Shown piece by piece: positions 1 through 64,000 of a stretch of 64,000 nt of DNA. The notes below the pieces were generated by a model. It saw only the letters and a list, made by a program, of their open reading frames with translations, searched no databases and was not told where the DNA came from. Position numbers and translations under genes: made by a program. Location: assembly GCA_001660395.1 (NCBI GenBank), contig LXWE01000001.1, forward strand, positions 806,001-870,000, in the 5' to 3' direction. The stretch comes from Alteromonadaceae bacterium XY-R5 (GTDB lineage: Bacteria; Pseudomonadota; Gammaproteobacteria; Enterobacterales; Alteromonadaceae). The stretch's first letter is position 1. Every line of letters begins with the position of its first letter.

Positions 1-151
1 TATGAATCAGCGGGTGCTTATCTTTTCCTCCGGCTTCAATTAAACAAACGGATAAGGCTGTGTTTTCAGATAAACGGGACGCCAGGGTCGCCCCGGAAGA
101 ACCGCCACCTACCACGATATAGTCAAACTCGAACTGATTAAAAGGGTACAT
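1..151 (-). CDS. GMC-family FAD oxidoreductase, N-terminus only (cut by window edge)
   Basis: Only about the first 50 codons are in the window. The start is an ATG at 151 read leftwards. The translated end carries an FAD-binding Rossmann fingerprint, [17 protein letters not shown], followed by an acidic IEAGG strand end. This is the usual start of glucose-methanol-choline (GMC) oxidoreductases such as choline dehydrogenase or alcohol dehydrogenases. These flavoenzymes oxidise a hydroxyl group. The substrate cannot be told from this fragment. Family assignment is fairly sure; the rest lies outside the window. Confidence 0.8.
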
Positions 152-536
152 TGTTTACCTTGATGTCGACAAATCTGTTTTACCCTGAGCGCCGGTAAAC
201 CTGCCGGTTCCTTCCGCACTCCCCTTTGTCCTGTCCCAGTTAACCTGGGTAAATAATCAATTTATCAACTGCTTTTAAATAGTGAGCACTAACCTTGTAA
301 TATCCCGAGGATCGTTTTGCTTCTCTCTTTTATTCAATATCTTATCAGTATAGTCAAGGCCAACGCCGGCAGATGACTGGAATATGAATTTGTGATGACT
401 CGAGCAAAACAGTTGACAACGCCCGGCCCTTCCCCAAGGATAATTGCATAAAATAAGCACAATCACTGTGGTTACGGTTTTATCTACGTCCCCAAAGAGA
501 ACATTTTTCCAACAGCTAAGATAAACAGCCTCACGT
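152..536. other. Divergent intergenic region, nothing definite
   Basis: These 385 bases separate the leftward GMC oxidoreductase from the rightward gene at 537. An open frame of about 94 codons crosses it on the minus strand, but it has no recognisable domain and runs into the start of the next gene, so I do not call it. I see no convincing promoter, terminator or repeat. Confidence 0.4.
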
Positions 537-1244
537 ATGAGAATCAAGGATAAAGTCAAATACCTCAGTGCCAGCTGGATGATTCGTCTGGGAAAGCGAC
601 CGGAATTTCGCTTACCCCAGTCACAATTTCGCCAGTTTATTCATTTGCCCCTGCCAATGGACGTGGATATCGAGGTGCCGGTTGGCAAAGGGCAACTTAG
701 CGTGGATGACGTTGAGTTCTTTCTGCACAAGCAGGAAAATTTAATTCAAGCCCAGCTGCTGTGCAGTTTTCAGGTAGAAAGCATGGGGGCTACCATCTAC
801 CGTGGTCATGTAATTGCCCTGGTAGAAGGGCTTCCATACTACCATGCCGATGAACACTGGCTGGGCTTTCAAAACCTGATCGTCACAGATATTCATCTGG
901 TCCATGATGAATATGCCCTGCTAAAAGACACCAGTGGTCTGCTGCAAAAGCTGATGCCCGCAAAAATCATGTCAGTGGTCACTGCCACTTTTAAAACCAC
1001 CGTGAACCTGTTAACTGCCGGCACTGCAGCAACGGCCACCCGCTATCTGCAATTGTATCTGGATGGCAATAAACAAAAGGTGCTCGATTACCATATTCCG
1101 CAAATTGAAGCTCATCTGGCTGAACTGGCGGCGGGAGATCACTTACGTTACTACTTTGATGCCGGCGATTGGCAGCAAAAGCTGTTTATGCAGTTTGGCC
1201 AGGGTGTAACGGTTGAAGAAGGCACCCTAAAATTTTGTTTCTAG
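537..1244 (+). CDS. Conserved hypothetical protein, 235 aa
   Basis: I do not recognise this protein. It has no signal peptide or obvious membrane segment. The N-terminus is basic. The middle has mixed beta-type sequence (around residues 40-110, with the pattern VPVGKGQLSVDDVEFF). A small-residue stretch TAGTAATATRY lies near residue 160, and the C-terminus is rich in aromatic and charged residues. The ATG at 537 has no clear Shine-Dalgarno, so a later start, for example Met15, is possible. It stands alone between a divergent oxidoreductase and a convergent acyltransferase. The hairpin at 1221-1250 overlaps its stop codon. No function is proposed. Confidence 0.6.
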   Translation: MRIKDKVKYLSASWMIRLGKRPEFRLPQSQFRQFIHLPLPMDVDIEVPVGKGQLSVDDVEFFLHKQENLIQAQLLCSFQVESMGATIYRGHVIALVEGLPYYHADEHWLGFQNLIVTDIHLVHDEYALLKDTSGLLQKLMPAKIMSVVTATFKTTVNLLTAGTAATATRYLQLYLDGNKQKVLDYHIPQIEAHLAELAAGDHLRYYFDAGDWQQKLFMQFGQGVTVEEGTLKFCF

Positions 1245-1250
1245 GGTGCC
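1221..1250. terminator. Hairpin over the stop codon, possible bidirectional terminator
   Basis: A perfect 9-bp inverted repeat, GGCACCCTA / TAGGGTGCC with a 12-nt loop, spans the end of the 537-1244 gene and lies just beyond the convergent gene that ends at 1258. The following plus-strand sequence is only weakly T-rich (cgtgtcttta), so this is a candidate terminator and not a classical one. Confidence 0.45.
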
Positions 1251-1257
1251 CGTGTCT

Positions 1258-2787
1258 TTACCCGGCTTTACGTTCAGGTAATCCCGGTTCCAACAGATGT
1301 TTTTGCCCGTCGGCTTCATCTGTGGTTTCGGTGTCATCTTCAGCATAGACTTCATCATCGACTATCGATTTCACATTATTGCGAACATTTTCGCCTATAT
1401 CGTCGATATTCAGTGATGGATCATCAATACAGGCTTCAAGCATGTCAAAGGCTTCGCGGAAATAGGCCGCCATTGGCTCCAGCGACTTAATGTGCTTATC
1501 ACAGCAGACTATGCCCACATTGGCCTGCGAATCGTAAGTCAGCAGCGTAATATTGACCCCGCCTCCGGGTGTCATGGTTGAAATGGGGTAGCAGGCCAGT
1601 AATTGACTGTCTTTCAGATAGCGTGTAGATGTTGGCCCCGGCAGGTTTGAAATCAAAATGTTACCTATCGGCTTGACCCAATCAGAGATGCGCAGCACCT
1701 CAAATACCAAAGCTATCGCCTGAATTGCAATGGTGTAATAACTGAAGGCTGCAGGATGTGAGCGCTTTGCTGCCCGCTTCACAATACGATGGTTCTCAAT
1801 GATTTGTCGTAAGCGCAAATACGGGTCTTTCATACCGTGAGCCAGCCGCACTGGTACAATGGCGATTTTGTTGCCACCAACCTGTTCACCAGGTTTTCGC
1901 AGGTTAATCGGCATATTGGTATACAGGGCCTTATCAAACGTATGGCCGTAGTCCTTAAGAAAACGGTGAACGCCAATATCAAAAGAGCACAACAGAATTT
2001 CATTGGCTGAGGCGCGTGCGCGCTGACTTAACGCTTTCACCCGGGTAAAATCTAAATCCATAGTAGTGACGACTCGCCCCTGCGTCACTTGTCCGGTTAA
2101 GACAGTTTTAGTACCCGAAAACGGTACAGGCATATAGACAGGATTGATCCACAGCATTTTCAGCAGCAGTCTGAACAGGATCCATACCATGTCCTTAACC
2201 ACTTTAATCAATTCCCAGGCACCGCCAATAACCAGTTTCCACAATGGTAACCCCGGGCGGTAGCGGCGTTTACGGGTAATTGCCCATACCGGGGTGAAGC
2301 TCTCTTCACCGGGATCAGCAGAATAGCCCGCCTGAAACCAACGCAGTAAGGTCGCACCATCACCATACATATGATGCACCTTGATATAAATTCCGAACTT
2401 AAGGCTGTTTTTGCATTTAAGTAAATGCACCTGCCATAAGGGCTTATCGCGATCCAGCCAGGTTTGGTGAAGCTTAGCAACATAGGCATGAAGTGCGGGT
2501 AAGTCTTCCATATCATCTATTTCATGCAGTTGCAGATGATACTCCATATCCAGACGTTTAACCGGATCCAGCCTCAGCGGGAAAAATCCCAGAAAGGTTT
2601 TTACCCGGCAATTAAAAGGAGAAACGGCCTTGGTAAAATTCCCCATTTGAGCATAGAGCCTGTCGACATAATCTGATGGTGAAGATTCTGGTCGCTGTAA
2701 TAACTGCAAGCACGCCACATGTTTAGGATTATCTTTGGATTCAGTGATCCAAAATGCCCTATCGAGAAATGAAATTCGTTTAGCCAC
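1258..2787 (-). CDS. Wax ester synthase / diacylglycerol acyltransferase (WS/DGAT)
   Basis: The 509-aa protein has the WS/DGAT active-site motif HHMYGDG at residues 138-144 (family HHxxxDG). Other family landmarks are the N-terminal SFLDRAFW, the PLW at 116-118, and the C-terminal region with NLRKPGE, GNKIAIVPV and ISNLPGP. These enzymes transfer acyl groups from acyl-CoA to fatty alcohols or diacylglycerol and make neutral storage lipid at the membrane. The length is slightly above the usual 450-480 aa because of an acidic tail of about 50 residues. The start is a GTG at 2787 with AGGGA about 8 nt upstream. A TetR regulator ends 29 nt upstream in the same direction, so the two are likely co-transcribed. 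Whether wax esters or triacylglycerol is the main product cannot be read from sequence. Confidence 0.93.
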   Translation of the reverse strand: MAKRISFLDRAFWITESKDNPKHVACLQLLQRPESSPSDYVDRLYAQMGNFTKAVSPFNCRVKTFLGFFPLRLDPVKRLDMEYHLQLHEIDDMEDLPALHAYVAKLHQTWLDRDKPLWQVHLLKCKNSLKFGIYIKVHHMYGDGATLLRWFQAGYSADPGEESFTPVWAITRKRRYRPGLPLWKLVIGGAWELIKVVKDMVWILFRLLLKMLWINPVYMPVPFSGTKTVLTGQVTQGRVVTTMDLDFTRVKALSQRARASANEILLCSFDIGVHRFLKDYGHTFDKALYTNMPINLRKPGEQVGGNKIAIVPVRLAHGMKDPYLRLRQIIENHRIVKRAAKRSHPAAFSYYTIAIQAIALVFEVLRISDWVKPIGNILISNLPGPTSTRYLKDSQLLACYPISTMTPGGGVNITLLTYDSQANVGIVCCDKHIKSLEPMAAYFREAFDMLEACIDDPSLNIDDIGENVRNNVKSIVDDEVYAEDDTETTDEADGQKHLLEPGLPERKAG

Positions 2788-2816
2788 TGCGTTTTCCCTG
2801 TTATTGATTGCTTAAC

Positions 2817-3455
2817 TCATTGTGCTGCCAAATCATGGCAACGAATGGCATCCTGCAAATGCCGTAATTCCGACTCTGGGAGTCGGGCATATGGCAATAA
2901 AGCAAACAGAACTACAGCCAAACTTTGATAGATGAAGTCTTCCTTGGTGACATCGTGTCCTTTCAAAGTGTAATAATTGCCAGCCTGACTGAAAACCAGT
3001 CCGATTAATTCAACTACTTGCACTTTCTGCGTATCGGGAATGGACAGCTGCTCCATGCGCACAAAATGCTGCAGCATGGTGGTCAGATGGTTTTCTAGTA
3101 AGCCTAGCTGACGAAAAAAACTTTTAGCAACTTTTGGGTATTTATCTGCGAGATCGCCAGTATTTAAGTAGAAAAAACGGAAGGTTTGCGCCTGTTCCAT
3201 CAGCAGATAAAGGTAATAAAAAAACTCTTCAAGGCTTAAGGCATGATCTTTAGAGGCGTTTAACAAGGCGTTAAATTGCGTCTGATACCAGTCAAACAAG
3301 GCAGCGACAATCACTTCCTTGCCTTTGAAATGGTAATACAGATTGCCCGGACTGATGTCCAGCTCCATCGCAATATCTACGCTACTGACATTATTCTCAC
3401 CATGCTGGTTAAATAATGCCAATGAGGTAACCAAAATACGCTCTGCGGTTTTCAT
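2817..3455 (-). CDS. TetR/AcrR-family transcriptional regulator
   Basis: The 212-aa protein has an N-terminal TetR helix-turn-helix at about residues 23-47, with the typical SPGNLYYHFKGKE recognition helix and following region, and an all-helical ligand-binding C-terminal domain. It starts at an ATG at 3455 with GGGAG 7 nt upstream. It lies directly upstream of the WS/DGAT gene in the same direction and probably controls the pair. By analogy with other lipid-linked TetR proteins, an acyl-CoA or fatty acid effector is possible (inference). The inverted repeat CGACA-N9-TGTCG, 20 nt upstream of its start, is a candidate autoregulatory operator. Confidence 0.92.
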   Translation of the reverse strand: MKTAERILVTSLALFNQHGENNVSSVDIAMELDISPGNLYYHFKGKEVIVAALFDWYQTQFNALLNASKDHALSLEEFFYYLYLLMEQAQTFRFFYLNTGDLADKYPKVAKSFFRQLGLLENHLTTMLQHFVRMEQLSIPDTQKVQVVELIGLVFSQAGNYYTLKGHDVTKEDFIYQSLAVVLFALLPYARLPESELRHLQDAIRCHDLAAQ

Positions 3456-3474
3456 AGGTCTCCCATCTGACCAA

Positions 3475-3493
3475 CGACAGGCAATTTTTGTCG
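3475..3493. promoter_or_regulatory. Candidate TetR operator
   Basis: The inverted repeat CGACA-N9-TGTCG lies 20 nt upstream of the TetR gene, in the divergent region shared with the ParA gene. Size and position suit a TetR-type operator. The half-sites are short, so this could be chance. Confidence 0.3.
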
Positions 3494-3590
3494 ACTAACC
3501 CTTGTCTTGTTGGCCTTATCATTTCATATTGTTCATAGAATGCACAAGAACTAATCAAAAAATCATCAAAGCAGAACAAGGAGGTCCATC

Positions 3591-4361
3591 GTGATCCGGG
3601 TGTTGTTTAATAAGAAAGGTGGCGTAGGCAAATCGAGCCTGGCCGTTAATCTGGCCGCCATTTCTGCTCAACAGGGCTTTAAAACCTTGTTACTGGATTT
3701 GGACACTCAGTGTAATTCAACCGCGTATCTGAACATTACCAGTACCGAAGGCCCGACCATTGCTGACTTCTTTCGTCAGACAGTGACCTTTCATTTGCAT
3801 CGCAAAGATCCAAAAGAATTTAGTCAGCCGACTGGCGTTGAAAATCTGGATATCATTGCCGGCTCGGAAGCCCTGGCAGAACTGGAAAGTGAACTGCACA
3901 GTCGTCACAAAATATACAAGCTAAAAGAAGCGTTGGAGAAATTACAGGAAGATTATGAACGGATTTATATCGATACTGCGCCCGCATTAAACTTTTACAG
4001 TTTGTCGGCGCTCATTGGTGCCAGCCACTGCCTAATCCCCATCGACTGCGACGATTTTTCACGACAGGGGTTATATAGCCTGCAACAACAAATTGGCGAG
4101 ATTCAGGAAGATCATAATCCCAGATTAATCATTGAAGGGATCATTGCTAATCAGTATATGGCCAACGCCAATCTGCCTAAGCAGATTATTGAGGAACTCA
4201 CAGAAGAAGGTTACCCGGTCATCCCACAATACATAGGTCAGTCAGTAAAAATGCGTGAGTCACATCAGGCCAAGCAACCACTGATCACTCTGGCCCCCAA
4301 ACACAAACTGACACAGTCAATTTTGGGGATTTATGAATGGTTGGAGAAAAAGCCCGCTTAA
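3591..4361 (+). CDS. ParA/MinD-family ATPase, orphan
   Basis: The 256-aa protein has the deviant Walker A motif KKGGVGKSS at residues 8-16, a switch region LLDLDTQCN near 36-44 and a Walker B-like IDTAPALN near 125. These are hallmarks of ParA-type ATPases, which dimerise on ATP and bind DNA or membranes to position cargo. The start is a GTG at 3591 with a strong AAGGAGG 8 nt upstream. There is no ParB, parS-like repeat or replication gene next to it, so this is unlikely to be a plasmid partition system. Orphan ParA proteins position chemotaxis, flagellar or other assemblies; the cargo here is unknown. It converges with the DUF445 gene, with 9 nt between. Confidence 0.9.
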   Translation: MIRVLFNKKGGVGKSSLAVNLAAISAQQGFKTLLLDLDTQCNSTAYLNITSTEGPTIADFFRQTVTFHLHRKDPKEFSQPTGVENLDIIAGSEALAELESELHSRHKIYKLKEALEKLQEDYERIYIDTAPALNFYSLSALIGASHCLIPIDCDDFSRQGLYSLQQQIGEIQEDHNPRLIIEGIIANQYMANANLPKQIIEELTEEGYPVIPQYIGQSVKMRESHQAKQPLITLAPKHKLTQSILGIYEWLEKKPA

Positions 4362-4370
4362 GTCTTCAGA

Positions 4371-5576
4371 TCAAAGCATCAGGCAAAGCTGCAGAAAACC
4401 CGCTCCCATGCCCAGCAAGGCACCACATACGATTAGCTTCCATTCATCGGCCTGGTAGGCAGGCCGCAACACACCTTCAAATTCTTCCGGTTCCAGCGCT
4501 TCCATTTTAACGCGAAGATCTTCGCCTATATTTAACGCCTGTTCAGCATAGGCAAATCCATACGCTAGATATTTTTCCGAGTCGTTGAAAATACGTTGGA
4601 TCGCCATTTCTTTCATCCGGAAATAATTGTCAGATCCTACGCCCAAAGCAAAATAAGGTTGAGCGATGGCCACGTAGCGTTCGATGGCGTCGTTAACATG
4701 CAGTTCAATCAGTTCCAGTAACTGTTCTGAACCTGAGCCATGTAACATGATTTTGGTGATATTTTGTGGATTCAGTAGCTTAGCGGCGACAATATCCGCG
4801 TAAATTCGGGAGACTTCTTTTTGTCGCTTTAGAAACATTCCCTGAAATTTAAGCCCCAGAAAACGTACCGGACGTTTAGGTTCAAAGATGATCTTTATTG
4901 CAATCCAGTTGGTGGCATACCCAACGATTAAGCCTCCCAGCGGTAACAACCACCACATCTGGTAAAAATACCAAAGCAGCATAGTCGGGATACCAAATAA
5001 GAAACCAAAATATAGGCCGGAACGTTCGATAAACGGGAATTCTTTCGCCCCTGAACGTAAAAATATCTCGTTGATCAACTCAGGTTCTGCCACCAGCTGT
5101 TTGATGACTAACTCTTTAATATCAATGATTTCAACTACATTATGCTGAAAATCATTGACCATATTTCGCACCACCCTCGGCATATCGCGCTCAACCCGCA
5201 TATACACCAGATTTTTCGCCTGTACTGGCAAGGATGCCCAAAGCGTTGGCGCAGACTCCTGCATCACGTCATTGACCACTTTACGTAACACTTGCTTAAG
5301 ACGACGCTCGATGGTTTCTGTCAGGGTTTTGGCGTCAATTCGGGCAACAATATCTTTTACGCTGAGTAACTTGCCCAATACCAAATCGACCTCGATCTCC
5401 GCCATTTCACGGCGTTTTTTCGGGATAAGGCCTTGCCAGCCAAAGATGGGCGGAATACCGATAAATTCTATGGGATAGAACATCATCTTCACTGCAAGGT
5501 AGTTAGTTACCCAGCCTATCACCGCACTAATCAAAGGGATGAGTAAGAGGCTGAGGGTCTCGAAATTCCAATCCAT
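4371..5576 (-). CDS. DUF445 family membrane protein
   Basis: The 401-aa protein matches the DUF445 family. It has a hydrophobic N-terminus with the pattern IPLISAVIGWVTNYLAVKMMFYPIEF, given here only as a position (residues 13-38). A second copy of the same theme lies in the middle (IVGYATNWIAIKIIFEP, about 218-234), and a hydrophobic C-terminal tail ends in GMGAGFLQLCLML. The duplicated N-W-x-A-[VI]-K-x-[MI]-F-x-P pattern around membrane segments is characteristic. The role of the family is not established; envelope functions have been suggested. The ATG at 5576 is followed by no better start. It diverges from the patatin gene across a 295-bp gap. Confidence 0.85.
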   Translation of the reverse strand: MDWNFETLSLLLIPLISAVIGWVTNYLAVKMMFYPIEFIGIPPIFGWQGLIPKKRREMAEIEVDLVLGKLLSVKDIVARIDAKTLTETIERRLKQVLRKVVNDVMQESAPTLWASLPVQAKNLVYMRVERDMPRVVRNMVNDFQHNVVEIIDIKELVIKQLVAEPELINEIFLRSGAKEFPFIERSGLYFGFLFGIPTMLLWYFYQMWWLLPLGGLIVGYATNWIAIKIIFEPKRPVRFLGLKFQGMFLKRQKEVSRIYADIVAAKLLNPQNITKIMLHGSGSEQLLELIELHVNDAIERYVAIAQPYFALGVGSDNYFRMKEMAIQRIFNDSEKYLAYGFAYAEQALNIGEDLRVKMEALEPEEFEGVLRPAYQADEWKLIVCGALLGMGAGFLQLCLML

Positions 5577-5686
5577 AGTTGTTGATTAGCGCCTGTCCAA
5601 TGTTTGTTATGTGTTTTCTGTGGGCGGTAAGAATGTCAGGCTAACCATTGTAGAGAATTTGGTCAATGGGCAAGATACGATTCTTT

Positions 5687-5714
5687 TTGAGCAAAAAAAC
5701 AGCCGGCGTATAAA
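5687..5714 (+). promoter_or_regulatory. Candidate sigma-70 promoter for the patatin gene
   Basis: TTGAGC, 16 nt, then TATAAA on the plus strand in the 5577-5871 divergent region. The -10 box is good and the -35 partial. It lies about 160 nt upstream of the start at 5872, so a nearer promoter may exist. Nothing else stands out in this AT-rich gap. Confidence 0.3.
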
Positions 5715-5871
5715 AAGTAGGATAATTAAAACAACTGGTAAAACAGTTAATTAGTTGTGAACACTTTGTTTCTATCCAAAGGTATTATTGAATAATTATC
5801 AGCATTTGATAGCTTTTTCTAAAGTTTAGGTAGTTAATAGAGCTGCGGAATCGCCAATTAAGTAGGTATTT

Positions 5872-7353
5872 ATGGCCAAACAGAAAAGCCTTTATGCACT
5901 TGAAAAAGACATCGAACATGCCACCGATTATCAGGCTTATTTTGAAGCTTGTGTGGAGCATGATGCCAAGTCTGGTGCGGATGACTGGAAAGCCAAAGAT
6001 GCCTGCCACGATTACGATTATCGTTTAATTCGAAAACGTGTGCAGCGTATTCGCCTGGCCAAGTCGCAGGGCGATGCCATTGGCCTGATGTCGATTTTAC
6101 ACGAAGGCATACATGGCAACTTGGGCAATATTTCCAACCCTGTTCTTAACCGAAACAGTAAAGTCGGTACCAAGTTTTTAATTCAGGAATTTCTCGACCA
6201 GGTCTGTGATGCTCTGGATTTCATCTATCATGCCGATGAGCGTGAAGTCGATTTCTATGAAAAATTGTCCTTTTTTGATGAAACAGCACACGCCTTTGGC
6301 CGCAGTTGCCTGATGCTAAGCGGAGGCGCAGGCTTGGGTTTCTTCCATTGCGGTGTGGTTAAATCATTATTTGAGCATGATTTATTGCCCGACGTTTTCT
6401 CGGGGGCGAGCGCCGGTTCTATTGTGGCAGGACTATTGGGCACACGTACAGACGATCAACTCTCAGAGACATTATCTCCTGAAAGCATCTACGAAAAATT
6501 CCGTGAATGGAGCATCTGGCATGGCTTTGGAAAAGACAGTCTGCTCGACAGCACGAACCTTGAAAATGCGCTAATCGAATTGTTCGACTTGATGACCTTT
6601 GATGAGGCTTTTGCTAAAACCGGTCGCCATATGACCATCACGGTTTCAGCCGCTGACTTACATCAATTTTCACGTTTGCTGAATGCTAAAACCTCGCCAA
6701 ATGCCCTCATAGTGCAAGCAGTACGCGCCTCTTGTGCCATTCCGTTTGTGTTTACGCCAGTCCAGCTTAAAGCCAAAAATATGGCAGGAGACATCGTGCC
6801 CTATATTCCGAACAGGCGCTTTGCTGATGGGTCACTGATGGCTGATTTACCTTACCAGCGCTTGTCTCGTTTATATGGCGTAAACCATAGTATCGTCAGC
6901 CAGACCAATCCGCTGGCAGTACCGTTTTTATCCCGAAATAAGCGCCATACGAATAATTTTAAATCGATTACGATGCGCCACATGGCCAAAGTTGCCAAAC
7001 TGAACAGTATCTACGCCTTCGATATACTGGAAAATTGGGTTGAAAATCGTCCGCTAAAACTGGGGATCCATAAACTCCGTTCAATTATCGAGCAGCAGTA
7101 TGTGGGAGACATCAATATTCTGCCTCCGCGAGGACTGGGCAATTTGCGTCATATTGTTGCCAACCCAACTCGGGCGAGTATTGAAGAGCTAATTTTTAAA
7201 GCCGAAAAGGCCACCTGGCCGCAACTGGATATCATTAAACGCAATACTCAGATCAGTAAAACCTTCCAAAAATACCTGAAATTACTGAAACAAAGAGAAG
7301 AGCGGATTCTGCATCACCGTCCGGTTAAAGTGGTACGTCGCGCGAACGGCTAG
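5872..7353 (+). CDS. Patatin-like phospholipase with N-terminal DUF3336 domain
   Basis: The 493-aa protein has an N-terminal DUF3336-type region (about residues 1-140), then a patatin domain. The oxyanion loop is GGAGLGFFHCG near residue 150, the nucleophile elbow is GASAG near residue 178, and the catalytic aspartate is in ADGS near residue 318. Together these form the Ser-Asp dyad of patatin lipases. The combination is that of the yeast Tgl-type and bacterial patatin triacylglycerol/phospholipid lipases, which act on lipid droplets or membranes. It lies a few kilobases from the WS/DGAT gene, so a role in turnover of storage lipid is plausible (inference). The ribosome-binding site is weak (AAGTAGG before ATG). 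Confidence 0.93.
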   Translation: MAKQKSLYALEKDIEHATDYQAYFEACVEHDAKSGADDWKAKDACHDYDYRLIRKRVQRIRLAKSQGDAIGLMSILHEGIHGNLGNISNPVLNRNSKVGTKFLIQEFLDQVCDALDFIYHADEREVDFYEKLSFFDETAHAFGRSCLMLSGGAGLGFFHCGVVKSLFEHDLLPDVFSGASAGSIVAGLLGTRTDDQLSETLSPESIYEKFREWSIWHGFGKDSLLDSTNLENALIELFDLMTFDEAFAKTGRHMTITVSAADLHQFSRLLNAKTSPNALIVQAVRASCAIPFVFTPVQLKAKNMAGDIVPYIPNRRFADGSLMADLPYQRLSRLYGVNHSIVSQTNPLAVPFLSRNKRHTNNFKSITMRHMAKVAKLNSIYAFDILENWVENRPLKLGIHKLRSIIEQQYVGDINILPPRGLGNLRHIVANPTRASIEELIFKAEKATWPQLDIIKRNTQISKTFQKYLKLLKQREERILHHRPVKVVRRANG

Positions 7354-7367
7354 TGCCGTTTACGCGC
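7340..7367. terminator. Hairpin between convergent genes
   Basis: AACGGC-TAGT-GCCGTT, extended by GCGC/GCGC outside, forms a GC-rich stem exactly between the stop codons of the convergent patatin and GGDEF-EAL genes. There is no T-run, so it is a candidate for factor-assisted or bidirectional transcript end only. Confidence 0.35.
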
Positions 7368-9864
7368 CCGCACCGGAAAAACTCGGCCAGTCATTTTCAT
7401 CCAGTAGCTGATGCTGTTCCAACATCACCAACACCGCATCCTCATGTACAGGCGGGCTGATGAGAAATCCCTGAATAAACGGACAATTCAGGGTCTGCAG
7501 GTGTTTTAGCTGTGCTTTTGTTTCCACCCCTTCTGCAACAACTTCCAACCCCAGTTTCTGCGCTACCAGTAAAGTAGCCTCAACAATCGCTGCATCGTCA
7601 TTATCTATGGTCAGGTCGCGGACAAAAGTTCTGTCAATTTTAAGTGCTGCAACCGGAAATCGTTTTAGATACGCCAGCGATGAATAACCCGTACCAAAAT
7701 CATCCATCGATGCTCGCACACCAATTTGCTGTAAACTCTGCAGTATCTGCGCAGCATTATCGGGGTCTTTCATCACCAGGTTTTCGGTGATTTCCAATTC
7801 GAGCATGTCTTCCGGGATATCAAAATCCGAAATGGCACCATGGACTTTGTTATAGAAATCCTTGTCGATAAACTGAAATGCCGATACGTTCACGGCCAGA
7901 CGAATATCCGTAAAACCCGCATCACGCAGGCGACAATGAAAGCGACATGCTTCCCGTATTACCCACTCGCCAACAGGAATAATCAGACTGGATTTTTCAA
8001 GTAACGGAATAAAATCCCCCGGCGAAACGAGCCCCCGCAAGGCGTGTTGCCAGCGTAGCAGGGCTTCAAATCCGACGATTTTACCTGTTTTAGCATCTAC
8101 CTGGGGTTGATAAAACAGGCAAAATTCCTGTAACTCCAACGCTCTGCGTAACTCAGCCTCGAGCAAAAGATGCTCACGACCCTGTTCCTGCATGTCTGCT
8201 GAATAAAAGCGGCATTGATCAGACCCGGCCAGCTTAGCAGTATACATTGCCGAGTCTGCATGTCTGAGCAGCTCCTGGGGACTGTCGCCATCATGAGGAT
8301 ACACCGCTACCCCAGTACTGAAGCTTACGTACACCTCATGGGCATTTATCATGATTGGACGTTCAAACTCTTTGCGCACTTTCGACCAAACCGACATGAC
8401 TGCGTCCAGATTGGTTAAGTCTCCAACGATAATAACAAACTCATCTCCGCCATGGCGGGCAACCGTGTCACTGGGACGCAACGAACTTTGCAGGCGACGA
8501 CTGATTTGTTTCAGTAACTCATCCCCGGCTGCATGACCAAGACTGTCGTTAACCCGTTTAAAATCATCCAAATCAAGAAAATACACGGCAACCATGTCAC
8601 CGCGGCGAGTGGCGTAATCAATACTGGAATGAAAGCGTTCCATCAGGCAAAAACGGTTCGGTAGATTGGTCAATGCATCGTGAGTGGCTCTATGCTGCAA
8701 CTCGGCTTCAAAGGTTTTACGTTCGCTGATATCTCGGGCGATAAGCGACAGATAATCCGTTGAACCATCATTATCTTTATGCTCAAGCACCACCAAAGAA
8801 ATCGGTAACGTCTCGCCACGGGCATTTAGCAACTCCGTTTCACCAGCCCAGGCACCATCACGATATACATGCGGAATAATGGTCGAACTCAGGAATGAAG
8901 CGACCTGTCCGGGGAAAATGTCTTTTATATAAAATTTAGCAATCTCGGCATTGCTGGCAATACCCAGCAATCGACGCCCAGCACCATTGAGATAAATAAG
9001 TGGACCAGAAGGCTCCATCATGGCCACAATATCCGGCGTCATCTCGAGAATTGAGGCCAGCTGATTACGAGACTCTTCGGCCTCAATCCGCTGGCTTATA
9101 TCACGCCCGGTAAAAACAAAGTGAATGATTTCATTTTCTGAATCAAATAGCGGTGATACTGACAACTCTTCGTGAAAAACGCTGCCATCCCGCCGTCGAC
9201 AAAGAATGACCCCACGATAACGCTCGCCATGGGAAACCTGTTGCCAGATATGAAAATAGCTATCAAATTTCTGATTACTCGAAAATAGAAATTCCGGCGT
9301 TTGGCCCTCAACCGTGTGAAAGGTGTAGCCCGTTTGCAGGGTAAATGCCGGGTTAGCATAAATCATATGCCCAAAGACATCCGTAATGAAAATGCTGTCT
9401 GATGTCTGCTCAACGGCCCGACTTAACTGGCGCAGTAAAGACTCATTTCGTTTGCTCTTGGTGCGCTCGGCAGCCTCCCTAAGCTCCCTTGAGATGACCG
9501 GCTTTAAGCGGCCTAACTGGTCCTTAAGAATGTAGTCATTGGCTCCTGCTTTGATGATCTCTACCGCCAGCTCTTCCCCAATCGTGCCAGACACCAAAAC
9601 GAATGGCGTAAACTCATTAATTTCGCGAAAAAGTGCTAGTGCCCGCTTACCGGTAAAGCCAGGTAATTGATAATCTGACAGCACAATGTCCCACTGTTTA
9701 TTCTCAATCGCCAGAACAAACGCAGGTTCATTATCTACGCATTCGCTTTCAATCTGAAAACCTGATTGCTCCAGTGCGTCTAACAATAGCAGGGCATCAT
9801 CCCGGTTATCCTCCAGGATCAACACTTTAACCGGCGCTACCTCCCGCTGAGTGCTCCTTGCCAC
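7360..9864 (-). CDS. Response regulator with two PAS, GGDEF and EAL domains (cyclic-di-GMP turnover)
   Basis: 834 aa. Domains in order: receiver domain at about 12-130 with phospho-acceptor Asp64 in VLSDYQLPG; PAS at 145-260; PAS at 265-385; GGDEF at about 390-550 with intact GGDEF (472-476) and an RxxD inhibitory site (RPSD, 463-466) five residues upstream; EAL at about 570-820 with EALLRW (600-605), ENLVMKD, DDFGTGYSS and VAEGVE. Both catalytic domains keep their signature residues, so it may both make and break cyclic-di-GMP. The GTG start at 9864 has GGGAG 6 nt upstream. It lies 17 nt downstream of a single-domain response regulator, itself coupled to a histidine kinase, so the three form one operon. 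An output on motility fits the flagellar neighbourhood (inference). Confidence 0.95.
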   Translation of the reverse strand: MARSTQREVAPVKVLILEDNRDDALLLLDALEQSGFQIESECVDNEPAFVLAIENKQWDIVLSDYQLPGFTGKRALALFREINEFTPFVLVSGTIGEELAVEIIKAGANDYILKDQLGRLKPVISRELREAAERTKSKRNESLLRQLSRAVEQTSDSIFITDVFGHMIYANPAFTLQTGYTFHTVEGQTPEFLFSSNQKFDSYFHIWQQVSHGERYRGVILCRRRDGSVFHEELSVSPLFDSENEIIHFVFTGRDISQRIEAEESRNQLASILEMTPDIVAMMEPSGPLIYLNGAGRRLLGIASNAEIAKFYIKDIFPGQVASFLSSTIIPHVYRDGAWAGETELLNARGETLPISLVVLEHKDNDGSTDYLSLIARDISERKTFEAELQHRATHDALTNLPNRFCLMERFHSSIDYATRRGDMVAVYFLDLDDFKRVNDSLGHAAGDELLKQISRRLQSSLRPSDTVARHGGDEFVIIVGDLTNLDAVMSVWSKVRKEFERPIMINAHEVYVSFSTGVAVYPHDGDSPQELLRHADSAMYTAKLAGSDQCRFYSADMQEQGREHLLLEAELRRALELQEFCLFYQPQVDAKTGKIVGFEALLRWQHALRGLVSPGDFIPLLEKSSLIIPVGEWVIREACRFHCRLRDAGFTDIRLAVNVSAFQFIDKDFYNKVHGAISDFDIPEDMLELEITENLVMKDPDNAAQILQSLQQIGVRASMDDFGTGYSSLAYLKRFPVAALKIDRTFVRDLTIDNDDAAIVEATLLVAQKLGLEVVAEGVETKAQLKHLQTLNCPFIQGFLISPPVHEDAVLVMLEQHQLLDENDWPSFSGAGA

Positions 9865-9881
9865 CGAAATCTCCCAAGGCC

Positions 9882-10316
9882 TTAATGCTTGGCCGCTTCG
9901 TTAACATGTGCCCAATAGACTCCCACTTTCGCGAGGGTCCGGTTATATTCATCAAAATGTACAGGCTTAGATATAAAGCTGTTAGCCCCAAAACGATAAC
10001 AACTGAGTTTATCCTTCTCTTCGGTTGAAGATGTGAGTACCACCACCGGCTGTAGACTGGTAACCGGGTTTGCGCGTATTTGCTTGAGTACTTCAACCCC
10101 ACTTATTTTAGGTAGACTCAGATCGAGCATCACCACAACCGGCAAGGGTGAATTTTGGCGATACTGGTATTTCCCCTGCGCAAAGAGAAAATCCAAAGCC
10201 TCAGCTCCATCCCTAACAACATTAATTTGACTTGGTTCAACGTGCTCATACAGGGCATCTAATGCCAGTGTTTCGTCATCCCCATTATCCTCTACCAGTA
10301 AAATTCCTTTTCTCAT
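9882..10316 (-). CDS. Single-domain response regulator (Rcp1-like)
   Basis: The 144-aa protein is only a receiver domain. It has acidic residues ED-N at 9-11, phospho-acceptor Asp65 in VVMLDLSLPK, the TSS switch near 105-108 and a conserved lysine near the C-terminal SKPVHFDEY. The extended loop after the second helix (about residues 46-56) resembles regulators that partner with phytochrome-like kinases. Its ATG overlaps the stop of the upstream histidine kinase by 4 nt (ATGA), a strong sign of translational coupling. It probably accepts phosphate from that kinase and acts by protein contact, because it has no output domain. Confidence 0.93.
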   Translation of the reverse strand: MRKGILLVEDNGDDETLALDALYEHVEPSQINVVRDGAEALDFLFAQGKYQYRQNSPLPVVVMLDLSLPKISGVEVLKQIRANPVTSLQPVVVLTSSTEEKDKLSCYRFGANSFISKPVHFDEYNRTLAKVGVYWAHVNEAAKH

Positions 10317-12898
10317 GCCACTTGTTCCCCAAAGGTAAAATAAAAGCAGGCTCCTTGTTCAGGCTCTGAGTTCGCCCAAATACTGCCACCATGACGAGTG
10401 ATAATTCGCTGCACTGACGCGAGTCCTACACCAGTTCCCACAAATTCACTCTCGCTATGTAAACGCTGAAAGGTATCGAATAATTTGTCGTAATAACGCA
10501 TATCGAAACCTACCCCGTTATCTTTTACAAAGAACACCGTTGCACCATCGTGCTCCGTTTCGCCTATTTGTATATCAGGCTTGTCCTTATTCGCTGAAAA
10601 TTTAAGCGCATTACCAATTAAATTCTCTAAAACAGTTCTGATAAGGCCGGGATCACCTTTGGCTTTCATGCCCGGCTGAACCTTATAGTGCACTTGTGCC
10701 AACTGTCTTATGTCACTGATTTCGTTAAAGACATCTATGGCAAGTTGGCTTAGATCAACCTCCTGATACGTCATCTCAATCCGTGATACTTTGGCAAGAT
10801 TCAGTAAATCATTAATAAGGTTCGCCATTCTCTGGGCGGCTTTTCGAATCCGTTGAAGGCGATCTCTCGCCTTATCATCCAAACTATTCGAATAATCGCG
10901 CAACAAAGCTTCGCTAAACCCATCCATTGCCCTTAGCGGCGCCCGCAAATCATGAGATACCGAATAACTAAAGGCTTCTAATTCTTTGTTACTTGCTTCT
11001 AATGCCAAAGAACGTTTACGCAGGCTAATATTCAATGAGCGGATCTTCTCTTCCTGCTCTTTTTCCTGAGTAATATCCTCCACTAAACCTTCAATTAAGG
11101 TACCTGAGTCCCGCTCACGCATCGTGGCGGTAATAGAGGCAATGAATTGATCCCCCTTCGCGCTGACCATTACCGCTTGCAAGCGATCGACCCATCCCTC
11201 CTTTGCTAAAGTCTCGTAGAAATTTTCCCAATCGCCAGTGAATCTAAAAAAATCTTTAAACGCACGTTCGCGAATTTGAGAAATACCGTTACACCCCAGT
11301 AATTCAATACAGTAGGGATTAGCTTCGATTAGCGCGGCACTTTTATTCACCGGAAGTTGAAACACGCCAATAAGAAGCGAATTAACCAGATCCTGAAACC
11401 TTGCTTCAACTTGCTTGCGTTGCTTTTGCAAGTGTTTTCGCTCGCTAATATCGCGGATCGCCACATGGACAACCTGTTTTTCATCCAGAGAGACCGGACT
11501 AAGGCTTATTTCGACTGGAAATTCAGTTCCATTTTTACGTAACGCTGTTAGTTCAGTAGAACTTGCCATCGCTCTAACCGAAGGCTTATTGGTATATCCT
11601 CGCCGTAAATCGACATGTTGATGACGAAAACGATGGGGAACCAACACCTCTACGGACAAACCGACGAGTTCATCCGCCGTATACTGAAACCAATTTTCGG
11701 CTTGTTTATTAACCACCATGATTTCACCACTTTCAGAGACAATGATGATGGCATCTGGTGCCGATTCAATAAAATGCCGAAACTCTTTGTCTCTGCGCTC
11801 TCGCTGTAACTGCACTGACTGAATGCGTTTATCATAACGGACTAGCAATAAATACAGGGTAAAAAAGGCGGTGAGAATAGCAATACCGATCCCTGTGAGG
11901 GCCAATACCCGTTCATGTAACAGGGTGCGTATCGCTGCTGGCGAAGTATATTTGATAAGATACCAGGCATGGGTTTCAGCATTACTGAATAACTCTGTTG
12001 AATGGATTGATTCCACCACAAATAAGCCATCATCGGCTTGATAAAAGACCGATTGACTTTCATCCTGCTGAGCCGATACCAGCCAACGCCATTCAGATGG
12101 AAAATCGTCGTGGAAAGTTCTGAGCCCTTTTTCAGGAAACATAAACGCCCAATCCAAATTGGGTTTAGGGCCTCGTAAGTATTCACCTGTTGCATTAACC
12201 ATCCAGTTCACACGTTTATCGACAACACCCGGATGTTCAAGCAAGGTAAGAATATGATTGCCGCTGAAATTAACAATGACAACGCCTTTCAATTCACCCT
12301 GAGGGTTCCATATCTTAGTGGCTAAACGCAACGTTGGATTATAAGGAATTTCGATTTGCCCATGCTCAACATTCAGATCGAATGACGACAGATAAACTTC
12401 GTCATCCTCTAACTGCAACGTATCCTGAAAATAATAGCGTTGATATTTATTTTGCAGGTCGCTGTCAGAAACCACCTCTACACCGGTGCTGTTATGATCA
12501 ACTCGAATTAATTCCATGCCATCAGGGCCGAGTACTCTGAGCTGTGCGTATTGCGGATGAGTATAGGCGAATGCTGATAACTCATTAGTGAATATGGACT
12601 TGTAAGTCGGATCCGCTTTATTTAACCAACGCTGGAGCACAGAGCTGCGAGCCAAAAACCGGACGTCTGCATGAAGACTTCGTAAAACAGAATGAATGCG
12701 CTGAGCAACCAAACCTAGCTGATATTGCTGCTCGGCCTGAGTCTGTTTAATGATAATTTCTTTCTCTCGGGTATAGCTGATGTAAAACATCACCGACACT
12801 AAAATGCAGGCCGGTAGCAGCATACGAATGAGATTATGCAGATAAAAATTGTATTGAAATCGCGATGAATTGCTTTTTACTTGCTGATTTAACGGCAT
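10313..12898 (-). CDS. Membrane sensor histidine kinase with two PAS domains
   Basis: 861 aa. A transmembrane helix lies near residues 25-45, followed by a large periplasmic sensor of Cache type (about 50-335) and a second transmembrane helix (about 335-360). Then come PAS domains (about 375-495 and 510-630) and a HisKA domain with the H-box SHDLRAPLRAMDGFSEALL near residue 648. The HATPase domain has N (ENLIGNALKF), G1 (DNGVGFD) and G2 (GTGVGLASV) boxes. The HDLRAPL box and kinase type resemble phytochrome-like kinases. The start at 12898 has AAGGA just upstream. It forms an operon with the receiver protein and the GGDEF-EAL protein. The signal is unknown; Cache domains bind small molecules. 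Confidence 0.94.
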   Translation of the reverse strand: MPLNQQVKSNSSRFQYNFYLHNLIRMLLPACILVSVMFYISYTREKEIIIKQTQAEQQYQLGLVAQRIHSVLRSLHADVRFLARSSVLQRWLNKADPTYKSIFTNELSAFAYTHPQYAQLRVLGPDGMELIRVDHNSTGVEVVSDSDLQNKYQRYYFQDTLQLEDDEVYLSSFDLNVEHGQIEIPYNPTLRLATKIWNPQGELKGVVIVNFSGNHILTLLEHPGVVDKRVNWMVNATGEYLRGPKPNLDWAFMFPEKGLRTFHDDFPSEWRWLVSAQQDESQSVFYQADDGLFVVESIHSTELFSNAETHAWYLIKYTSPAAIRTLLHERVLALTGIGIAILTAFFTLYLLLVRYDKRIQSVQLQRERRDKEFRHFIESAPDAIIIVSESGEIMVVNKQAENWFQYTADELVGLSVEVLVPHRFRHQHVDLRRGYTNKPSVRAMASSTELTALRKNGTEFPVEISLSPVSLDEKQVVHVAIRDISERKHLQKQRKQVEARFQDLVNSLLIGVFQLPVNKSAALIEANPYCIELLGCNGISQIRERAFKDFFRFTGDWENFYETLAKEGWVDRLQAVMVSAKGDQFIASITATMRERDSGTLIEGLVEDITQEKEQEEKIRSLNISLRKRSLALEASNKELEAFSYSVSHDLRAPLRAMDGFSEALLRDYSNSLDDKARDRLQRIRKAAQRMANLINDLLNLAKVSRIEMTYQEVDLSQLAIDVFNEISDIRQLAQVHYKVQPGMKAKGDPGLIRTVLENLIGNALKFSANKDKPDIQIGETEHDGATVFFVKDNGVGFDMRYYDKLFDTFQRLHSESEFVGTGVGLASVQRIITRHGGSIWANSEPEQGACFYFTFGEQVA

Positions 12899-13040
12899 TT
12901 TCCTTACGCCTGACAGATCGCTTGACGCGAGAAATTAAATCCAAATTCACTAGTCGACAGAATTAAGATTAGACATTCAGTGATGCTTTTACCATCTCTT
13001 TAAAGGGCTTAATTGTCTAGATAAGGTAAATAAAGAAACC

Positions 13041-13073
13041 CAAAAAAGAAAAGCCGGCATCGCCAGCTTTTCT
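13041..13073 (-). terminator. Rho-independent terminator of the orphan flagellin
   Basis: On the minus strand a long stem (AGAAAAGCTGGC / GCCGGCTTTTCT, one wobble, 3-nt loop) is followed by a T-run (TTTTTT). It lies about 25 nt past the flagellin stop at 13096. It isolates that flagellin from the kinase gene downstream. Confidence 0.85.
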
Positions 13074-13095
13074 CATATTTTATTACAGCAAACCT

Positions 13096-13896
13096 TTAGC
13101 CTAACAGAGACAAAACTTGGCCCTTGCTTTGATTCGATTGCACCTGCACCGCTAATGAAGATTGGCTCAAAATATTCGCAGATGCACTATCTGATGTCGC
13201 CTGTGCATAATCTGTATCTTGCAATCGACTCCGGGCTGCGGCCTGATTAACGTTGGCTTGTGACAGGTTTCGTGCCGCACTTTCAAATTGATTCTGGGTT
13301 GCACCCAAATCGGCACGAGTGCTATCAACATAATCAATGGCACTGTCAGCAGCGCTGAGCGCATCATCAATAGAAGACGCGTCACTCACATCAATACTGA
13401 GTAAATCGGAAATACCCGACGCAATATTCGATGTATTCACGCTTAGTGTATTACCGCTGTTTGCACCCACGAGAAAATCGGCGCTGCCATCTTCTGTCAG
13501 TAACTTTTTACCGGCAAACTCAGTATTTTCGATTGTTTGGCTAATGTTACCCTGTAACTGGCTAATTTCAGACTGTATCGCCTTACGATCCGCTGCGCTA
13601 TAAATGCCATTTCCAGCCTGCACGGTAAGTTCACGAATTCGCTGAGCATCTTCTGTGATGCCCGATAGGCCGCCTTCTGCGACTTGCGATAACGACACGC
13701 CATCATAAGCATTAGACATAGCTCGGGAGGTGCCCTCAACCTGCGATGTCAAACGGTCAATAATCTGCTGTGCCGCTGCATCATCGGCAGCGCTGTTAAC
13801 GCGTTTACCCGATGCCAGCTTTTCCATTAAACTGTTCTGCTTTTGCTGCACCTGTTGCAACAAAGACGAATTAGAACTGGTATTCAGATTGATCAT
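13096..13896 (-). CDS. Divergent flagellin, monocistronic
   Basis: The 266-aa protein has flagellin D0/D1 ends. The N-terminus reads LMEKLASGKRVNSAADDAAAQ (key SG-R-N-AADDAA, residues 24-44), and the C-terminus has AARSRLQDTDYAQATSDSA and ends in SKGQVLSLLG. It differs clearly from the four flagellins at 59-64 kb. It starts MINLNTSS and not MGLYVNTN or MSLYVSTN, the usual NRP(Q)-type tail is missing, and most D1 residues differ. The start has GAGGGGG upstream and its own strong terminator downstream. No sigma-28 box was found; a sigma-70-like box precedes it. It is probably a minor or specialised filament subunit, or a flagellin for other conditions. Confidence 0.9.
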   Translation of the reverse strand: MINLNTSSNSSLLQQVQQKQNSLMEKLASGKRVNSAADDAAAQQIIDRLTSQVEGTSRAMSNAYDGVSLSQVAEGGLSGITEDAQRIRELTVQAGNGIYSAADRKAIQSEISQLQGNISQTIENTEFAGKKLLTEDGSADFLVGANSGNTLSVNTSNIASGISDLLSIDVSDASSIDDALSAADSAIDYVDSTRADLGATQNQFESAARNLSQANVNQAAARSRLQDTDYAQATSDSASANILSQSSLAVQVQSNQSKGQVLSLLG

Positions 13897-13962
13897 ATCT
13901 TTACCCCCTCAAACCTCACGTTAAGCATAGCAGAAGACTGAACAGAAACTAACCACCTTCAG

Positions 13963-13990
13963 GGTATACTCCGTCATACCGCTTATTCAA
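13963..13990 (-). promoter_or_regulatory. Candidate sigma-70 promoter of the orphan flagellin
   Basis: Read on the minus strand: TTGAAT, 16 nt, TATACC, about 70 nt upstream of the flagellin start at 13896. No GCCGATAA-type sigma-28 box was found in 13897-14183. This sets the gene apart from the filament flagellins. The match is moderate. Confidence 0.3.
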
Positions 13991-14090
13991 CTTTGATACA
14001 AAATTTATACTCAAGTTTTCCTTGCGGGCACATTTCAAACTGAAAGCCTAAAGAATCAGCTAATTTACGCCAATTTTCTGGCTTTTCCGC

Positions 14091-14106
14091 TGGCCCGATA
14101 ATTGCT
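14091..14106 (+). promoter_or_regulatory. Sigma-54 (RpoN) promoter upstream of the Maf glycosyltransferase
   Basis: TGGCCCG-ATAA-TTGCT agrees with the sigma-54 consensus TGGCACG-N4-TTGC[AT] except at one position. The invariant GG and GC are 10 nt apart. It lies 78 nt upstream of the ATG at 14184, on the same strand. Sigma-54 drives middle flagellar genes in polar flagellates through FlrC-like activators, which fits a flagellin-modifying enzyme. Confidence 0.75.
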
Positions 14107-14183
14107 GACATTATAAAGTTTTAGAAAAGATCATGGACTGCCGATAAGGCAGCGATTCCCAGCTAAAGGTTTATCTTGTTTTC

Positions 14184-17100
14184 ATGTTAAAAAATATTCG
14201 CTTACACCTGCATCAGGACGAAGAACAACAAACTCAACTTGAGCAACAACTTGCCCAACATATCCTGGTGACCCACAAACAGAATATCAACGCATTTCAA
14301 CGCAATATTCCTTCTCTAGCGGGCTTAGTCAAACAACCTAATCTACAAAATTACTCGTTATTCTGTAATAAATTTGGCGAGTACAATATTGTCGATTATG
14401 GCTTAGGGCGCACTTTTTACGGCTTCCATCCACACACGGAAATTCGGGCGCAGGTTGCTAATTTCAGGCAGCATAGCGGCAAAGTGAGCATGCTCAATGG
14501 TGCGAATATAATTCCTCAAACCATTGAAACAGAAGAAACGCTAAAACTCAGAAACTTGCCGGCCTATCAGTCGCATATAAAACATGCCCCATTACCACAG
14601 ACTATTGATTGTTTAGTCATGCTAGGTTGTGGCCTGGCACAGCAAATAGAAGAACTGCTGCTAAATCATACAATCAAGAATCTCATTGTGTATGAACCTG
14701 AGCTTCAGTATTTTCAGTGTTCCGTTTTGGTTGGGCCATGGCAGCACATCTTTACACTCGCCCAAACCAAAGGCACCGCCGTCTTTTTACAGATACAAAA
14801 AGATGGTCGAGACATCATTTCCGACATGCGAGAGTTAGAGCAACATACTGGCATTAATAGCTTCTATCTCTATAAGCATTACAACCATCCGGTGTTTGAT
14901 TCACTTTACGAAGACTTACTAAATCGAAACTGGACGGACATTGCGCAGCACGGATTTAGTTTTAAAAACGAGCAGCATTACACCCAATATGTGCCCACAT
15001 GGACCCACCCGGTTAATGTGACGCAATTAAACGACGTATCGTGTGAAACCCCGCTGTTTCAACGAAATCTCGAGGCATTCAAACGCTACTTTCCTAAAAT
15101 ATACAACGATTACAAAGACTATCGCCCTAAACACTGGTTACCTGTAGCGACTGAGGCAGGCGAAGTCTCTCTGATTAAGCAAAGTAACTTGATCAGCTGG
15201 TACAGCGATTCACCAAAGTCTGATTGTGAATACAACTTTGACAACTTTAATGAACAGCCGAATAAAGACGGGCTGGTCCTCGGTTACAAAGGCAATAAGC
15301 TTGCGCACTACCTGCATTATCAGTTTGTAAAAGAAACCGAAGAATTATTGCAGCAAGCCGAGGATGAAATAGGTGCCCTGCCAGAAAAAGTCGCATCCAT
15401 TATTATGTTTGGACTGGGTGTCGGTTATCAGCTTGAAAAATTGCTGGCCGAGCATGAAGTTGAAAAACTCTTCATCTGTGAACCGAATCAGGATTTCTTC
15501 TACGCCTCTCTGTTTGCCATTGATTGGCATAGCATTTTAACCAAAGTAGATGAGTCGGAAGCGCGCATTTACCTGAATATCGGCGATGATGGCAGCCATT
15601 TATTCCGCGATTTACTTAGCCAGTTCCACTCCATTGGCCCCTATATTCTGAACAATACCTACTTCTACCAAAGCTACTACAACGCTTCCCTAAACAGTGC
15701 CATCGCACAACTGCGAGAACAATTGCAGGTAGTGATTTCGATGGGGGAATACTTTGATCATGCTTATTACGGTATCGAACACACCAAAGCAGTGCTTGAT
15801 CGGGGCACGCCTGTATTACGTAAGAATCCGTCTAAGCTACTGAGTTATGACGATAAAGAAGTTCCGGTGTTTATTGTTGGCAATGGTCCTTCGCTGGATT
15901 TATCCATTGAAGCCATCAAAGAATGGCAAGAACGGGCGATTGTCATCAGTTGTGGTACCGCGCTGCAGGCGTTACACAGAAACGGTATTACACCTGATTT
16001 CCACGCTGAAATAGAACAAAACCGCAGCACATTCGACTGGGCGTACCTAGTAGAGGACTTAGACTACTTAAAACAAATTACGCTGATATCCTGTAACGGC
16101 ATTCACCCTGATACCTGTGATTTGTATAAAGATGTATTAGTCGCCTTTAAAGAAGGGGAATCCTCAACTGTATCAGCCCTAAATGTACTTGGGGAAGACA
16201 AATACGAAACGCTGAAACACGCCTTCCCTACTGTCAGTAACTTCGTCACCGATCTCATCTCTACGTTAGGCTTTAATAATATTTACTTAATGGGTGTGGA
16301 TCTCGGCTTTATCGACGTGAAGCATCACCACTCAAAGTCGTCTGGTTATTATCAGCAAGATGGCAGTGAAACCTACAACTATGCAGAAAGAAACAACACA
16401 TCGCTCATCGTCCCGGGCAACTTCCGCCCGACGGTAAATACCAAACACGAGTTTAAAATTTCACGTCAGATCATCGAACAGGTTACCTATAAACGCCCCA
16501 AATCACAGACCTTTTATAACTGCAGTGATGGTGCAAAAATCATGGGGACAAATCCCCTTAATATCAGCGACCTACTGATCGTAACGAACGCTGAAAACAA
16601 ACATCACGCGCTAACAAACCTGAAAGATACGGTCTTCTCCCCCCAACTGACTAAAGGCTTTATCACAAAATTTGAAGATAAATTTTCAGATAATGTTCTG
16701 TTAAACGAACTCACTTCATTCAGAACATTGTTAGAGATAGAGATTGAAACACACAGCGATATTGAGTACATCATCAATAAACAAAAAGAGATGATGTTTG
16801 CTTCCTACAAATATGGAAAATCACTCTTATTTTATTATTTGTATGGTACGGCCAACTACGCGAATGCTTTGCTAACAAAACTTTCCAGCTCAAATATCGA
16901 AATAGTGGATAAAGCCATTACGCTCTGGCGCACCCTCATTGAAAAAATAATCAAAGAACTAAACAGAGATTACGAGAGATTTGATACATCTACGCACAAT
17001 AATGCGAAACGAGAACAAATGGTGCTATCAAATCAGTGTCAGGGTGAAACCATCACGATTTATTCTAGCTGCAAGGTATTTATCACCTCGTGCTTCTGGT

Positions 17101-17663
17101 TATCTGACATTGCCTACCAAGGTAAGATAATTTTTAAAGAGGGAAATTTAGCTCAACTGGAACCTTCGGAATACTGTGTCATTTATTACCCTGAAAAATC
17201 CAAAGAGCAAAGTCAGGAAATATTAACAAATGTCACTCGAAGTAAATCTGGAATAATAGTGACTTCTTATACAGATTTGGATGACTCACTGATCATCCCT
17301 GAGTCAATGCAAGCCAATGACGACGCTGTCGTAAACGAATTCAAACTGGCAAACGCTGCAATTAAGGCGGCGCTGAATGAGCATCATGACAGTAAACTTT
17401 TATTCAAAACCATATCAAAGAGTGTGTTTGATATTCCCGAAATTCAAACTTTGTCTCTAGAGGCAGAGGATGCGATCGACCATGTCAATTACCTAACCTT
17501 TACCAATAAAGGAATCATACCAAGAACGTTATTAAAATCAGGTATACGAGGTGGTTACGTTCAGAATTTATCCAGTAAAGCCGTACTTAAAATCATTGAT
17601 AAAAAAACCTATTTATTCCACAAAAATGACTTTAATGAATTTAAAAAACTCTATCTAAAATAG
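14184..17663 (+). CDS. maf: Maf-type motility-associated glycosyltransferase (DUF115), extra-long
   Basis: 1159 aa. The DUF115/MAF_flag10 core begins with VPVFIVGNGPSLD near residue 560, continues with VISCGTALQAL and includes NIYLMGVDLGF near residue 697. Maf proteins transfer pseudaminic or legionaminic acid from the CMP-sugar to Ser/Thr of flagellin in the cytoplasm. Upstream of the core lie two similar Rossmann-like segments. Each has a glycine-rich strand, an E-x-LL helix and an EP strand end: MLGCGLAQQIEELL..YEPE near 146 and MFGLGVGYQLEKLL..CEPN near 406. This suggests a duplicated N-terminal domain. The C-terminal 400 residues are AT-rich and not recognised. The ribosome-binding site is weak. 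It has a sigma-54 promoter and converges with the sugar operon, with only 3 nt between stop codons. Confidence 0.9.
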   Translation: MLKNIRLHLHQDEEQQTQLEQQLAQHILVTHKQNINAFQRNIPSLAGLVKQPNLQNYSLFCNKFGEYNIVDYGLGRTFYGFHPHTEIRAQVANFRQHSGKVSMLNGANIIPQTIETEETLKLRNLPAYQSHIKHAPLPQTIDCLVMLGCGLAQQIEELLLNHTIKNLIVYEPELQYFQCSVLVGPWQHIFTLAQTKGTAVFLQIQKDGRDIISDMRELEQHTGINSFYLYKHYNHPVFDSLYEDLLNRNWTDIAQHGFSFKNEQHYTQYVPTWTHPVNVTQLNDVSCETPLFQRNLEAFKRYFPKIYNDYKDYRPKHWLPVATEAGEVSLIKQSNLISWYSDSPKSDCEYNFDNFNEQPNKDGLVLGYKGNKLAHYLHYQFVKETEELLQQAEDEIGALPEKVASIIMFGLGVGYQLEKLLAEHEVEKLFICEPNQDFFYASLFAIDWHSILTKVDESEARIYLNIGDDGSHLFRDLLSQFHSIGPYILNNTYFYQSYYNASLNSAIAQLREQLQVVISMGEYFDHAYYGIEHTKAVLDRGTPVLRKNPSKLLSYDDKEVPVFIVGNGPSLDLSIEAIKEWQERAIVISCGTALQALHRNGITPDFHAEIEQNRSTFDWAYLVEDLDYLKQITLISCNGIHPDTCDLYKDVLVAFKEGESSTVSALNVLGEDKYETLKHAFPTVSNFVTDLISTLGFNNIYLMGVDLGFIDVKHHHSKSSGYYQQDGSETYNYAERNNTSLIVPGNFRPTVNTKHEFKISRQIIEQVTYKRPKSQTFYNCSDGAKIMGTNPLNISDLLIVTNAENKHHALTNLKDTVFSPQLTKGFITKFEDKFSDNVLLNELTSFRTLLEIEIETHSDIEYIINKQKEMMFASYKYGKSLLFYYLYGTANYANALLTKLSSSNIEIVDKAITLWRTLIEKIIKELNRDYERFDTSTHNNAKREQMVLSNQCQGETITIYSSCKVFITSCFWLSDIAYQGKIIFKEGNLAQLEPSEYCVIYYPEKSKEQSQEILTNVTRSKSGIIVTSYTDLDDSLIIPESMQANDDAVVNEFKLANAAIKAALNEHHDSKLLFKTISKSVFDIPEIQTLSLEAEDAIDHVNYLTFTNKGIIPRTLLKSGIRGGYVQNLSSKAVLKIIDKKTYLFHKNDFNEFKKLYLK

Positions 17664-17666
17664 CCT

Positions 17667-19529
17667 CTACCAAGAAATAGAGATAATCTCATTTTCGAGG
17701 CCCGCGCGAGTCAATCTCGCGCGAATATCTTCATCATAAATCGTCGGCGTTACCAGTATGATCGAATCTTTAAACTCATAAAACTCTTCAAAACTAATCA
17801 ATCTTAATCCCGACAGTTCATCATCCCTGTCGCTCAGCGCCTCATCAAAAATAGCGTCGATCAACGTATAGATATGTGGAAGCAACAGCTTCGCGACACT
17901 CCCAAAGCCATACAAAACGTAACGTTGAGATTTATCAAGATGACGAATAAAGGAATAAAGGCCAACAAGCGATGAATATTCGTCTCTTTCTATCACAGCG
18001 CTATTTTCGGGGGCACACATTTTGAGTTTAGGCACGAGTCGCGAGACCCGATCAATGCCCTTTTTGGCCCACAAAGTCATGCCAAATTCACTGTTTACAA
18101 AGATTTCTGCTTCTACCAGCCCCAATGAAATCAGGTGTGCCTTCGCAGACTCCACTTCATTGCAAAGCACACAAATAAGAGAGGCTCCCTGAATTGAGCG
18201 ATGAGTTAGTTTCGCAAGACCTACCTTCTCGACACAAATCCAATCAAACGCGCTTTCTTCGAGTTTGCAATAACCTCTCTCAGGATCAGTGAACACCCGA
18301 AGGTAACCGCTAAACTTCACAAATGAATGAAATAATCTATCGGCAATGACGTGAGGTCCTTGTACTTCATCTTCTTCATCCCAGCTGGTGCACAAATTTA
18401 AGTGACAACTTGGATACAGCGAAGCTAAAAAATACGTCAGTTGACTATTCGTCACTTGAAAGTTAAATACACTATCAAATGGGTTGAAACTATTTAGCAA
18501 AGACAGTATCTGAAAACGAAAAAACTCCTTCTCCCCAATGACGTTCCACTTTGCCTTTACACGCTTAGTTTGCTGAACAAACTCATTAACGCATTGTTCC
18601 GCAGCTCGGATTGCATCATCATCGTTAAAGCTAACCTCTACATCATCGATACGACATTTATCAGGGAGAGAATTCTGTATTTGAATTGGGAACCCAGTAT
18701 CTCCCCAAGATGCGTGATTTGTTATCAATTCACGGTTGATAATGTGTCTTGGCTGCGTCTTACAGATATTACTTCTAGTGCCGACTTTTGGTTGGTGCTC
18801 CATGTCATAGAGTTGAAAACCCACAGCAGACAAATCACGCCAATCATAATGATTCATTAATCTAAGCGTGAAATCGACATCATTCCATCCCCATTTGTCA
18901 CCAAAACTTTCTGTCAGCCCCCTGCTTTTGCGCATAATATCTTTATGACACAAAATAAGACCCGCACCTCCCCGAAGAAAACCAGGAACTGCGGGAGACT
19001 TTTGTAGAAACCATGAGCGAGTGACTAAGAAATTTTCCCATTCCGTAATACTGGGCTTTGAATTAACAAATTGATATGGAACAGTATAGCGGCCACAATT
19101 AAAGTACTTGTCTTCAGGGGCCCCAATAATACTATCGCCTCTCAGAACAGAAAATAAGGCTCGTATTGAAGATGTAGGAATGATGGTATCGCCACCACAA
19201 AAACCGATATACTCGCCCGATGCTAATTTAAACCCAGTATTAGCGGCCAATGACAAAGGGATACGCTCATTTAGATCCATTGTAGAAGGCTTATCAACAT
19301 AGATGAACTTAGTCATGAAGCTCGCTTCCTGACTCAAGCTCAATACATCCGACAACGGAGTGTCACTGTTCCAATCGACAACTAAAAACTCCATTTCTTC
19401 CAACACCCCAGCTGACTTAGCGGAGTGAGCGGTAAAATTTAATGTCATTTCCAATCGATATAAAAAATCGGGCGTATAGTTATCGTTTCTACCATGCGTG
19501 CACAATGAAACCTTTATTTTCCTAGTCAT
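17667..19529 (-). CDS. Large glycosyltransferase (GT-A fold) with C-terminal Rossmann-like module
   Basis: 620 aa. The N-terminal half is a GT2-type transferase: VSLCTHGRND start, CGGD in place of the usual DxD (111-114), and the acceptor/metal motif WGWNDVDF at 213-220, as in galactosyltransferase-C type domains. The middle (about 310-500) is not recognised but has the look of a small alpha/beta domain. The last 90 residues (from RYVLYGFGSVAKLLLPHI near 536) form a Gly-rich nucleotide-binding-like module. A similar module ends the GT2 enzyme at 41205. It is the last gene of the 16-gene operon, 6 nt after the kinase gene. It probably adds one sugar of the flagellar glycan; the donor is unknown. 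Confidence 0.8.
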   Translation of the reverse strand: MTRKIKVSLCTHGRNDNYTPDFLYRLEMTLNFTAHSAKSAGVLEEMEFLVVDWNSDTPLSDVLSLSQEASFMTKFIYVDKPSTMDLNERIPLSLAANTGFKLASGEYIGFCGGDTIIPTSSIRALFSVLRGDSIIGAPEDKYFNCGRYTVPYQFVNSKPSITEWENFLVTRSWFLQKSPAVPGFLRGGAGLILCHKDIMRKSRGLTESFGDKWGWNDVDFTLRLMNHYDWRDLSAVGFQLYDMEHQPKVGTRSNICKTQPRHIINRELITNHASWGDTGFPIQIQNSLPDKCRIDDVEVSFNDDDAIRAAEQCVNEFVQQTKRVKAKWNVIGEKEFFRFQILSLLNSFNPFDSVFNFQVTNSQLTYFLASLYPSCHLNLCTSWDEEDEVQGPHVIADRLFHSFVKFSGYLRVFTDPERGYCKLEESAFDWICVEKVGLAKLTHRSIQGASLICVLCNEVESAKAHLISLGLVEAEIFVNSEFGMTLWAKKGIDRVSRLVPKLKMCAPENSAVIERDEYSSLVGLYSFIRHLDKSQRYVLYGFGSVAKLLLPHIYTLIDAIFDEALSDRDDELSGLRLISFEEFYEFKDSIILVTPTIYDEDIRARLTRAGLENEIISISW

Positions 19530-19535
19530 CTTACA

Positions 19536-20519
19536 TTACGCACTAAAAATAATGTGTGAACCACGTTGCTCAAATCTAAAAGGCACGTGGAGTAATTCTG
19601 ACAGTGCATCTTTGACCCGCGCTTGTTTTTCAGGCTCAACAAAAAGAAGCAGAAAGCCCCCTGCACCGGCTCCGCAAAGTTTTCCGCCGATAGCTCCAGC
19701 CTGGCGGCTTCTCGAATAAATATCGTCTATCACTGTATTAGATATTTGTTCCGTCAGGCTTTTTTTAACCATCCAAGATTCATGTAACATTTCACCAAAA
19801 TGAAGAATCGATCTATCTTCAGCGTAAAGAATTTTAACCGCCTCAATCACCATTTGCTCCATACTTTTCAATTCACTGGTTTTAAACGGCGTCGCCTGAA
19901 TCTGAGCTTTGGCTATTTCTGATGATATTCTCGAAAAACCAGTAAAAAAGAGCATTAAATGAGACTCCAGCTCTTTACGCCGCTCTCGAGTGATCGCGAT
20001 TGGCGACACCACTGGATGCGTTTCGGCACAAAACCTGATGTTGTTCAGGCCACCATAAGAAGCAATAGTCTGATCTTGCGAGCCAACATTTTCCTTTAAA
20101 ATTTGTTGCTCAATATGCAACGCATCCTGACACAGTTCGCTCTTGGTAATATCAATCTTTTCAAGTGCATACAAAGCATGCAATAACCCAACAGTAAAAG
20201 AAGAGCTGGAACCAATACCAGACATCGCGGGTATATCACTGGTATGCACAATTTCGATACCGCGTTCCATGTTTAAGTGATTAAGACATGCCCGTACAGA
20301 CGGGTGAGAAATCTCGTTGATGGCATTCGTCTCTTCTCTTTCGGTGTAGCGGATGCGGTATTTATGATCAAAAAACGGAGGGAGCGTTCTGGCTGTAATG
20401 TAGCAATATTTATCAATGGACGTGCTCAGCACAGCGCCACCATGCTCTTCATAAAAAGCTGGATAGTCAGTTCCACCGCCGAAAAAGGAAACTCTAAAAG
20501 GTGTTCTTGTGATGATCAT
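19536..20519 (-). CDS. GHMP sugar kinase, HddA-like (heptose-7-phosphate kinase type)
   Basis: About 327 aa from the ATG at 20519. It starts IITRTPFRVSFFGGGTDYP, typical of D-glycero-alpha-D-manno-heptose 7-phosphate kinase (HddA) and fucokinase-like GHMP kinases. The GHMP ATP loop is PAMSGIGSSSS (98-107), and the third motif, GGKLCGAGAGGF, is near the C-terminus. HddA phosphorylates C1 of heptose 7-phosphate on the way to GDP-heptose. An HddC-like nucleotidyltransferase heads the same operon, which supports a GDP-heptose route. An ATG at 20531 or a TTG at 20540 could also serve. The gene overlaps the upstream reading frame by 26 nt. The substrate is inferred by family only; fucose or another sugar remains possible. 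Confidence 0.82.
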   Translation of the reverse strand: MIITRTPFRVSFFGGGTDYPAFYEEHGGAVLSTSIDKYCYITARTLPPFFDHKYRIRYTEREETNAINEISHPSVRACLNHLNMERGIEIVHTSDIPAMSGIGSSSSFTVGLLHALYALEKIDITKSELCQDALHIEQQILKENVGSQDQTIASYGGLNNIRFCAETHPVVSPIAITRERRKELESHLMLFFTGFSRISSEIAKAQIQATPFKTSELKSMEQMVIEAVKILYAEDRSILHFGEMLHESWMVKKSLTEQISNTVIDDIYSRSRQAGAIGGKLCGAGAGGFLLLFVEPEKQARVKDALSELLHVPFRFEQRGSHIIFSA

Positions 20520-21468
20520 ATCGCTTTTCATACCAGTCAATCGTTTTCATCAGTCCTTCTTCTATCGACGTTTCTGGATAAAAATTAAGCATTTCTTTTG
20601 CTTTATCGATATTAATCAGGCGCAGGGGGATCATGGTAGGTTTCGATATATCGAAACTCACGGTCACTTCCTGTAGGTTTTGCATCTCAATCAAACGCGC
20701 TAACAAATCTTTTAAACAATATCCCTGTCCCCCAGCAATATTGAATATTTCAAAGCCTTTCGTTTTTACCAGCGCCGCAAGTACCCCATCGACAACATCT
20801 TCCACATAAATAAAATCTTTAATATCCTGCCCATTCCCCCACACAGCGATAGGATCATGTCGCTCAATGACTCGTCGAATAAAGGCGGGTAGCACATGTG
20901 AAGATGCCCATTCAAAATCGTCAAATGGACCATACATATTGCCCGGTCTGATAACCACAACATCCATAGGCTTGTCGACTCGGTTTGCGTACATTTCACA
21001 AATTTGCTCTGAAAAATACTTCATGGATGCCACGATATGATATTTGTGGAAATACTCACCGGTATGGTCGGTTTCTCTCATCGGTAGGTCTGATACAGGG
21101 TAGACAGTATTACTGCTTATAAATGCTACTTTTTTAACCCCTTGTTCATACGCTGCTTCCATCAACTGAGCATTAATGATCAAATTTGGCGTCAAATGTA
21201 CCAGTGGAGTTTTCTCAATAACCATCGCTCCGGCGGTCTGAGCTGCGCAAATAATTAACACATCAATGCCCTCACAGGCTGCTAAACAAGCATCCTTTTG
21301 GGTGAGATCCCCCCAAATCCATTCAACTTTGTCTGATTCTATTTGCGGCTGATTCTTATGCAGCGTTGCCCTGACATTTACGCCTTCCGACAATAAGCGC
21401 TGAATAAGATTTGAGCCTAAAAAGCCCGCGCCACCGGCAACTAAAACGTTTTGATTCTCAAACATCAC
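20494..21468 (-). CDS. Extended SDR, NAD-dependent epimerase/dehydratase (GDP-sugar type), atypical active site
   Basis: 324 aa. The nucleotide-binding motif is GGAGFLGSN (12-20), and the protein has SSNTVYP, RPGNMYGP and DDFEWASSHVLPAF, as in GDP-fucose-synthase-like enzymes. Aligned on the conserved Lys (SMKYFSEQICEMY) the residue four places before it is Val, not Tyr; the nearest Tyr is seven places before. The usual YxxxK catalytic pair is therefore disturbed. It overlaps the RmlC-like gene by 1 nt and sits among sugar-nucleotide genes, so it probably works on the same 4-keto intermediate as the epimerase and the SDR at 21992. It may be an oxidoreductase with altered chemistry or a non-catalytic partner. 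Confidence 0.85.
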   Translation of the reverse strand: MMFENQNVLVAGGAGFLGSNLIQRLLSEGVNVRATLHKNQPQIESDKVEWIWGDLTQKDACLAACEGIDVLIICAAQTAGAMVIEKTPLVHLTPNLIINAQLMEAAYEQGVKKVAFISSNTVYPVSDLPMRETDHTGEYFHKYHIVASMKYFSEQICEMYANRVDKPMDVVVIRPGNMYGPFDDFEWASSHVLPAFIRRVIERHDPIAVWGNGQDIKDFIYVEDVVDGVLAALVKTKGFEIFNIAGGQGYCLKDLLARLIEMQNLQEVTVSFDISKPTMIPLRLINIDKAKEMLNFYPETSIEEGLMKTIDWYEKRYDHHKNTF

Positions 21469-21980
21469 TATACCCTGTATCCCAAATCATCACGTTGTGA
21501 CAGGATCGGCTGCTTTATTGGCCACCAGATGTTAAAGGCAGGATCATCCCAACAATAGGTAAACTGGCCTTCAGGATTGTAATAAGTACTCTGCTTATAA
21601 TGAAAAATGGCCTGTTCACTCATCACCAAGTGCGCATTACCATACTTAGGCGGAATAAGAACTTGATGGGCATTTGTCTCAGATAAATCAAATGCCAACC
21701 ATTGCCCAAATAGCTCTGAATCCTTATCACAATTAACGACAACAAGCCGAAACTTTCCGTAGACACAACTCACCAATTTCCACGTTGTTTGATCGCCATG
21801 AATTCCCCGCAAGACATGTTTTGTAGACATCGAAAAATCATCCTGAACAAAATCAATATCGATACCATGTTCAAGATAATCAGTACGATTGTAAGATTCG
21901 ATATATGTGCCTCGAAAATCCTCAAACCGATCCAATTCGATCAGCTTTACGCCCGGTAGACGTGTATCTGTCACTTTCAT
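21468..21980 (-). CDS. RmlC-like sugar 3,5-epimerase (cupin)
   Basis: The 170-aa protein matches dTDP-4-dehydrorhamnose 3,5-epimerase: FEDFRGTYIESY near 19-30, the LRGIHGD box with catalytic His61, Lys68 in TTWKLVSC, Tyr128 in AIFHYK, and the tail GQFTYCWDDPAFNIWWP. These cupin enzymes epimerise C3 and/or C5 of 4-keto-6-deoxy nucleotide sugars; relatives act on GDP-4-keto-heptose in capsule pathways. No RmlA, RmlB or RmlD is in the window, so dTDP-rhamnose is unlikely to be the product. With HddA/HddC-like genes and two SDRs beside it, a GDP-heptose substrate is a reasonable guess. It is slightly shorter than the usual 180-185 aa. Confidence 0.9.
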   Translation of the reverse strand: MKVTDTRLPGVKLIELDRFEDFRGTYIESYNRTDYLEHGIDIDFVQDDFSMSTKHVLRGIHGDQTTWKLVSCVYGKFRLVVVNCDKDSELFGQWLAFDLSETNAHQVLIPPKYGNAHLVMSEQAIFHYKQSTYYNPEGQFTYCWDDPAFNIWWPIKQPILSQRDDLGYRV

Positions 21981-21991
21981 TCCTTTGACTC

Positions 21992-22984
21992 CTAGCGAAA
22001 ATAGTTTTTCTTGTGTCTATATTCGTCACGATTTTCTAAGAACCACGCCCATGTCTGCTTTAAGCCTGTCAGTAAACTCGTATTATGTTGATATCCGACT
22101 AACTCCGAAGCAAGGCTAATATCCATTACGCGCTTGGGAAATCCACTCGGTTTAGAGCAATCAAACTGATAGCGAAAATCGATAAAGGATGCCAAGGTTT
22201 CAACTAATTCCTTTACGCTGTAGCCTTTCCCACTGCCTAAATTGATAAATGGGTGATTACCCGTTCCTTTGAGCAAGGTCTGCAAAATACCGACGGCCAC
22301 ATCCGTACTAAAGGCAAAATCTCGAATTGCAGAGCCGTCCCCCCATACCAATACCGGGTTTTCCTTATTAGCTATACGGTACATCAACGTCGGGATCACC
22401 ATGGCGTTATCTGGATCGAAATTATCACCAGGCCCATAAACATTACATGGCCTAACAACTGAATATCCCGTTAAGCCATACTGCTGTTTATAGGCTTGAA
22501 TTTGCAGCTCGGCCATTCTTTTCGCGTGCCCTGGATAAGTGTCCATTGGTTCACCGCTATTGCCATTACTCTCAACGAATACCTCTGAGCTGCTATAGGC
22601 GCCGATTGAACTGGTGTACACCAAGCGTTCAATACCACAACGTCTGGCAGCTTCAATCACGTTGGTATTAAACATTAACAGGGGCACCAAGAAGCTAGCT
22701 GGATATTTCATTGTGACGTCAATAGAGCCCTTGATACCAGCCAGGTGGCAAACAAAGTCCTGCCCACGGATAACGTCCAGACAGGTACTAAGTTCAGTCA
22801 AGTCTGCAAATACATGCTCTGCCCTTTGATCAACCTTGACTTCATCCAACGATACAACAGTTACCAACGCATGATGATCACATAACAGTCGAACGACTTG
22901 TCGGCCAATAAGCCCAGTCCCTCCAGTTACCAACACTTTCTTACCCGAAAACGCAGAAAATTCATCAATAAACATTTTTAGCAT
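21992..22984 (-). CDS. Extended SDR, NAD-dependent epimerase/dehydratase, spacing change in the active site
   Basis: 330 aa. The cofactor motif is TGGTGLIGR (20-28). Other landmarks are HLAGIKGS, YTSSIGAYSS, RPCNVYGPGDNFDP and the C-terminal WGDGSAIRDFAF, as in GDP-mannose/heptose-modifying reductases and epimerases. Where YxxxK is expected the sequence is TYPGHAKRMAE: the Tyr and Lys are five residues apart, not four. This was checked at the codon level and no frameshift is involved. It overlaps the FkbM gene by 1 nt and is followed by the RmlC-like gene after 11 nt. It probably works on the same sugar nucleotide as its SDR sister at 20494. Confidence 0.85.
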   Translation of the reverse strand: MLKMFIDEFSAFSGKKVLVTGGTGLIGRQVVRLLCDHHALVTVVSLDEVKVDQRAEHVFADLTELSTCLDVIRGQDFVCHLAGIKGSIDVTMKYPASFLVPLLMFNTNVIEAARRCGIERLVYTSSIGAYSSSEVFVESNGNSGEPMDTYPGHAKRMAELQIQAYKQQYGLTGYSVVRPCNVYGPGDNFDPDNAMVIPTLMYRIANKENPVLVWGDGSAIRDFAFSTDVAVGILQTLLKGTGNHPFINLGSGKGYSVKELVETLASFIDFRYQFDCSKPSGFPKRVMDISLASELVGYQHNTSLLTGLKQTWAWFLENRDEYRHKKNYFR

Positions 22985-24057
22985 TACTCCTTTGGAACTG
23001 GGGTTGCCATAGTGTTAAATACATCATGGTAATCACATATATCTCGGCGCTGGTCGACAAAATGCCCAACAACTAAATTACTTTTTTCCGGAAACCTATT
23101 AAGCTGGGCTAGCATATCTTCAGCTTCTCTTTTCGTTGCTGCAGGATCTTTAAATGAAATATCTTGTATAAAACGCTGTATCGCAGTGCGTTCATCAGGT
23201 TGCTGCTCAGTTGCCCAGGTTGACAACGCGAGCTCTAGTGCAAAATCAAAAAAGCCCAACAACACGGCGGAAACAAATAAGGCTTGCGCCTGACGGTGTG
23301 AAAACTTGCGTAAGCCATCACCAGAATCTAAAGGATCACGAAAAAAAACAGCATCGGTAAAAAACGCACGCTCTCGGGTAATGTGATGAGATTTATCCAG
23401 CGAACGTTGAGAGCGCGAAAAGATAGGATCAAAACCGTAAAAGCTAAATCCACTTTTTCTCAGTAATTGTTCTACCTCTGAAAATAATTTTTGCCCTTGG
23501 TACAATTCCGCGAAAGAGACTTCGGTAACAATGGCCACAACACTGGAACCCAACGCATCTATTGCACCTTCCAATATTTCAAACTCACTTCCCTGGGTAT
23601 CCAGCTTTAACAATTCCGGTTCAAATTTCCCTGCTAACGATGGGCTTGCTAACAAGGTATCCAACGATGTGGTTTCAAGGGTAAGTTGGTCAACTAACTG
23701 CCACTTCTCCATATTGTAGCGAGCAGTAAACACGGGGTTTGGAGGCAACAATGAATGGTTTGTTGGGGCAGATAACAAATGTAAAACACGTTCACCTTCG
23801 CCCGCATCTAACGCTTTGGCCAGTAAATTAAAATCCGCCCATGGGCCTGTCACCGCTTCTAACGTCAGCAACCTCTGACATTCGGTTTCATCTGGTTCAA
23901 AAGCAAGTACCGATGTTTTACTGGCAAAAGGTTCCACTAGGTCATGTACCCCACCTCGCGCGCCAACATCTACAAATTGAAAAGGCTTCTGCGCAAATTG
24001 TTTATTTAATAAAGTACCTTGCAGTGCAGGATGTGTGGCTAGTTCATTTAATTTCAC
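22984..24057 (-). CDS. FkbM-family methyltransferase
   Basis: 357 aa. The SAM-binding motif is FVDVGARGG at 28-36, the acidic loop is LAFEPDETEC, and the characteristic FkbM block is LLKLDTQGSEFEILEGA near 168-184, followed by EVSFAELYQGQ. FkbM enzymes methylate sugar or polyketide hydroxyls. The last 110 residues extend past the family domain and are not recognised. The start overlaps the PhyH gene by 14 nt. It is one of three methyltransferases in this operon and most likely O-methylates a flagellar glycan sugar or its nucleotide precursor. Confidence 0.88.
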   Translation of the reverse strand: MKLNELATHPALQGTLLNKQFAQKPFQFVDVGARGGVHDLVEPFASKTSVLAFEPDETECQRLLTLEAVTGPWADFNLLAKALDAGEGERVLHLLSAPTNHSLLPPNPVFTARYNMEKWQLVDQLTLETTSLDTLLASPSLAGKFEPELLKLDTQGSEFEILEGAIDALGSSVVAIVTEVSFAELYQGQKLFSEVEQLLRKSGFSFYGFDPIFSRSQRSLDKSHHITRERAFFTDAVFFRDPLDSGDGLRKFSHRQAQALFVSAVLLGFFDFALELALSTWATEQQPDERTAIQRFIQDISFKDPAATKREAEDMLAQLNRFPEKSNLVVGHFVDQRRDICDYHDVFNTMATPVPKE

Positions 24058-24787
24058 AATTAAACTCCATCAGTGGAATTTCAACCCGCTTAGCATCACG
24101 GCCAGGGCGAAAATCTTCGCCCCGGCGAATGTAGGTATTAAGTAATACTTGCCGAGTCCGTGTCCCACTTTGATTGTGATTCGATGCATGAATGACATCA
24201 CCGTGGATAAAGACGATGCCACCAGCGGGAATGGATAAATGCAGAGGCCGACACCCTTCAGGTATGACGGTTTCCGTTCGGTATGCATTGGGATCTTGCA
24301 CACTTTCACTTTGAATTAAGGTTTCACGAACCGGTAAAGTGCCTTTAAGGTGTGAGCCTGGATAGACAATTAACCCCCCATTTTCTGGTGAAGTATCTTC
24401 CAATGCCAACCATGCCGAAGCAAAGGCCCCATAACCTGCTTGAACAAAATAATTGTCTTGATGCGCGGTAAACCCCCGAGTCCCGGGTGGAGAAAAAAAA
24501 TATTGGCTTTGTAATCCAGAGATTTCACCTTCAAGTAAATTCTGCATCACATTGAGTACAACAGGCGTATTCATGTAGCGAAGGAACTCAGGCTGTTCCC
24601 GGTGCGGCATCATAATTGGCTTAAAATTTCCCTTTGACGGAAGGGTTAAATGTGCGGCTAACGTCTTAATCTCATCCAGCTCGTCTTCGCTATACACTCC
24701 GTACTCAACATGAAAACCATTAAGTTTGTAAAAGGCTAGCGCGCTTTCTGCATCGGATTGAAACGAGGGAATATTCAAATATTGCAT
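24044..24787 (-). CDS. Phytanoyl-CoA dioxygenase (PhyH) family protein
   Basis: The 247-aa protein is of the Fe(II)/2-oxoglutarate dioxygenase superfamily. The iron ligands are HxD in TAHQDNYF (about residue 112-114) and the distal His in GDVIHASNHNQ; the 2-oxoglutarate-binding Arg is in TRTRQVLLNTYIRRG. PhyH proteins hydroxylate or desaturate unactivated carbons, and several act on sugars or acyl chains in glycan and natural-product clusters. It starts right at the end of the SDR gene (no gap) and overlaps the FkbM gene downstream. A second PhyH gene is at 26289. The substrate is unknown; hydroxylation before methylation by the adjacent enzyme is a reasonable idea. Confidence 0.88.
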   Translation of the reverse strand: MQYLNIPSFQSDAESALAFYKLNGFHVEYGVYSEDELDEIKTLAAHLTLPSKGNFKPIMMPHREQPEFLRYMNTPVVLNVMQNLLEGEISGLQSQYFFSPPGTRGFTAHQDNYFVQAGYGAFASAWLALEDTSPENGGLIVYPGSHLKGTLPVRETLIQSESVQDPNAYRTETVIPEGCRPLHLSIPAGGIVFIHGDVIHASNHNQSGTRTRQVLLNTYIRRGEDFRPGRDAKRVEIPLMEFNCEIK

Positions 24788-25507
24788 TTACCTTGCTCCT
24801 GAAACAGGAAGCGTCGCCCCAGCAACATATGAAGAGGAATCAGACGCTAACCAACACACCACATCGGCAATTTCACTCGTCTTCGCACATCGCCCAGCAG
24901 GTAATATCCGCGCGAATTCGTCGCGCTTTTCTGGGGACAAATATTCGGTATCTACGACCCCCGGAGAAACGTTATTGAGCCGAATATTTAAAGCGATGAG
25001 CTCTTTTGCCATACCAATGGAAAAGCTTCCCAACGCAGCCTTTGCCGCAGCATAGTGTGAAAGTTCAACACCGCCATAAACAGCGGCCTGAGATAAAATA
25101 TTAATAATGAAACCTTTACCCAATCGCACCATCTGCGGCACAGCAAGCTGCATGCATCTGACTGGTCCCTCATAATTCAACGCCATAACCTGCTGACATA
25201 CAGACAAAGGAACAGATAAACCTGAATATCGACCAGCATCTCCACCGGCGTTATTCACTAGCACACACAAGTCTCCGTTGGCACAAACCAACTCAAACAT
25301 AGCTTCTATCTCTTGCTCGTTAGTGACATCAGCTTGTGTGACAAATGCATCTCCGCCACCCTGAATGATTTCATCTTTGAGTGCCTCAGCGCGATGATAC
25401 GAACCGCAGTAATGTATGGCGACGCAATATCCCCGTCGTGCTAGCGCCTTGCATATGGCTCTGCCTATATTCCCTGAACCACCCGTAACAAGAGCTATTT
25501 CTTTCAT
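24788..25507 (-). CDS. Classical short-chain dehydrogenase/reductase (FabG-like)
   Basis: 239 aa. The cofactor motif is TGGSGNIGRA (8-17), with NNAG at 85-88, the catalytic Ser near 139, Tyr152 and Lys156 in YAAAK, and the C-terminal ASDSSSYVAGATLPVSG. These are the full signatures of an NAD(P)H-dependent FabG-type reductase. In a sugar operon it may reduce a keto group on a sugar or on a short acyl substituent such as 3-ketobutyryl to 3-hydroxybutyryl. It follows the TylF-like gene by 8 nt. A second FabG-like gene lies at 48828 beside an acyl carrier protein. Confidence 0.9.
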   Translation of the reverse strand: MKEIALVTGGSGNIGRAICKALARRGYCVAIHYCGSYHRAEALKDEIIQGGGDAFVTQADVTNEQEIEAMFELVCANGDLCVLVNNAGGDAGRYSGLSVPLSVCQQVMALNYEGPVRCMQLAVPQMVRLGKGFIINILSQAAVYGGVELSHYAAAKAALGSFSIGMAKELIALNIRLNNVSPGVVDTEYLSPEKRDEFARILPAGRCAKTSEIADVVCWLASDSSSYVAGATLPVSGAR

Positions 25508-25515
25508 TATCTATC

Positions 25516-26292
25516 TCAGCACTTAATTAAGTAGGCGCCAGGATTGCTGCTCCAATCAAAGCGCTGTAACTCAACTTTCTTATCTTTGAAAAATTCATCG
25601 ACGGCTTTAGCTTCACCTTCCCAAGGCGGTATTCCGTATTCATCAAAAACAACCACACCACCGGGCACAACCGCGTCCCAAAACGCTTCTAAAGCCACTA
25701 ATGTAGGCCGATAAAGATCAACATCGAAATGCAGCAGAGAGATACGCATGCCTGGATTTTCTTCGATGTATTGCGGGACTGTTTTTTCAATGTCCCCTTT
25801 AACTAAATGCACGCGCTTTTTATATGGAATAAATCTATCTTGATCGAAAATACTGATCGCATCCCGCAGAGGCTCCTCAAACGAACTAGAATCAAAACCA
25901 CCACTCACTTTTTGGAATTCTCCAACCGCAGCGCCATCTTTTTCGTCTAATTCACCAAAGCCCGCGAAATTATCAAAACCAACCACCTTTTTGTGGCGAT
26001 CCCCCATATTGCGAATTTCCATAAAATTCGCCCACGACATCAATGAAGCGCCACGATAAACACCTAATTCAACAATATCGCCGGGTAAATGAACTACTTT
26101 TTGAAACAATTCATAATGAGCAAGAAAACGCTTCAACGTCGTTCGTCTGGCGTAAATAGGGAAGTTTTTCCAGACATCATTATGAGTTACCTGAAAGGTT
26201 TCGAAATGTTCAGACAGTCGCAAATCTACATCACCATCAGCAGCCCAAACTTTTCGGCCATTATCAAATGCATCATCTTTGTTTGTCGTCAT
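25516..26292 (-). CDS. TylF/MycF-type macrocin O-methyltransferase
   Basis: The 258-aa protein matches the TylF family, which O-methylates deoxysugars in antibiotics and glycans. The SAM motif is DIVELGVYRGAS (72-83), followed by VVGFDNFAGFGELDEKDG. The metal-binding acidic pair is in LLHFDVDLYRPT (about 184-195) and VVFDEYGIPPWEGE. The first 45 residues are an extension. The ATG overlaps the stop of the upstream PhyH gene by 4 nt, so they are translationally coupled. Coupling of a dioxygenase with a sugar O-methyltransferase suggests hydroxylation then methylation of the same group (inference). Confidence 0.92.
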   Translation of the reverse strand: MTTNKDDAFDNGRKVWAADGDVDLRLSEHFETFQVTHNDVWKNFPIYARRTTLKRFLAHYELFQKVVHLPGDIVELGVYRGASLMSWANFMEIRNMGDRHKKVVGFDNFAGFGELDEKDGAAVGEFQKVSGGFDSSSFEEPLRDAISIFDQDRFIPYKKRVHLVKGDIEKTVPQYIEENPGMRISLLHFDVDLYRPTLVALEAFWDAVVPGGVVVFDEYGIPPWEGEAKAVDEFFKDKKVELQRFDWSSNPGAYLIKC

Positions 26293-27020
26293 GCTTTTCT
26301 CACAAATTTTTTATTAGCGATATCGTAGTAGTCTTTGCCGCTAACCATATGCGCTTTACTAACTAGGCGAAACTCGAGTGAACGTCTGGCGACATCACAA
26401 TCATCTGGGGTATAAGTTTGATGGGGAACCAACCCACCGAAAATCAACGCATCTCCAAGTTCCAACTGAAAGTATTCAAAATCTGAGATGGTTGTACTTT
26501 CCTCAAAACCAGCGCCAAACTTTCCGAGAGGTACATGTTGAATGATGTCATCATCACCTCGATTAACAGCAAATCTCAGTGTGGTATGCTTTGCGGGTTC
26601 ATCTTCAATAGGAATAAAACACGTGATGAGGTTTTCGTGCTTAAGTGGCATCAAACGGCCGTAAGCGATATCCTGATGCCAAGGCACATAATGGGATAGC
26701 TCTTGCACATGGCGCACTTGAGGAGGATAAATCACATAAAGATAATCCCCCAAAAAGGCCTGACTTTCCGCAGACAATCCCTCCCAAACCGAAAACCATG
26801 TTTTATCTAACCTGACATTAACTGGCTTTTCTCCGCGTTCCATTGCCTGCGTATCTTTTTCATTGATCACTGTTGCTTTAAGCTGCTCTAGATAATCTCG
26901 TAAGCGCACTAATTCCGCTGACGAGATAAACTGCCGCGCACAGGTATACTCGTATAATGCGTTTTCGCCATGGAAAGGGGATATTTGGTCAACCAATGGG
27001 GTTAACATTGCATTATTCAT
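26289..27020 (-). CDS. Second PhyH-type Fe(II)/2-oxoglutarate dioxygenase
   Basis: About 243 aa from the ATG at 27020, chosen because AAGGAGG stands 7 nt upstream; longer in-frame starts have no such site. The iron-binding HxD is in VPWHQDIAYG, the distal His in GGLVPHQTYTPDD, and the Arg in RRSLEFRLV. Fold and motifs are PhyH-like, but the sequence is clearly different from its neighbour at 24044. It ends overlapping the TylF gene by 4 nt and starts 11 nt after a methyltransferase. It probably oxidises a sugar carbon or acyl group of the flagellar glycan; the substrate is unknown. Confidence 0.83.
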   Translation of the reverse strand: MNNAMLTPLVDQISPFHGENALYEYTCARQFISSAELVRLRDYLEQLKATVINEKDTQAMERGEKPVNVRLDKTWFSVWEGLSAESQAFLGDYLYVIYPPQVRHVQELSHYVPWHQDIAYGRLMPLKHENLITCFIPIEDEPAKHTTLRFAVNRGDDDIIQHVPLGKFGAGFEESTTISDFEYFQLELGDALIFGGLVPHQTYTPDDCDVARRSLEFRLVSKAHMVSGKDYYDIANKKFVRKA

Positions 27021-27031
27021 GATGCCTCCTT

Positions 27032-27973
27032 TCACGCACACGGTTGCCATACGACCAAAGAATAGGCTTCATGGTAAACGCCACCAAAGCCTAACCGAGT
27101 ATTCACAAGTATGTTTATCTCCCCTGACTCTGCTTTTTGCTGAAGATAACCTAGCCAGCCGCTCAAATAATTGCGTTTGCGGTGATATGCAATGGCCAAT
27201 TGGTCGAATTCCTTGGTTTCATCATAGTGATCCAAGATAGGCTCCAAATGCACGCATACCTGAGGTCTTGCTTGAATTAGCGCATCGGTGATGGGATAAA
27301 ATTGCTCACCAAGCTGCTCAAAGGCATGAACAGATAAAACAGCAGTCGAAGAATCCAATATCAACGAATCCCAGCCTTCCATCGTCAACATATTTAAATG
27401 TTGCCCAGTCAATCTGGCTTTCGTTGCATTGGCGATTTGCGAAATAATTTTTTGTGATGACGTTGCCCAATCAGCACCAACAAACTCTTTTTCAGGGAAC
27501 AGCTCCTGAAGCAAGTAAAGACTGTTACCTGTTCCGCACCCCAGCTCTACAATGCGCTCGGAACCCGACAAAAATGCTTTAAAAATCTGTTGCCTTATCC
27601 ATCGGTCAAATTTGACCTCAAAGCTATCAGTAAGAGGACGAATAAAGCGCCCATCCAGGCGCACAAAGGGGTATTTGCCGAAATATTGAGGATGCAAATT
27701 CCGCTCACTCACCCCCTCAGATATCACCCTATCGGCTATTTCCTGCCATCCCTTTTCCCAAACATTATTGTCATTCGCTCCCGAAACCCGAAAGCGGTTA
27801 GATTGAATATCTCGTTTCAATTCATGCGTCAGGTATTGCGTTTCAGCTGCGGAAAGTTCGCTATAACGCAACTCAGGGAAATCCTCGGCAGAGCGGGCGA
27901 ATTGCTGTCCCAATTTTTCGCTTATCCACTCATCACAATCCATCAAAAGTTCTGTCGGCTGTTCAGCAATCAT
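27032..27973 (-). CDS. Class I SAM-dependent methyltransferase
   Basis: 313 aa. The SAM motif is IVELGCGTGNS at 141-151. The acidic residue of the second strand is in FVGADWATSSQK, and a later motif is TAVLSVHAFEQLG. The first 120 residues form a helical cap (including VWEKGWQEIADR) that is found in methyltransferases of sugar and spore-coat clusters. The specificity is unknown. The gene overlaps the E1-beta gene by a single nucleotide (TGATG), indicating coupling. With FkbM and TylF it makes three methyltransferases in this operon. An ATG at 27973 fits; there is no strong ribosome-binding site because of the coupling. Confidence 0.85.
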   Translation of the reverse strand: MIAEQPTELLMDCDEWISEKLGQQFARSAEDFPELRYSELSAAETQYLTHELKRDIQSNRFRVSGANDNNVWEKGWQEIADRVISEGVSERNLHPQYFGKYPFVRLDGRFIRPLTDSFEVKFDRWIRQQIFKAFLSGSERIVELGCGTGNSLYLLQELFPEKEFVGADWATSSQKIISQIANATKARLTGQHLNMLTMEGWDSLILDSSTAVLSVHAFEQLGEQFYPITDALIQARPQVCVHLEPILDHYDETKEFDQLAIAYHRKRNYLSGWLGYLQQKAESGEINILVNTRLGFGGVYHEAYSLVVWQPCA

Positions 27974-29031
27974 CAGAACGGCCCCCGAAACTTTTTGTAA
28001 ACATCAGACATAGAACGTTCATTCGGTAAAGGGATATCGCCCTCAGAAGCACCGACCATTGCAATAATCGCTTGTGCGAATTGCGCCAAATTTGGGTAAT
28101 ACATGTCTTCCATCACTTTGGCTGTGGGACAAGGGGTCGGCGCCATACCCAAGGATTTAGAAGGGACTTTTAATAGGTGGGGATTATGTTCAAGTACCAA
28201 GCGATTGATTTCAGCTGCGACACCATAACTAACCCAACTGGTATCTGCCACTAGCAATCTGCCCGTTTTTTCCAGGCTCTGAAGCAATAATTGCTGGTCG
28301 ATATCTGTCGTACTATTTACATCGATAATTTCGCAATCAATACCATACTCGGCCAAATACTTGGCGACCCTTACCGCTTCAAGTACCATAATAGAGGTGG
28401 CAACTATGGTGATATCTTTGCCTTCTCTGGCAAGATAGGATGCGATTGCTTGCTCGCCAGTGCGCAAATTTGCGCGATCCACATCAAACTGAATGTCGTA
28501 CATCAGCCGATGCTCTAAAGAAACCACCGGACCGTGATAATCACTCAGTAGATAGCGATAACTTTCTAATATAGATTGAGCATTAGAGGGCATTATCACT
28601 TTCAAGCCTGGAAAGTGAGAAAAAAGCGCCTGAGGACTTTGTGAATGTTGCGCGCCTTGTCCCCAACTCCGTCCAATCACTGCTCGAATAAAAATGGGGA
28701 CGTTATAATGCCCTCCAAACATATACTTGTATTTCGCGGCCATATTCAGAATTTGGTTAAGCGCCAAAAACACAAAATCCGCGCGAATATGGATATGAAT
28801 AGGGCGCAAACCATTTAGTGCGGCACCCACACAAATCCCTGTTATTCCCTCTTCACTAATGGGCGTATCCATCACTCTATGCGCACCAAACTTTTCCGCT
28901 AAGCCAAGGGTAGTTCCAAACGTTCCTTTGAAATCATCAACGCCCTGGCCAAAAATAACGGTGTTTGAATGATTAGCTAACGCATCGTGCATTGATTCTG
29001 CGAGTGCATCTCTATAACTCATGGTTTCCAT
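27973..29031 (-). CDS. TPP-dependent 2-oxoacid dehydrogenase E1 component, beta subunit
   Basis: The 352-aa protein matches the beta subunit of pyruvate/branched-chain 2-oxoacid dehydrogenase E1. The TPP-activating Glu is in TPISEEGITGICVGAALNG (about 58-76), followed by AAKYKYMFGG and VPIFIRAVIGRSWGQGAQHSQS, and the transketolase C-domain has VTIVATSIMV-like sequence and VNSTTDID. It pairs with the alpha subunit 17 nt upstream. No E2 acyltransferase or E3 dehydrogenase is nearby. It therefore either serves a complex encoded elsewhere or, more interestingly, uses the TPP-bound two- or three-carbon unit for sugar or acyl chemistry in this island. Confidence 0.93.
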   Translation of the reverse strand: METMSYRDALAESMHDALANHSNTVIFGQGVDDFKGTFGTTLGLAEKFGAHRVMDTPISEEGITGICVGAALNGLRPIHIHIRADFVFLALNQILNMAAKYKYMFGGHYNVPIFIRAVIGRSWGQGAQHSQSPQALFSHFPGLKVIMPSNAQSILESYRYLLSDYHGPVVSLEHRLMYDIQFDVDRANLRTGEQAIASYLAREGKDITIVATSIMVLEAVRVAKYLAEYGIDCEIIDVNSTTDIDQQLLLQSLEKTGRLLVADTSWVSYGVAAEINRLVLEHNPHLLKVPSKSLGMAPTPCPTAKVMEDMYYPNLAQFAQAIIAMVGASEGDIPLPNERSMSDVYKKFRGPF

Positions 29032-29048
29032 ATACTTCCCCTTAAAAA

Positions 29049-29978
29049 CTAAAGTACATGTTTTAAAACATCAGCATAGGAAGGCAGCGGACTCGCCTCA
29101 GCAAATGCTATCGACTCATTTATTTCAATTGCAATTTGAGGTGCCAATTCAGCTTTGAGTGCCTCATCCTTAATCAAGGGATCCTGACGCTTCCATTCGG
29201 CTTGCTCCGCTGCTGAACGATATCCCCCATAGAAATCTTCACCTGTACCAACGTGCTCCATATAACGGCATGTATCGACTTCAATGAAAATAGGGCGTGG
29301 GCTTTCTTTAAAATCATTGCAGATATCAGAGAAAGCTGACGCTACTTCGCAAAAATCAAAGCCCTGTGAAATATGGTGGGTTTCAATTGCATATGCCTCC
29401 ACATGCTTGCGCAATGAATAACTCTGCCGCTCATGCTGTCTCGAATGCACCGCAAATTGATTATTTTCACAAATAAAAATAATCGGCAAACGATGTAAAG
29501 AAGCGAAATTGAGCGATTCATGATAGACACCTTCTTCCGTTGCACCATCACCAAATACAGCCAGCGTCAGATTGCCCCTTCCGAGCATTTTTTCGGCGAA
29601 CGCTGCGCCAACTGCATTGGGAATACCACTGGCAACCACCGCTGATGTCCCCATAAACCCAACCTGTGGAAAGGATAAATGCATCGATCCCCCTTTCCCC
29701 GAGCAACACCCATCAAGCCGACCGAACAACTCAGCCATCATTTGTTTTAAATCTCCGCCTTTTGCTAAATAGAACGCGTGAGAACGGTAAGTAGAAAAAA
29801 GCATGTCCTGTTCAGTTAGAACAGCACACAAGCCAACCGCAACTGCCTCTTGCCCTATGGATAAGTGCACCGGGCTTTGGACTTTATCTGAGGAATAAAT
29901 CTTAATGATTTCCTCTTCAACCATGCGGATCCGCAATGCCTGGTAATAAAGATCTCGATAATTCCAACGGCTATTCAT
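29049..29978 (-). CDS. TPP-dependent 2-oxoacid dehydrogenase E1 component, alpha subunit
   Basis: 309 aa. It has YRSH (64-67), the loop GCCSGKGGSMH (90-100), FMGTSAVVASGIPNAVGAA, and the TPP motif GDG at 143-145 through ENN at 171-173. All are standard for E1-alpha of pyruvate, acetoin or branched-chain dehydrogenases. It forms the alpha2-beta2 enzyme with the product of 27973, which decarboxylates a 2-oxoacid on TPP. The gene overlaps the Nudix gene by 8 nt and sits inside a sugar operon, which argues for a specialised role rather than central metabolism. Such E1 pairs without E2/E3 can act as acyloin-forming or transketolase-like enzymes (inference). Confidence 0.93.
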   Translation of the reverse strand: MNSRWNYRDLYYQALRIRMVEEEIIKIYSSDKVQSPVHLSIGQEAVAVGLCAVLTEQDMLFSTYRSHAFYLAKGGDLKQMMAELFGRLDGCCSGKGGSMHLSFPQVGFMGTSAVVASGIPNAVGAAFAEKMLGRGNLTLAVFGDGATEEGVYHESLNFASLHRLPIIFICENNQFAVHSRQHERQSYSLRKHVEAYAIETHHISQGFDFCEVASAFSDICNDFKESPRPIFIEVDTCRYMEHVGTGEDFYGGYRSAAEQAEWKRQDPLIKDEALKAELAPQIAIEINESIAFAEASPLPSYADVLKHVL

Positions 29979-30519
29979 CTTTACTTACTCCGCTATTAAC
30001 GTGTGAATCGGCTGAAAATGCTGTCTTAGCCAGTAAAAACCGGCTCACAAACAACGCTGATAAACTGACCTTAAGTTCTCCTTCCATAACCATTTTTGCT
30101 AATTGCCGAAATGGAAATAAGGCGAGGCTATCGATCTCTTGATCATGGGGAAGACGATTATCAAACTGACTTTGCGTCAAATATGCATAAAAGAGATAGG
30201 GGATGGTTGGCATCCGATTGGGACAAGGGATCGCAGATAGCATTGGTGAGAAATCAGATATCCGCAATGAAATCCCTGTTTCTTCTCGTAGCTCTCTTTG
30301 AGCTGCCTCTTTCGGTGTCTCATTTTTGGATATACCACCACCGGGAAGCTCCCACATAGCATCATTAAGTAACGGACGCTTAGCTTTCACCATGACAATG
30401 CCTGAATCCGCAACAATGGGCAGAATCGCAACTTGGTCTTCATTAGGCTGGATATAGAAAAATTTGTTTTTCTCTCGCACGTCAAACCAAGGATTTTTAT
30501 GGTGTATTACGCATGACAT
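29971..30519 (-). CDS. Nudix hydrolase
   Basis: About 182 aa from the ATG at 30519, chosen because it begins just after the upstream stop (30528) and has AAGGTAAG upstream; a longer frame would overlap that gene. A complete Nudix box lies at 61-83: GGGISKNETPKEAAQ then RELREETGI, matching GX5EX7REUXEEXGU. The N-terminal fold residues include KRPLLNDAMWELPGG, as in ADP-ribose/GDP-sugar pyrophosphatases. A GDP-sugar hydrolase or a house-cleaning role against a dead-end nucleotide sugar would suit this operon. The exact substrate cannot be read. Confidence 0.88.
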   Translation of the reverse strand: MSCVIHHKNPWFDVREKNKFFYIQPNEDQVAILPIVADSGIVMVKAKRPLLNDAMWELPGGGISKNETPKEAAQRELREETGISLRISDFSPMLSAIPCPNRMPTIPYLFYAYLTQSQFDNRLPHDQEIDSLALFPFRQLAKMVMEGELKVSLSALFVSRFLLAKTAFSADSHVNSGVSKDE

Positions 30520-30527
30520 CGTCAGGC

Positions 30528-31541
30528 TTACCTTTGCATCACAGCAGCACCGCTGGCTATGCGATGGCGCCAATATTCGAGTAAATCTCGCATCGTAGTT
30601 TCAAACGAAATTTCCGGTTGCCATCCGGTGTGGCGTTGAAATTTCTCCGTATTCGGTAATTGTAAATCCGCATCAAGCGGACGAACGCGAGCTATGTCCT
30701 GTTCTACCTGAATATTTTTGACACTTGAGAGACTAATCAAATGCATTAACATCGCCTCAACGCTACATGAATAGCTGCCGCCAATGTTGTAATACTCACC
30801 GGGGATAGGTTCGTGTGTCACTAGCAGGTAATAAGCTCTAACGGCATCACGAACGTCTGACCATGTGCGTAAAGACTGAAGATTTCCGGTTTTCACCACT
30901 GGTGGCAATAACCCTGCTTCAATCATCGCAATTTGTTTTGCAAAGCTCGACTCAGCGAAAACGTCTCCACGTCGCGGGCCTGTATGAGTAAACATGCGAG
31001 TTGAGATACATTTTTGTCCATACGCCTCGGCATGAAATCGGCCAATAAGATCAGTGCCAATTTTGGAGATAGAATAAGGGGATGCCGGGTGATAGGAGCA
31101 TTCTTCATCGATAGGCAACTTCTCTTTCGGGACCCGTCCAAAAACTTCAGAGGAACTGCAAACATGAATGATAGGGTCATACGTACTTAAACGAAGTGCT
31201 TCCAATAATCTCTCGGTGCCAAGGATATTAGTATCAAGGGTCTGAATAGGTGAGGTGAAACTGGTACTAGGGTAACTTTGTGCGGCAAGATGAAAAACAA
31301 AATCCGGTTTTGCTTTTTCAATAGCATGTACCAGTGAAATGTAGTCGCTCAAGTCACCTTCAACAAAATATAAACGATCTTGTTGGTTAACTCTGGGTAG
31401 CAAATGGGCCACGTTATCAAGAGGGCTGCGCCAGCGGCACATACCATAGATATCCCAGTCGGTGTGTTCTAACAAATAATCTGCAAGGTGAGACCCCACC
31501 ATGCCAGTTATACCGGTAATCAATGCACGTTTAACTGCCAT
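30528..31541 (-). CDS. GDP-mannose 4,6-dehydratase-like extended SDR
   Basis: 337 aa. The cofactor motif is TGITGMVGSH (9-18). HLAAQSYPSTSF, the catalytic SSSEVFG, Tyr/Lys in SPYSISK, and RMFTHTGPRRGDVF follow. The GITG start and the HTGPRR motif are those of GDP-mannose 4,6-dehydratase (GMD) and GDP-4-keto-6-deoxymannose reductase relatives. A clearer GMD is encoded at 33376, so this one may act on a different GDP-sugar, such as GDP-heptose. It overlaps the nucleotidyltransferase gene by 11 nt. Catalytic residues look intact. Confidence 0.85.
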   Translation of the reverse strand: MAVKRALITGITGMVGSHLADYLLEHTDWDIYGMCRWRSPLDNVAHLLPRVNQQDRLYFVEGDLSDYISLVHAIEKAKPDFVFHLAAQSYPSTSFTSPIQTLDTNILGTERLLEALRLSTYDPIIHVCSSSEVFGRVPKEKLPIDEECSYHPASPYSISKIGTDLIGRFHAEAYGQKCISTRMFTHTGPRRGDVFAESSFAKQIAMIEAGLLPPVVKTGNLQSLRTWSDVRDAVRAYYLLVTHEPIPGEYYNIGGSYSCSVEAMLMHLISLSSVKNIQVEQDIARVRPLDADLQLPNTEKFQRHTGWQPEISFETTMRDLLEYWRHRIASGAAVMQR

Positions 31542-32244
31542 AACGTTCCCATTTATCAGCTAAATATTGTTGTGCTTCACGGTAAGATGCTGGCGTACCA
31601 ATATCGATAAACTCGCTGGTTTTTACGCCAAATAGTCCAACTGAGCACAAGGAAGGAAAAAGATCCTTTTCCAGAGAAAACTGCATCCTTGGCTCACGCT
31701 CAATGCAGCTGCGTTCCATGACATAAATCCCGCTGTTTACCCACCCCTCACAGGCATTTCGCTTTTCATTAAATGCCGTAATACGTCCTTGTTGATCAGC
31801 TTCAACACATCCAAAGCACTGGCAATCCTGTTTATAACTCAAGCTCATGGTGCAAAGTGCGTGAGCCTGCTGATGCTGTGTTGATAACAATTGCAAATCA
31901 CAAGGACAAAAGGAGTCGCCATTCAACACATAAAAGGTCTGGGATTGAATTAAAGGAAGGGCGTGTTTAACAGCGCCGCCAGTATCAAGGGGGGAATCTT
32001 CGTGAGAAATAACAATGTCGGCATAACGTTGCCACGCGGGTACATGCAGAGAAATCGCATTGCCCATGTAACCAGTACACAAAACAATGCGTGAAACGCC
32101 TGCTTGGATAAGTTGGCGAATCAACAATTCAATAAAAGGTCTTTCACCAATCTGCGCTAATGGCTTTGGTCTGTCAGAGACAACTTCTCTGAGCCTGTGA
32201 CCAAATCCACCACACAAGATCAGAGCCTCTGAAACCTTGCTCAA
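31531..32244 (-). CDS. Sugar-1-phosphate nucleotidyltransferase, HddC-like
   Basis: 237 aa. The signature CGGFGHRLREVVSDRPKPLA begins at residue 11, with the PKP lysine at 27. It continues with RPFIELLIRQL and NGDSFCPCDL for the metal/sugar site. It has the small size of HddC/RfbA-like enzymes, such as D-glycero-alpha-D-manno-heptose-1-phosphate guanylyltransferase. With the HddA-like kinase at 19536 it would activate a heptose as the GDP-sugar. The start is a TTG at 32244. It is the first gene of a 16-gene tightly packed operon ending at 17667 and is preceded by a sigma-28-type promoter. Confidence 0.85.
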   Translation of the reverse strand: MSKVSEALILCGGFGHRLREVVSDRPKPLAQIGERPFIELLIRQLIQAGVSRIVLCTGYMGNAISLHVPAWQRYADIVISHEDSPLDTGGAVKHALPLIQSQTFYVLNGDSFCPCDLQLLSTQHQQAHALCTMSLSYKQDCQCFGCVEADQQGRITAFNEKRNACEGWVNSGIYVMERSCIEREPRMQFSLEKDLFPSLCSVGLFGVKTSEFIDIGTPASYREAQQYLADKWERYGS

Positions 32245-32329
32245 TGGTATCTACTCTCATTGTTACTGCATGGAACGTGATACAACACAAATTCACGCAT
32301 AACTAAGTCGATACTGCTGACTTAATGCC

Positions 32330-32356
32330 TTATCGGCAAAAGTAAAAATAACTTAA
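32330..32356 (-). promoter_or_regulatory. Sigma-28 (FliA) promoter of the 16-gene sugar operon
   Basis: On the minus strand: TTAAGTTA, 11 nt, GCCGATAA. The -10 box is a perfect match to the enterobacterial consensus (TAAAGTTT-N11-GCCGATAA), the spacing is exact and the -35 box has 6 of 8. It lies about 80 nt upstream of the TTG start at 32244 in the only sizeable gap (167 bp) between two gene blocks. It would place the sugar-modification operon in the late flagellar class with the flagellins. Confidence 0.75.
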
Positions 32357-32411
32357 AGAAAGAACAGGTAAACTACCGAAGTTCACACATCAAAGAAAGG
32401 TTAAAAGTCAA

Positions 32412-33365
32412 TTATTCCCTTAATTGATTTGTTTTAAACCATTGATATGCTTTATTTAACCCATCAGAAAGTGATACACGATGAGACCAACCAAGTGCAT
32501 GTAATTTATCCACCGACATGAGCTTTCTTGGTGTTCCATCAGGTTTAGTTGTATCCCAGTGTATATTCCCCTCAAAGCCAACTGTTTTTGCAACCAACTC
32601 CGTTAAATCCTTAATACTGACTTCCCGCCCTGAGCCTACATTTATATGACTTAACATGGGACTGGTAGTGCTGTGGTAATCGCTCTTATCTAAAGACATA
32701 ACAAATACAGATGCTGATGCCATGTCGTCAACATACAAAAACTCTCTTCTAGGGTTACCGCTGCCCCAAGCAGTCACCTGGTTCCACCCTTTAACTTTCG
32801 CCTCGTGGAATCGTCGAATCAATGCAGGGATAACATGAGAATTTTCAGGGTGATAATTATCGTTTGGCCCATATAAGTTCGTTGGCATTACAGAGCGAAA
32901 ATCACAGTCATATTGACGATTGTATGACTCACATAACTTAATGCCTGCGATTTTTGCAATCGCATAAGGCTCATTAGTGGGTTCTAACGGAGCAGATAGC
33001 AACGCTGATTCCGCCATAGGCTGCGAAACATCTCGGGGATAAATACAAGATGACCCCAAAAATAGTAGCTTGCTGACTTGGGTTTTATAAGCAGCATGAA
33101 TAACGTTAGCCTCAATCATCAAATTGGCATAAATGAAATCTGCCGGATAATTATTATTAGCGTGAATACCACCGACTTTCGCTGCAGCCAAATAGACTTC
33201 ATCAATCTTCTGTCGCTTAAAAAACGCCATGGTGGCTTGCTGATTCGTTAAATCCAATTGCTCGCGATCTGCCGTAATCAGTTCAATATCATTCATTAAA
33301 CTCAATTGGCGAACGATTGCAGAACCCACCATGCCTTTATGACCTGCAACAAATACTCGTTTCAT
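32412..33365 (-). CDS. fcl: GDP-L-fucose synthase
   Basis: The 317-aa protein is a full-length GDP-4-keto-6-deoxymannose 3,5-epimerase/4-reductase. It has the cofactor motif [10 protein letters not shown] (8-17), [16 protein letters not shown], the Tyr/Lys pair in PYAIAK, and [23 protein letters not shown]. These are the standard family blocks. It makes GDP-L-fucose from the product of the GMD gene, which lies 10 nt upstream. It ends an eight-gene group. The 55 nt between its stop and the sigma-28 promoter at 32356 show no terminator. Confidence 0.95.
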
Positions 33366-33375
33366 CTATTCAAAA

Positions 33376-34494
33376 TCACTCTTTATTGCTGCTTATTGAA
33401 AATCCATGACGCTTAAGTAAGGCGTTTTTCTTTGCCTCCGCAAGATCTTCATCAACCATTTCCTGACACAATTCTTGTACAGTAATCTCAGGCTCCCAGC
33501 CCAGTTTTTGTTTTGCTTTAGATGCGTCACCTAATAACGTTTCCACTTCTGCAGGGCGGAAATAACGCGGGTCAACACGCACAATTACATCGTCAATTGA
33601 TATACCTGGCGTATCCTCTACTGTGACGATGTCAGTCACCACGGCAATCTCCTCAACCCCCGTCCCTTTAAACTCCAGCGTGATTCCCAGAGCCTCGGCC
33701 GCCATACGCACAAACTCTCTGACCGATATTTGTTGTCCTGTGGCTATCACAAAATCTTCGGCTTCAGTCTGTTGCAACATCATCCATTGCATGCGCACGT
33801 AGTCTTTTGCGTGTCCCCAGTCGCGCTTAGCATCCAAATTGCCTAGATATAAACACTGCTCTAACCCCTGAGCAATATTTGCCAATCCACGGGTAATTTT
33901 TCGCGTAACGAAAGTTTCACCTCGACGCGGGGACTCGTGATTAAACAAAATACCGTTACAGGCGTACATGCCATAAGATTCGCGATAGTTTACAGTTATC
34001 CAATATGCATAGAGTTTCGCCACCCCATAAGGAGAACGGGGGTGAAATGGTGTGACTTCCGTTTGTGGTGTCTGCTGCACTAAGCCGTATAGCTCTGAAG
34101 TTGATGCCTGATAAAAGCGCGTTTGCTTTTCTAAGCCCAAAAAGCGAATGGCTTCTAGCAAACGTAGCGTACCTAATGCGTCTACATCTGCAGTGTATTC
34201 CGGTGATTCAAACGATACAGCAACGTGAGACTGCGCCCCCAAGTTATAAACTTCATCAGGACGCACTTCTGCAAGAATTCGAGTCAAATTAGAACTGTCG
34301 GTTAAATCGCCATAATGCAAATGCAAACGAGGACTCTCCTCATGAGGGTCCTCGTAAATATGATCGATTCGCTGGGTATTAATCAGTGAAGTACGGCGTT
34401 TTATACCGTGCACTTCATACCCTTTGCTGAGTAATAGTTCCGCAAGATAAGAACCATCCTGGCCTGTAATTCCTGTAATGAGCGCTTTTTTCAT
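33376..34494 (-). CDS. gmd: GDP-mannose 4,6-dehydratase
   Basis: 372 aa, the usual size. [13 protein letters not shown] is at residues 7-19; then [36 protein letters not shown], the Tyr/Lys pair in [12 protein letters not shown], and [17 protein letters not shown]. All are hallmark blocks of GMD. It converts GDP-mannose to GDP-4-keto-6-deoxymannose, the precursor of GDP-L-fucose made by the next gene. GDP-mannose must come from genes outside the window. 55 nt separate it from the asparagine-synthase-like gene. Confidence 0.96.
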
Positions 34495-34549
34495 TCTATT
34501 TTTTAATTATCCATTTCGAGGAAGCTACACCTTTTTCCAATCTCGACGT

Positions 34550-35890
34550 TCATGCATTAAATCCTTTTTTTACCGAAGCAGCTTCACCTTTGGCATAAGG
34601 ATAAGCATACTTTTCCATAAACTTACTTAATGGTGACTTGTATTCACTATTTTTCAATCGAGGTGACAACCACAAAAATTCCTGCACAAGACCTTTATCA
34701 AGTAACGGATACCGCCCTTCGATTCCATGCCCGCCACTTACCGACTCATCTCGAATTAGGTAACTTGATTGGGCTCCTAAAAAGAAGTTTTGCCATGGAA
34801 AAACATCATTTAAGTCATCAGGGAAACTTCCTGGATTAGGTTGCCCAAAGGTATATTTCCCATAATTGCCCATAATTTCATCGCCACCCTGCCCAGATGC
34901 CATAACCTTTATACGCGGGTGCGCCTGCTTAACCTCTGTCAATAAATGCGCTAGCGCTTGAGCTCCGGGATCGTCTGAACCATTCTTCACATAATTGTTA
35001 GGATCTAAATCAGGCCCATAGTAAAAATCAGCACAGTGACTACGAATAAATTCGCAGGCGCTACGGCGATGATCAGATGTCAATTTATTGAAACTGTATT
35101 TATATGCCGTTTGAGGAGAGGTAACTCTCTCAAGACGAGCATTTAGAATAGGTAAATGTTCCTGACCTTCATAGCTATAGCTAATAAAATCAACGCCGAG
35201 TAACTCCAATCCACACGCAATAGCACCGCTATCATGGCCACTGCTTAGTGGCAAAATCAGCTCGTAATTCAAGTGTGTAAAACGCTTCTTTAAGCTTTGC
35301 AAAAAGGCTGCTTCCCAATCATCAAAATGTGTTTTGGTTTGCTGCAGGCAAAATTGGGTTACGGATTGCTTGTGAATTATCTTTTTAGCGTCGAGATTGA
35401 AGATAAGGGTTTCATTTGGTTGGCATCGTACCGCTTGGGTAGTATGTAATAACTCTATCGGCTCTGCGTAACTCGAGACGCTAAGATGTTCTGAATCACG
35501 AATATAATATAAGGGTTTTGTGCCAAAGGTATCGGTTGAAATCAGCAATTCGCGCCGCTTAAGATCAAACAATACAATTGCAAATTCACCATCCAAAGAG
35601 GTGACAAAATCGGCTCCTTTTACTAAGTATTGCTCGATGATATAGCCAATTTCGGTTTGTCCTTGGGGAAGCTCGTTATACAGTTCACCATTGAAACAAC
35701 ATGCGATATTTTCATAAACCAGTGGCTGCTGAACAAAATCGCCTGTCACACTTAATAAAAAGTGAGTCATGCAAATATCGTCAATGTTCAGCATAGATGC
35801 GCGATCTGGACCTCTGCGTCGCAATAAATCGACCGCAGGAATATCATCTACGTTTGTCAAAGATCGTGTGGTAAGAAAAATTGAGCACAT
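34550..35890 (-). CDS. Asparagine-synthase-like glutamine amidotransferase
   Basis: 446 aa. It has the N-terminal class II glutaminase with Cys2, RRRGPDRAS (24-32), FNGELYN (66-72) and DGEFA. The synthetase domain follows, with its ATP pyrophosphatase loop LPLSSGHDSGA (214-223), the second motif ASGQGGDEIMG and a C-terminal GIEGRYPLLDKGL. It is shorter than AsnB (about 550-620 aa). Such enzymes in polysaccharide clusters amidate carboxyl groups, for example of uronic or nonulosonic acids. The likely acceptor is a carboxylate on a flagellar sugar (inference). It is 2 nt from the epimerase gene upstream. Confidence 0.88.
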   Translation of the reverse strand: MCSIFLTTRSLTNVDDIPAVDLLRRRGPDRASMLNIDDICMTHFLLSVTGDFVQQPLVYENIACCFNGELYNELPQGQTEIGYIIEQYLVKGADFVTSLDGEFAIVLFDLKRRELLISTDTFGTKPLYYIRDSEHLSVSSYAEPIELLHTTQAVRCQPNETLIFNLDAKKIIHKQSVTQFCLQQTKTHFDDWEAAFLQSLKKRFTHLNYELILPLSSGHDSGAIACGLELLGVDFISYSYEGQEHLPILNARLERVTSPQTAYKYSFNKLTSDHRRSACEFIRSHCADFYYGPDLDPNNYVKNGSDDPGAQALAHLLTEVKQAHPRIKVMASGQGGDEIMGNYGKYTFGQPNPGSFPDDLNDVFPWQNFFLGAQSSYLIRDESVSGGHGIEGRYPLLDKGLVQEFLWLSPRLKNSEYKSPLSKFMEKYAYPYAKGEAASVKKGFNA

Positions 35891-35892
35891 AA

Positions 35893-36819
35893 CTAACGTC
35901 CGTTAATCCAATCCCACATGCGCGCAATGCCCTGATGCATAGAAACCTTTGGATAATATCCCAAACGCGCTTGCGCGTGCTGGTAAGATGAGAAATTACG
36001 CAATACTTCGCCATTTCTAGCGGGCATTTGGACGAGGCTTAGTGACTTTCCTGCAACATATTCAGCCACTTCAATTAAGGCCAACAGCGTACTCTCGATA
36101 CCAGTTGCAATATGATATGTTTCTAATGCATCTTTACTGTTATTTAAGGCTAAATGAATCGCGGTACAGATATCAGAAACATGAATGAAATCGCGGCTAG
36201 CCTGACCATCCCCAAACACATTTAACATCGCATCGGTTTGTAAACATTCAAGAATTTTATTTACCACACCTTTTTTATGCAGGCTATGCTCACCATATAC
36301 GTTCCCAAATCGTAAAACCGTAATTGGAAGACCATAAGATGCTGAAAATGCTGAACAATACCCCTCACATGCTAGTTTACTGGCACCATATGGGGAGATG
36401 GGTTTAGGAATAGATAACTCATTCACTGGTGGCTGTGTATTCCCCATTAGCGCCCCACCCGTTGACGAAAAGACCAAGCGCTTAATGCCATGCTTTGCTG
36501 CGGCCTGAAGAATATTCAGAGTACCCACTACATTGGATTGTAAGTTTCCATAAGGATCCTGCATAGATTCAACCACGGACCCCTTTGCCGCCAAATGGAC
36601 AACAAAGTCTACCTCAAGCATTGCGTGGTCACAGGTTTCAAGCGATTGAATATCGCCATAAATAATCTCTGCAAAACCGTCCAATAACGGAGAATTTTGA
36701 CTACCTGATATATTGTTATCTAGCACGCGAATCTGATAATGATCTTGCAAAAATAAGGCTAAATTCGTTCCAATAAACCCTAAGCCACCCGTGATCAATA
36801 CAACCGGTTTACTGCGCAT
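35893..36819 (-). CDS. NAD-dependent nucleotide-sugar epimerase/dehydratase
   Basis: The 308-aa extended SDR has the cofactor motif TGGLGFIGTN (11-20), HLAAKGSVVESM, FSSTGGALMGN, an intact SPYGASK Tyr/Lys pair, and RFGNVYGEHS. It ends with the short C-domain typical of UDP-glucose/UDP-GlcNAc 4-epimerases. The substrate may be a UDP-sugar, possibly feeding UDP-hexose chemistry in this block. It overlaps the GT4 gene by 11 nt and precedes the amidotransferase by 2 nt. The precise reaction (4-epimerase or 4,6-dehydratase) is not certain. Confidence 0.87.
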   Translation of the reverse strand: MRSKPVVLITGGLGFIGTNLALFLQDHYQIRVLDNNISGSQNSPLLDGFAEIIYGDIQSLETCDHAMLEVDFVVHLAAKGSVVESMQDPYGNLQSNVVGTLNILQAAAKHGIKRLVFSSTGGALMGNTQPPVNELSIPKPISPYGASKLACEGYCSAFSASYGLPITVLRFGNVYGEHSLHKKGVVNKILECLQTDAMLNVFGDGQASRDFIHVSDICTAIHLALNNSKDALETYHIATGIESTLLALIEVAEYVAGKSLSLVQMPARNGEVLRNFSSYQHAQARLGYYPKVSMHQGIARMWDWINGR

Positions 36820-38059
36820 TTTTTTCTTCCTTTACGGCTTGATTGATAACCGTGAGATAACGCTGAACTTGCACATTAATCGCATATTCGTTCAATGCTT
36901 TATTTCGACATGAATCGATAGAAATTTGATTTTTCGGCTGATTTACCAAAGCTTCAATGGCTTCAGATAACGCCGCTACATCAAATGGAGACACCAACCG
37001 CCCTAATGCTGGATGATTGACGATATCAGGCATACCACCTATCTCAAAGCCAACAACTTGTGTCCCACACGCCAACGACTCCATGGCCGCAAACGGCAGG
37101 TTATCCACTCTAGAAGAAACCACTGTCACACGTGCAAGGCTGTATAGCGCAGCCAGTATGGCGTTATTGTTGATGTTTCCGAGATAGTGAACTGGATACT
37201 GGCAATTAGGCGGGCATTCCACATCATCGTTACCAAATACAATCACTTCAATATCATCATGTGATTGGGTCATCCGATTAACTGCATTAATGCACAAATC
37301 AAACCCTTTGCGCATGTCCGTGTTTGCATGGGCTGCGCCAAATAAAATGTAAACTTTATCAGAATGAAACTCGAATCCCTGTCGCATGAGGAAATCACAG
37401 GGATCATCTAAAGGCTTAAATACATCAGTTTCAAGCGAACTGGGAATTGCCAAAGCAGAACAGTGTGAAAAGAGACGACTGATTTTCACTTTTTCGGTTA
37501 ACCAGCGACTACCAGCTATAAACTGAACGTTTAAGTTTTTCCAAAAGCGCAGCTTTCTATTCCATATAAAAGCGTTTGCATCCTCAGTTAATGAGGATAA
37601 TGGATATTGGTCACACCAACTTTCATCCGTATCTTCAACATAATGCAACGAGCCACTAAACGCCCATTCATCCGCTAATCGCCAAAGCATAGGCGCCTTA
37701 ATATTGGCTAGCTCTTTAATGGAAATAGTATCGCCACCGATCCAATGTAACAGCACAAGATCAAACTGCTTTTCGTTCAGGTACTTATCCAGTCCCGTAT
37801 AGCGAAGGCAAAAAGACTGATAACCAGACTGTTGGGCTCTCAATTGGGGGTAAAGCTCTGTACTTACCCAAGCGTTAAAGGCCTGTTTCTTGGGTGACAA
37901 AGGCAAATCATACTGCTCAATATCCGCTTCGTCTGAATATTTTCGGCGCACTATCATAGTGACATCAAGGCCACTCTCTCGCAGTCCCTTAAAAAGGCGA
38001 AATGCACCTCGCGCCGCACCACCTTTGTTATCACAAAAGCATACGTAGGCGACTTTCAT
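36809..38059 (-). CDS. GT4-family glycosyltransferase
   Basis: The 416-aa protein has a GT-B fold. The N-terminus has GGAARGAFRLFKGL for acceptor binding (12-25). The C-terminal nucleotide-sugar domain has VYILFGAAHANTDMRKGFDL, VHYLGNINNNAIL and the family signature SRVDNLPFAAMESLACGTQVVGF, with the E-x7-E-like arrangement. It is a retaining transferase using a nucleotide sugar. The neighbouring sulfoquinovose-synthase-like, fucose and epimerase genes supply candidate donors. It overlaps the FkbM gene by 4 nt. No signal or membrane segment is seen, so it acts in the cytoplasm. Confidence 0.9.
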   Translation of the reverse strand: MKVAYVCFCDNKGGAARGAFRLFKGLRESGLDVTMIVRRKYSDEADIEQYDLPLSPKKQAFNAWVSTELYPQLRAQQSGYQSFCLRYTGLDKYLNEKQFDLVLLHWIGGDTISIKELANIKAPMLWRLADEWAFSGSLHYVEDTDESWCDQYPLSSLTEDANAFIWNRKLRFWKNLNVQFIAGSRWLTEKVKISRLFSHCSALAIPSSLETDVFKPLDDPCDFLMRQGFEFHSDKVYILFGAAHANTDMRKGFDLCINAVNRMTQSHDDIEVIVFGNDDVECPPNCQYPVHYLGNINNNAILAALYSLARVTVVSSRVDNLPFAAMESLACGTQVVGFEIGGMPDIVNHPALGRLVSPFDVAALSEAIEALVNQPKNQISIDSCRNKALNEYAINVQVQRYLTVINQAVKEEKNAQ

Positions 38060-38832
38060 CGCTTTGACTCATCAGGACGATAACAAAAAATATTAATCTG
38101 ACAGTCAAAAAAGCCTCTTGGCTCTCGGTTTATTAGGGGGGACAAACGCTTATTGATCTGATGAATATGGTAGCGATATCCCTGAGACTCTAGGATCCCG
38201 ATAATTCGAGCCAGCTGTTGCTTATCATTTTTACCAGAGTGAAATTCTAGAATTAGATGCTTAACCTTTACCAATTGCTCTTCGATATGCGGCAACACGT
38301 CATTTTCACTTCCTTCAATGTCGATTTTGAGAAGGTCAATGGACGAGAACTTTTCCAATTCTTTTTTAAAATCAATTGCTTGTACAAAAACACAATCATC
38401 AGAAGAATCTGCTTGAACATGTCCGGCATCTGTTCCCGTCGACTGAAAGCGTAATTCTTCTGCGTTGGTCCATGCAGCATGATTAACCACTGCCACATTA
38501 CTGACATTATTTTTGCGCAAGTTGCGTTCGCAATAATCAAAGATAAATGGGTCGGCTTCATAGCCGTAAATGGATGCAGAGGGAAAAGACTTCGAAAAGA
38601 ACAAGACACTCAGACCTATATTGGAGCCCACATCCACAATCACTGGCTGGTCGTTGCCAGGAATAAAATCGTACTCTCTTTCGACAAAAATCTCTTTTAG
38701 CTGAGAAAGAAAACTAGCCACATCGGGTACATCAACATTGAAGTCACCAAAGCAGATGTCGGTTACCGCTTTTTTACGAGGAAAGCCCTTATACTCTGCT
38801 GCCAATTGTGCGTATTCTGAATGACTGATCAT
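38056..38832 (-). CDS. FkbM-family methyltransferase
   Basis: 258 aa. The SAM motif is VIVDVGSNIGLS (64-75), the acidic loop is IYGYEADPFIF, and the FkbM block is LLKIDIEGSENDVLP near 164-178, followed by LILEFHSG. It is close to typical length and has no extra domain, unlike the FkbM gene at 22984. It probably O-methylates a glycan sugar. It overlaps the GT4 gene by 4 nt and sits 8 nt after a glycosyltransferase gene. Confidence 0.9.
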   Translation of the reverse strand: MISHSEYAQLAAEYKGFPRKKAVTDICFGDFNVDVPDVASFLSQLKEIFVEREYDFIPGNDQPVIVDVGSNIGLSVLFFSKSFPSASIYGYEADPFIFDYCERNLRKNNVSNVAVVNHAAWTNAEELRFQSTGTDAGHVQADSSDDCVFVQAIDFKKELEKFSSIDLLKIDIEGSENDVLPHIEEQLVKVKHLILEFHSGKNDKQQLARIIGILESQGYRYHIHQINKRLSPLINREPRGFFDCQINIFCYRPDESKR

Positions 38833-38840
38833 CTCTTACA

Positions 38841-39704
38841 TTACCTGGAATAAAACTGTCGAAGCAACGCTTCGCATCTTTCATTTGCCGCATAGGCATT
38901 AATGTCTGGGAAACTACTTGGATTAAAGTCGGGATCAAACAAATCGTAAGCGACCGATGTGACCCGGCAATTAACACCACTGCCATCCAAACCAATATTG
39001 GTTAGCAAACTTCTTTTCGGATAAAGCGTTAGCTTTTGATTTTCGATTTGCCATGCGCCCCGGCGAATGCCCCACACGTCAAGTTTGCCTGATAGATACC
39101 CTCTGAGAATCTTACTTCTGTCGTTTCCAGCCTGCTCCAAACGCCTAATAAATTCGGGTTGAAGCATCAAAGTCTCAAAATGACTGGCATCCCAATTGAT
39201 GCTTAACCAATCCTGGCGTTTCATTGACCAGCCCCAAGTGGAACTGCGCGTTGAAGCAAATAAATCCATATCCGCGGTATCAGGTAACGAAGCAATTGAT
39301 GGGGTATATCCAGTGATTACACCAATGTGAGGATTATCTTCGTAATAATCAAAAGACTGGCTCATGAAATCAAGAAAATAGCGGTTCACCAACATATCGT
39401 CTTCCATAACGATGACCCCGCGATAGTCTTTAATTACCTCAGTGACCGCACCTATCACACTTGACGCTAACCCTTGGTTTTCTGCTTTTGCGGTTACAAT
39501 GCAACGACGAAACCCTTCCACTCTATTTGCGACATTCAGTGTTTGCTGTACAGCCTCAACGTCGCCCGCGGTTGCCCCATCCACAAACACATAAATATCA
39601 TGCATAAAGGCATTATCACACTTGGCTAATGACGCAAGTGTTCGGCGTAAATGCTCTGGTCGGTTATAGGCTGTCACCACTATGGGTAAACGCTTCGCTT
39701 GCAA
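38841..39704 (-). CDS. GT2/GT13-like glycosyltransferase
   Basis: 287 aa. The N-terminal PIVVTAYNRPEHLRRTL (7-23) and the metal-binding EDD at 101-103 in VIVMEDDMLVN mark a GT-A fold. SSTWGWSMKRQDW near 160 and ITGYTP belong to the GNT-I/nucleotide-diphospho-sugar family seen in capsule clusters. The start is a TTG at 39704 with AGGAG 8 nt upstream; no ATG fits as well. The SQD1-like gene is upstream after an 80-nt gap. Donor and acceptor are unknown. Confidence 0.85.
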   Translation of the reverse strand: MQAKRLPIVVTAYNRPEHLRRTLASLAKCDNAFMHDIYVFVDGATAGDVEAVQQTLNVANRVEGFRRCIVTAKAENQGLASSVIGAVTEVIKDYRGVIVMEDDMLVNRYFLDFMSQSFDYYEDNPHIGVITGYTPSIASLPDTADMDLFASTRSSTWGWSMKRQDWLSINWDASHFETLMLQPEFIRRLEQAGNDRSKILRGYLSGKLDVWGIRRGAWQIENQKLTLYPKRSLLTNIGLDGSGVNCRVTSVAYDLFDPDFNPSSFPDINAYAANERCEALLRQFYSR

Positions 39705-39784
39705 TGTATATGCTCCTACTTCTTATGGTTAAAACCTCAATTGCTTAATCCAATATTGAGGTTCCGAGCACGGATACTTCCCTG

Positions 39785-40939
39785 CTATTTACACAACCAT
39801 TTTGATTCACAAGGAATTTTGCTTCTATCTGCCCTTTCTGCGTATTTTTGAGCAATATCGACAACTTCTTCTAACAAGCCATCAGCCAACTTGGTGGGTT
39901 GTAAACCATCCTTCAAGAAACACTCATTCACCACATGCAATTCATTTTCAGGCGCCTCATTGCGCGGGTTTGCAATAAGACTCACTTCAACATGGGTCAA
40001 GGTCGAAACAATATCAGCTAAATCACGGATTTTATGGGTTTCCGTCATTTGGTTGTAGATTTTGACTCGCTCACCTTTTTTAGGTGGATTAGATAGGGCT
40101 ATTTCAATGCAGCGGACAGTGTCTCTAATATGAATAAACGCCCGCGTCTGGCCTCCAGTTCCATGCACTGTTAACGGATACCCCACGGCTGCCTGCATAA
40201 GAAAACGGTTAAGAACGGTACCGTAATCACCGTCATAATCAAATCGGTTAATTAAACGCTCATCTCGTTTGGTCTGTTCCGTTTGGGTTCCCCAAACGAT
40301 TCCCTGATGCAAGTCTGTGATACGCAATTGATCATTCTTGTTGTAATAAAAGAAAAACAACTGATCTTGCGTTTTCGTCATGTGATAAATGCTTCCAGGG
40401 TTAGCTGGATACAAAAATTCTGCTGTTTGCCCGGCACCAACATCGACACTAAGATAACCTTCCGGGATCTCCATTCCTGCAGTACCGTAGCCGTATACTC
40501 CCATAGTGCCTAAATGGACTAAGTGGATATCTAATCCAGTCTCAACAATTGCACAACACAAGTTGTGAGTTGCGTTAAGGTTGTTATTAACCGTATAACG
40601 CTTATGTGCTGGAGACTTCATCGAGTAAGGTGCCGCGCGCTGCTCAGCAAAATGCACAACTGAATCAGGGTGCCACTCTTTTAACAATGACACCAAGGCA
40701 TCATAATCTTCAGCAACATCAAGATTTTTAAATTGAATATGCTTTCCGGAAATTTCCTTCCATGCATCAATACGAGTTTCTATTGCAGAAATTGGCGTAA
40801 GCGACTGAATGCCGAGTTCGTTGTCAATCCGTCTACGAGACAGATTATCAACTATCATTACATCATGACCATTATCTGATAAATACAGCGCTGTGGGCCA
40901 ACCGCAGAAGCCGTCTCCACCTAAAATCAGTACTTTCAT
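39785..40939 (-). CDS. UDP-sulfoquinovose synthase-like enzyme (SQD1/SqdB family)
   Basis: 384 aa from the ATG at 40939, with AAAAGG upstream. The N-terminus KVLILGGDGFCGWPTALYL and the following DNLSRRRIDNELG..SLTPI are hallmarks of SQD1/SqdB. Catalytic-type residues match too: Thr145 in LGTMGVYG, and Tyr185-His186-Lys189 in YHMTK, then RITDLHQGIVWG and RAFIHIRDTVRCI. SQD1 makes UDP-sulfoquinovose from UDP-glucose and sulfite, normally for photosynthetic sulfolipid and in some archaea for protein N-glycans. Here it leads an eight-gene block with glycosyltransferases in a flagellar island. Either a sulfonated sugar is made, or a relative uses another nucleophile; sequence alone does not decide. 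Confidence 0.88.
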   Translation of the reverse strand: MKVLILGGDGFCGWPTALYLSDNGHDVMIVDNLSRRRIDNELGIQSLTPISAIETRIDAWKEISGKHIQFKNLDVAEDYDALVSLLKEWHPDSVVHFAEQRAAPYSMKSPAHKRYTVNNNLNATHNLCCAIVETGLDIHLVHLGTMGVYGYGTAGMEIPEGYLSVDVGAGQTAEFLYPANPGSIYHMTKTQDQLFFFYYNKNDQLRITDLHQGIVWGTQTEQTKRDERLINRFDYDGDYGTVLNRFLMQAAVGYPLTVHGTGGQTRAFIHIRDTVRCIEIALSNPPKKGERVKIYNQMTETHKIRDLADIVSTLTHVEVSLIANPRNEAPENELHVVNECFLKDGLQPTKLADGLLEEVVDIAQKYAERADRSKIPCESKWLCK

Positions 40940-41094
40940 ATGCACTACCTTTTCATTAAGCCCATTGAGCGAACAAATCTATGTTCATACAGTGATTCAT
41001 CGAAAACTGCTTTCCCAACAACCCTGAAATTTTAACTATTCGACGAAGCCACTTAGCGTGATGCAACGTTCATCGTAAACGCACCCTAATCTTG

Positions 41095-41121
41095 TTATCG
41101 ACCAATCAGAGGGTTACTAAA
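41095..41121 (-). promoter_or_regulatory. Candidate sigma-28 promoter for the sulfoquinovose/fucose block
   Basis: On the minus strand: TTTAGTAA, 11 nt, GTCGATAA. The -10 matches 7 of 8 and the spacing is exact, but the -35 matches only half. It sits in the 259-bp gap 40940-41204, about 150 nt before the ATG at 40939. It is weaker than the box at 32330. Nothing else is seen in this gap. Confidence 0.4.
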
Positions 41122-41204
41122 GTCTATCCAAACCCATTATTCACGGCACTCGCATAATAAAGGTCGATTTACTTACAAAATCTAACTCACCATCGCGCAT
41201 TTAT

Positions 41205-42266
41205 TTACTTTGCGAATTCGCGCCAGCTTATCACCTTAGCCTCGTACAAGACTTTGTTTATACTTTCACTGACCGCTTTCTCGTGGGCGCCTTCAATGCA
41301 ATTGACAATAATATCTGGTTGATCCTGCGCTACCGCTTCAAGGCCTTTTATCGGAATATTACGAAGAAAACCTTGATTGTCAGGATGCGAAATTAAAAAG
41401 CACTCAATCTGTATCCCTTGCCTTTGCAACAATAAACAAACTATCTCCGATACCTCTCGGATACCAAATATAGCGATGCGCTGATCGGCATTGATGAGCC
41501 CATCAATAGCCAATTCCCCCTCGATTGACGCAAGTAGCAAACGCTTTAATTGCGATGCCGTGCTCATTGAAGAGGCCAACCTCTGCTCAAGAGATGAGCC
41601 ATATGTGGTAACGCCTAAGGTTCGGTCAATAAACTCATCTTGAAGTAAAATATTAGCGCGATTTTGACTATCACTACTGATACCTAGCTTCGAAAAAATT
41701 GCTATGACCCGCTCGGTGAAAACACCTTGAAATTGTTGTATCGCACGCTTCATAAAATACATATCAGCGGCTATATTCAGGCATTCATTAAAGGGGCCTA
41801 TGCTCTCAAAAAGCGCTCTGCGACAAAAAAAACCAGGATGAACGGGTTTAAACGCCTGAGGGTTGGCATGATAGGCAATGCTCTGATGACGCAATTTTGT
41901 GCTCTCATCATCCCAAACGATCGTGCCACTATAAAAATCGATATCATCCGTTAACTGGGCAATCACATCTTCAATTACCTGCGCATCATGAAGCTCATCA
42001 TCGGAATTTAAAAAGTAAATAAATTCACCAGATGCCAAGGCAACTCCCTTGTTAAACGCATGATAAATCCCTCTATCCTTTGAAGATACGATTTGAGCAA
42101 TATGAGGAAACTCTGCTGCAACTTTCAGTGTTTGGTCACTCGAACGACCATCAACAATAATATGTTCGATATCGGCAATCGCGGTTTGCCTTTCTACACT
42201 GGCTAAACAAGCTCGTAAGGTCTGCGAGCTATTATAGGTTGCTGTAATTATGGATATTTTCTTCAT
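41205..42266 (-). CDS. GT2-family glycosyltransferase with C-terminal Rossmann-like module
   Basis: 353 aa. The GT2 domain has ISIITATYNSSQTL (4-17), IIVDGRSSDQT (36-46), GIYHAFNKG and SDDE at 88-91, with the WcaA-like phage-tail pattern of O-antigen transferases. The last 95 residues, from QRIAIFGIREVSEIVCLLL near 262, form a small Gly-rich module similar in plan to the end of the transferase at 17667. That part may bind a nucleotide or a partner. The gene overlaps the Stealth gene by 4 nt and ends the third gene block. Confidence 0.88.
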   Translation of the reverse strand: MKKISIITATYNSSQTLRACLASVERQTAIADIEHIIVDGRSSDQTLKVAAEFPHIAQIVSSKDRGIYHAFNKGVALASGEFIYFLNSDDELHDAQVIEDVIAQLTDDIDFYSGTIVWDDESTKLRHQSIAYHANPQAFKPVHPGFFCRRALFESIGPFNECLNIAADMYFMKRAIQQFQGVFTERVIAIFSKLGISSDSQNRANILLQDEFIDRTLGVTTYGSSLEQRLASSMSTASQLKRLLLASIEGELAIDGLINADQRIAIFGIREVSEIVCLLLQRQGIQIECFLISHPDNQGFLRNIPIKGLEAVAQDQPDIIVNCIEGAHEKAVSESINKVLYEAKVISWREFAK

Positions 42267-43339
42267 TTCACAGGCCTTTTTTCAAAACTACTGACATCTG
42301 GGTAAACAGTGGCTAGCGCTTGATTGATGGCAAATTTAGAATGCTCAAAATCAGCAGGAGACATATCTTCTTTGGTGTACCTTCCTTTAAAGATTGCATC
42401 ATTGATACACAGCATTCTGTAGACCTTGTTGTGTATGTCACTTGCCACTCGTTCAGCATCGGCTTTTGTTCTCACTTCGACATACTTTCTTTGCTTTTGA
42501 TACTGACGATAGTCTCCCGGCGAAAATTTTCCGGAAACCAATTGCCAGTATCGGAATAAATATTGACTGACATCCTGATTATCTCTGAAACGTGAATAAG
42601 TGGTTTTATTCAGTGCATCAGGTTCCCGTTTCCAGACCTCTTCAAGGGTCGACTTCAATAATGGCTGTGGATGATGATTAAGCACAAATCCTGTATGCCC
42701 TTTCCACTTCATCAACAACAGGTTTTGCAACAAGGAGGCAACCCCATACTTTGGCGAAAACCAGCCCTTTAGATTACCAGTTAAGACTCGGGACTTTGCC
42801 AATTCTGGTGCGACATGACGATTAAAATGCTTATTAATAATATCGATATTGTTAAGCACAATATGAGAAATGGTTCCATCATGAGTGACGTCCAGAAGCC
42901 CATAGTCAACGGGCTTTTGTTCTTTAAAAAACTCTGTAGGCTTTACTTTGTCGAGGATAAAACAATCGTCATTAAAGTAGACAAATTTCTCACTAAGCCC
43001 CTCAATTCTATGCAAATTGAGTTCTATCGGATGTGAGCTAAAAACAGGCAATGCGTCAGACGGAAGATAATCCTGATGGTTAACAATAACTAACTTTGGG
43101 TGCTCAGTATTGAGCCAGGATGGTAAATGGCCCCAGGTAATGAAATATATCTTATTCACCCAAGAACACGACTCTTCAAATGCTCTGAATAAATACTGCA
43201 GGTTATCCCACTCGGTAAAGCGGGATTGAGTATTGAGTAATGCATTACCCGGTGAATATTGTTGATACTCCGCTTGCCAACGCGGATCTCCTCCATCCAC
43301 CCATGGCAAAACAAAATCTATTTTATCGTTATTATCCAA
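42263..43339 (-). CDS. Stealth-family sugar-phosphate transferase
   Basis: 358 aa. The Stealth CR1 motif is at 7-21 (IDFVLPWVDGGDPRW). CR2 follows with KIYFITWGHLPSWLN, EKFVYFNDDCFIL (118-129), then the later conserved regions with FSPKYGVASL and a C-terminal basic tail. Stealth enzymes, such as meningococcal group A capsule polymerase and GlcNAc-phosphotransferase, form sugar-phosphate diesters from nucleotide sugars. This suggests a phosphodiester link in the flagellar glycan. It lies 18 nt from the membrane transferase gene upstream and is coupled to the GT2 gene. To the eye, AT content rises from here leftwards. Confidence 0.92.
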   Translation of the reverse strand: MDNNDKIDFVLPWVDGGDPRWQAEYQQYSPGNALLNTQSRFTEWDNLQYLFRAFEESCSWVNKIYFITWGHLPSWLNTEHPKLVIVNHQDYLPSDALPVFSSHPIELNLHRIEGLSEKFVYFNDDCFILDKVKPTEFFKEQKPVDYGLLDVTHDGTISHIVLNNIDIINKHFNRHVAPELAKSRVLTGNLKGWFSPKYGVASLLQNLLLMKWKGHTGFVLNHHPQPLLKSTLEEVWKREPDALNKTTYSRFRDNQDVSQYLFRYWQLVSGKFSPGDYRQYQKQRKYVEVRTKADAERVASDIHNKVYRMLCINDAIFKGRYTKEDMSPADFEHSKFAINQALATVYPDVSSFEKRPVK

Positions 43340-43357
43340 TACTAAATCTCTGCACTA

Positions 43358-45127
43358 TTAGCTATCCATGATCTGGTGCTGCTGCAACATACGGTGCAGA
43401 AAACTGCACACATAAGTACGTTTTTGCTGATTCAATGACGCCGCCTTTTGCCCTTCCGCCAGCAGATTCACCTGATTAAACAAACGATCTACCCAGTACA
43501 AATCCCCCTCAAATAACACGCCGAAATTGGCAGGCGTATTGCCTTTTAAGGTGGCGGAATGAAACAGGTAAGCAAAAGCTCGCTCATCGTTCGCCAGCGA
43601 GCTACCCATGCACTGGTAATCGTACTCAATGCCGAGTAAATCGAAAAAAGTCGGGAATAAATCGAAGTGACAGGAATGGGTGATCTGTTTACTGGCTAAA
43701 TTCGGATGTGTCAGCATAAAGGGCACCTGCATCTGCGGCAGGATCACCGAATTGCTGTGAAAGCTGTAACCAAATTCGCCAAAGGATTCGCCGTGATCAC
43801 CGGTAAACACCAACAAGGTATTAGATAAATCCACCCTCTCGCCCAAGCGATTAAGAAATTCATCCAGAATGTAGTCCACTTCTTCTGCGGCATTTAAATA
43901 CGTGGCTTTGCCGTCTTTACCTTTGTGTCGGTTAAACCTGACTTTATCTACCACCTCATAAGGCATATGAGTTTGGTCATTGATAATGTGCAAGAAGAAC
44001 GGCTGCTTAGCGGCTACTTCCGCCACCTTATCGACCATATTCCACAAACGATAATCAGCTTTGAGGCCATTATCCGGTAAATCATGGGTGCCCCACACAT
44101 GATCAAAGCCAATTCGGCTTAACAGCTTGTGATAGTCATACAAATTGATGTCAGCCGAGTCCAGAAACATAGTGGTATAGCCTTGCTTCTGTAACTGCTT
44201 GATATGTTTGGGCTCGAGGCCAGGATAAAGGCTGTCGTCTTTGTTGTAGGGATTATTGGAATAGGCACCGGTATACATCTGGTTAGTCGATACCGTGGTG
44301 TTGGGGCACAAACAAAAATGCTGCTGACTTTTCCAACTTCTCTGGTTAAATCGCTTGGCTAAGCGGGAACGAATGCCGTCTTTGTCATCGTCACTCAGGT
44401 AATTACCTAACGACTCCATGGTAATCAAAATAATGTTGGCACCGGCACAGCGACCAAAATCCTGCGACGCTTGTTGAGGTGCCGATACTGCATTCACAAA
44501 CGCCTGATGTTCAGGCTCAAGCACCAGCGATTCATCGCCCTGAAATCTGTCATCCGCCAACACTTTGCCCAGCAGGCTAGCTGAGGTGAAAAAGCCATGT
44601 TGTAAAGGCATGATCCAGCTGACGAGCTTTAATCCTGCCACCACAACAAAGGGGATAATCAGCAGCCACTGTAGCGAAATAGGCACCGACAAGGCATGAG
44701 CAACGCTGGGAAGTCCGAAGAGTAGGCCAGCCCAACATAACGGGATAGCTGCGCCCCACGGATATTTGTTTAACAGGCTAAACAGGTGCGGAATGCCTTT
44801 ACTTAGTCCGCGACTGCCCGTCACGCACCAGGCTAAGGTTTGACGGTTCACTTCTATGCGAAACTGCACAAATAGCAGGGCATCAAACCACAATGCGAGG
44901 CCGTAAATAAACAATCCTGCTGCGAATATGTAGCTCAGAAGAGGTTGATACAGTGTTAGCCCAGTAAACAGCAAGCTTACCAACATCAGATAACACAAAT
45001 CATCTAAATTCAGGCTTTGCCGCAGCGCACCACGTTTGGCGCGCAAGGCTTTGTTCAAGCGCCAGATAATAGCGGCACCAAACCAAAACAGGCCTGCTTG
45101 CAGGGTGAATGTGAGTAAGGTTTGCAT
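43358..45127 (-). CDS. Membrane sulfatase-fold transferase (LTA synthase / phosphoethanolamine transferase-like)
   Basis: 589 aa. Four or five transmembrane helices lie in residues 1-185. A periplasmic alkaline-phosphatase-fold domain follows, with NIILITMESLGN (231-242), the probable nucleophile in CPNTTVSTNQM (Thr277 or Thr278), and FTGDHGESFGEFG near 450 plus HSNSV as metal ligands. These are the signatures of LTA synthase, OpgB and EptA enzymes, which move phosphoglycerol or phosphoethanolamine onto outer-surface acceptors. It starts 2 nt after the LuxC-like gene, so it belongs to that operon. As a periplasmic enzyme it cannot modify cytoplasmic flagellin, so its acceptor may be lipid, hook or rod protein. 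Confidence 0.87.
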   Translation of the reverse strand: MQTLLTFTLQAGLFWFGAAIIWRLNKALRAKRGALRQSLNLDDLCYLMLVSLLFTGLTLYQPLLSYIFAAGLFIYGLALWFDALLFVQFRIEVNRQTLAWCVTGSRGLSKGIPHLFSLLNKYPWGAAIPLCWAGLLFGLPSVAHALSVPISLQWLLIIPFVVVAGLKLVSWIMPLQHGFFTSASLLGKVLADDRFQGDESLVLEPEHQAFVNAVSAPQQASQDFGRCAGANIILITMESLGNYLSDDDKDGIRSRLAKRFNQRSWKSQQHFCLCPNTTVSTNQMYTGAYSNNPYNKDDSLYPGLEPKHIKQLQKQGYTTMFLDSADINLYDYHKLLSRIGFDHVWGTHDLPDNGLKADYRLWNMVDKVAEVAAKQPFFLHIINDQTHMPYEVVDKVRFNRHKGKDGKATYLNAAEEVDYILDEFLNRLGERVDLSNTLLVFTGDHGESFGEFGYSFHSNSVILPQMQVPFMLTHPNLASKQITHSCHFDLFPTFFDLLGIEYDYQCMGSSLANDERAFAYLFHSATLKGNTPANFGVLFEGDLYWVDRLFNQVNLLAEGQKAASLNQQKRTYVCSFLHRMLQQHQIMDS

Positions 45128-45129
45128 GG

Positions 45130-46332
45130 TTAAATCACTACCAACCGAGACAATTGCTCAAACAGGTTATAGCCATCCCATTGGGGCGAAAAATCCAGTG
45201 CCTGTCCAACGGGCACAACTCTGTCTATTCCTGTTATCGACGGCTGGCGCAATAACTTAACAACGGCAGCTTTCTCGATACCCCAGACACTCAAGGTTTG
45301 TAACTTAGGCGATACATGCCCGGCCAGCGCATCGAGGCTATCCAACTGACAACACAACAACACCTGCTGGCCGTTATGCCATGCAAGCAGCGGCTCGGTT
45401 TGGCCCTTTGCCGATAACACTGACAAATGGCCAAATTGCTGGTAATCGCTGATCCAGCCAGAAGCCTTGGCCTGTTGTGCCAGCACTAGCTGCTCGTTTC
45501 GTTGATAAATAGGTGATTCACCCGCTTGGCTTAACTCACCCACGGCAGCAAATAATGCAGCTTGCTGCGCTGCGCTACCCAGCCAAAAAACCTGTCTGGG
45601 CGATGAACAAGCTTGCTGGGCGTAGGGCTGAATATCCCGCCACAGTAACTCAGCTAATTTAGGCACTTCTTCGGCCTGCAACACATCACCATTAATCAAA
45701 CAAGCGGAATGACGATCAGCAAAGCTGATATCGCGACAACGGGGTTTGCTTGGCAATGCACGAATGGCGTTCACGCTATCATCGCCGCCCCAGATCACTC
45801 GCGCGTCGGCCTGCTGGCTGATCCACTCGCCAATCTCCGCCTCGCGCGGATACTGGCAAAACAAGTTGGTTTCAGCGATCAGCGCAAATTCAGGCTCGGC
45901 CAACAAAGCATTTAACTGGGCAAATAATGCGACTTGTAACGGGGTTAAGTTGGATGCCACCCGTATGAGATTTCGATTGCCCAGCAACAGTGAGCAGACC
46001 CAGCTGTAAATAAACATGGTATCTACATTCGCTGGCGTGTAATGCACCACCAGGCCCACAGCTTTGCGCAGGAAATTACCATTAGCTTCTTGCTGCAAGG
46101 GCGCAATATACTGTTGCAAATTGCCCTGACGTAACCAAAAGCCCAAAGCTACTAGCTCGCTGTGTTTACGGCACTCAGCATCTTTCAACAAGCGGCCAGA
46201 CAGCACCTGTAAAAACGCTAATACCCGCTCATCTAATAAGGGTAAGGATGACGCAGAAAATAATGCTGCCTTTTGTAATGCAATCTGGCTTGGTGAAAAA
46301 GACGTCATTGGCGCTAACAGGATCACACTCAT
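45130..46332 (-). CDS. LuxC-like acyl-CoA/acyl-ACP reductase
   Basis: The 400-aa protein is of the LuxC family in the aldehyde dehydrogenase superfamily. It has the nucleotide-binding WGGDDSVNAIRA near 181-192 and the catalytic Cys242 in YAQQACSSPRQVF. The N-terminal HYTPANVDTMFIYSWVCSLLLGN region is conserved in LuxC. LuxC reduces an activated acyl group to aldehyde; in luminous bacteria it works with LuxD and LuxE. There is no LuxA, LuxB or LuxD here, so light production is not the role. It overlaps the LuxE-like gene by 4 nt. It likely makes an acyl aldehyde for attachment to, or conversion on, a flagellar sugar. Confidence 0.88.
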   Translation of the reverse strand: MSVILLAPMTSFSPSQIALQKAALFSASSLPLLDERVLAFLQVLSGRLLKDAECRKHSELVALGFWLRQGNLQQYIAPLQQEANGNFLRKAVGLVVHYTPANVDTMFIYSWVCSLLLGNRNLIRVASNLTPLQVALFAQLNALLAEPEFALIAETNLFCQYPREAEIGEWISQQADARVIWGGDDSVNAIRALPSKPRCRDISFADRHSACLINGDVLQAEEVPKLAELLWRDIQPYAQQACSSPRQVFWLGSAAQQAALFAAVGELSQAGESPIYQRNEQLVLAQQAKASGWISDYQQFGHLSVLSAKGQTEPLLAWHNGQQVLLCCQLDSLDALAGHVSPKLQTLSVWGIEKAAVVKLLRQPSITGIDRVVPVGQALDFSPQWDGYNLFEQLSRLVVI

Positions 46333-47426
46333 AGGCTGGCTCCTGTATCACTACAACCACGAATTTCGGTTTTGGGTAAACGCCCATCGACGGCGAAATA
46401 GCGCCCTTTGCGCCCGCAGCCGCAATCGTCTTCGCCTAAAATTCGACCGAGATCTTCAGTCAGTAAACTAAAACCGGGATAACTGCTGGGCAGCAGAGAA
46501 AGCACCTGAAACAAGCCTTGCTCGCCCTGTGCGCTTTCGGATAAATCATAGGGATTACGCACTATCACATCGGCAAAGAGCGGCGCGTGTAAATGGCCCT
46601 GTTCGCATTCCACAAACACCGAGCCCACCTGTTCGGCCATGCCATAGAAATTGTGTACTTTGGCAATGCCTGTGGCCTTGGCTAAGCGAGCTTTAAAAGT
46701 CGCATTATCGACTTGCTTATCCACCAGCTTTTTCCAACCGCCGCTGTGTACCAACACGCCTTGAGACAGGTTTAGGCTGTTGCCCTGCTGCTCTAATGCT
46801 TCCACCAAGGCTTGCCAAATCATAAAGGTAAAGCCAAACACCAACATCGGCTGACCTGCATATTTCTCGGCAAAGGCCTGAATCGCAGACAAATCCAGCT
46901 GCATATTTTCATCCAGCGCATAGGTATGGTCGCGACCAAAAAACGCCATGCCCTGAATACCGGCGCCACGGGCGCTGAACAAGGCTTTGTCTTTGAGTAC
47001 TGCAGGCGAGTCGATGATCAGCATGGGTAAACGCTGAGTGCCAATAAAGGCCTGCATGATTTTGACTAAGGTTTTCGACTGACGGGCACTGGTATCTCGG
47101 TCTAAAAAGACTTCCGCTGGCGTTTGGCCTGTAGTGCCGGAGGAACGTAACACTTTGAAAATCTGCTCATCGGGCACAGATTTCAAACTGAATAGCTTAA
47201 ACAAGCGCACCGCTAAATAAGACACATCCGCCAGCGACTGCCAGTTATCGGCATCTACTTCAGCAAACATGTTGTGATACGCCTCGCTATTGGCCAGATG
47301 ATGCTGATGCAAACTACGTAGCAGCGGTAACAGTTGTTGTTGCTTGTCTGCCTGACGTAAACCAAACATCGGCTGTTCATATAAGGCTGCTAATTGTGCC
47401 TGATAGTCGGCAAGAAAATCAGTCAT
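46329..47426 (-). CDS. LuxE-like acyl-protein synthetase
   Basis: About 365 aa from the ATG at 47426, chosen because GGAGG stands 5 nt upstream. The adenylate-forming signature LRSSGTTGQTPAEVF starts near residue 93, followed by YGMAEQVGSVFVECEQGHLH and TEDLGRILGEDDCGCGRKGRYF, as in LuxE (CoA/protein ligase superfamily). LuxE activates a carboxylic acid as acyl-AMP and passes it to itself or to a partner. It overlaps the adenylating enzyme by 8 nt and LuxC by 4 nt. Two adenylating enzymes in one module suggests that one loads the acyl carrier protein and the other feeds LuxC (inference). Confidence 0.9.
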   Translation of the reverse strand: MTDFLADYQAQLAALYEQPMFGLRQADKQQQLLPLLRSLHQHHLANSEAYHNMFAEVDADNWQSLADVSYLAVRLFKLFSLKSVPDEQIFKVLRSSGTTGQTPAEVFLDRDTSARQSKTLVKIMQAFIGTQRLPMLIIDSPAVLKDKALFSARGAGIQGMAFFGRDHTYALDENMQLDLSAIQAFAEKYAGQPMLVFGFTFMIWQALVEALEQQGNSLNLSQGVLVHSGGWKKLVDKQVDNATFKARLAKATGIAKVHNFYGMAEQVGSVFVECEQGHLHAPLFADVIVRNPYDLSESAQGEQGLFQVLSLLPSSYPGFSLLTEDLGRILGEDDCGCGRKGRYFAVDGRLPKTEIRGCSDTGASL

Positions 47427-48810
47427 TTGCACCTCCGCTTGGGTTCTTAGCGAAGGCTATCAGGGCCGGATAATCTGTCTTGCCGTTAGCGGTTAATGGC
47501 AGACTCTCCAGTTCCAGCAGGCGCACTGTCGAAGGGTGAATATTCAGTGTTTGAGCAACCGCCAGAGAAGTAAGTGCATGCTCACCGGTGACACACACCA
47601 GCAATTGATTATCCCAGCCCGTACAAGCAAGGCTACTCGCCTGCGCAGCCAATACACTTTCAGACGCATCTAAACCGATACGCTGGCCGTGTATTTTGAG
47701 CATACGTTTAATGCGGCCACTGATATGAAAATCACCCTCGTCATCAAACCAGGCCAAATCGCCGGTTTCCAGTTCAGCCAATGGATCAAACTCGCTTAAA
47801 TCGTTACGACAGCTGGCATAGCCTAACATCACGTTTGGGCCTGAATAGATCAGCTGCCCCACCTGATTGGGCTGGATTATGGGCTGCTTGAAATCGTCGA
47901 TAAGCGTCAAATTTCCACCGGGAATGGCTGTGCCTATGGCATCGGGTTTATGTTTTACCTTATCAGGCAATAACCAGGCCATACGGGCAGTGGCTTCGGT
48001 TTGACCGTACATCACATAAAACGCCTTGCCCTGCCCTTCGGCATACTCGGCCAGCATAGTGACGCGTTTGGCATCCAGCTTGCCACCCGCCTGAGTGAAA
48101 TAACGCAACTCCGGCAAGGTTTTACGGGTAAAGCCCAGGCGCAACAGCATTTCATAACTGTGAGGCACACCCGCAAAACTGTGAATGGGCAAAGATTCCA
48201 GCAACTGCCAGTATTCCCGCTGCATCACGGAATAAGGGGTAAACACCAAGGTCGCACCGCAAAGCAAATGGCTGTTCACCACCGACAAACCATAGGAATA
48301 AAACATCGGCAGGTTGCACAGGGTATTGTCTCTGGCCTGAATCGGCAGGAAGTCACAGATACTGGCCGCATTGGCCTGTAAATTAGTGAAACTCAACGCC
48401 ACTTGTTTGGCGATTCCGGTACTGCCAGAGGTTGACAGTAAGATGGCCAAATCTGGCGCTAACTCGCTGGCGGGCTTTGCATAGTCAAAGCTCTGCTCGC
48501 GCCCTGCCCCGACAATACCATCTAACTGATACAGCTCTGCCAACTGCTTCAACTGTGCGTCGCTGATAGCAGGATCCAGCAACAAAGCCGCATGATTACC
48601 CCGCAGTACCGCCAGGTAATGAATTAAACCCTCTAAGGTATTTTCCAGCAACAGAGCCAGCAATTGCCTTGATGGTTTAGCATCAGTCCAATTCGCCGCT
48701 AGCCTATCCGCCGCTTGCGCCAGTTGCGCATAGGTCATGCACTGCTCACCGTCGATAACGGCTATGGCATCACCAAACTGTTCAAGCTGTTGGTAAAAAG
48801 GCTGCTGCAT
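47419..48810 (-). CDS. AMP-dependent acyl/amino acid adenylating enzyme
   Basis: 463 aa. The ANL-superfamily motifs are present: P-loop LLSTSGSTGIAKQ (124-136), FYVMYGQTEATARMAW, GDLAWFDDEGDFHISGRIKRMLKI, and the catalytic Lys in LTANGKTDYPAL near the C-terminus. Length and layout resemble acyl-ACP synthetases and small acyl-CoA ligases. It probably activates a carboxylic acid and loads the acyl carrier protein encoded two genes upstream. Substrate specificity is not readable. It follows the FabG-like gene by 17 nt. Confidence 0.9.
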   Translation of the reverse strand: MQQPFYQQLEQFGDAIAVIDGEQCMTYAQLAQAADRLAANWTDAKPSRQLLALLLENTLEGLIHYLAVLRGNHAALLLDPAISDAQLKQLAELYQLDGIVGAGREQSFDYAKPASELAPDLAILLSTSGSTGIAKQVALSFTNLQANAASICDFLPIQARDNTLCNLPMFYSYGLSVVNSHLLCGATLVFTPYSVMQREYWQLLESLPIHSFAGVPHSYEMLLRLGFTRKTLPELRYFTQAGGKLDAKRVTMLAEYAEGQGKAFYVMYGQTEATARMAWLLPDKVKHKPDAIGTAIPGGNLTLIDDFKQPIIQPNQVGQLIYSGPNVMLGYASCRNDLSEFDPLAELETGDLAWFDDEGDFHISGRIKRMLKIHGQRIGLDASESVLAAQASSLACTGWDNQLLVCVTGEHALTSLAVAQTLNIHPSTVRLLELESLPLTANGKTDYPALIAFAKNPSGGAND

Positions 48811-48827
48811 AGGCTTAGTGCCGCCCC

Positions 48828-49550
48828 TTACAGGCGCAGGCCGCCATCCACACCGATGATTTGTCCGGTGATAAAACTGGCTTGGGGTGAGACTAAAAAC
48901 GCGATGAGTTGCGCCACATCTTCGGGCTGGCCTAATCGACCAAGGGCGGTTTTGGCTTGGATATCTGCGCGCTGCTGCTGATTATAATTGGCCACCAAAG
49001 GCGTATCGATAAAGCCCGGCGCCACTGCATTGACTCGAATGTTGAGTTTGCCCAGTTCCTGAGCCAAGGATCGGGTTAAGCCTTCCAGCGCCGATTTACT
49101 TGCGGCATAAGCGGATTGCCCCGCACTACCCTGTGTGGATACAACGGAATCTAAATTAACGATGCTACCGCCAGTGCGCGCCATTAAACGGCTGGCTAAC
49201 TGGCAATGTTGGTAAGTCGCGAAGGTATTGATCGCAAACAGGCTTCGCAGCGCCGCCATGCTGGTCATAGCAATGGCACTGTCTTGCATCACACCGGCAC
49301 AATTGACCAACGCAGTGATACCGCCATTTTGCTGCAACTGGCGAAACGCGGCTTTTACGGCGTCTTCATCGGTTGCATCATACACCAATACCTGCGCCAA
49401 CTCGCCTAGCTCATCCGCCAGAGCATTCAGGGCTTCAGCGTTACGGCCAGCCAGCCACACCCGCGCACCTTGCTTTGCCAATACGCGCGCGGTTGCCTGA
49501 CCTATGCCACTGCTGGCACCGGTAATTAAGATGGAAGTGGTGTCTGTCAT
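48828..49550 (-). CDS. FabG-like short-chain dehydrogenase/reductase
   Basis: About 240 aa. The cofactor motif is [12 protein letters not shown] (9-20), with NCAG (83-86) in place of NNAG, catalytic Ser135, and Tyr148/Lys152 in [22 protein letters not shown] ends it. It is a classical NADPH-dependent 3-oxoacyl-ACP reductase type. The ATG overlaps the stop of the acyl carrier protein gene by one base (TAATG), so carrier and reductase are translationally linked. The obvious role is reduction of a 3-ketoacyl group, for example to 3-hydroxybutyryl, on that carrier. Confidence 0.92.
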
Positions 49551-49789
49551 TAACACTGGATATCGTATTTAGCCAAAATCTCTTTCGCCTTGGCTACTGA
49601 GCTCATGTCTATTATATCGTCCGTATCCAGCATAATATTGAACTGATTTTCCAGTTCAGCAATGAGGATCATATGGGCAGTCGAATCCCACTGGAGAATG
49701 GTGTTATAGGTTAGCTCATCGCTTACTTGTGCTAAATCAATCCCAAGGGCGGTAGCAAAGCTTTGTTTTAATTGTGCTTCTGCGCTCAT
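49550..49789 (-). CDS. Acyl carrier protein
   Basis: 79 aa from the ATG at 49789; a GTG at 49798 is an alternative. It is acidic and helical, with the phosphopantetheine attachment serine (Ser36) in LQWDSTAHM, where most ACPs have DSL. The flanking [18 protein letters not shown] and the C-terminal [16 protein letters not shown] fit the four-helix ACP fold. It heads the acyl module (ACP, reductase, adenylating enzyme, LuxE, LuxC), so the carrier is dedicated and not the fatty-acid-synthesis AcpP. The acyl chain it carries may be put on pseudaminic acid or another amino sugar (inference). Confidence 0.93.
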
Positions 49790-49837
49790 AGCCGTCACTT
49801 TTTTATCCGTATAAAGGTCACGTAGTTACTTTACAGG

Positions 49838-49866
49838 AAAATATCCGACAGGTACCTATTTGTCGA
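49838..49866 (-). promoter_or_regulatory. Candidate sigma-70 promoter of the acyl-module operon
   Basis: On the minus strand: TCGACA, 17 nt, TATTTT, about 50 nt upstream of the acyl carrier protein start. It lies in the 131-bp gap after pseH. The same gap holds an imperfect palindrome (ATGGC-C-GAAT-A-ATTC-GCCAT, about 49883-49903) followed by a T-run on the plus strand only, so that hairpin is not a terminator for the leftward pse transcript. Confidence 0.35.
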
Positions 49867-49929
49867 GTTATCCGCAGACAATGGCCGAATAATTCGCCAT
49901 TTTTTCATGCATTCTGAGCATGACTAAAA

Positions 49930-50505
49930 TTAGCGAGATAAAAAGCGTTTAAAGGCGTGCGTTGCGGCCTCGTAATCTTGCAGTGACAAACTGATATCCA
50001 CCAGCCCATCGGCTTCGCCCGTTACTCGATAACCCAGCTTTTGGTTGTAGTTTAATGCCGCCTGATTATCCGCTTTGACCACTGCCTTCAATTCAGGCGT
50101 GTTTAGCTGGGTAAAACAAAAGTCGTTGAGTACCAATGTAGGGGCAAAGGCCAGAATATTCTGGCGATAGCGGGGTTCACCTATATACAACCCCGGCATA
50201 ATCGCCTGACTTTGCCATAATGGCAGATCATCTAAGCTACGAATATTCGCCGCGCCGATGGGGTGGTCTTTGTAATGAATCACAAAATGCTGTTGCTGAT
50301 TGTCAGTTTCGATACGCTTAAACCAGGCATGTTGTTGCTGCTCGGAAATCAGCTCCTGAGACAACATAAAGCGGCTGATATCAGGATCGTTTCGCCACTG
50401 ACGCACGCGTTCCAAATCGTCCCAATCCAAGGGCTTTAGCGTCACCTGATAACCCCTTAGGCCCTGCTCGCAGGCCTGAAGATAAGCGTTTTCTGCATCA
50501 GTCAT
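49930..50505 (-). CDS. pseH: PseH: UDP-4-amino-4,6-dideoxy-N-acetyl-beta-L-altrosamine N-acetyltransferase
   Basis: About 191 aa from the ATG at 50505, which has GGAAG 8 nt upstream and gives a short 8-nt overlap with pseG. It is a GNAT-fold protein: the N-terminal LKPLDWDDLERVRQWRNDPDISRFML is the usual PseH start, and HPIGAANIRSLDD and LGYRVTGEADG follow. PseH acetylates the C4 amine of the altrosamine sugar, step three of pseudaminic acid synthesis. An alternative acyl donor (the acyl carrier protein next door) is conceivable. It is the last gene of the pse block. Confidence 0.9.
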   Translation of the reverse strand: MTDAENAYLQACEQGLRGYQVTLKPLDWDDLERVRQWRNDPDISRFMLSQELISEQQQHAWFKRIETDNQQQHFVIHYKDHPIGAANIRSLDDLPLWQSQAIMPGLYIGEPRYRQNILAFAPTLVLNDFCFTQLNTPELKAVVKADNQAALNYNQKLGYRVTGEADGLVDISLSLQDYEAATHAFKRFLSR

Positions 50506-51541
50506 ATTTACGACTTCCATTAAGGGCTCTCAGACTGTCACGAATAATATTATTGGTGCCATCCAGATTACGCTGGGTTAAACAGACTTGATGCATCATG
50601 GTTAACGCTTCGTCGTCATGCCAAAGGCCAATTACCCGCTGTGCGAGGGCGTTAAAATCCGCGCTATCACGTACATCGACAAAATCACTACTGCCCAGCA
50701 GGCTGGCCTGCTCAGTAGCATTGAGCTGATTATCCGCCACCACCACCAACAATGACGGCGTGGCGGTGACACAAAGTTCAAACTGGCTGGAGCCTGCTGC
50801 AGAGACCACCAGTCGGCTATAGGCGAATAGCTCGGCGATTTGCTGGGCATCGTGAATATGCTGAATCGCCATTGGCGCAGCCGCAATCCAGTCTTTTAGC
50901 TCGGCTAATTTGGGATACGCTGCACCTGTGATAATACGTATTGGTGCATCAAAACCAGTCTCGGCGAGTGCTTGGGCTAACGGCAAAGTCATATTCATCG
51001 GGTCGCTGCCGCCCATCACAATAGTCAGGCCGTGGCGCTGTTCCATCGGGATAGTCTTTTGCTGCACGAATTCCTGACGCAGCACCCGATAATCACTGCC
51101 AACAGACAAACCTGCCTTTGGCGCAGTATTTTCGTAACCTAAGGAGGCTGCATTCTCGCTGCCATTGATGATCACTGTGGCGTAAAGCTGCCCATGCTCA
51201 TTATTATCATCAAAGGTAATCAGCGGCACATCGGCATCTGCCAGCTGGCGGCGATAATCAGAGGAAAACTGATAGCCGTCTAACACCAATGCATCGGCAC
51301 TTAACTGGGTATATAACTCCGCCAGCCATTGAGGTTCGTCTTGTATGGAAATGCTGTCTGGGATCAGGGTAATTTTACCCTGCCAGTCGTGACGGGCGCG
51401 GCAAATGGGCAATGATTCAGCCCGAATAATGAAGTGAGGCTCGATATGCCATTGCTCGCAGCCCTGTGCCAACGCCTGGCTGCGCATCAAATGGCCGATG
51501 CCCATTTGCGCACTGCCATCACAGCGAAAAAACCAGATCAT
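50498..51541 (-). CDS. pseG: PseG: UDP-2,4-diacetamido-2,4,6-trideoxy-beta-L-altropyranose hydrolase
   Basis: 347 aa. The N-terminus WFFRCDGSAQMGIGHLMRS (3-21) contains the R-x-D and GxGH motifs of PseG. A GT-B fold follows with VMGGSDPMNMTLPLA, AGSSQFELCVTATPSLLVVVADNQ and the C-terminal helix. PseG removes UDP from the diacetamido sugar by a glycosyltransferase-like mechanism. Its ATG shares one base with the pseI stop (TAATG). The length is typical. Confidence 0.95.
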   Translation of the reverse strand: MIWFFRCDGSAQMGIGHLMRSQALAQGCEQWHIEPHFIIRAESLPICRARHDWQGKITLIPDSISIQDEPQWLAELYTQLSADALVLDGYQFSSDYRRQLADADVPLITFDDNNEHGQLYATVIINGSENAASLGYENTAPKAGLSVGSDYRVLRQEFVQQKTIPMEQRHGLTIVMGGSDPMNMTLPLAQALAETGFDAPIRIITGAAYPKLAELKDWIAAAPMAIQHIHDAQQIAELFAYSRLVVSAAGSSQFELCVTATPSLLVVVADNQLNATEQASLLGSSDFVDVRDSADFNALAQRVIGLWHDDEALTMMHQVCLTQRNLDGTNNIIRDSLRALNGSRKYD

Positions 51542-52629
51542 TAGCTATCCTGTTGCAGCAAATGCCAGTCCAGCGGTGTGCCTTTCGGCAGGTCCTTTGT
51601 CACCACCTGACCTAACACCACATCCCAATGCTTGGGGGCTAAGCCAAACGCGGGGCGCACAATTTTGAGGTTCTCACGACTTAACACCTCACCGGCTTTA
51701 ATGTCTTTGCTGACATAAATAGAACGGCGGTATTGCTTGGATTTTTCTTCGGCGGCACTGCCACCGTAGGTTACCTGTCCCATGGCCTGCCAGGCGCGCT
51801 CGGTTTCAGTCACCAGGGCGCTTAGCTCCTGTGGCTCCAATGAAAATGCCGCATCCACGCCACCGGCGTTACGATCCAGCACAAAGTGTTTTTCAATTAC
51901 AGTCGCGCCTAAGGCAATAGCAGCAACGGACACACCGACGCCAGCGGTATGATCCGATAAGCCCACCTGTACGCCAAAGGCCTGCGCCATATGCGGAATG
52001 GTGACTAAATTGGTGTTGGTTGGCTGGGCCGGATAAGTGCTGGTGCATTTGAGTAGGATAATCTCGCTGCAGCCATTTGCCTTAGCACAGGCCACCGCCT
52101 GCTCAATTTCACTTAAACTGGCCATGCCGGTCGACATAATCAATGGCTTGCCCTTACTCGCCGCTTTGGCAATCAGGGGTAAATCCGTCAGTTCAAACGA
52201 AGCAATTTTAAAACAAGGCACATCCAGACTGTCGAGAAAATCCACTGCTGCTTCATCAAAGGGCGAGCTAAAAGCTTCCATTCCCAATGACCTGGCTTTG
52301 GCGAAGAGTTTTGCGTGCCATTCGTAAGGCGTTGCGGCTTTTTGATATAGCGCATGCAGCTTTTCACCTCGCCACAGGCTGTCATCTTCTTCTATCACAA
52401 AGCCTTTGGCATTCACATCCAAAGTCATGCTATCGGCAGTATAGGTTTGCAGTTTGATGGCATCCGCCCCCGCTGCTGCCGCAGCTTCCACCATTTTTTC
52501 CGCCAGAGCATAATTCTGACTATGGTTACCGCTTAATTCAGCAATAATAAAGGGCTTATGACCAAAACCGACATCTCGCTGACCAATACGAATAGCGCCA
52601 GATTTATCTTTAGGCGAACTAATGAACAC
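51541..52629 (-). CDS. pseI: PseI: pseudaminic acid synthase
   Basis: About 362 aa from a GTG at 52629, with GAGG upstream; a TTG at 52665 would overlap the previous gene by 47 nt. The NeuB-family barrel begins with FIIAELSGNHSQNYALAEKMV and includes CFKIASFELTDLPLIA, IMSTGMASLSEIEQA, VGLSDHTAG and VIEKHFVLDR. The C-terminal SAF (antifreeze-like) domain has AGEVLSRENLKIVRP. It condenses the sugar with phosphoenolpyruvate to give the nine-carbon pseudaminic acid. The gene follows the GT9-like gene and overlaps it slightly. Confidence 0.94.
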   Translation of the reverse strand: MFISSPKDKSGAIRIGQRDVGFGHKPFIIAELSGNHSQNYALAEKMVEAAAAAGADAIKLQTYTADSMTLDVNAKGFVIEEDDSLWRGEKLHALYQKAATPYEWHAKLFAKARSLGMEAFSSPFDEAAVDFLDSLDVPCFKIASFELTDLPLIAKAASKGKPLIMSTGMASLSEIEQAVACAKANGCSEIILLKCTSTYPAQPTNTNLVTIPHMAQAFGVQVGLSDHTAGVGVSVAAIALGATVIEKHFVLDRNAGGVDAAFSLEPQELSALVTETERAWQAMGQVTYGGSAAEEKSKQYRRSIYVSKDIKAGEVLSRENLKIVRPAFGLAPKHWDVVLGQVVTKDLPKGTPLDWHLLQQDS

Positions 52630-53611
52630 AGGGCTCAGCCTCAAAAATAGATTCAATACTTTCAACTAAATCTGCAGCAGGTACAGGCTCTTCACTCATA
52701 TCCGTGGCGTATTCAGGCATTAATGTGCGAGGATCTACCTGACCACTGATGACAAGAGAAGGACACCCCACAGACGTCGCCAGCCACTGTGGTGCAGACG
52801 GCACGGTCACGAGTAAATGGCTGGCTTTCAGCTTAGCTAACGTATCGCGCATTGAAATACTGCCATCAAAGCCCGTCCAGACATAAAAGCCTTTTTCTTC
52901 AAGCAGACGTTTCAGCTCTTCACCATAGGGATAACCACGTTCAGCGGTGCGGGCATCACAAGCAAGGGCGATGATTTTCTGCTTTTTACCCTGCTTTTTC
53001 AGTTGATGGTCAACATTGACATCAATGGTCATATCCATCTCTATGGCACCAAAACCGCAGCAATGACGTAAATAGAATTCAGGGTAACCACCTTCTGGTG
53101 TCACACCCGCTTCCCACCAGGGCATATGCCAGCGGCTCATGCCAAACCAACTACTGTGCATGTAGGTGTCAGGGTTGTTGACGTACTCGGGTTTAAGAGT
53201 CTGCGCCTGAAACTCGTCGATCAATTGCTGCACACTTTTACTGATAAAATTACCCTGAACAGGCTCACCCGCGTCTTTTAAAAAACGTGCGAGGAAACAA
53301 GGCATAAACCAAGTGTCCAGGTTCACAATCTGGGTGTAAGCCTCTCCAATAATGGTTTCAGCCAACCCCAGAAAGGCTTCCATCGCCGCCAGAATATTTT
53401 CCGGCCACTGACCTTTCTCAAGTACAATTTGCTTCACATTCGGAGCAGCGAGTTTGATCACCTCACTGCCTGCCGCATACGTCAGAAAATGAATCTCTGC
53501 ATCGGGAAATTTTTGCTGAAAATGGCGTAACGCAGACACACCAATACAGGTCACATCACCTAAGCCCAACATACGGATCAACAGGATTTTTTCGGGTTTC
53601 GCTTCAGACAA
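52619..53611 (-). CDS. GT9-like (heptosyltransferase-fold) glycosyltransferase
   Basis: 330 aa. It opens with EKILLIRMLGLGDVTCIGVSALRHF, the ADP-heptose:LPS heptosyltransferase start, and has a C-terminal domain with KIIALACDARTAERGYPYGEEL and the donor-site region LLVTVPSAPQWLATSVGCPSLVISG. These are GT9-family features. It sits between pseF and pseI, separated from pseF by 3 nt. It might transfer heptose or another sugar, or be a pseudaminic acid-linked transferase. The true donor is unknown. Related genes are seen inside nonulosonic acid clusters of other bacteria. Confidence 0.82.
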   Translation of the reverse strand: MSEAKPEKILLIRMLGLGDVTCIGVSALRHFQQKFPDAEIHFLTYAAGSEVIKLAAPNVKQIVLEKGQWPENILAAMEAFLGLAETIIGEAYTQIVNLDTWFMPCFLARFLKDAGEPVQGNFISKSVQQLIDEFQAQTLKPEYVNNPDTYMHSSWFGMSRWHMPWWEAGVTPEGGYPEFYLRHCCGFGAIEMDMTIDVNVDHQLKKQGKKQKIIALACDARTAERGYPYGEELKRLLEEKGFYVWTGFDGSISMRDTLAKLKASHLLVTVPSAPQWLATSVGCPSLVISGQVDPRTLMPEYATDMSEEPVPAADLVESIESIFEAEPCVH

Positions 53612-53614
53612 AAT

Positions 53615-54304
53615 TTACCCCTGAATATAGGCTTTATACATTAATTCGGCCCGCTGCCAGTCTTCCAGGGTATCAATATCCTGAACCAGATGACGCGGCA
53701 ATACGATAGCTAGGCTATCGGCAGAAAACATTTTTTTGCCAGCCAAATAATCGGCCGAGCGGCCCCAATAAAACTGACCGGCATCATGATAGGCTTCTTC
53801 TAAATCTTGCGAACGTTTACCTATGTCGGCAGGAAACATTGGCGCTACCCCCGCATCCGTCATTTTGAGCGAACGTTGAATGGGGAAGGCAAAAGATGTA
53901 ACTGAAAACGCAAAGGCTTTATGCGGCAGTTGCTGCAATTGCAACAGGCCTTGCTGTAAAGATTCAGCCTGTAAAAACGGCGCAGTAGCGTAAATACAGC
54001 AGGTAAATTCCGGCATCTCACCTTCGGCAGCATAATGCTCGATGGCATGGCGGGTGACAGGGGTTGTCCCGGTCATATCATCCGCCAACGTGTCGGGGCG
54101 AAGAAAAGGTACCTCAGCGCCGAACGTGAGTGCTACTTCTGCAATCTCTTCGCTATCGGTAGACACAATAATCTTATCGAACACCTCGGCCTTTTTCGCC
54201 GCTTCGATGGAATACGCGATGAGAGGCTTGCCACAAAACTCACGAATGTTCTTTTTGGGGATGCGTTTACTGCCACCTCGGGCGGGGATCACGGCGAGTT
54301 TCAT
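53615..54304 (-). CDS. pseF: PseF: CMP-pseudaminic acid synthetase
   Basis: About 229 aa from the ATG at 54304; a GTG at 54313 would give an overlap with pseC. The CMP-NeuAc synthetase motif is AVIPARGGSKRIPKKNI (from residue 4). IVSTDSEEIAEVA, AEVPFLRPDTLADD and the later DAGQFYWGRS are typical of PseF. It activates pseudaminic acid with CTP, giving the donor used by the Maf transferase. It overlaps or abuts pseC and precedes the GT9-like gene by 3 nt. Confidence 0.95.
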   Translation of the reverse strand: MKLAVIPARGGSKRIPKKNIREFCGKPLIAYSIEAAKKAEVFDKIIVSTDSEEIAEVALTFGAEVPFLRPDTLADDMTGTTPVTRHAIEHYAAEGEMPEFTCCIYATAPFLQAESLQQGLLQLQQLPHKAFAFSVTSFAFPIQRSLKMTDAGVAPMFPADIGKRSQDLEEAYHDAGQFYWGRSADYLAGKKMFSADSLAIVLPRHLVQDIDTLEDWQRAELMYKAYIQG

Positions 54305-54309
54305 ACCAG

Positions 54310-56459
<2,150 letters not shown>

Positions 56460-56576
56460 TCAAGCAGCGAACACCTGTTTGCTGTCAATTGGCTGACGCT
56501 GACACTCGCCTAGCAATCCGCCATATCATCCTTAATTCAAGCACGGATGCAAGCAAACCCTAAGTAAAACAATAGA

Positions 56577-56888
56577 CTAGGTATACTTTTTAATCGCCTT
56601 TTTACCTTTAATCAGCTTTGATAGCTCATTAAAGGTATCTGTAAGCAATTTTTGCACCTGATCTTTAATTTGATTAGTTGTTTCCAGTTCAGCCTGAATA
56701 AATGCTTGTTTCTGCTCATGTTCCAGGCCATCTACATATACTTTTAGCCAGGCTTCGCGTTGCTCAACTAAAGCAAGCAACGCGGCATCATCAAGCGTGT
56801 CAGAATGATCAATCAGTTTTGAGATTTGCTCGTTTAATTCAATGAGCTCTGGGGGGGACAACGCGTGGGAAAAAGATGATTTACTCAC
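56577..56888 (-). CDS. fliT: FliT-like flagellar chaperone
   Basis: The 103-aa, small, mostly helical, charged protein with LIELNEQISKLIDHSDTL and ALVEQREAWLKVYVDG has the low-complexity helical pattern of FliT-family export chaperones. The assignment relies on position: it follows fliS with a 4-nt overlap (GTGA; start GTG at 56888), as fliT does in many polar flagellates. FliT binds FliD and regulates export. Sequence similarity alone is weak. Confidence 0.65.
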   Translation of the reverse strand: MSKSSFSHALSPPELIELNEQISKLIDHSDTLDDAALLALVEQREAWLKVYVDGLEHEQKQAFIQAELETTNQIKDQVQKLLTDTFNELSKLIKGKKAIKKYT

Positions 56889-57316
56889 ACCACTTCTTGA
56901 CGTTTCTTCTGCATCTGCTCGTACGCTTCCTGTTTCGCGGCTTCAGGAATCTGAGACCATGCAGTTTTAATAGGTAACATAAGGCTAATAACTTCATCCA
57001 TAATGTTCAAGTTGTTCTGAACATTGGCGTCAATTAATCGCTGAATCATGTAATCGTATAAGGCGTAAAGGTTATCGCCCACTTCGCTATTAACTGATAA
57101 ATCAATGGTATCGCGCAGGTTCATCAAAATTGCATTGGCCTTAGACAGATTCTGAGACTTGCCTTCAAAATCACGACGTTCCATACATCCTTTAGCAAAG
57201 GCCATACGATCCAATGCGCCTTGCATCAACATTAATGTCAACTGATGTGGATCAGCCTGGGCAATATCATGCTTAATGTTACCCTTTTTATATGCGTTGA
57301 TACCTTTAAGTGCCAT
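56885..57316 (-). CDS. fliS: FliS flagellin export chaperone
   Basis: 143 aa. It starts with a GINAYKK N-terminus and has the family core DPHQLTLMLMQGALDRMAFAKG (22-43) and the NLSKANAILMNLRDTID stretch. YALYDYMIQRLIDANVQNN is the typical third region. FliS binds the flagellin C-terminus in the cytoplasm and prevents early polymerisation. It is 40 nt downstream of fliD. Length and motifs are normal. Confidence 0.95.
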   Translation of the reverse strand: MALKGINAYKKGNIKHDIAQADPHQLTLMLMQGALDRMAFAKGCMERRDFEGKSQNLSKANAILMNLRDTIDLSVNSEVGDNLYALYDYMIQRLIDANVQNNLNIMDEVISLMLPIKTAWSQIPEAAKQEAYEQMQKKRQEVV

Positions 57317-57355
57317 AACTACTTACCTAATGTTGTCTGTGTAAATGCGTTTTTA

Positions 57356-58810
57356 TTAACCCAGTGCCGCTAACATCGCATTACTTGCGCTGTTCAGGCT
57401 GGCAACGGTTTGGTCCAAGTTCACATATTTCTTGCGCAAGGTTTCTTCAAATGACGTCATGTGCAGTTCGAAGCGCTCTCGCTCATCCGAAATTTGGTCC
57501 TTTTGATCTTTTAGCGCGTCTTCACGTAACTTTAATAGTCCGTTGTAGGTGGTATATTCTTTTACGTAATCGTAGAGGCGAGCCGCAATACCCTCATCAG
57601 AATCCGTCAGTATGGTGGCAATATCATCATAGTAATCGTCCATAGCATCACTAAGACGATCTTCACCACTACCGAATCCGTATTCATCGTAATCACTGAT
57701 TTCCAGCTCACCATCATCGTTAAAGTCGATACCTAACTGGAACAAGCCACCTAATGTGGTACCACTGACATTCGATGTTACGATATTTGCCATACCAGAC
57801 TGAATTGCCCGGACCATAAAGTCCCCCGCTAACTCACCGTCGTCTTCCAACTCAGATTGACCATAGCGGGTCAAGGTTGTGATGGTGCTATTTAACGAGT
57901 TAAAGGTCTCGATGAAGTCGTCGAGTTTCTCGCGCAAACCTTCCTTATCAAAACCAATGGTCAGTTTACTGGTGAGATAATTACCAGAAGAGTCGGTTTC
58001 GGAAACATCAGAGACTTCAAAAGATACGTTTTCAATCGTATTTTCAAACTCATTTGAGCTGCTCTGAACTTCAATACCATCTATGGTAGCGATGGCATTT
58101 TGTGCCGATTCGACTGCCGTCAGGTAAGAAAGTGTTTCCGTAGAATCAGTAGTAGATACAGCCTGTAAATCAGCCAGGTCGTTATCGTTAACAATGACTA
58201 GGTCATTACCTTCACCCGTGGTTTCTGAGGTAAAAACCAGTTTAACGCCGCCGTCGTCCGTACCTGTTGTAATAATGCTGGCAGTTACACCAAAATTATC
58301 ATCAGAGGAATTAATGGCATTGCGTAATTGCTGAACCGTCATTCCCGCGGTGACGCTAATCGAAAAAGTATCGCCAGTAGAATCGATTTTGAAGGTCAGT
58401 GAACCACTGCCCGAAGACAACACTGAATCTGAGGAAGAACTGTAACCGCCATCTACCGCATCTGCTGTTTCAAACCGGCTGCCGCTGGCAAGTTGCTCTA
58501 CCGCAATAGCATAATCACCTTCAAGGGCGCTATTCGACGCTTCAGCGGTAAAAGGCTCTACGTCTTCGGAAGGATTCTTAATGGTTGGCTCTCGGCCAGC
58601 TAGATTATATTCGCTCTTGAGTTCATAAACAGAATCAAGGAAGTCTGTCATTTTCGACTTTAACTGGCCAATAGCAGAGATCTCCGCATCAACGGTCTCC
58701 TCTTTTTCATTTAGCCGATCTTCTTTAGTACCGCGTTCTGCAGCAATAAGCTGAGTAACCAGGTCTTCTAATTCTAAACCTGAACCGACACCAAGAGACT
58801 GAATACTCAT
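57356..58810 (-). CDS. fliD: FliD flagellar filament cap protein
   Basis: 484 aa. The N-terminal SLGVGSGLELEDLVTQLIAAE (key SG-L--LV-QL, residues 5-25) and the C-terminal LRKKYVNLDQTVASLNSASNAMLAAL are the FliD coiled-coil ends. The central part is Ser/Asp-rich and acidic and includes TVQQLRNAIN-type Flg_hook repeats. It caps the filament and folds flagellin subunits as they exit. It is 16 nt after flaG and 40 nt before fliS. Confidence 0.96.
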   Translation of the reverse strand: MSIQSLGVGSGLELEDLVTQLIAAERGTKEDRLNEKEETVDAEISAIGQLKSKMTDFLDSVYELKSEYNLAGREPTIKNPSEDVEPFTAEASNSALEGDYAIAVEQLASGSRFETADAVDGGYSSSSDSVLSSGSGSLTFKIDSTGDTFSISVTAGMTVQQLRNAINSSDDNFGVTASIITTGTDDGGVKLVFTSETTGEGNDLVIVNDNDLADLQAVSTTDSTETLSYLTAVESAQNAIATIDGIEVQSSSNEFENTIENVSFEVSDVSETDSSGNYLTSKLTIGFDKEGLREKLDDFIETFNSLNSTITTLTRYGQSELEDDGELAGDFMVRAIQSGMANIVTSNVSGTTLGGLFQLGIDFNDDGELEISDYDEYGFGSGEDRLSDAMDDYYDDIATILTDSDEGIAARLYDYVKEYTTYNGLLKLREDALKDQKDQISDERERFELHMTSFEETLRKKYVNLDQTVASLNSASNAMLAALG

Positions 58811-58825
58811 GACAAACCTCCAAAC

Positions 58826-59254
58826 CTAAACTTGCCTGCTAAACAACACCCCTACAGCTGCACCCACATCATCCTGCAATGATTGAATACGCTCGGACAA
58901 CTTCAGTACCTCTTCTGAAGGGATCTGACGAATGACTTCACCAGATGCCGCGTCCGTCACTTTCACTACAGGTTGCTTAGTGTTCTCATCGATGGAGAAA
59001 TTCAGGGCTCTGCCATTACTATTAACAAAGTCACTGATTTCTTCTACCGCTGAGTTTAACGATGCTTTAGCCGACGCTTCATCTATATCGGCGCCAGAAA
59101 AATTAGCTTTAGCAGTTTTCTCTGACTCTGACACGATGCGAATTGAACCGTCTTCCTGCTCCGATTTTGCGCCAACTGGGTTGCGTTTAACGTCCGTTGC
59201 AGCTGAATTAAGCGAAGCAAAATTCTGGCCAGCTTGTACTAGATCGAGTTCCAT
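58826..59254 (-). CDS. flaG: FlaG flagellar protein
   Basis: 142 aa. The C-terminal half is the FlaG domain: LNFSIDENTKQPVVKVTDAASGEVIRQIPSEEVLKLSERIQ, whose key block is VIRQIP-EE (residues 113-121). The N-terminal half is low-complexity. FlaG affects filament length in related bacteria. It starts with AGAGGTGAT upstream and lies 81 nt past flagellin A2, separated by a hairpin, so it probably shares read-through transcription. Confidence 0.93.
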   Translation of the reverse strand: MELDLVQAGQNFASLNSAATDVKRNPVGAKSEQEDGSIRIVSESEKTAKANFSGADIDEASAKASLNSAVEEISDFVNSNGRALNFSIDENTKQPVVKVTDAASGEVIRQIPSEEVLKLSERIQSLQDDVGAAVGVLFSRQV

Positions 59255-59278
59255 ACATCACCTCTCACGCAAATGGTG

Positions 59279-59302
59279 GCTACTACCCAATTATAGTAGC
59301 CA
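59279..59302 (-). terminator. Hairpin between flagellin A2 and flaG
   Basis: A perfect 8-bp stem, GGCTACTA / TAGTAGCC, with an 8-nt loop lies 34 nt past the flagellin stop. There is no T-run on either side, so I read it as a processing or attenuation site that keeps flagellin mRNA above flaG-fliD levels, not as a full terminator. Confidence 0.5.
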
Positions 59303-59335
59303 ACGCATTACCCAAACGATCGAATCTGCTTATCA

Positions 59336-60160
59336 TTAACCTAATAATGTTAATGCAGACTGCGGACGCTGGTTTGCCTGGCTTAATACAGACAAAGACG
59401 CCTGCTGAACGATCTGGTTACGAGTCAGTTCTGCAGTTTCTGTTGCAAAGTCAGTATCACGGATACGTGAACGTGCAGCAGATACGTTTTCAGAAATGTT
59501 ACTCAGGTTACGAATGGTTGAACTGAAACGGTTTTGCAACGCACCGAGGTCCGCACGCACCGCACCTATGGTCGATATGGCATTATCGATTGAGGTTAAT
59601 GCTGCTGATGCATCTGAAGCCGTTGCTACGGTCAAATCACCAATGCTCAAACCAGACGCACCGTAACCACCTGAACGAGACAGGTTTACAGAAATCGTTT
59701 GTCCACCGTTGGCACCAACCAAGAACGCAGCTGAGTAATCACCTGACAGCAGATCAACACCAGCGAACTGAGTGGTTTGTGAAACACGAGAAATTTCCGT
59801 TTTCAGGGCAGAAACTTCTTTTTGCAGCGCCGCACGGTCAGCAGACGTGTTGATACCGTTTTGTGACTGTACAGCCAACTGACGAATACGTTGTAACGAG
59901 GTAGTTACCTCGGCCAGCGCACCTTCAGCCGTTTGTGTCAGAGAAATGGCATCATTGGCGTTTGAAACAGCCTGATTCAAGCCTTGAATTTGCGTAGTCA
60001 TACGGTCGGTGATCTGCAGGCCTGCCGCATCATCCGCTGCACGGTTGATACGAAAACCCGATGACAACCTCTCGTAAGATGTGCTCAGTGCGTTCCCTGA
60101 ATTTTGCAGCTGACGCTGAGCAGTCAGAGACGACACGTTAGTATTTACGTAAAGACCCAT
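59336..60160 (-). CDS. Flagellin, type A (copy A2)
   Basis: 274 aa from the ATG at 60160, which has AGGAGGT upstream; a longer frame upstream lacks a ribosome-binding site. It begins [21 protein letters not shown] and ends RPQSALTLLG, with the D1 core [17 protein letters not shown] and [17 protein letters not shown]. Its middle is short, as in polar flagellins without large D2/D3 domains. It is close to copy A1 (63150) over its whole length and clearly different from type B. A near-perfect sigma-28 promoter is at 60321-60347. Ser/Thr-rich surface segments such as [21 protein letters not shown] are likely glycan sites (inference). Confidence 0.96.
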   Translation of the reverse strand: MGLYVNTNVSSLTAQRQLQNSGNALSTSYERLSSGFRINRAADDAAGLQITDRMTTQIQGLNQAVSNANDAISLTQTAEGALAEVTTSLQRIRQLAVQSQNGINTSADRAALQKEVSALKTEISRVSQTTQFAGVDLLSGDYSAAFLVGANGGQTISVNLSRSGGYGASGLSIGDLTVATASDASAALTSIDNAISTIGAVRADLGALQNRFSSTIRNLSNISENVSAARSRIRDTDFATETAELTRNQIVQQASLSVLSQANQRPQSALTLLG

Positions 60161-60184
60161 ATTTAAATACCTCCTGAGAACCGT

Positions 60185-60292
60185 CATCGAACATCGATGA
60201 ATCAGTTCGCCTCAATTTCAACTTTATTGGACTACTCCGCCAAAGTTGCCTCACTATATTCAGAGATCTGGCACCTCTACCCGATCTCAGAA
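60185..60292 (-). other. Three stem-loops in the flagellin A2 leader
   Basis: Between the sigma-28 box and the start codon the leader can fold into three hairpins. The first is TTCAGAGATC / GATCTCAGAA (60259-60292, 9 of 10 pairs). The second is CAACTTT / AAAGTTG (60219-60248). The third is CATCGA-ACA-TCGATG (60185-60199). The last ends 11 nt before the AGGAGGT site. They could stabilise the mRNA or tune translation. Confidence 0.5.
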
Positions 60293-60320
60293 TTTAAAAT
60301 ACTTTTATCCTCAACTAGGG

Positions 60321-60347
60321 TTATCGGCCTCCCCTTTAGAGACTTTA
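60321..60347 (-). promoter_or_regulatory. Sigma-28 (FliA) promoter of flagellin A2
   Basis: On the minus strand: TAAAGTCT, 11 nt, GCCGATAA. This matches the consensus TAAAGTTT-N11-GCCGATAA at 15 of 16 positions with exact spacing. It predicts a leader of about 150 nt before the ATG at 60160. Confidence 0.9.
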
Positions 60348-60821
60348 GTTTTTTTTCAAAATTTTTTTATTCACATAAACACATGATAAATAAGGATTAT
60401 TTATTTAAATTAGGTAAGTAATGGAAAATAAATCTGAGGGGTATGAAAAATAATTGCGGAATTAATGAAAAGAATTAGTCTATTATTCGGTCAACGCCAA
60501 AGTATTGACGCCAATTATTGGCACAGCAAATGCTTATAAAACAAACAAAATGAGATCAATATTTAAACACATTATATTGATCGGGCAGGATATAAAAAAG
60601 GTCGGGCGACTTGGCCCGACCACATTGCTCACGTTAGGAGAAGGAGCAATTCAGCTTTGCCCGGCTGGCAGGTATTGGGAAAGAAAAACTGGCCTCTCAA
60701 CCACTCTTCTACACTCTCGGTCCTGTTAGTCGGCGTTTTATTCCTCGGAGTCAGGGAACATACTCTGGCTCCGATTCCTTACTCACCGCTGGGTGAGCTA
60801 ACACCAACCTCACTCAATTAA
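60348..60821. other. Intergenic region between flagellin B2 and the A2 promoter
   Basis: 474 bases without a gene. They contain the terminator at 60594-60621 and two hairpins close to the B2 stop. One is CTCACC-GCTG-GGTGAG at 60782-60797. The other is CGGAGTCAG / CTGGCTCCG at 60746-60773 (one mismatch). 60380-60590 is AT-rich with no feature I can name. Confidence 0.5.
60594..60621 (-). terminator. Rho-independent terminator after flagellin B2
   Basis: On the minus strand an 8-bp perfect GC-rich stem (GGTCGGGC / GCCCGACC, 6-nt loop) is followed by TTTTTT. It lies about 200 nt past the B2 stop, and the two further hairpins listed for 60348-60821 lie closer to the stop. It closes the B1-B2 transcription unit before the A2 promoter. 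Confidence 0.85.
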
Positions 60822-61649
60822 TTACTGCAACAACTGCAATGCGGCTTGCGGCCTTTGATTCGCCTGGCCAAGTACTGTCACACTGGCCTGCTGCAAAATC
60901 TGCCAACGGGTCAATTCTGCCGTCTCGGAGGCAAAATCTGTGTCTTTGATACGAGATCTTGCCGCTGATACATTCTCAGAAATATTACTCAAATTTCGAA
61001 TGGTCGATTGAAAACGGTTTTGAATCGCACCGAGATCCGCTCGTTTTGCATCGATAATTGAAATCGCCTCAGACACCAGTGTCATTGCCCTGGAAGCATC
61101 ATCCGCCGTCGCGACAGACACATACTCGCCATTAAAGATCCCAGATGCGCCATAACCACCATCACGTGAAATATTCACACTGATATGCTGACCGGCATTG
61201 GCCCCTACCAAAAACTTAGCCGAATACACACCATCAAGGATGTTCACCCCACCAAACTGGGTAGTCGAAGCAACCCGGCTAATTTCAAATTTGAGTGCAG
61301 ACACTTCTTTTTGCAGCGCTAATCGGTCTGCCGAGGTATTAATCCCGTTTTGCGATTGTACCGCTAACACTCTTATTCGCTGCAGCGCCGTGGTAATTTC
61401 TGCCATCGCGCCCTCTGCCGTTTGCGACAGCGAAATACCATCGTTGGCATTGCGCACCGCCATGTCCAGGCCGTTGACCTGAGTGGTCATCCGGTTGGAA
61501 ATTTGCAGTCCAGCAGCATCATCTTTGGCGCCGTTGATACGGAAGCCCGACGACAGTCGTTCAAAGGCGGTATTTAAACTAACATTTGAGTTAAACAGTT
61601 GTCGTCTGGCATTTAAAGACGACACATTAGTACTAACATATAGTGACAT
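60822..61649 (-). CDS. Flagellin, type B (copy B2)
   Basis: 275 aa. It begins [21 protein letters not shown] and ends [15 protein letters not shown], unlike the LLG ends of type A. The C-terminal region has [17 protein letters not shown], with a Trp where type A has Asn. It is nearly identical to B1 in the D0/D1 ends and differs mainly in the middle (about residues 145-185). The start has TTAGGAG upstream. No clear sigma-28 box lies in the 277-nt gap from B1, and no T-run terminator either, so B1 and B2 may be co-transcribed. It belongs to the set of filament flagellins, perhaps in a distinct filament zone. Confidence 0.95.
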
Positions 61650-61926
61650 AGCTCGCTCCTAACAAGGGTTATGCACCGTTATTGTTATTCTTTTCCGCGG
61701 CTTAACTACTTATTGGCACGCAGTGTGCTTATATTAATTTACCTGCCGATTATTCGACGGGTTGCGTTGTCCAGGTTTACCTCACCCAGGGCAGCTAAGA
61801 TGTCAATGAGCGCAAGCTCTTGCCGGCGACAGGATTGATGGCCTAATACCTCAAACCTCTCACTACCTCCTGGCGTTAATCCAGGTCGTCGGCACTTTCC
61901 TTACTTTCCAACTTCTGATGACTTTT

Positions 61927-62754
61927 CTATTGCAACAACTGTAATGCAGCTTGTGGACGCTGGTTTGCCTGTCCAAGTACTGTCACACTGGCTTGCTGCA
62001 GAATTTGCCAACGGGTCAGTTCTGCCGTCTCGGAGGCAAAATCTGTATCTTTAATGCGAGATCTTGCCGCTGACACGTTCTCAGAGATGTTACTAAGGTT
62101 ACGAATGGTCGACTGAAAACGGTTTTGAATAGCACCTAAGTCAGCACGTTTAGCATCAATGATAGAGATAGCTTCAGAGACAATCGACATAGCGCGTGAC
62201 GCATCATCCGCCGTTGCAACCGACACATTTACCCCATTGAACAAGCCTGACGCGCCAAAACCACCGGTTCGGGAAATGTTGACACTGATAAACTGACCCG
62301 CATTGGCACCGACAAGAAATTTGGCGGAATAGAATCCATCCAGAATATTAACGCCACCGAACTGCGTCGTTGTAGCGATACGACTAATCTCAAACTTCAA
62401 TGCCGACACTTCTTTTTGTAATGCCAGGCGATCAGATGAGCTATTGATACCATTTTGAGACTGCACGGCCAGCACGCGAATACGTTGTAAAGCGGTGGTC
62501 ATTTCAGCCATGGCACCTTCTGCCGTTTGCGACAGTGAAATACCATCGTTGGCATTACGTACCGCCATGTCTAACCCGTTAATTTGGGTAGTCATGCGGT
62601 TGGAGATTTGCAGACCCGCGGCATCATCTTTTGCACCGTTAATCCGAAAACCTGAAGAAAGACGTTCAAAAGCCGTGTTTAGGCTGATATTTGAATTAAA
62701 CAATTGACGACGCGCGTTCAATGACGACACGTTTGTGCTGACATATAAAGACAT
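61927..62754 (-). CDS. Flagellin, type B (copy B1)
   Basis: The 275-aa type B flagellin has the MSLYVSTN start, [17 protein letters not shown] near 32-48 (type A has NRAADDAAG), and the LQLLQ end. The AKDDAAG variation is shared with B2 only. It starts with TTAGGAG upstream. A long leader with three A-rich-loop hairpins and a sigma-28-like promoter at 62936-62963 precede it. Two type B genes flanked by type A genes indicates local duplication and divergence. Confidence 0.95.
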
Positions 62755-62784
62755 AAGTTTCTCCTAACGATTTTTATAAGTTAC

Positions 62785-62884
62785 CGCACGCTTATTTTTG
62801 TTATTTGTTGCGTTGCGATCACACCCCTTGCTGTTATTTTTATTCGGGTGTGTATGCCCCTTGCTTTTATTTTTGTTCGGGCAT
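62785..62884 (-). other. Three tandem stem-loops with A-rich loops in the flagellin B1 leader
   Basis: Read as RNA (minus strand), three hairpins follow one another: AUGCCC / GGGCAU (62854-62884), CACACCC / GGGUGUG (62820-62852), and CGCAACGC / GCGUGCG (62785-62817, one bulge). Their loops are similar and A-rich, for example GAACAAAAAUAAAAGCAAGG. The stems differ in sequence but keep pairing. That is the pattern expected of selected RNA structure. Confidence 0.6.
62824..62881. repeat. Two-copy tandem repeat, period 33, in the B1 leader
   Basis: Two 25-nt units (62824-62848 and 62857-62881) starting CCCCTTGCT and ending TTCGGG are identical at 23 of 25 positions. They make up the loops and one stem arm of the first two leader hairpins. 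Only two copies are clear, with a looser third at 62785-62817. Confidence 0.7.
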
Positions 62885-62935
62885 TCGTCTGGCTGAACTT
62901 GCTTTGATTATTATTTGATCAACCTGACAACTTAG

Positions 62936-62963
62936 TTATCGTTCGGGCAGGAGAAATCCTTTA
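62936..62963 (-). promoter_or_regulatory. Sigma-28-type promoter of flagellin B1
   Basis: On the minus strand: TAAAGGAT, 12 nt, AACGATAA. The -35 matches 6 of 8 and the -10 matches 6 of 8 positions of the consensus, with spacing one base longer. It lies about 180 nt upstream of the B1 start, beyond the leader hairpins and just after the terminator of A1. It is weaker than the A2 promoter. Confidence 0.6.
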
Positions 62964-63015
62964 GAAAAATTTCTAAATAAAAAAATAATCCATATTTTTC
63001 AAAGGCTTGCATGGG

Positions 63016-63044
63016 TAAAAATGGCCGGAGAATTTTCTCCGGCC
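63016..63044 (-). terminator. Rho-independent terminator of flagellin A1
   Basis: On the minus strand a perfect 22-nt palindromic stem (GGCCGGAGAA / TTCTCCGGCC) is followed by ATTTTTA. It lies about 105 nt past the A1 stop at 63150. It separates A1 from the B1 promoter. Confidence 0.85.
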
Positions 63045-63149
63045 CAGCGCTCTTACGTTAGGAGAGAGTGAGCGTAACTCTCAGCTGTTTGGGGCTTATT
63101 AGCGGAACACTACCTCCTGGCTAGAAACTTCCAAACAGTAAAGGAGTTA

Positions 63150-63974
63150 TTAACCCAGCAGAGACAAGGCTGCCTGAGGACGTTGGTTCGCCTGAGACAA
63201 TACAGTAGTACTTGCTTGTTGGATAATCTGGTTACGAGTCAATTCTGCAGTCTCAGTGGCGAAATCTGTATCTTTGATACGAGAGCGAGCTGCTGATACG
63301 TTTTCTGAGATATTGCTCAGGTTACGAATTGTTGACTGGAAACGGTTTTGCAGGGCACCGAGGTCAGCACGGGTTGCACCGATTGTTGAAATCGCAGCGT
63401 CCAGTGATGTCAGTGCAGCAGATGCGTCAGCCGCAGTTGCAACAGACAGGTCGCCGATAGACAAACCTGATGCACCGAAACCACCGCTACGAGACAAGTT
63501 TACAGAGATTGTCTGTCCACCGTTAGCACCTACCAGGAATGCTGCAGAGTAGTTACCAGTCAGCAGGTCAACGCCGGCAAACTGAGTAGTAGAAGCAACA
63601 CGTGAAATTTCAGTTTTCAGTGCAGATACTTCTTTTTGCAGGGCCAAACGGTCAGCAGAGGTATTGATACCGTTCTGAGACTGAACCGCCAACTGACGAA
63701 TACGTTGCAAAGACGTAGTTACTTCGCCTAACGCACCTTCAGCAGTTTGCGTTAATGAAATAGCATCGTTTGCGTTAGAAACCGCCTGATTCAGACCCTG
63801 GATCTGAGACGTCATACGGTCAGTAATTTGAAGACCAGCAGCATCATCCGCCGCACGGTTAATTCTGAAGCCTGAAGACAAACGCTCGAAAGACGTGCCT
63901 AAAGACACAGATGAATTGGCTAATTGACGTTGTGCGTTCAAAGACGACACGTTGGTGTTTACATACAAACCCAT
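63150..63974 (-). CDS. Flagellin, type A (copy A1)
   Basis: The 274-aa flagellin has the start [19 protein letters not shown]1 core [17 protein letters not shown], and end [10 protein letters not shown]. It is almost the same as A2 along its full length, differing by scattered substitutions. The start at 63974 has AGGAGAG upstream; its promoter lies beyond the window edge. It has its own strong terminator, so it is a single-gene transcript and probably a major filament subunit. Confidence 0.96.
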
Positions 63975-64000
63975 TAGATCTCTCCTACACTCTCAGTCCA

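Follow-up and report, generated by a model that had tools for sequence, protein, structure and literature searches.

A carrier protein, ligase and LuxE-LuxC gene module beside pseH and its possible role in pseudaminic acid N-acylation

Genes for an acyl carrier protein (ACP), a reductase, a ligase and two Lux-family proteins have been on record in flagellar islands since 2015-2016, with no function assigned to them. In the Group II islands of Aeromonas they are named orf1-3, luxE and luxC (PMC7874193), and there, as at the locus described here, five genes stand in identical order right after pseH; the Aeromonas parallel drawn in the original prediction is thus correct. The accessible portion of that paper assigns them to fatty-acid and fatty-aldehyde metabolism and does not connect them with PseH or with the 376 Da sugar described below. 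Enterobacteriaceae flagellin islands carry Acp, FabG, CaiC, LuxE and LuxC (PMC4875605), and an insert in Dickeya zeae EC1 holds the module families together with a pair of transketolases and, adjoining the ACP, a protein of the maltose O-acetyltransferase type (PMC4522980). The gene families of both are those of our module; the EC1 insert differs in that a pse context is not reported, and its authors thought it unlikely to be flagellar (PMC4522980). The published functional idea is a vague "liposugar" component (PMC4875605, PMC7874193), and a survey paper on Pse in Clostridium does not mention ACP or LuxE. Since the genes are already listed in Aeromonas, Enterobacteriaceae and Dickeya, the observation itself is not new. 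The Shewanella parallel that had also been drawn was not supported in one case, the S. oneidensis sfm operon, which comprises NeuB, a TPP enzyme, a FabG-like reductase, a methyltransferase and an ATP-grasp protein, and no Lux genes.

In module-bearing A. piscicola AH-3, a Group II strain, flagellin is modified with a pseudaminic acid derivative of 376.14 Da, which also occurs alone on the lateral flagellin, and with a unit of 102 Da that has no assignment; these figures come from the accessible portions of later papers, not from the original Wilhelms 2012 report. In the same portions, the glycan masses of a module-bearing Aeromonas comprise the 376 Da sugar, hexoses, HexNAc, phosphate, methyl and 102 Da, with no long chain among them. 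No NMR structure of the 376 Da sugar was found in the literature examined. A. caviae Sch3 is described with Pse5Ac7Ac in one paper and Pse5Ac7Ac9Ac in another, and Aeromonas AH-1, whose published island leads us to class it as module-negative, has a sugar of 403 Da that is unexplained.

Gene layout and protein families of the module

The module consists of five minus-strand genes in one operon at 45130-49789 of the window, i.e. the whole 64,000-nucleotide stretch of DNA analysed here, and follows pseH immediately, within an island for flagellin glycosylation in an Alteromonadaceae-like genome (Table 1). Neighbouring genes overlap by 1, 8 and 4 nt, apart from a single 17-nt gap, so that the ORFs and family profiles confirm the five coupled genes of the original prediction. 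Its dedicated carrier and two acyl-activating enzymes are likewise recovered as matches to the ACP, ligase and LuxE families, with 161 bits for the ligase, 146 bits for LuxE and 97 bits for LuxC; the ACP score of 23 bits is barely above the cut-off of 20.8. The predicted ketoacyl reductase stands as a reductase of the SDR family (adh_short_C2, 218 bits; top curated model, 3-oxoacyl-ACP reductase), "ketoacyl" being a family label only.

Table 1. Features of the window (coordinates of the module genes are based on ATG starts)
Feature	Position	Strand	Family evidence and remarks
maf, flagellin nonulosonyltransferase	14184..17663	+	PF20157 (389 bits), PF01973
Sulfatase/LtaS-fold protein, Stealth, GT2, directly after luxC	41205..45127	-	PF00884, PF11380, PF00535
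LuxC-family acyl reductase	45130..46332	-	PF05893
LuxE-family acyl-protein synthetase	46329..47426	-	PF04443
Stand-alone AMP-forming acid:carrier ligase (NRPS A-domain/acyl-CoA-ligase type)	47419..48810	-	PF00501
FabG-like short-chain dehydrogenase (SDR/KR)	48828..49550	-	PF13561/TIGR01830
Dedicated acyl carrier protein (ACP)	49550..49789	-	PF00550; ATG start, GTG ORF reaches 49798
PseH-like GNAT, altered CoA loop	49930..50520	-	TIGR03585 (77 bits, below curated cut-off of 93.1)
pseG	50498..51541	-	TIGR03590 (205 bits)
pseI	51541..52665	-	TIGR03586 (501 bits)
pseF, CMP-sugar synthetase	53615..54313	-	PF02348
pseC, aminotransferase	54310..55452	-	PF01041
pseB, dehydratase	55449..56447	-	PF02719

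The genes leading into the module are, in order, pseB, pseC, pseF, a 330-aa heptosyltransferase-like gene, pseI, pseG and the PseH-like GNAT. The location between pse genes and glycan genes was correctly foreseen, with pseH on one side and the sulfatase-fold, Stealth and GT2 genes after luxC, which may, to judge by family, serve outer-glycan decoration. In Aeromonas Group II islands a conserved Fgi-1 glycosyltransferase lies right downstream of luxC, whereas here the next gene encodes the sulfatase-fold protein and GT2 comes three genes on. The fliD, fliS and flaG genes and four flagellin genes are close to the pse and module genes; a fifth flagellin gene and the only maf found in the genome lie at the opposite end. 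The window also encodes an E1-type TPP enzyme pair at 27973-29978.

Predicted catalytic residues are well conserved. The phosphopantetheine serine of the ACP is in a WDS(T)AHM motif that, with 12 further residues, is conserved in an alignment of 33 homologues, the serine itself in more than 90% of homologues. LuxC Cys242 (ACSSP) and LuxE Cys360 (RGCSDT, near the C-terminus) are each retained in more than 90% of 36-37 homologues, the former being invariant in a wider set, and the latter lines up with the cysteine in the KGCS motif of LuxE from the LuxC-LuxE complex of Photobacterium (PDB 7xc6). The AlphaFold model of LuxC (pLDDT 91.7) has LuxC of the same complex as its top PDB fold match (7xc6_A, E 2.9e-18), and a PDB sequence search with LuxC gave no match. 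In an alignment of the ligase to gramicidin synthase, the C-terminal PLTANGK lysine motif is present and the Asp at the alpha-amino-binding position is missing, suggesting that a plain carboxylic acid is a likelier substrate than an amino acid. ORFs and profile searches reveal no ketosynthase, the chain-extending enzyme of type II fatty acid synthesis, within the module.

The luminescence-type acyl reductase of the original prediction holds as to LuxC family, cysteine and fold. However, LuxC and LuxE are no more than distant matches to the curated luminescence equivalogs, at 32 of 750 and 47 of 550 bits, below the cut-offs, and we therefore speak of LuxC/LuxE families rather than of luminescence enzymes. 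The predicted absence of LuxA, LuxB and LuxD holds within and beside the module. Two bacterial-luciferase-family proteins are encoded on other contigs of the genome, and a genome search for LuxD gave no match, a weak result since the search also had no positive-control match.

The PseH variant adjoining the module

The GNAT next to the module falls short of the curated PseH cut-off (Table 1) and carries RQNILAF where canonical PseH has its CoA pyrophosphate-binding glycine loop. Its AlphaFold model (pLDDT 97) has H. pylori PseH as the top PDB match, and also resembles FdhC, a 3-hydroxybutanoyl GNAT (PDB 5ktc). Gly103 of H. pylori PseH binds the CoA pyrophosphate through its main chain (PMC4363471); on our reading of an alignment to C. 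jejuni PseH, the loop-glycine column would be that of Gly103.

The second loop glycine is present in 41 of 41 PseH sequences picked by a score over the TIGR03585 cut-off and having no module beside them, and in 0 of 80 beside a module, a contrast among related sequences that stem from one or few origins. A neighbouring loop glycine is still present in module-linked PseH of Bacillales. Furthermore, the usual His/Tyr general acid is replaced by Asn in 67 of the 80 module-linked sequences. Window-type PseH occurs in 34 of 148 Alteromonadaceae genomes, all 34 of which are module-positive. An Aeromonas-like genus, identified as such solely on its agreement with the published map of the island, lacks the glycine in 8/8 module-positive loci and keeps it in 5/5 module-negative ones.

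The TIGR03585 score alone was also considered as a mark. Among the family genomes as listed, 21 have a PseH over the cut-off and none of these has a module; in the order, two module-positive genomes exceed it, one with that PseH beside the module (G385) and one with it on another contig (G268). Because these two break the split by score, the glycine column is the better mark. By sequence, module-adjacent PseH appears to be a distinct subfamily, and its loop would predict bacteria with non-acetyl pseudaminic acids, which matters for inferring surface-sugar chemistry from genomes.

Distribution and partner N-acyltransferases

Among named organisms, the nearest LuxE relatives belong to Alteromonas and Aliiglaciecola, at 60-63% identity, which makes Alteromonadaceae the probable family of the host. 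Of the 148 family genomes, 36, the window's own among them, encode a LuxE relative at 46-63% identity, and one more encodes a distant relative at 27%. The rest of the order and phylum also contains relatives, as do Clostridia, Bacillales, alpha- and betaproteobacteria, Gastranaerophilales, Spirochaetia and other groups. Near 137 close-LuxE loci, which are not independent genomes because some genomes were fetched from two collections, we found LuxC at 136, the ligase at 135, the ACP at 127 and the SDR at 107. Since the gene order recurs in more than 100 loci, it is more than chance. Distances correlate at 0.86 for LuxE-ligase and 0.82 for LuxE-LuxC, although correlation does not prove function, and PseH distances correlate better with PseI (0.79) than with LuxE (0.61). 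LuxE and the ligase are fused into one at 3 loci, and tblastn found no SDR in 10 related loci checked. An 82-aa ORF between pseH and the ligase in one locus (L235) is ACP-sized and was found not to be an ACP.

Extra partners that recur in other phyla are a split transketolase, a type II thioesterase whose gene separates those of the ligase and LuxE, an IlvB-like TPP enzyme, and KS III-like and FabZ-like genes, with the KS III-like genes in only some of these loci. Several of the partner names, including KS III-like, were read by eye, and Pfam backs the transketolase and a metallo-beta-lactamase fold. Some modules stand alone.

At seven non-pse loci, a NeuD/PglD-type sugar N-acyltransferase adjoins the ACP in place of PseH; a DegT aminotransferase accompanies it at several of these loci, and a sugar phosphate transferase of the PglC type at two. 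Enzymes of the PglD type place their acyl group on the 4-amino group of a related UDP-sugar. Therefore, with either PseH or NeuD/PglD beside the ACP, the common factor is an amino-sugar N-acyltransferase. At 49 of the 137 loci, mostly clostridial, none was recognised within six genes. A recurring 240-260 aa protein (L133:3031-3792) was read by eye as WecD-like, a reading that we abandoned since neither Pfam nor NCBIfam gave a match. One genome (G045) has a PseH variant with its own ligase at the pse locus, which lacks ACP, LuxE and LuxC, and encodes these three 60 kb away beside a PglD-type gene. This split in one genome suggests that loading by the ligase belongs with transfer by PseH, and that LuxE-LuxC can act apart. 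The recurrence of the module across phyla as a nearly fixed unit, the PseH subfamily beside it and the NeuD/PglD genes next to the ACP in seven loci are new here.

Proposed function and comparison with known systems

The gene set, conserved residues, LuxC and GNAT folds, loop change and co-occurrence, which together are sequence and predicted-fold evidence, point to the module as probably a dedicated acyl-ACP supply for the PseH N-acylation step of pseudaminic acid biosynthesis. The best reading appears to be that a short acyl group on the ACP replaces acetyl-CoA as the donor for the sugar-nucleotide 4-amino group. The ligase would load a short carboxylic acid onto the ACP, and the PseH-like GNAT, having lost its CoA-loop glycine, would pass the acyl group on from there to UDP-4-amino-4,6-dideoxy-L-AltNAc, at the 4-amino group that becomes N7 of pseudaminic acid. 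The acylated sugar would then reach flagellin by way of PseG, PseI, PseF and Maf. Upstream, LuxE may activate a carboxylate through acyl-AMP to a Cys thioester, LuxC may reduce this thioester to an aldehyde, and the hydroxy-acid may come from the SDR or, at loci without one, from a housekeeping reductase. We infer the transfer from ACP, the order of the steps and the short hydroxy-acid from the same evidence. The earlier proposal of a short hydroxyacyl group or aldehyde joined to an amino sugar is thereby backed as to N-acylation, by the PseH glycine loss, the co-occurrence and the NeuD/PglD swaps, and found no specific support as to reductive amination.

Classical LuxE-LuxC chemistry gives an aldehyde, and ligase, ACP, LuxE and LuxC could instead act in series toward one that is joined to a sugar or extended by a TPP enzyme of transketolase or E1 type, PseH having merely drifted. 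Split transketolase genes in or near the module at about 20 loci of other phyla, the transketolases of Dickeya zeae EC1 (PMC4522980) and the E1-type pair of the window agree with such a route. However, most Alteromonad modules are without transketolase, the enzyme may equally extend a semialdehyde ahead of acyl-group formation, and the PseH loop change and the NeuD/PglD swaps beside the ACP are left unexplained; we regard this route as unlikely. Still less probable is that the SDR acts as a FabG on an acetoacetyl thioester and supplies 3-hydroxybutyryl-ACP for N-acylation, by analogy with known 3-hydroxybutyramido sugars. The FabG-like SDR and the likeness of the PseH model to FdhC fit this scheme, but it leaves no role for LuxE and LuxC, the SDR is missing in the 10 loci noted above, and Pse5Ac7(3-hydroxybutyryl) amounts to 360.15, against the 376.14 observed. 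The idea of the 2016 and 2021 papers (PMC4875605, PMC7874193) that common fatty acids end as lipid or fatty aldehyde on the flagellar glycan draws on the gene names and the Lux parallel, and is the least probable of all, given a module without ketosynthase, Aeromonas glycan masses that show no long chain in the accessible portions of the reports, and LuxC and LuxE proteins far from the long-chain equivalogs.

For the preferred N-acylation by acyl-ACP, the published masses offer a possible identity of the acyl group. Pse5Ac7R with R = C4H6O3 computes to 376.148, and C4H6O3 alone to 102.03, so that, speculatively and by arithmetic, the 376 Da sugar fits an N-acyl group such as dihydroxybutyryl. 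In a malate-type route, LuxE and LuxC would give a semialdehyde, and the SDR would convert it to dihydroxybutyrate. This specific acyl group is the most speculative part of our proposal, a guess that may well be wrong. Similarly doubtful is a wider scheme, a carrier-protein route for tailoring amino sugars, wherein Lux-type acid reduction, optional transketolase extension and the SDR would build a short polyhydroxy-acid on the ACP, for transfer by enzymes of the PseH or PglD type that have given up CoA, with the 376 Da sugar of Aeromonas as Pse5Ac7(dihydroxybutyryl). If the module is exchanged across phyla, as this scheme supposes, the surface sugars of many bacteria would bear unrecognised N-acyl groups. 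The N-acylation link thus offers a concrete, testable role for the five genes, and a possible explanation for the 376 Da and 102 Da units of Aeromonas flagellin.

A literature search on GNATs using acyl-ACP yielded nothing useful. LpxD is an acyl-ACP-dependent UDP-sugar N-acyltransferase and in this respect resembles the role proposed for PseH, but it differs from the PseH-like GNAT in being a hexapeptide enzyme and in serving lipid A. The luminescence LuxC-LuxE(-LuxD) fatty acid reductase shares with the module the LuxC and LuxE families, the conserved catalytic cysteines and the LuxC fold, whereas the module includes a dedicated ACP and a further adenylating enzyme, and stands without LuxAB or LuxD alongside. 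Canonical PseH of H. pylori (4RI1) and C. jejuni (4XPL) has the same GNAT fold and pathway position as the window PseH, which departs from both in the CoA-loop glycine and the usual His/Tyr general acid. FdhC (PDB 5ktc) is likewise a GNAT and places 3-hydroxybutanoyl on a sugar nucleotide; it uses CoA, unlike the window enzyme, which would draw its acyl group from the ACP.

Further genes of the glycosylation island

Between pseF and pseI lies a gene whose product gave no match in the Pfam search and bears a weak likeness to heptosyltransferases; the protein is found in 38 related loci. The flagellin-glycosylation island also contains a pair of genes for E1-type TPP enzymes, and no E2 or E3 partner was seen among the neighbouring genes scanned, as well as a set of dioxygenase, SDR and methyltransferase genes.

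Coordinates and composition of the features
Feature	Position	Composition
Gene between pseF and pseI	window 52619-53611	330 aa
E1-type TPP pair	window 27973-29978	Transket_pyr/C, 352 aa; E1_dh, 309 aa
Dioxygenase and methyltransferase genes	window 24044-27050	two PhyH-type dioxygenases, SDR, TylF-type O-methyltransferase
Split transketolase	L133:4542-6315 (locus in another phylum)	

The module in other genomes

At about 20 loci from other phyla (among them L133, L160 and L170), a split transketolase is encoded immediately downstream of an SDR, within or beside the module. A LuxE-like domain is part of fusion proteins of 820-830 aa in L088, L089 and L097-L100, and genes judged by eye to resemble those of a phosphonate pathway stand 3' of luxC in the related loci L043, L048, L105, L108 and L111. 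Five clostridial loci (L132, L138, L143, L163 and L179) carry the module alone, flanked by genes on the opposite strand, and its product may therefore serve another use there.
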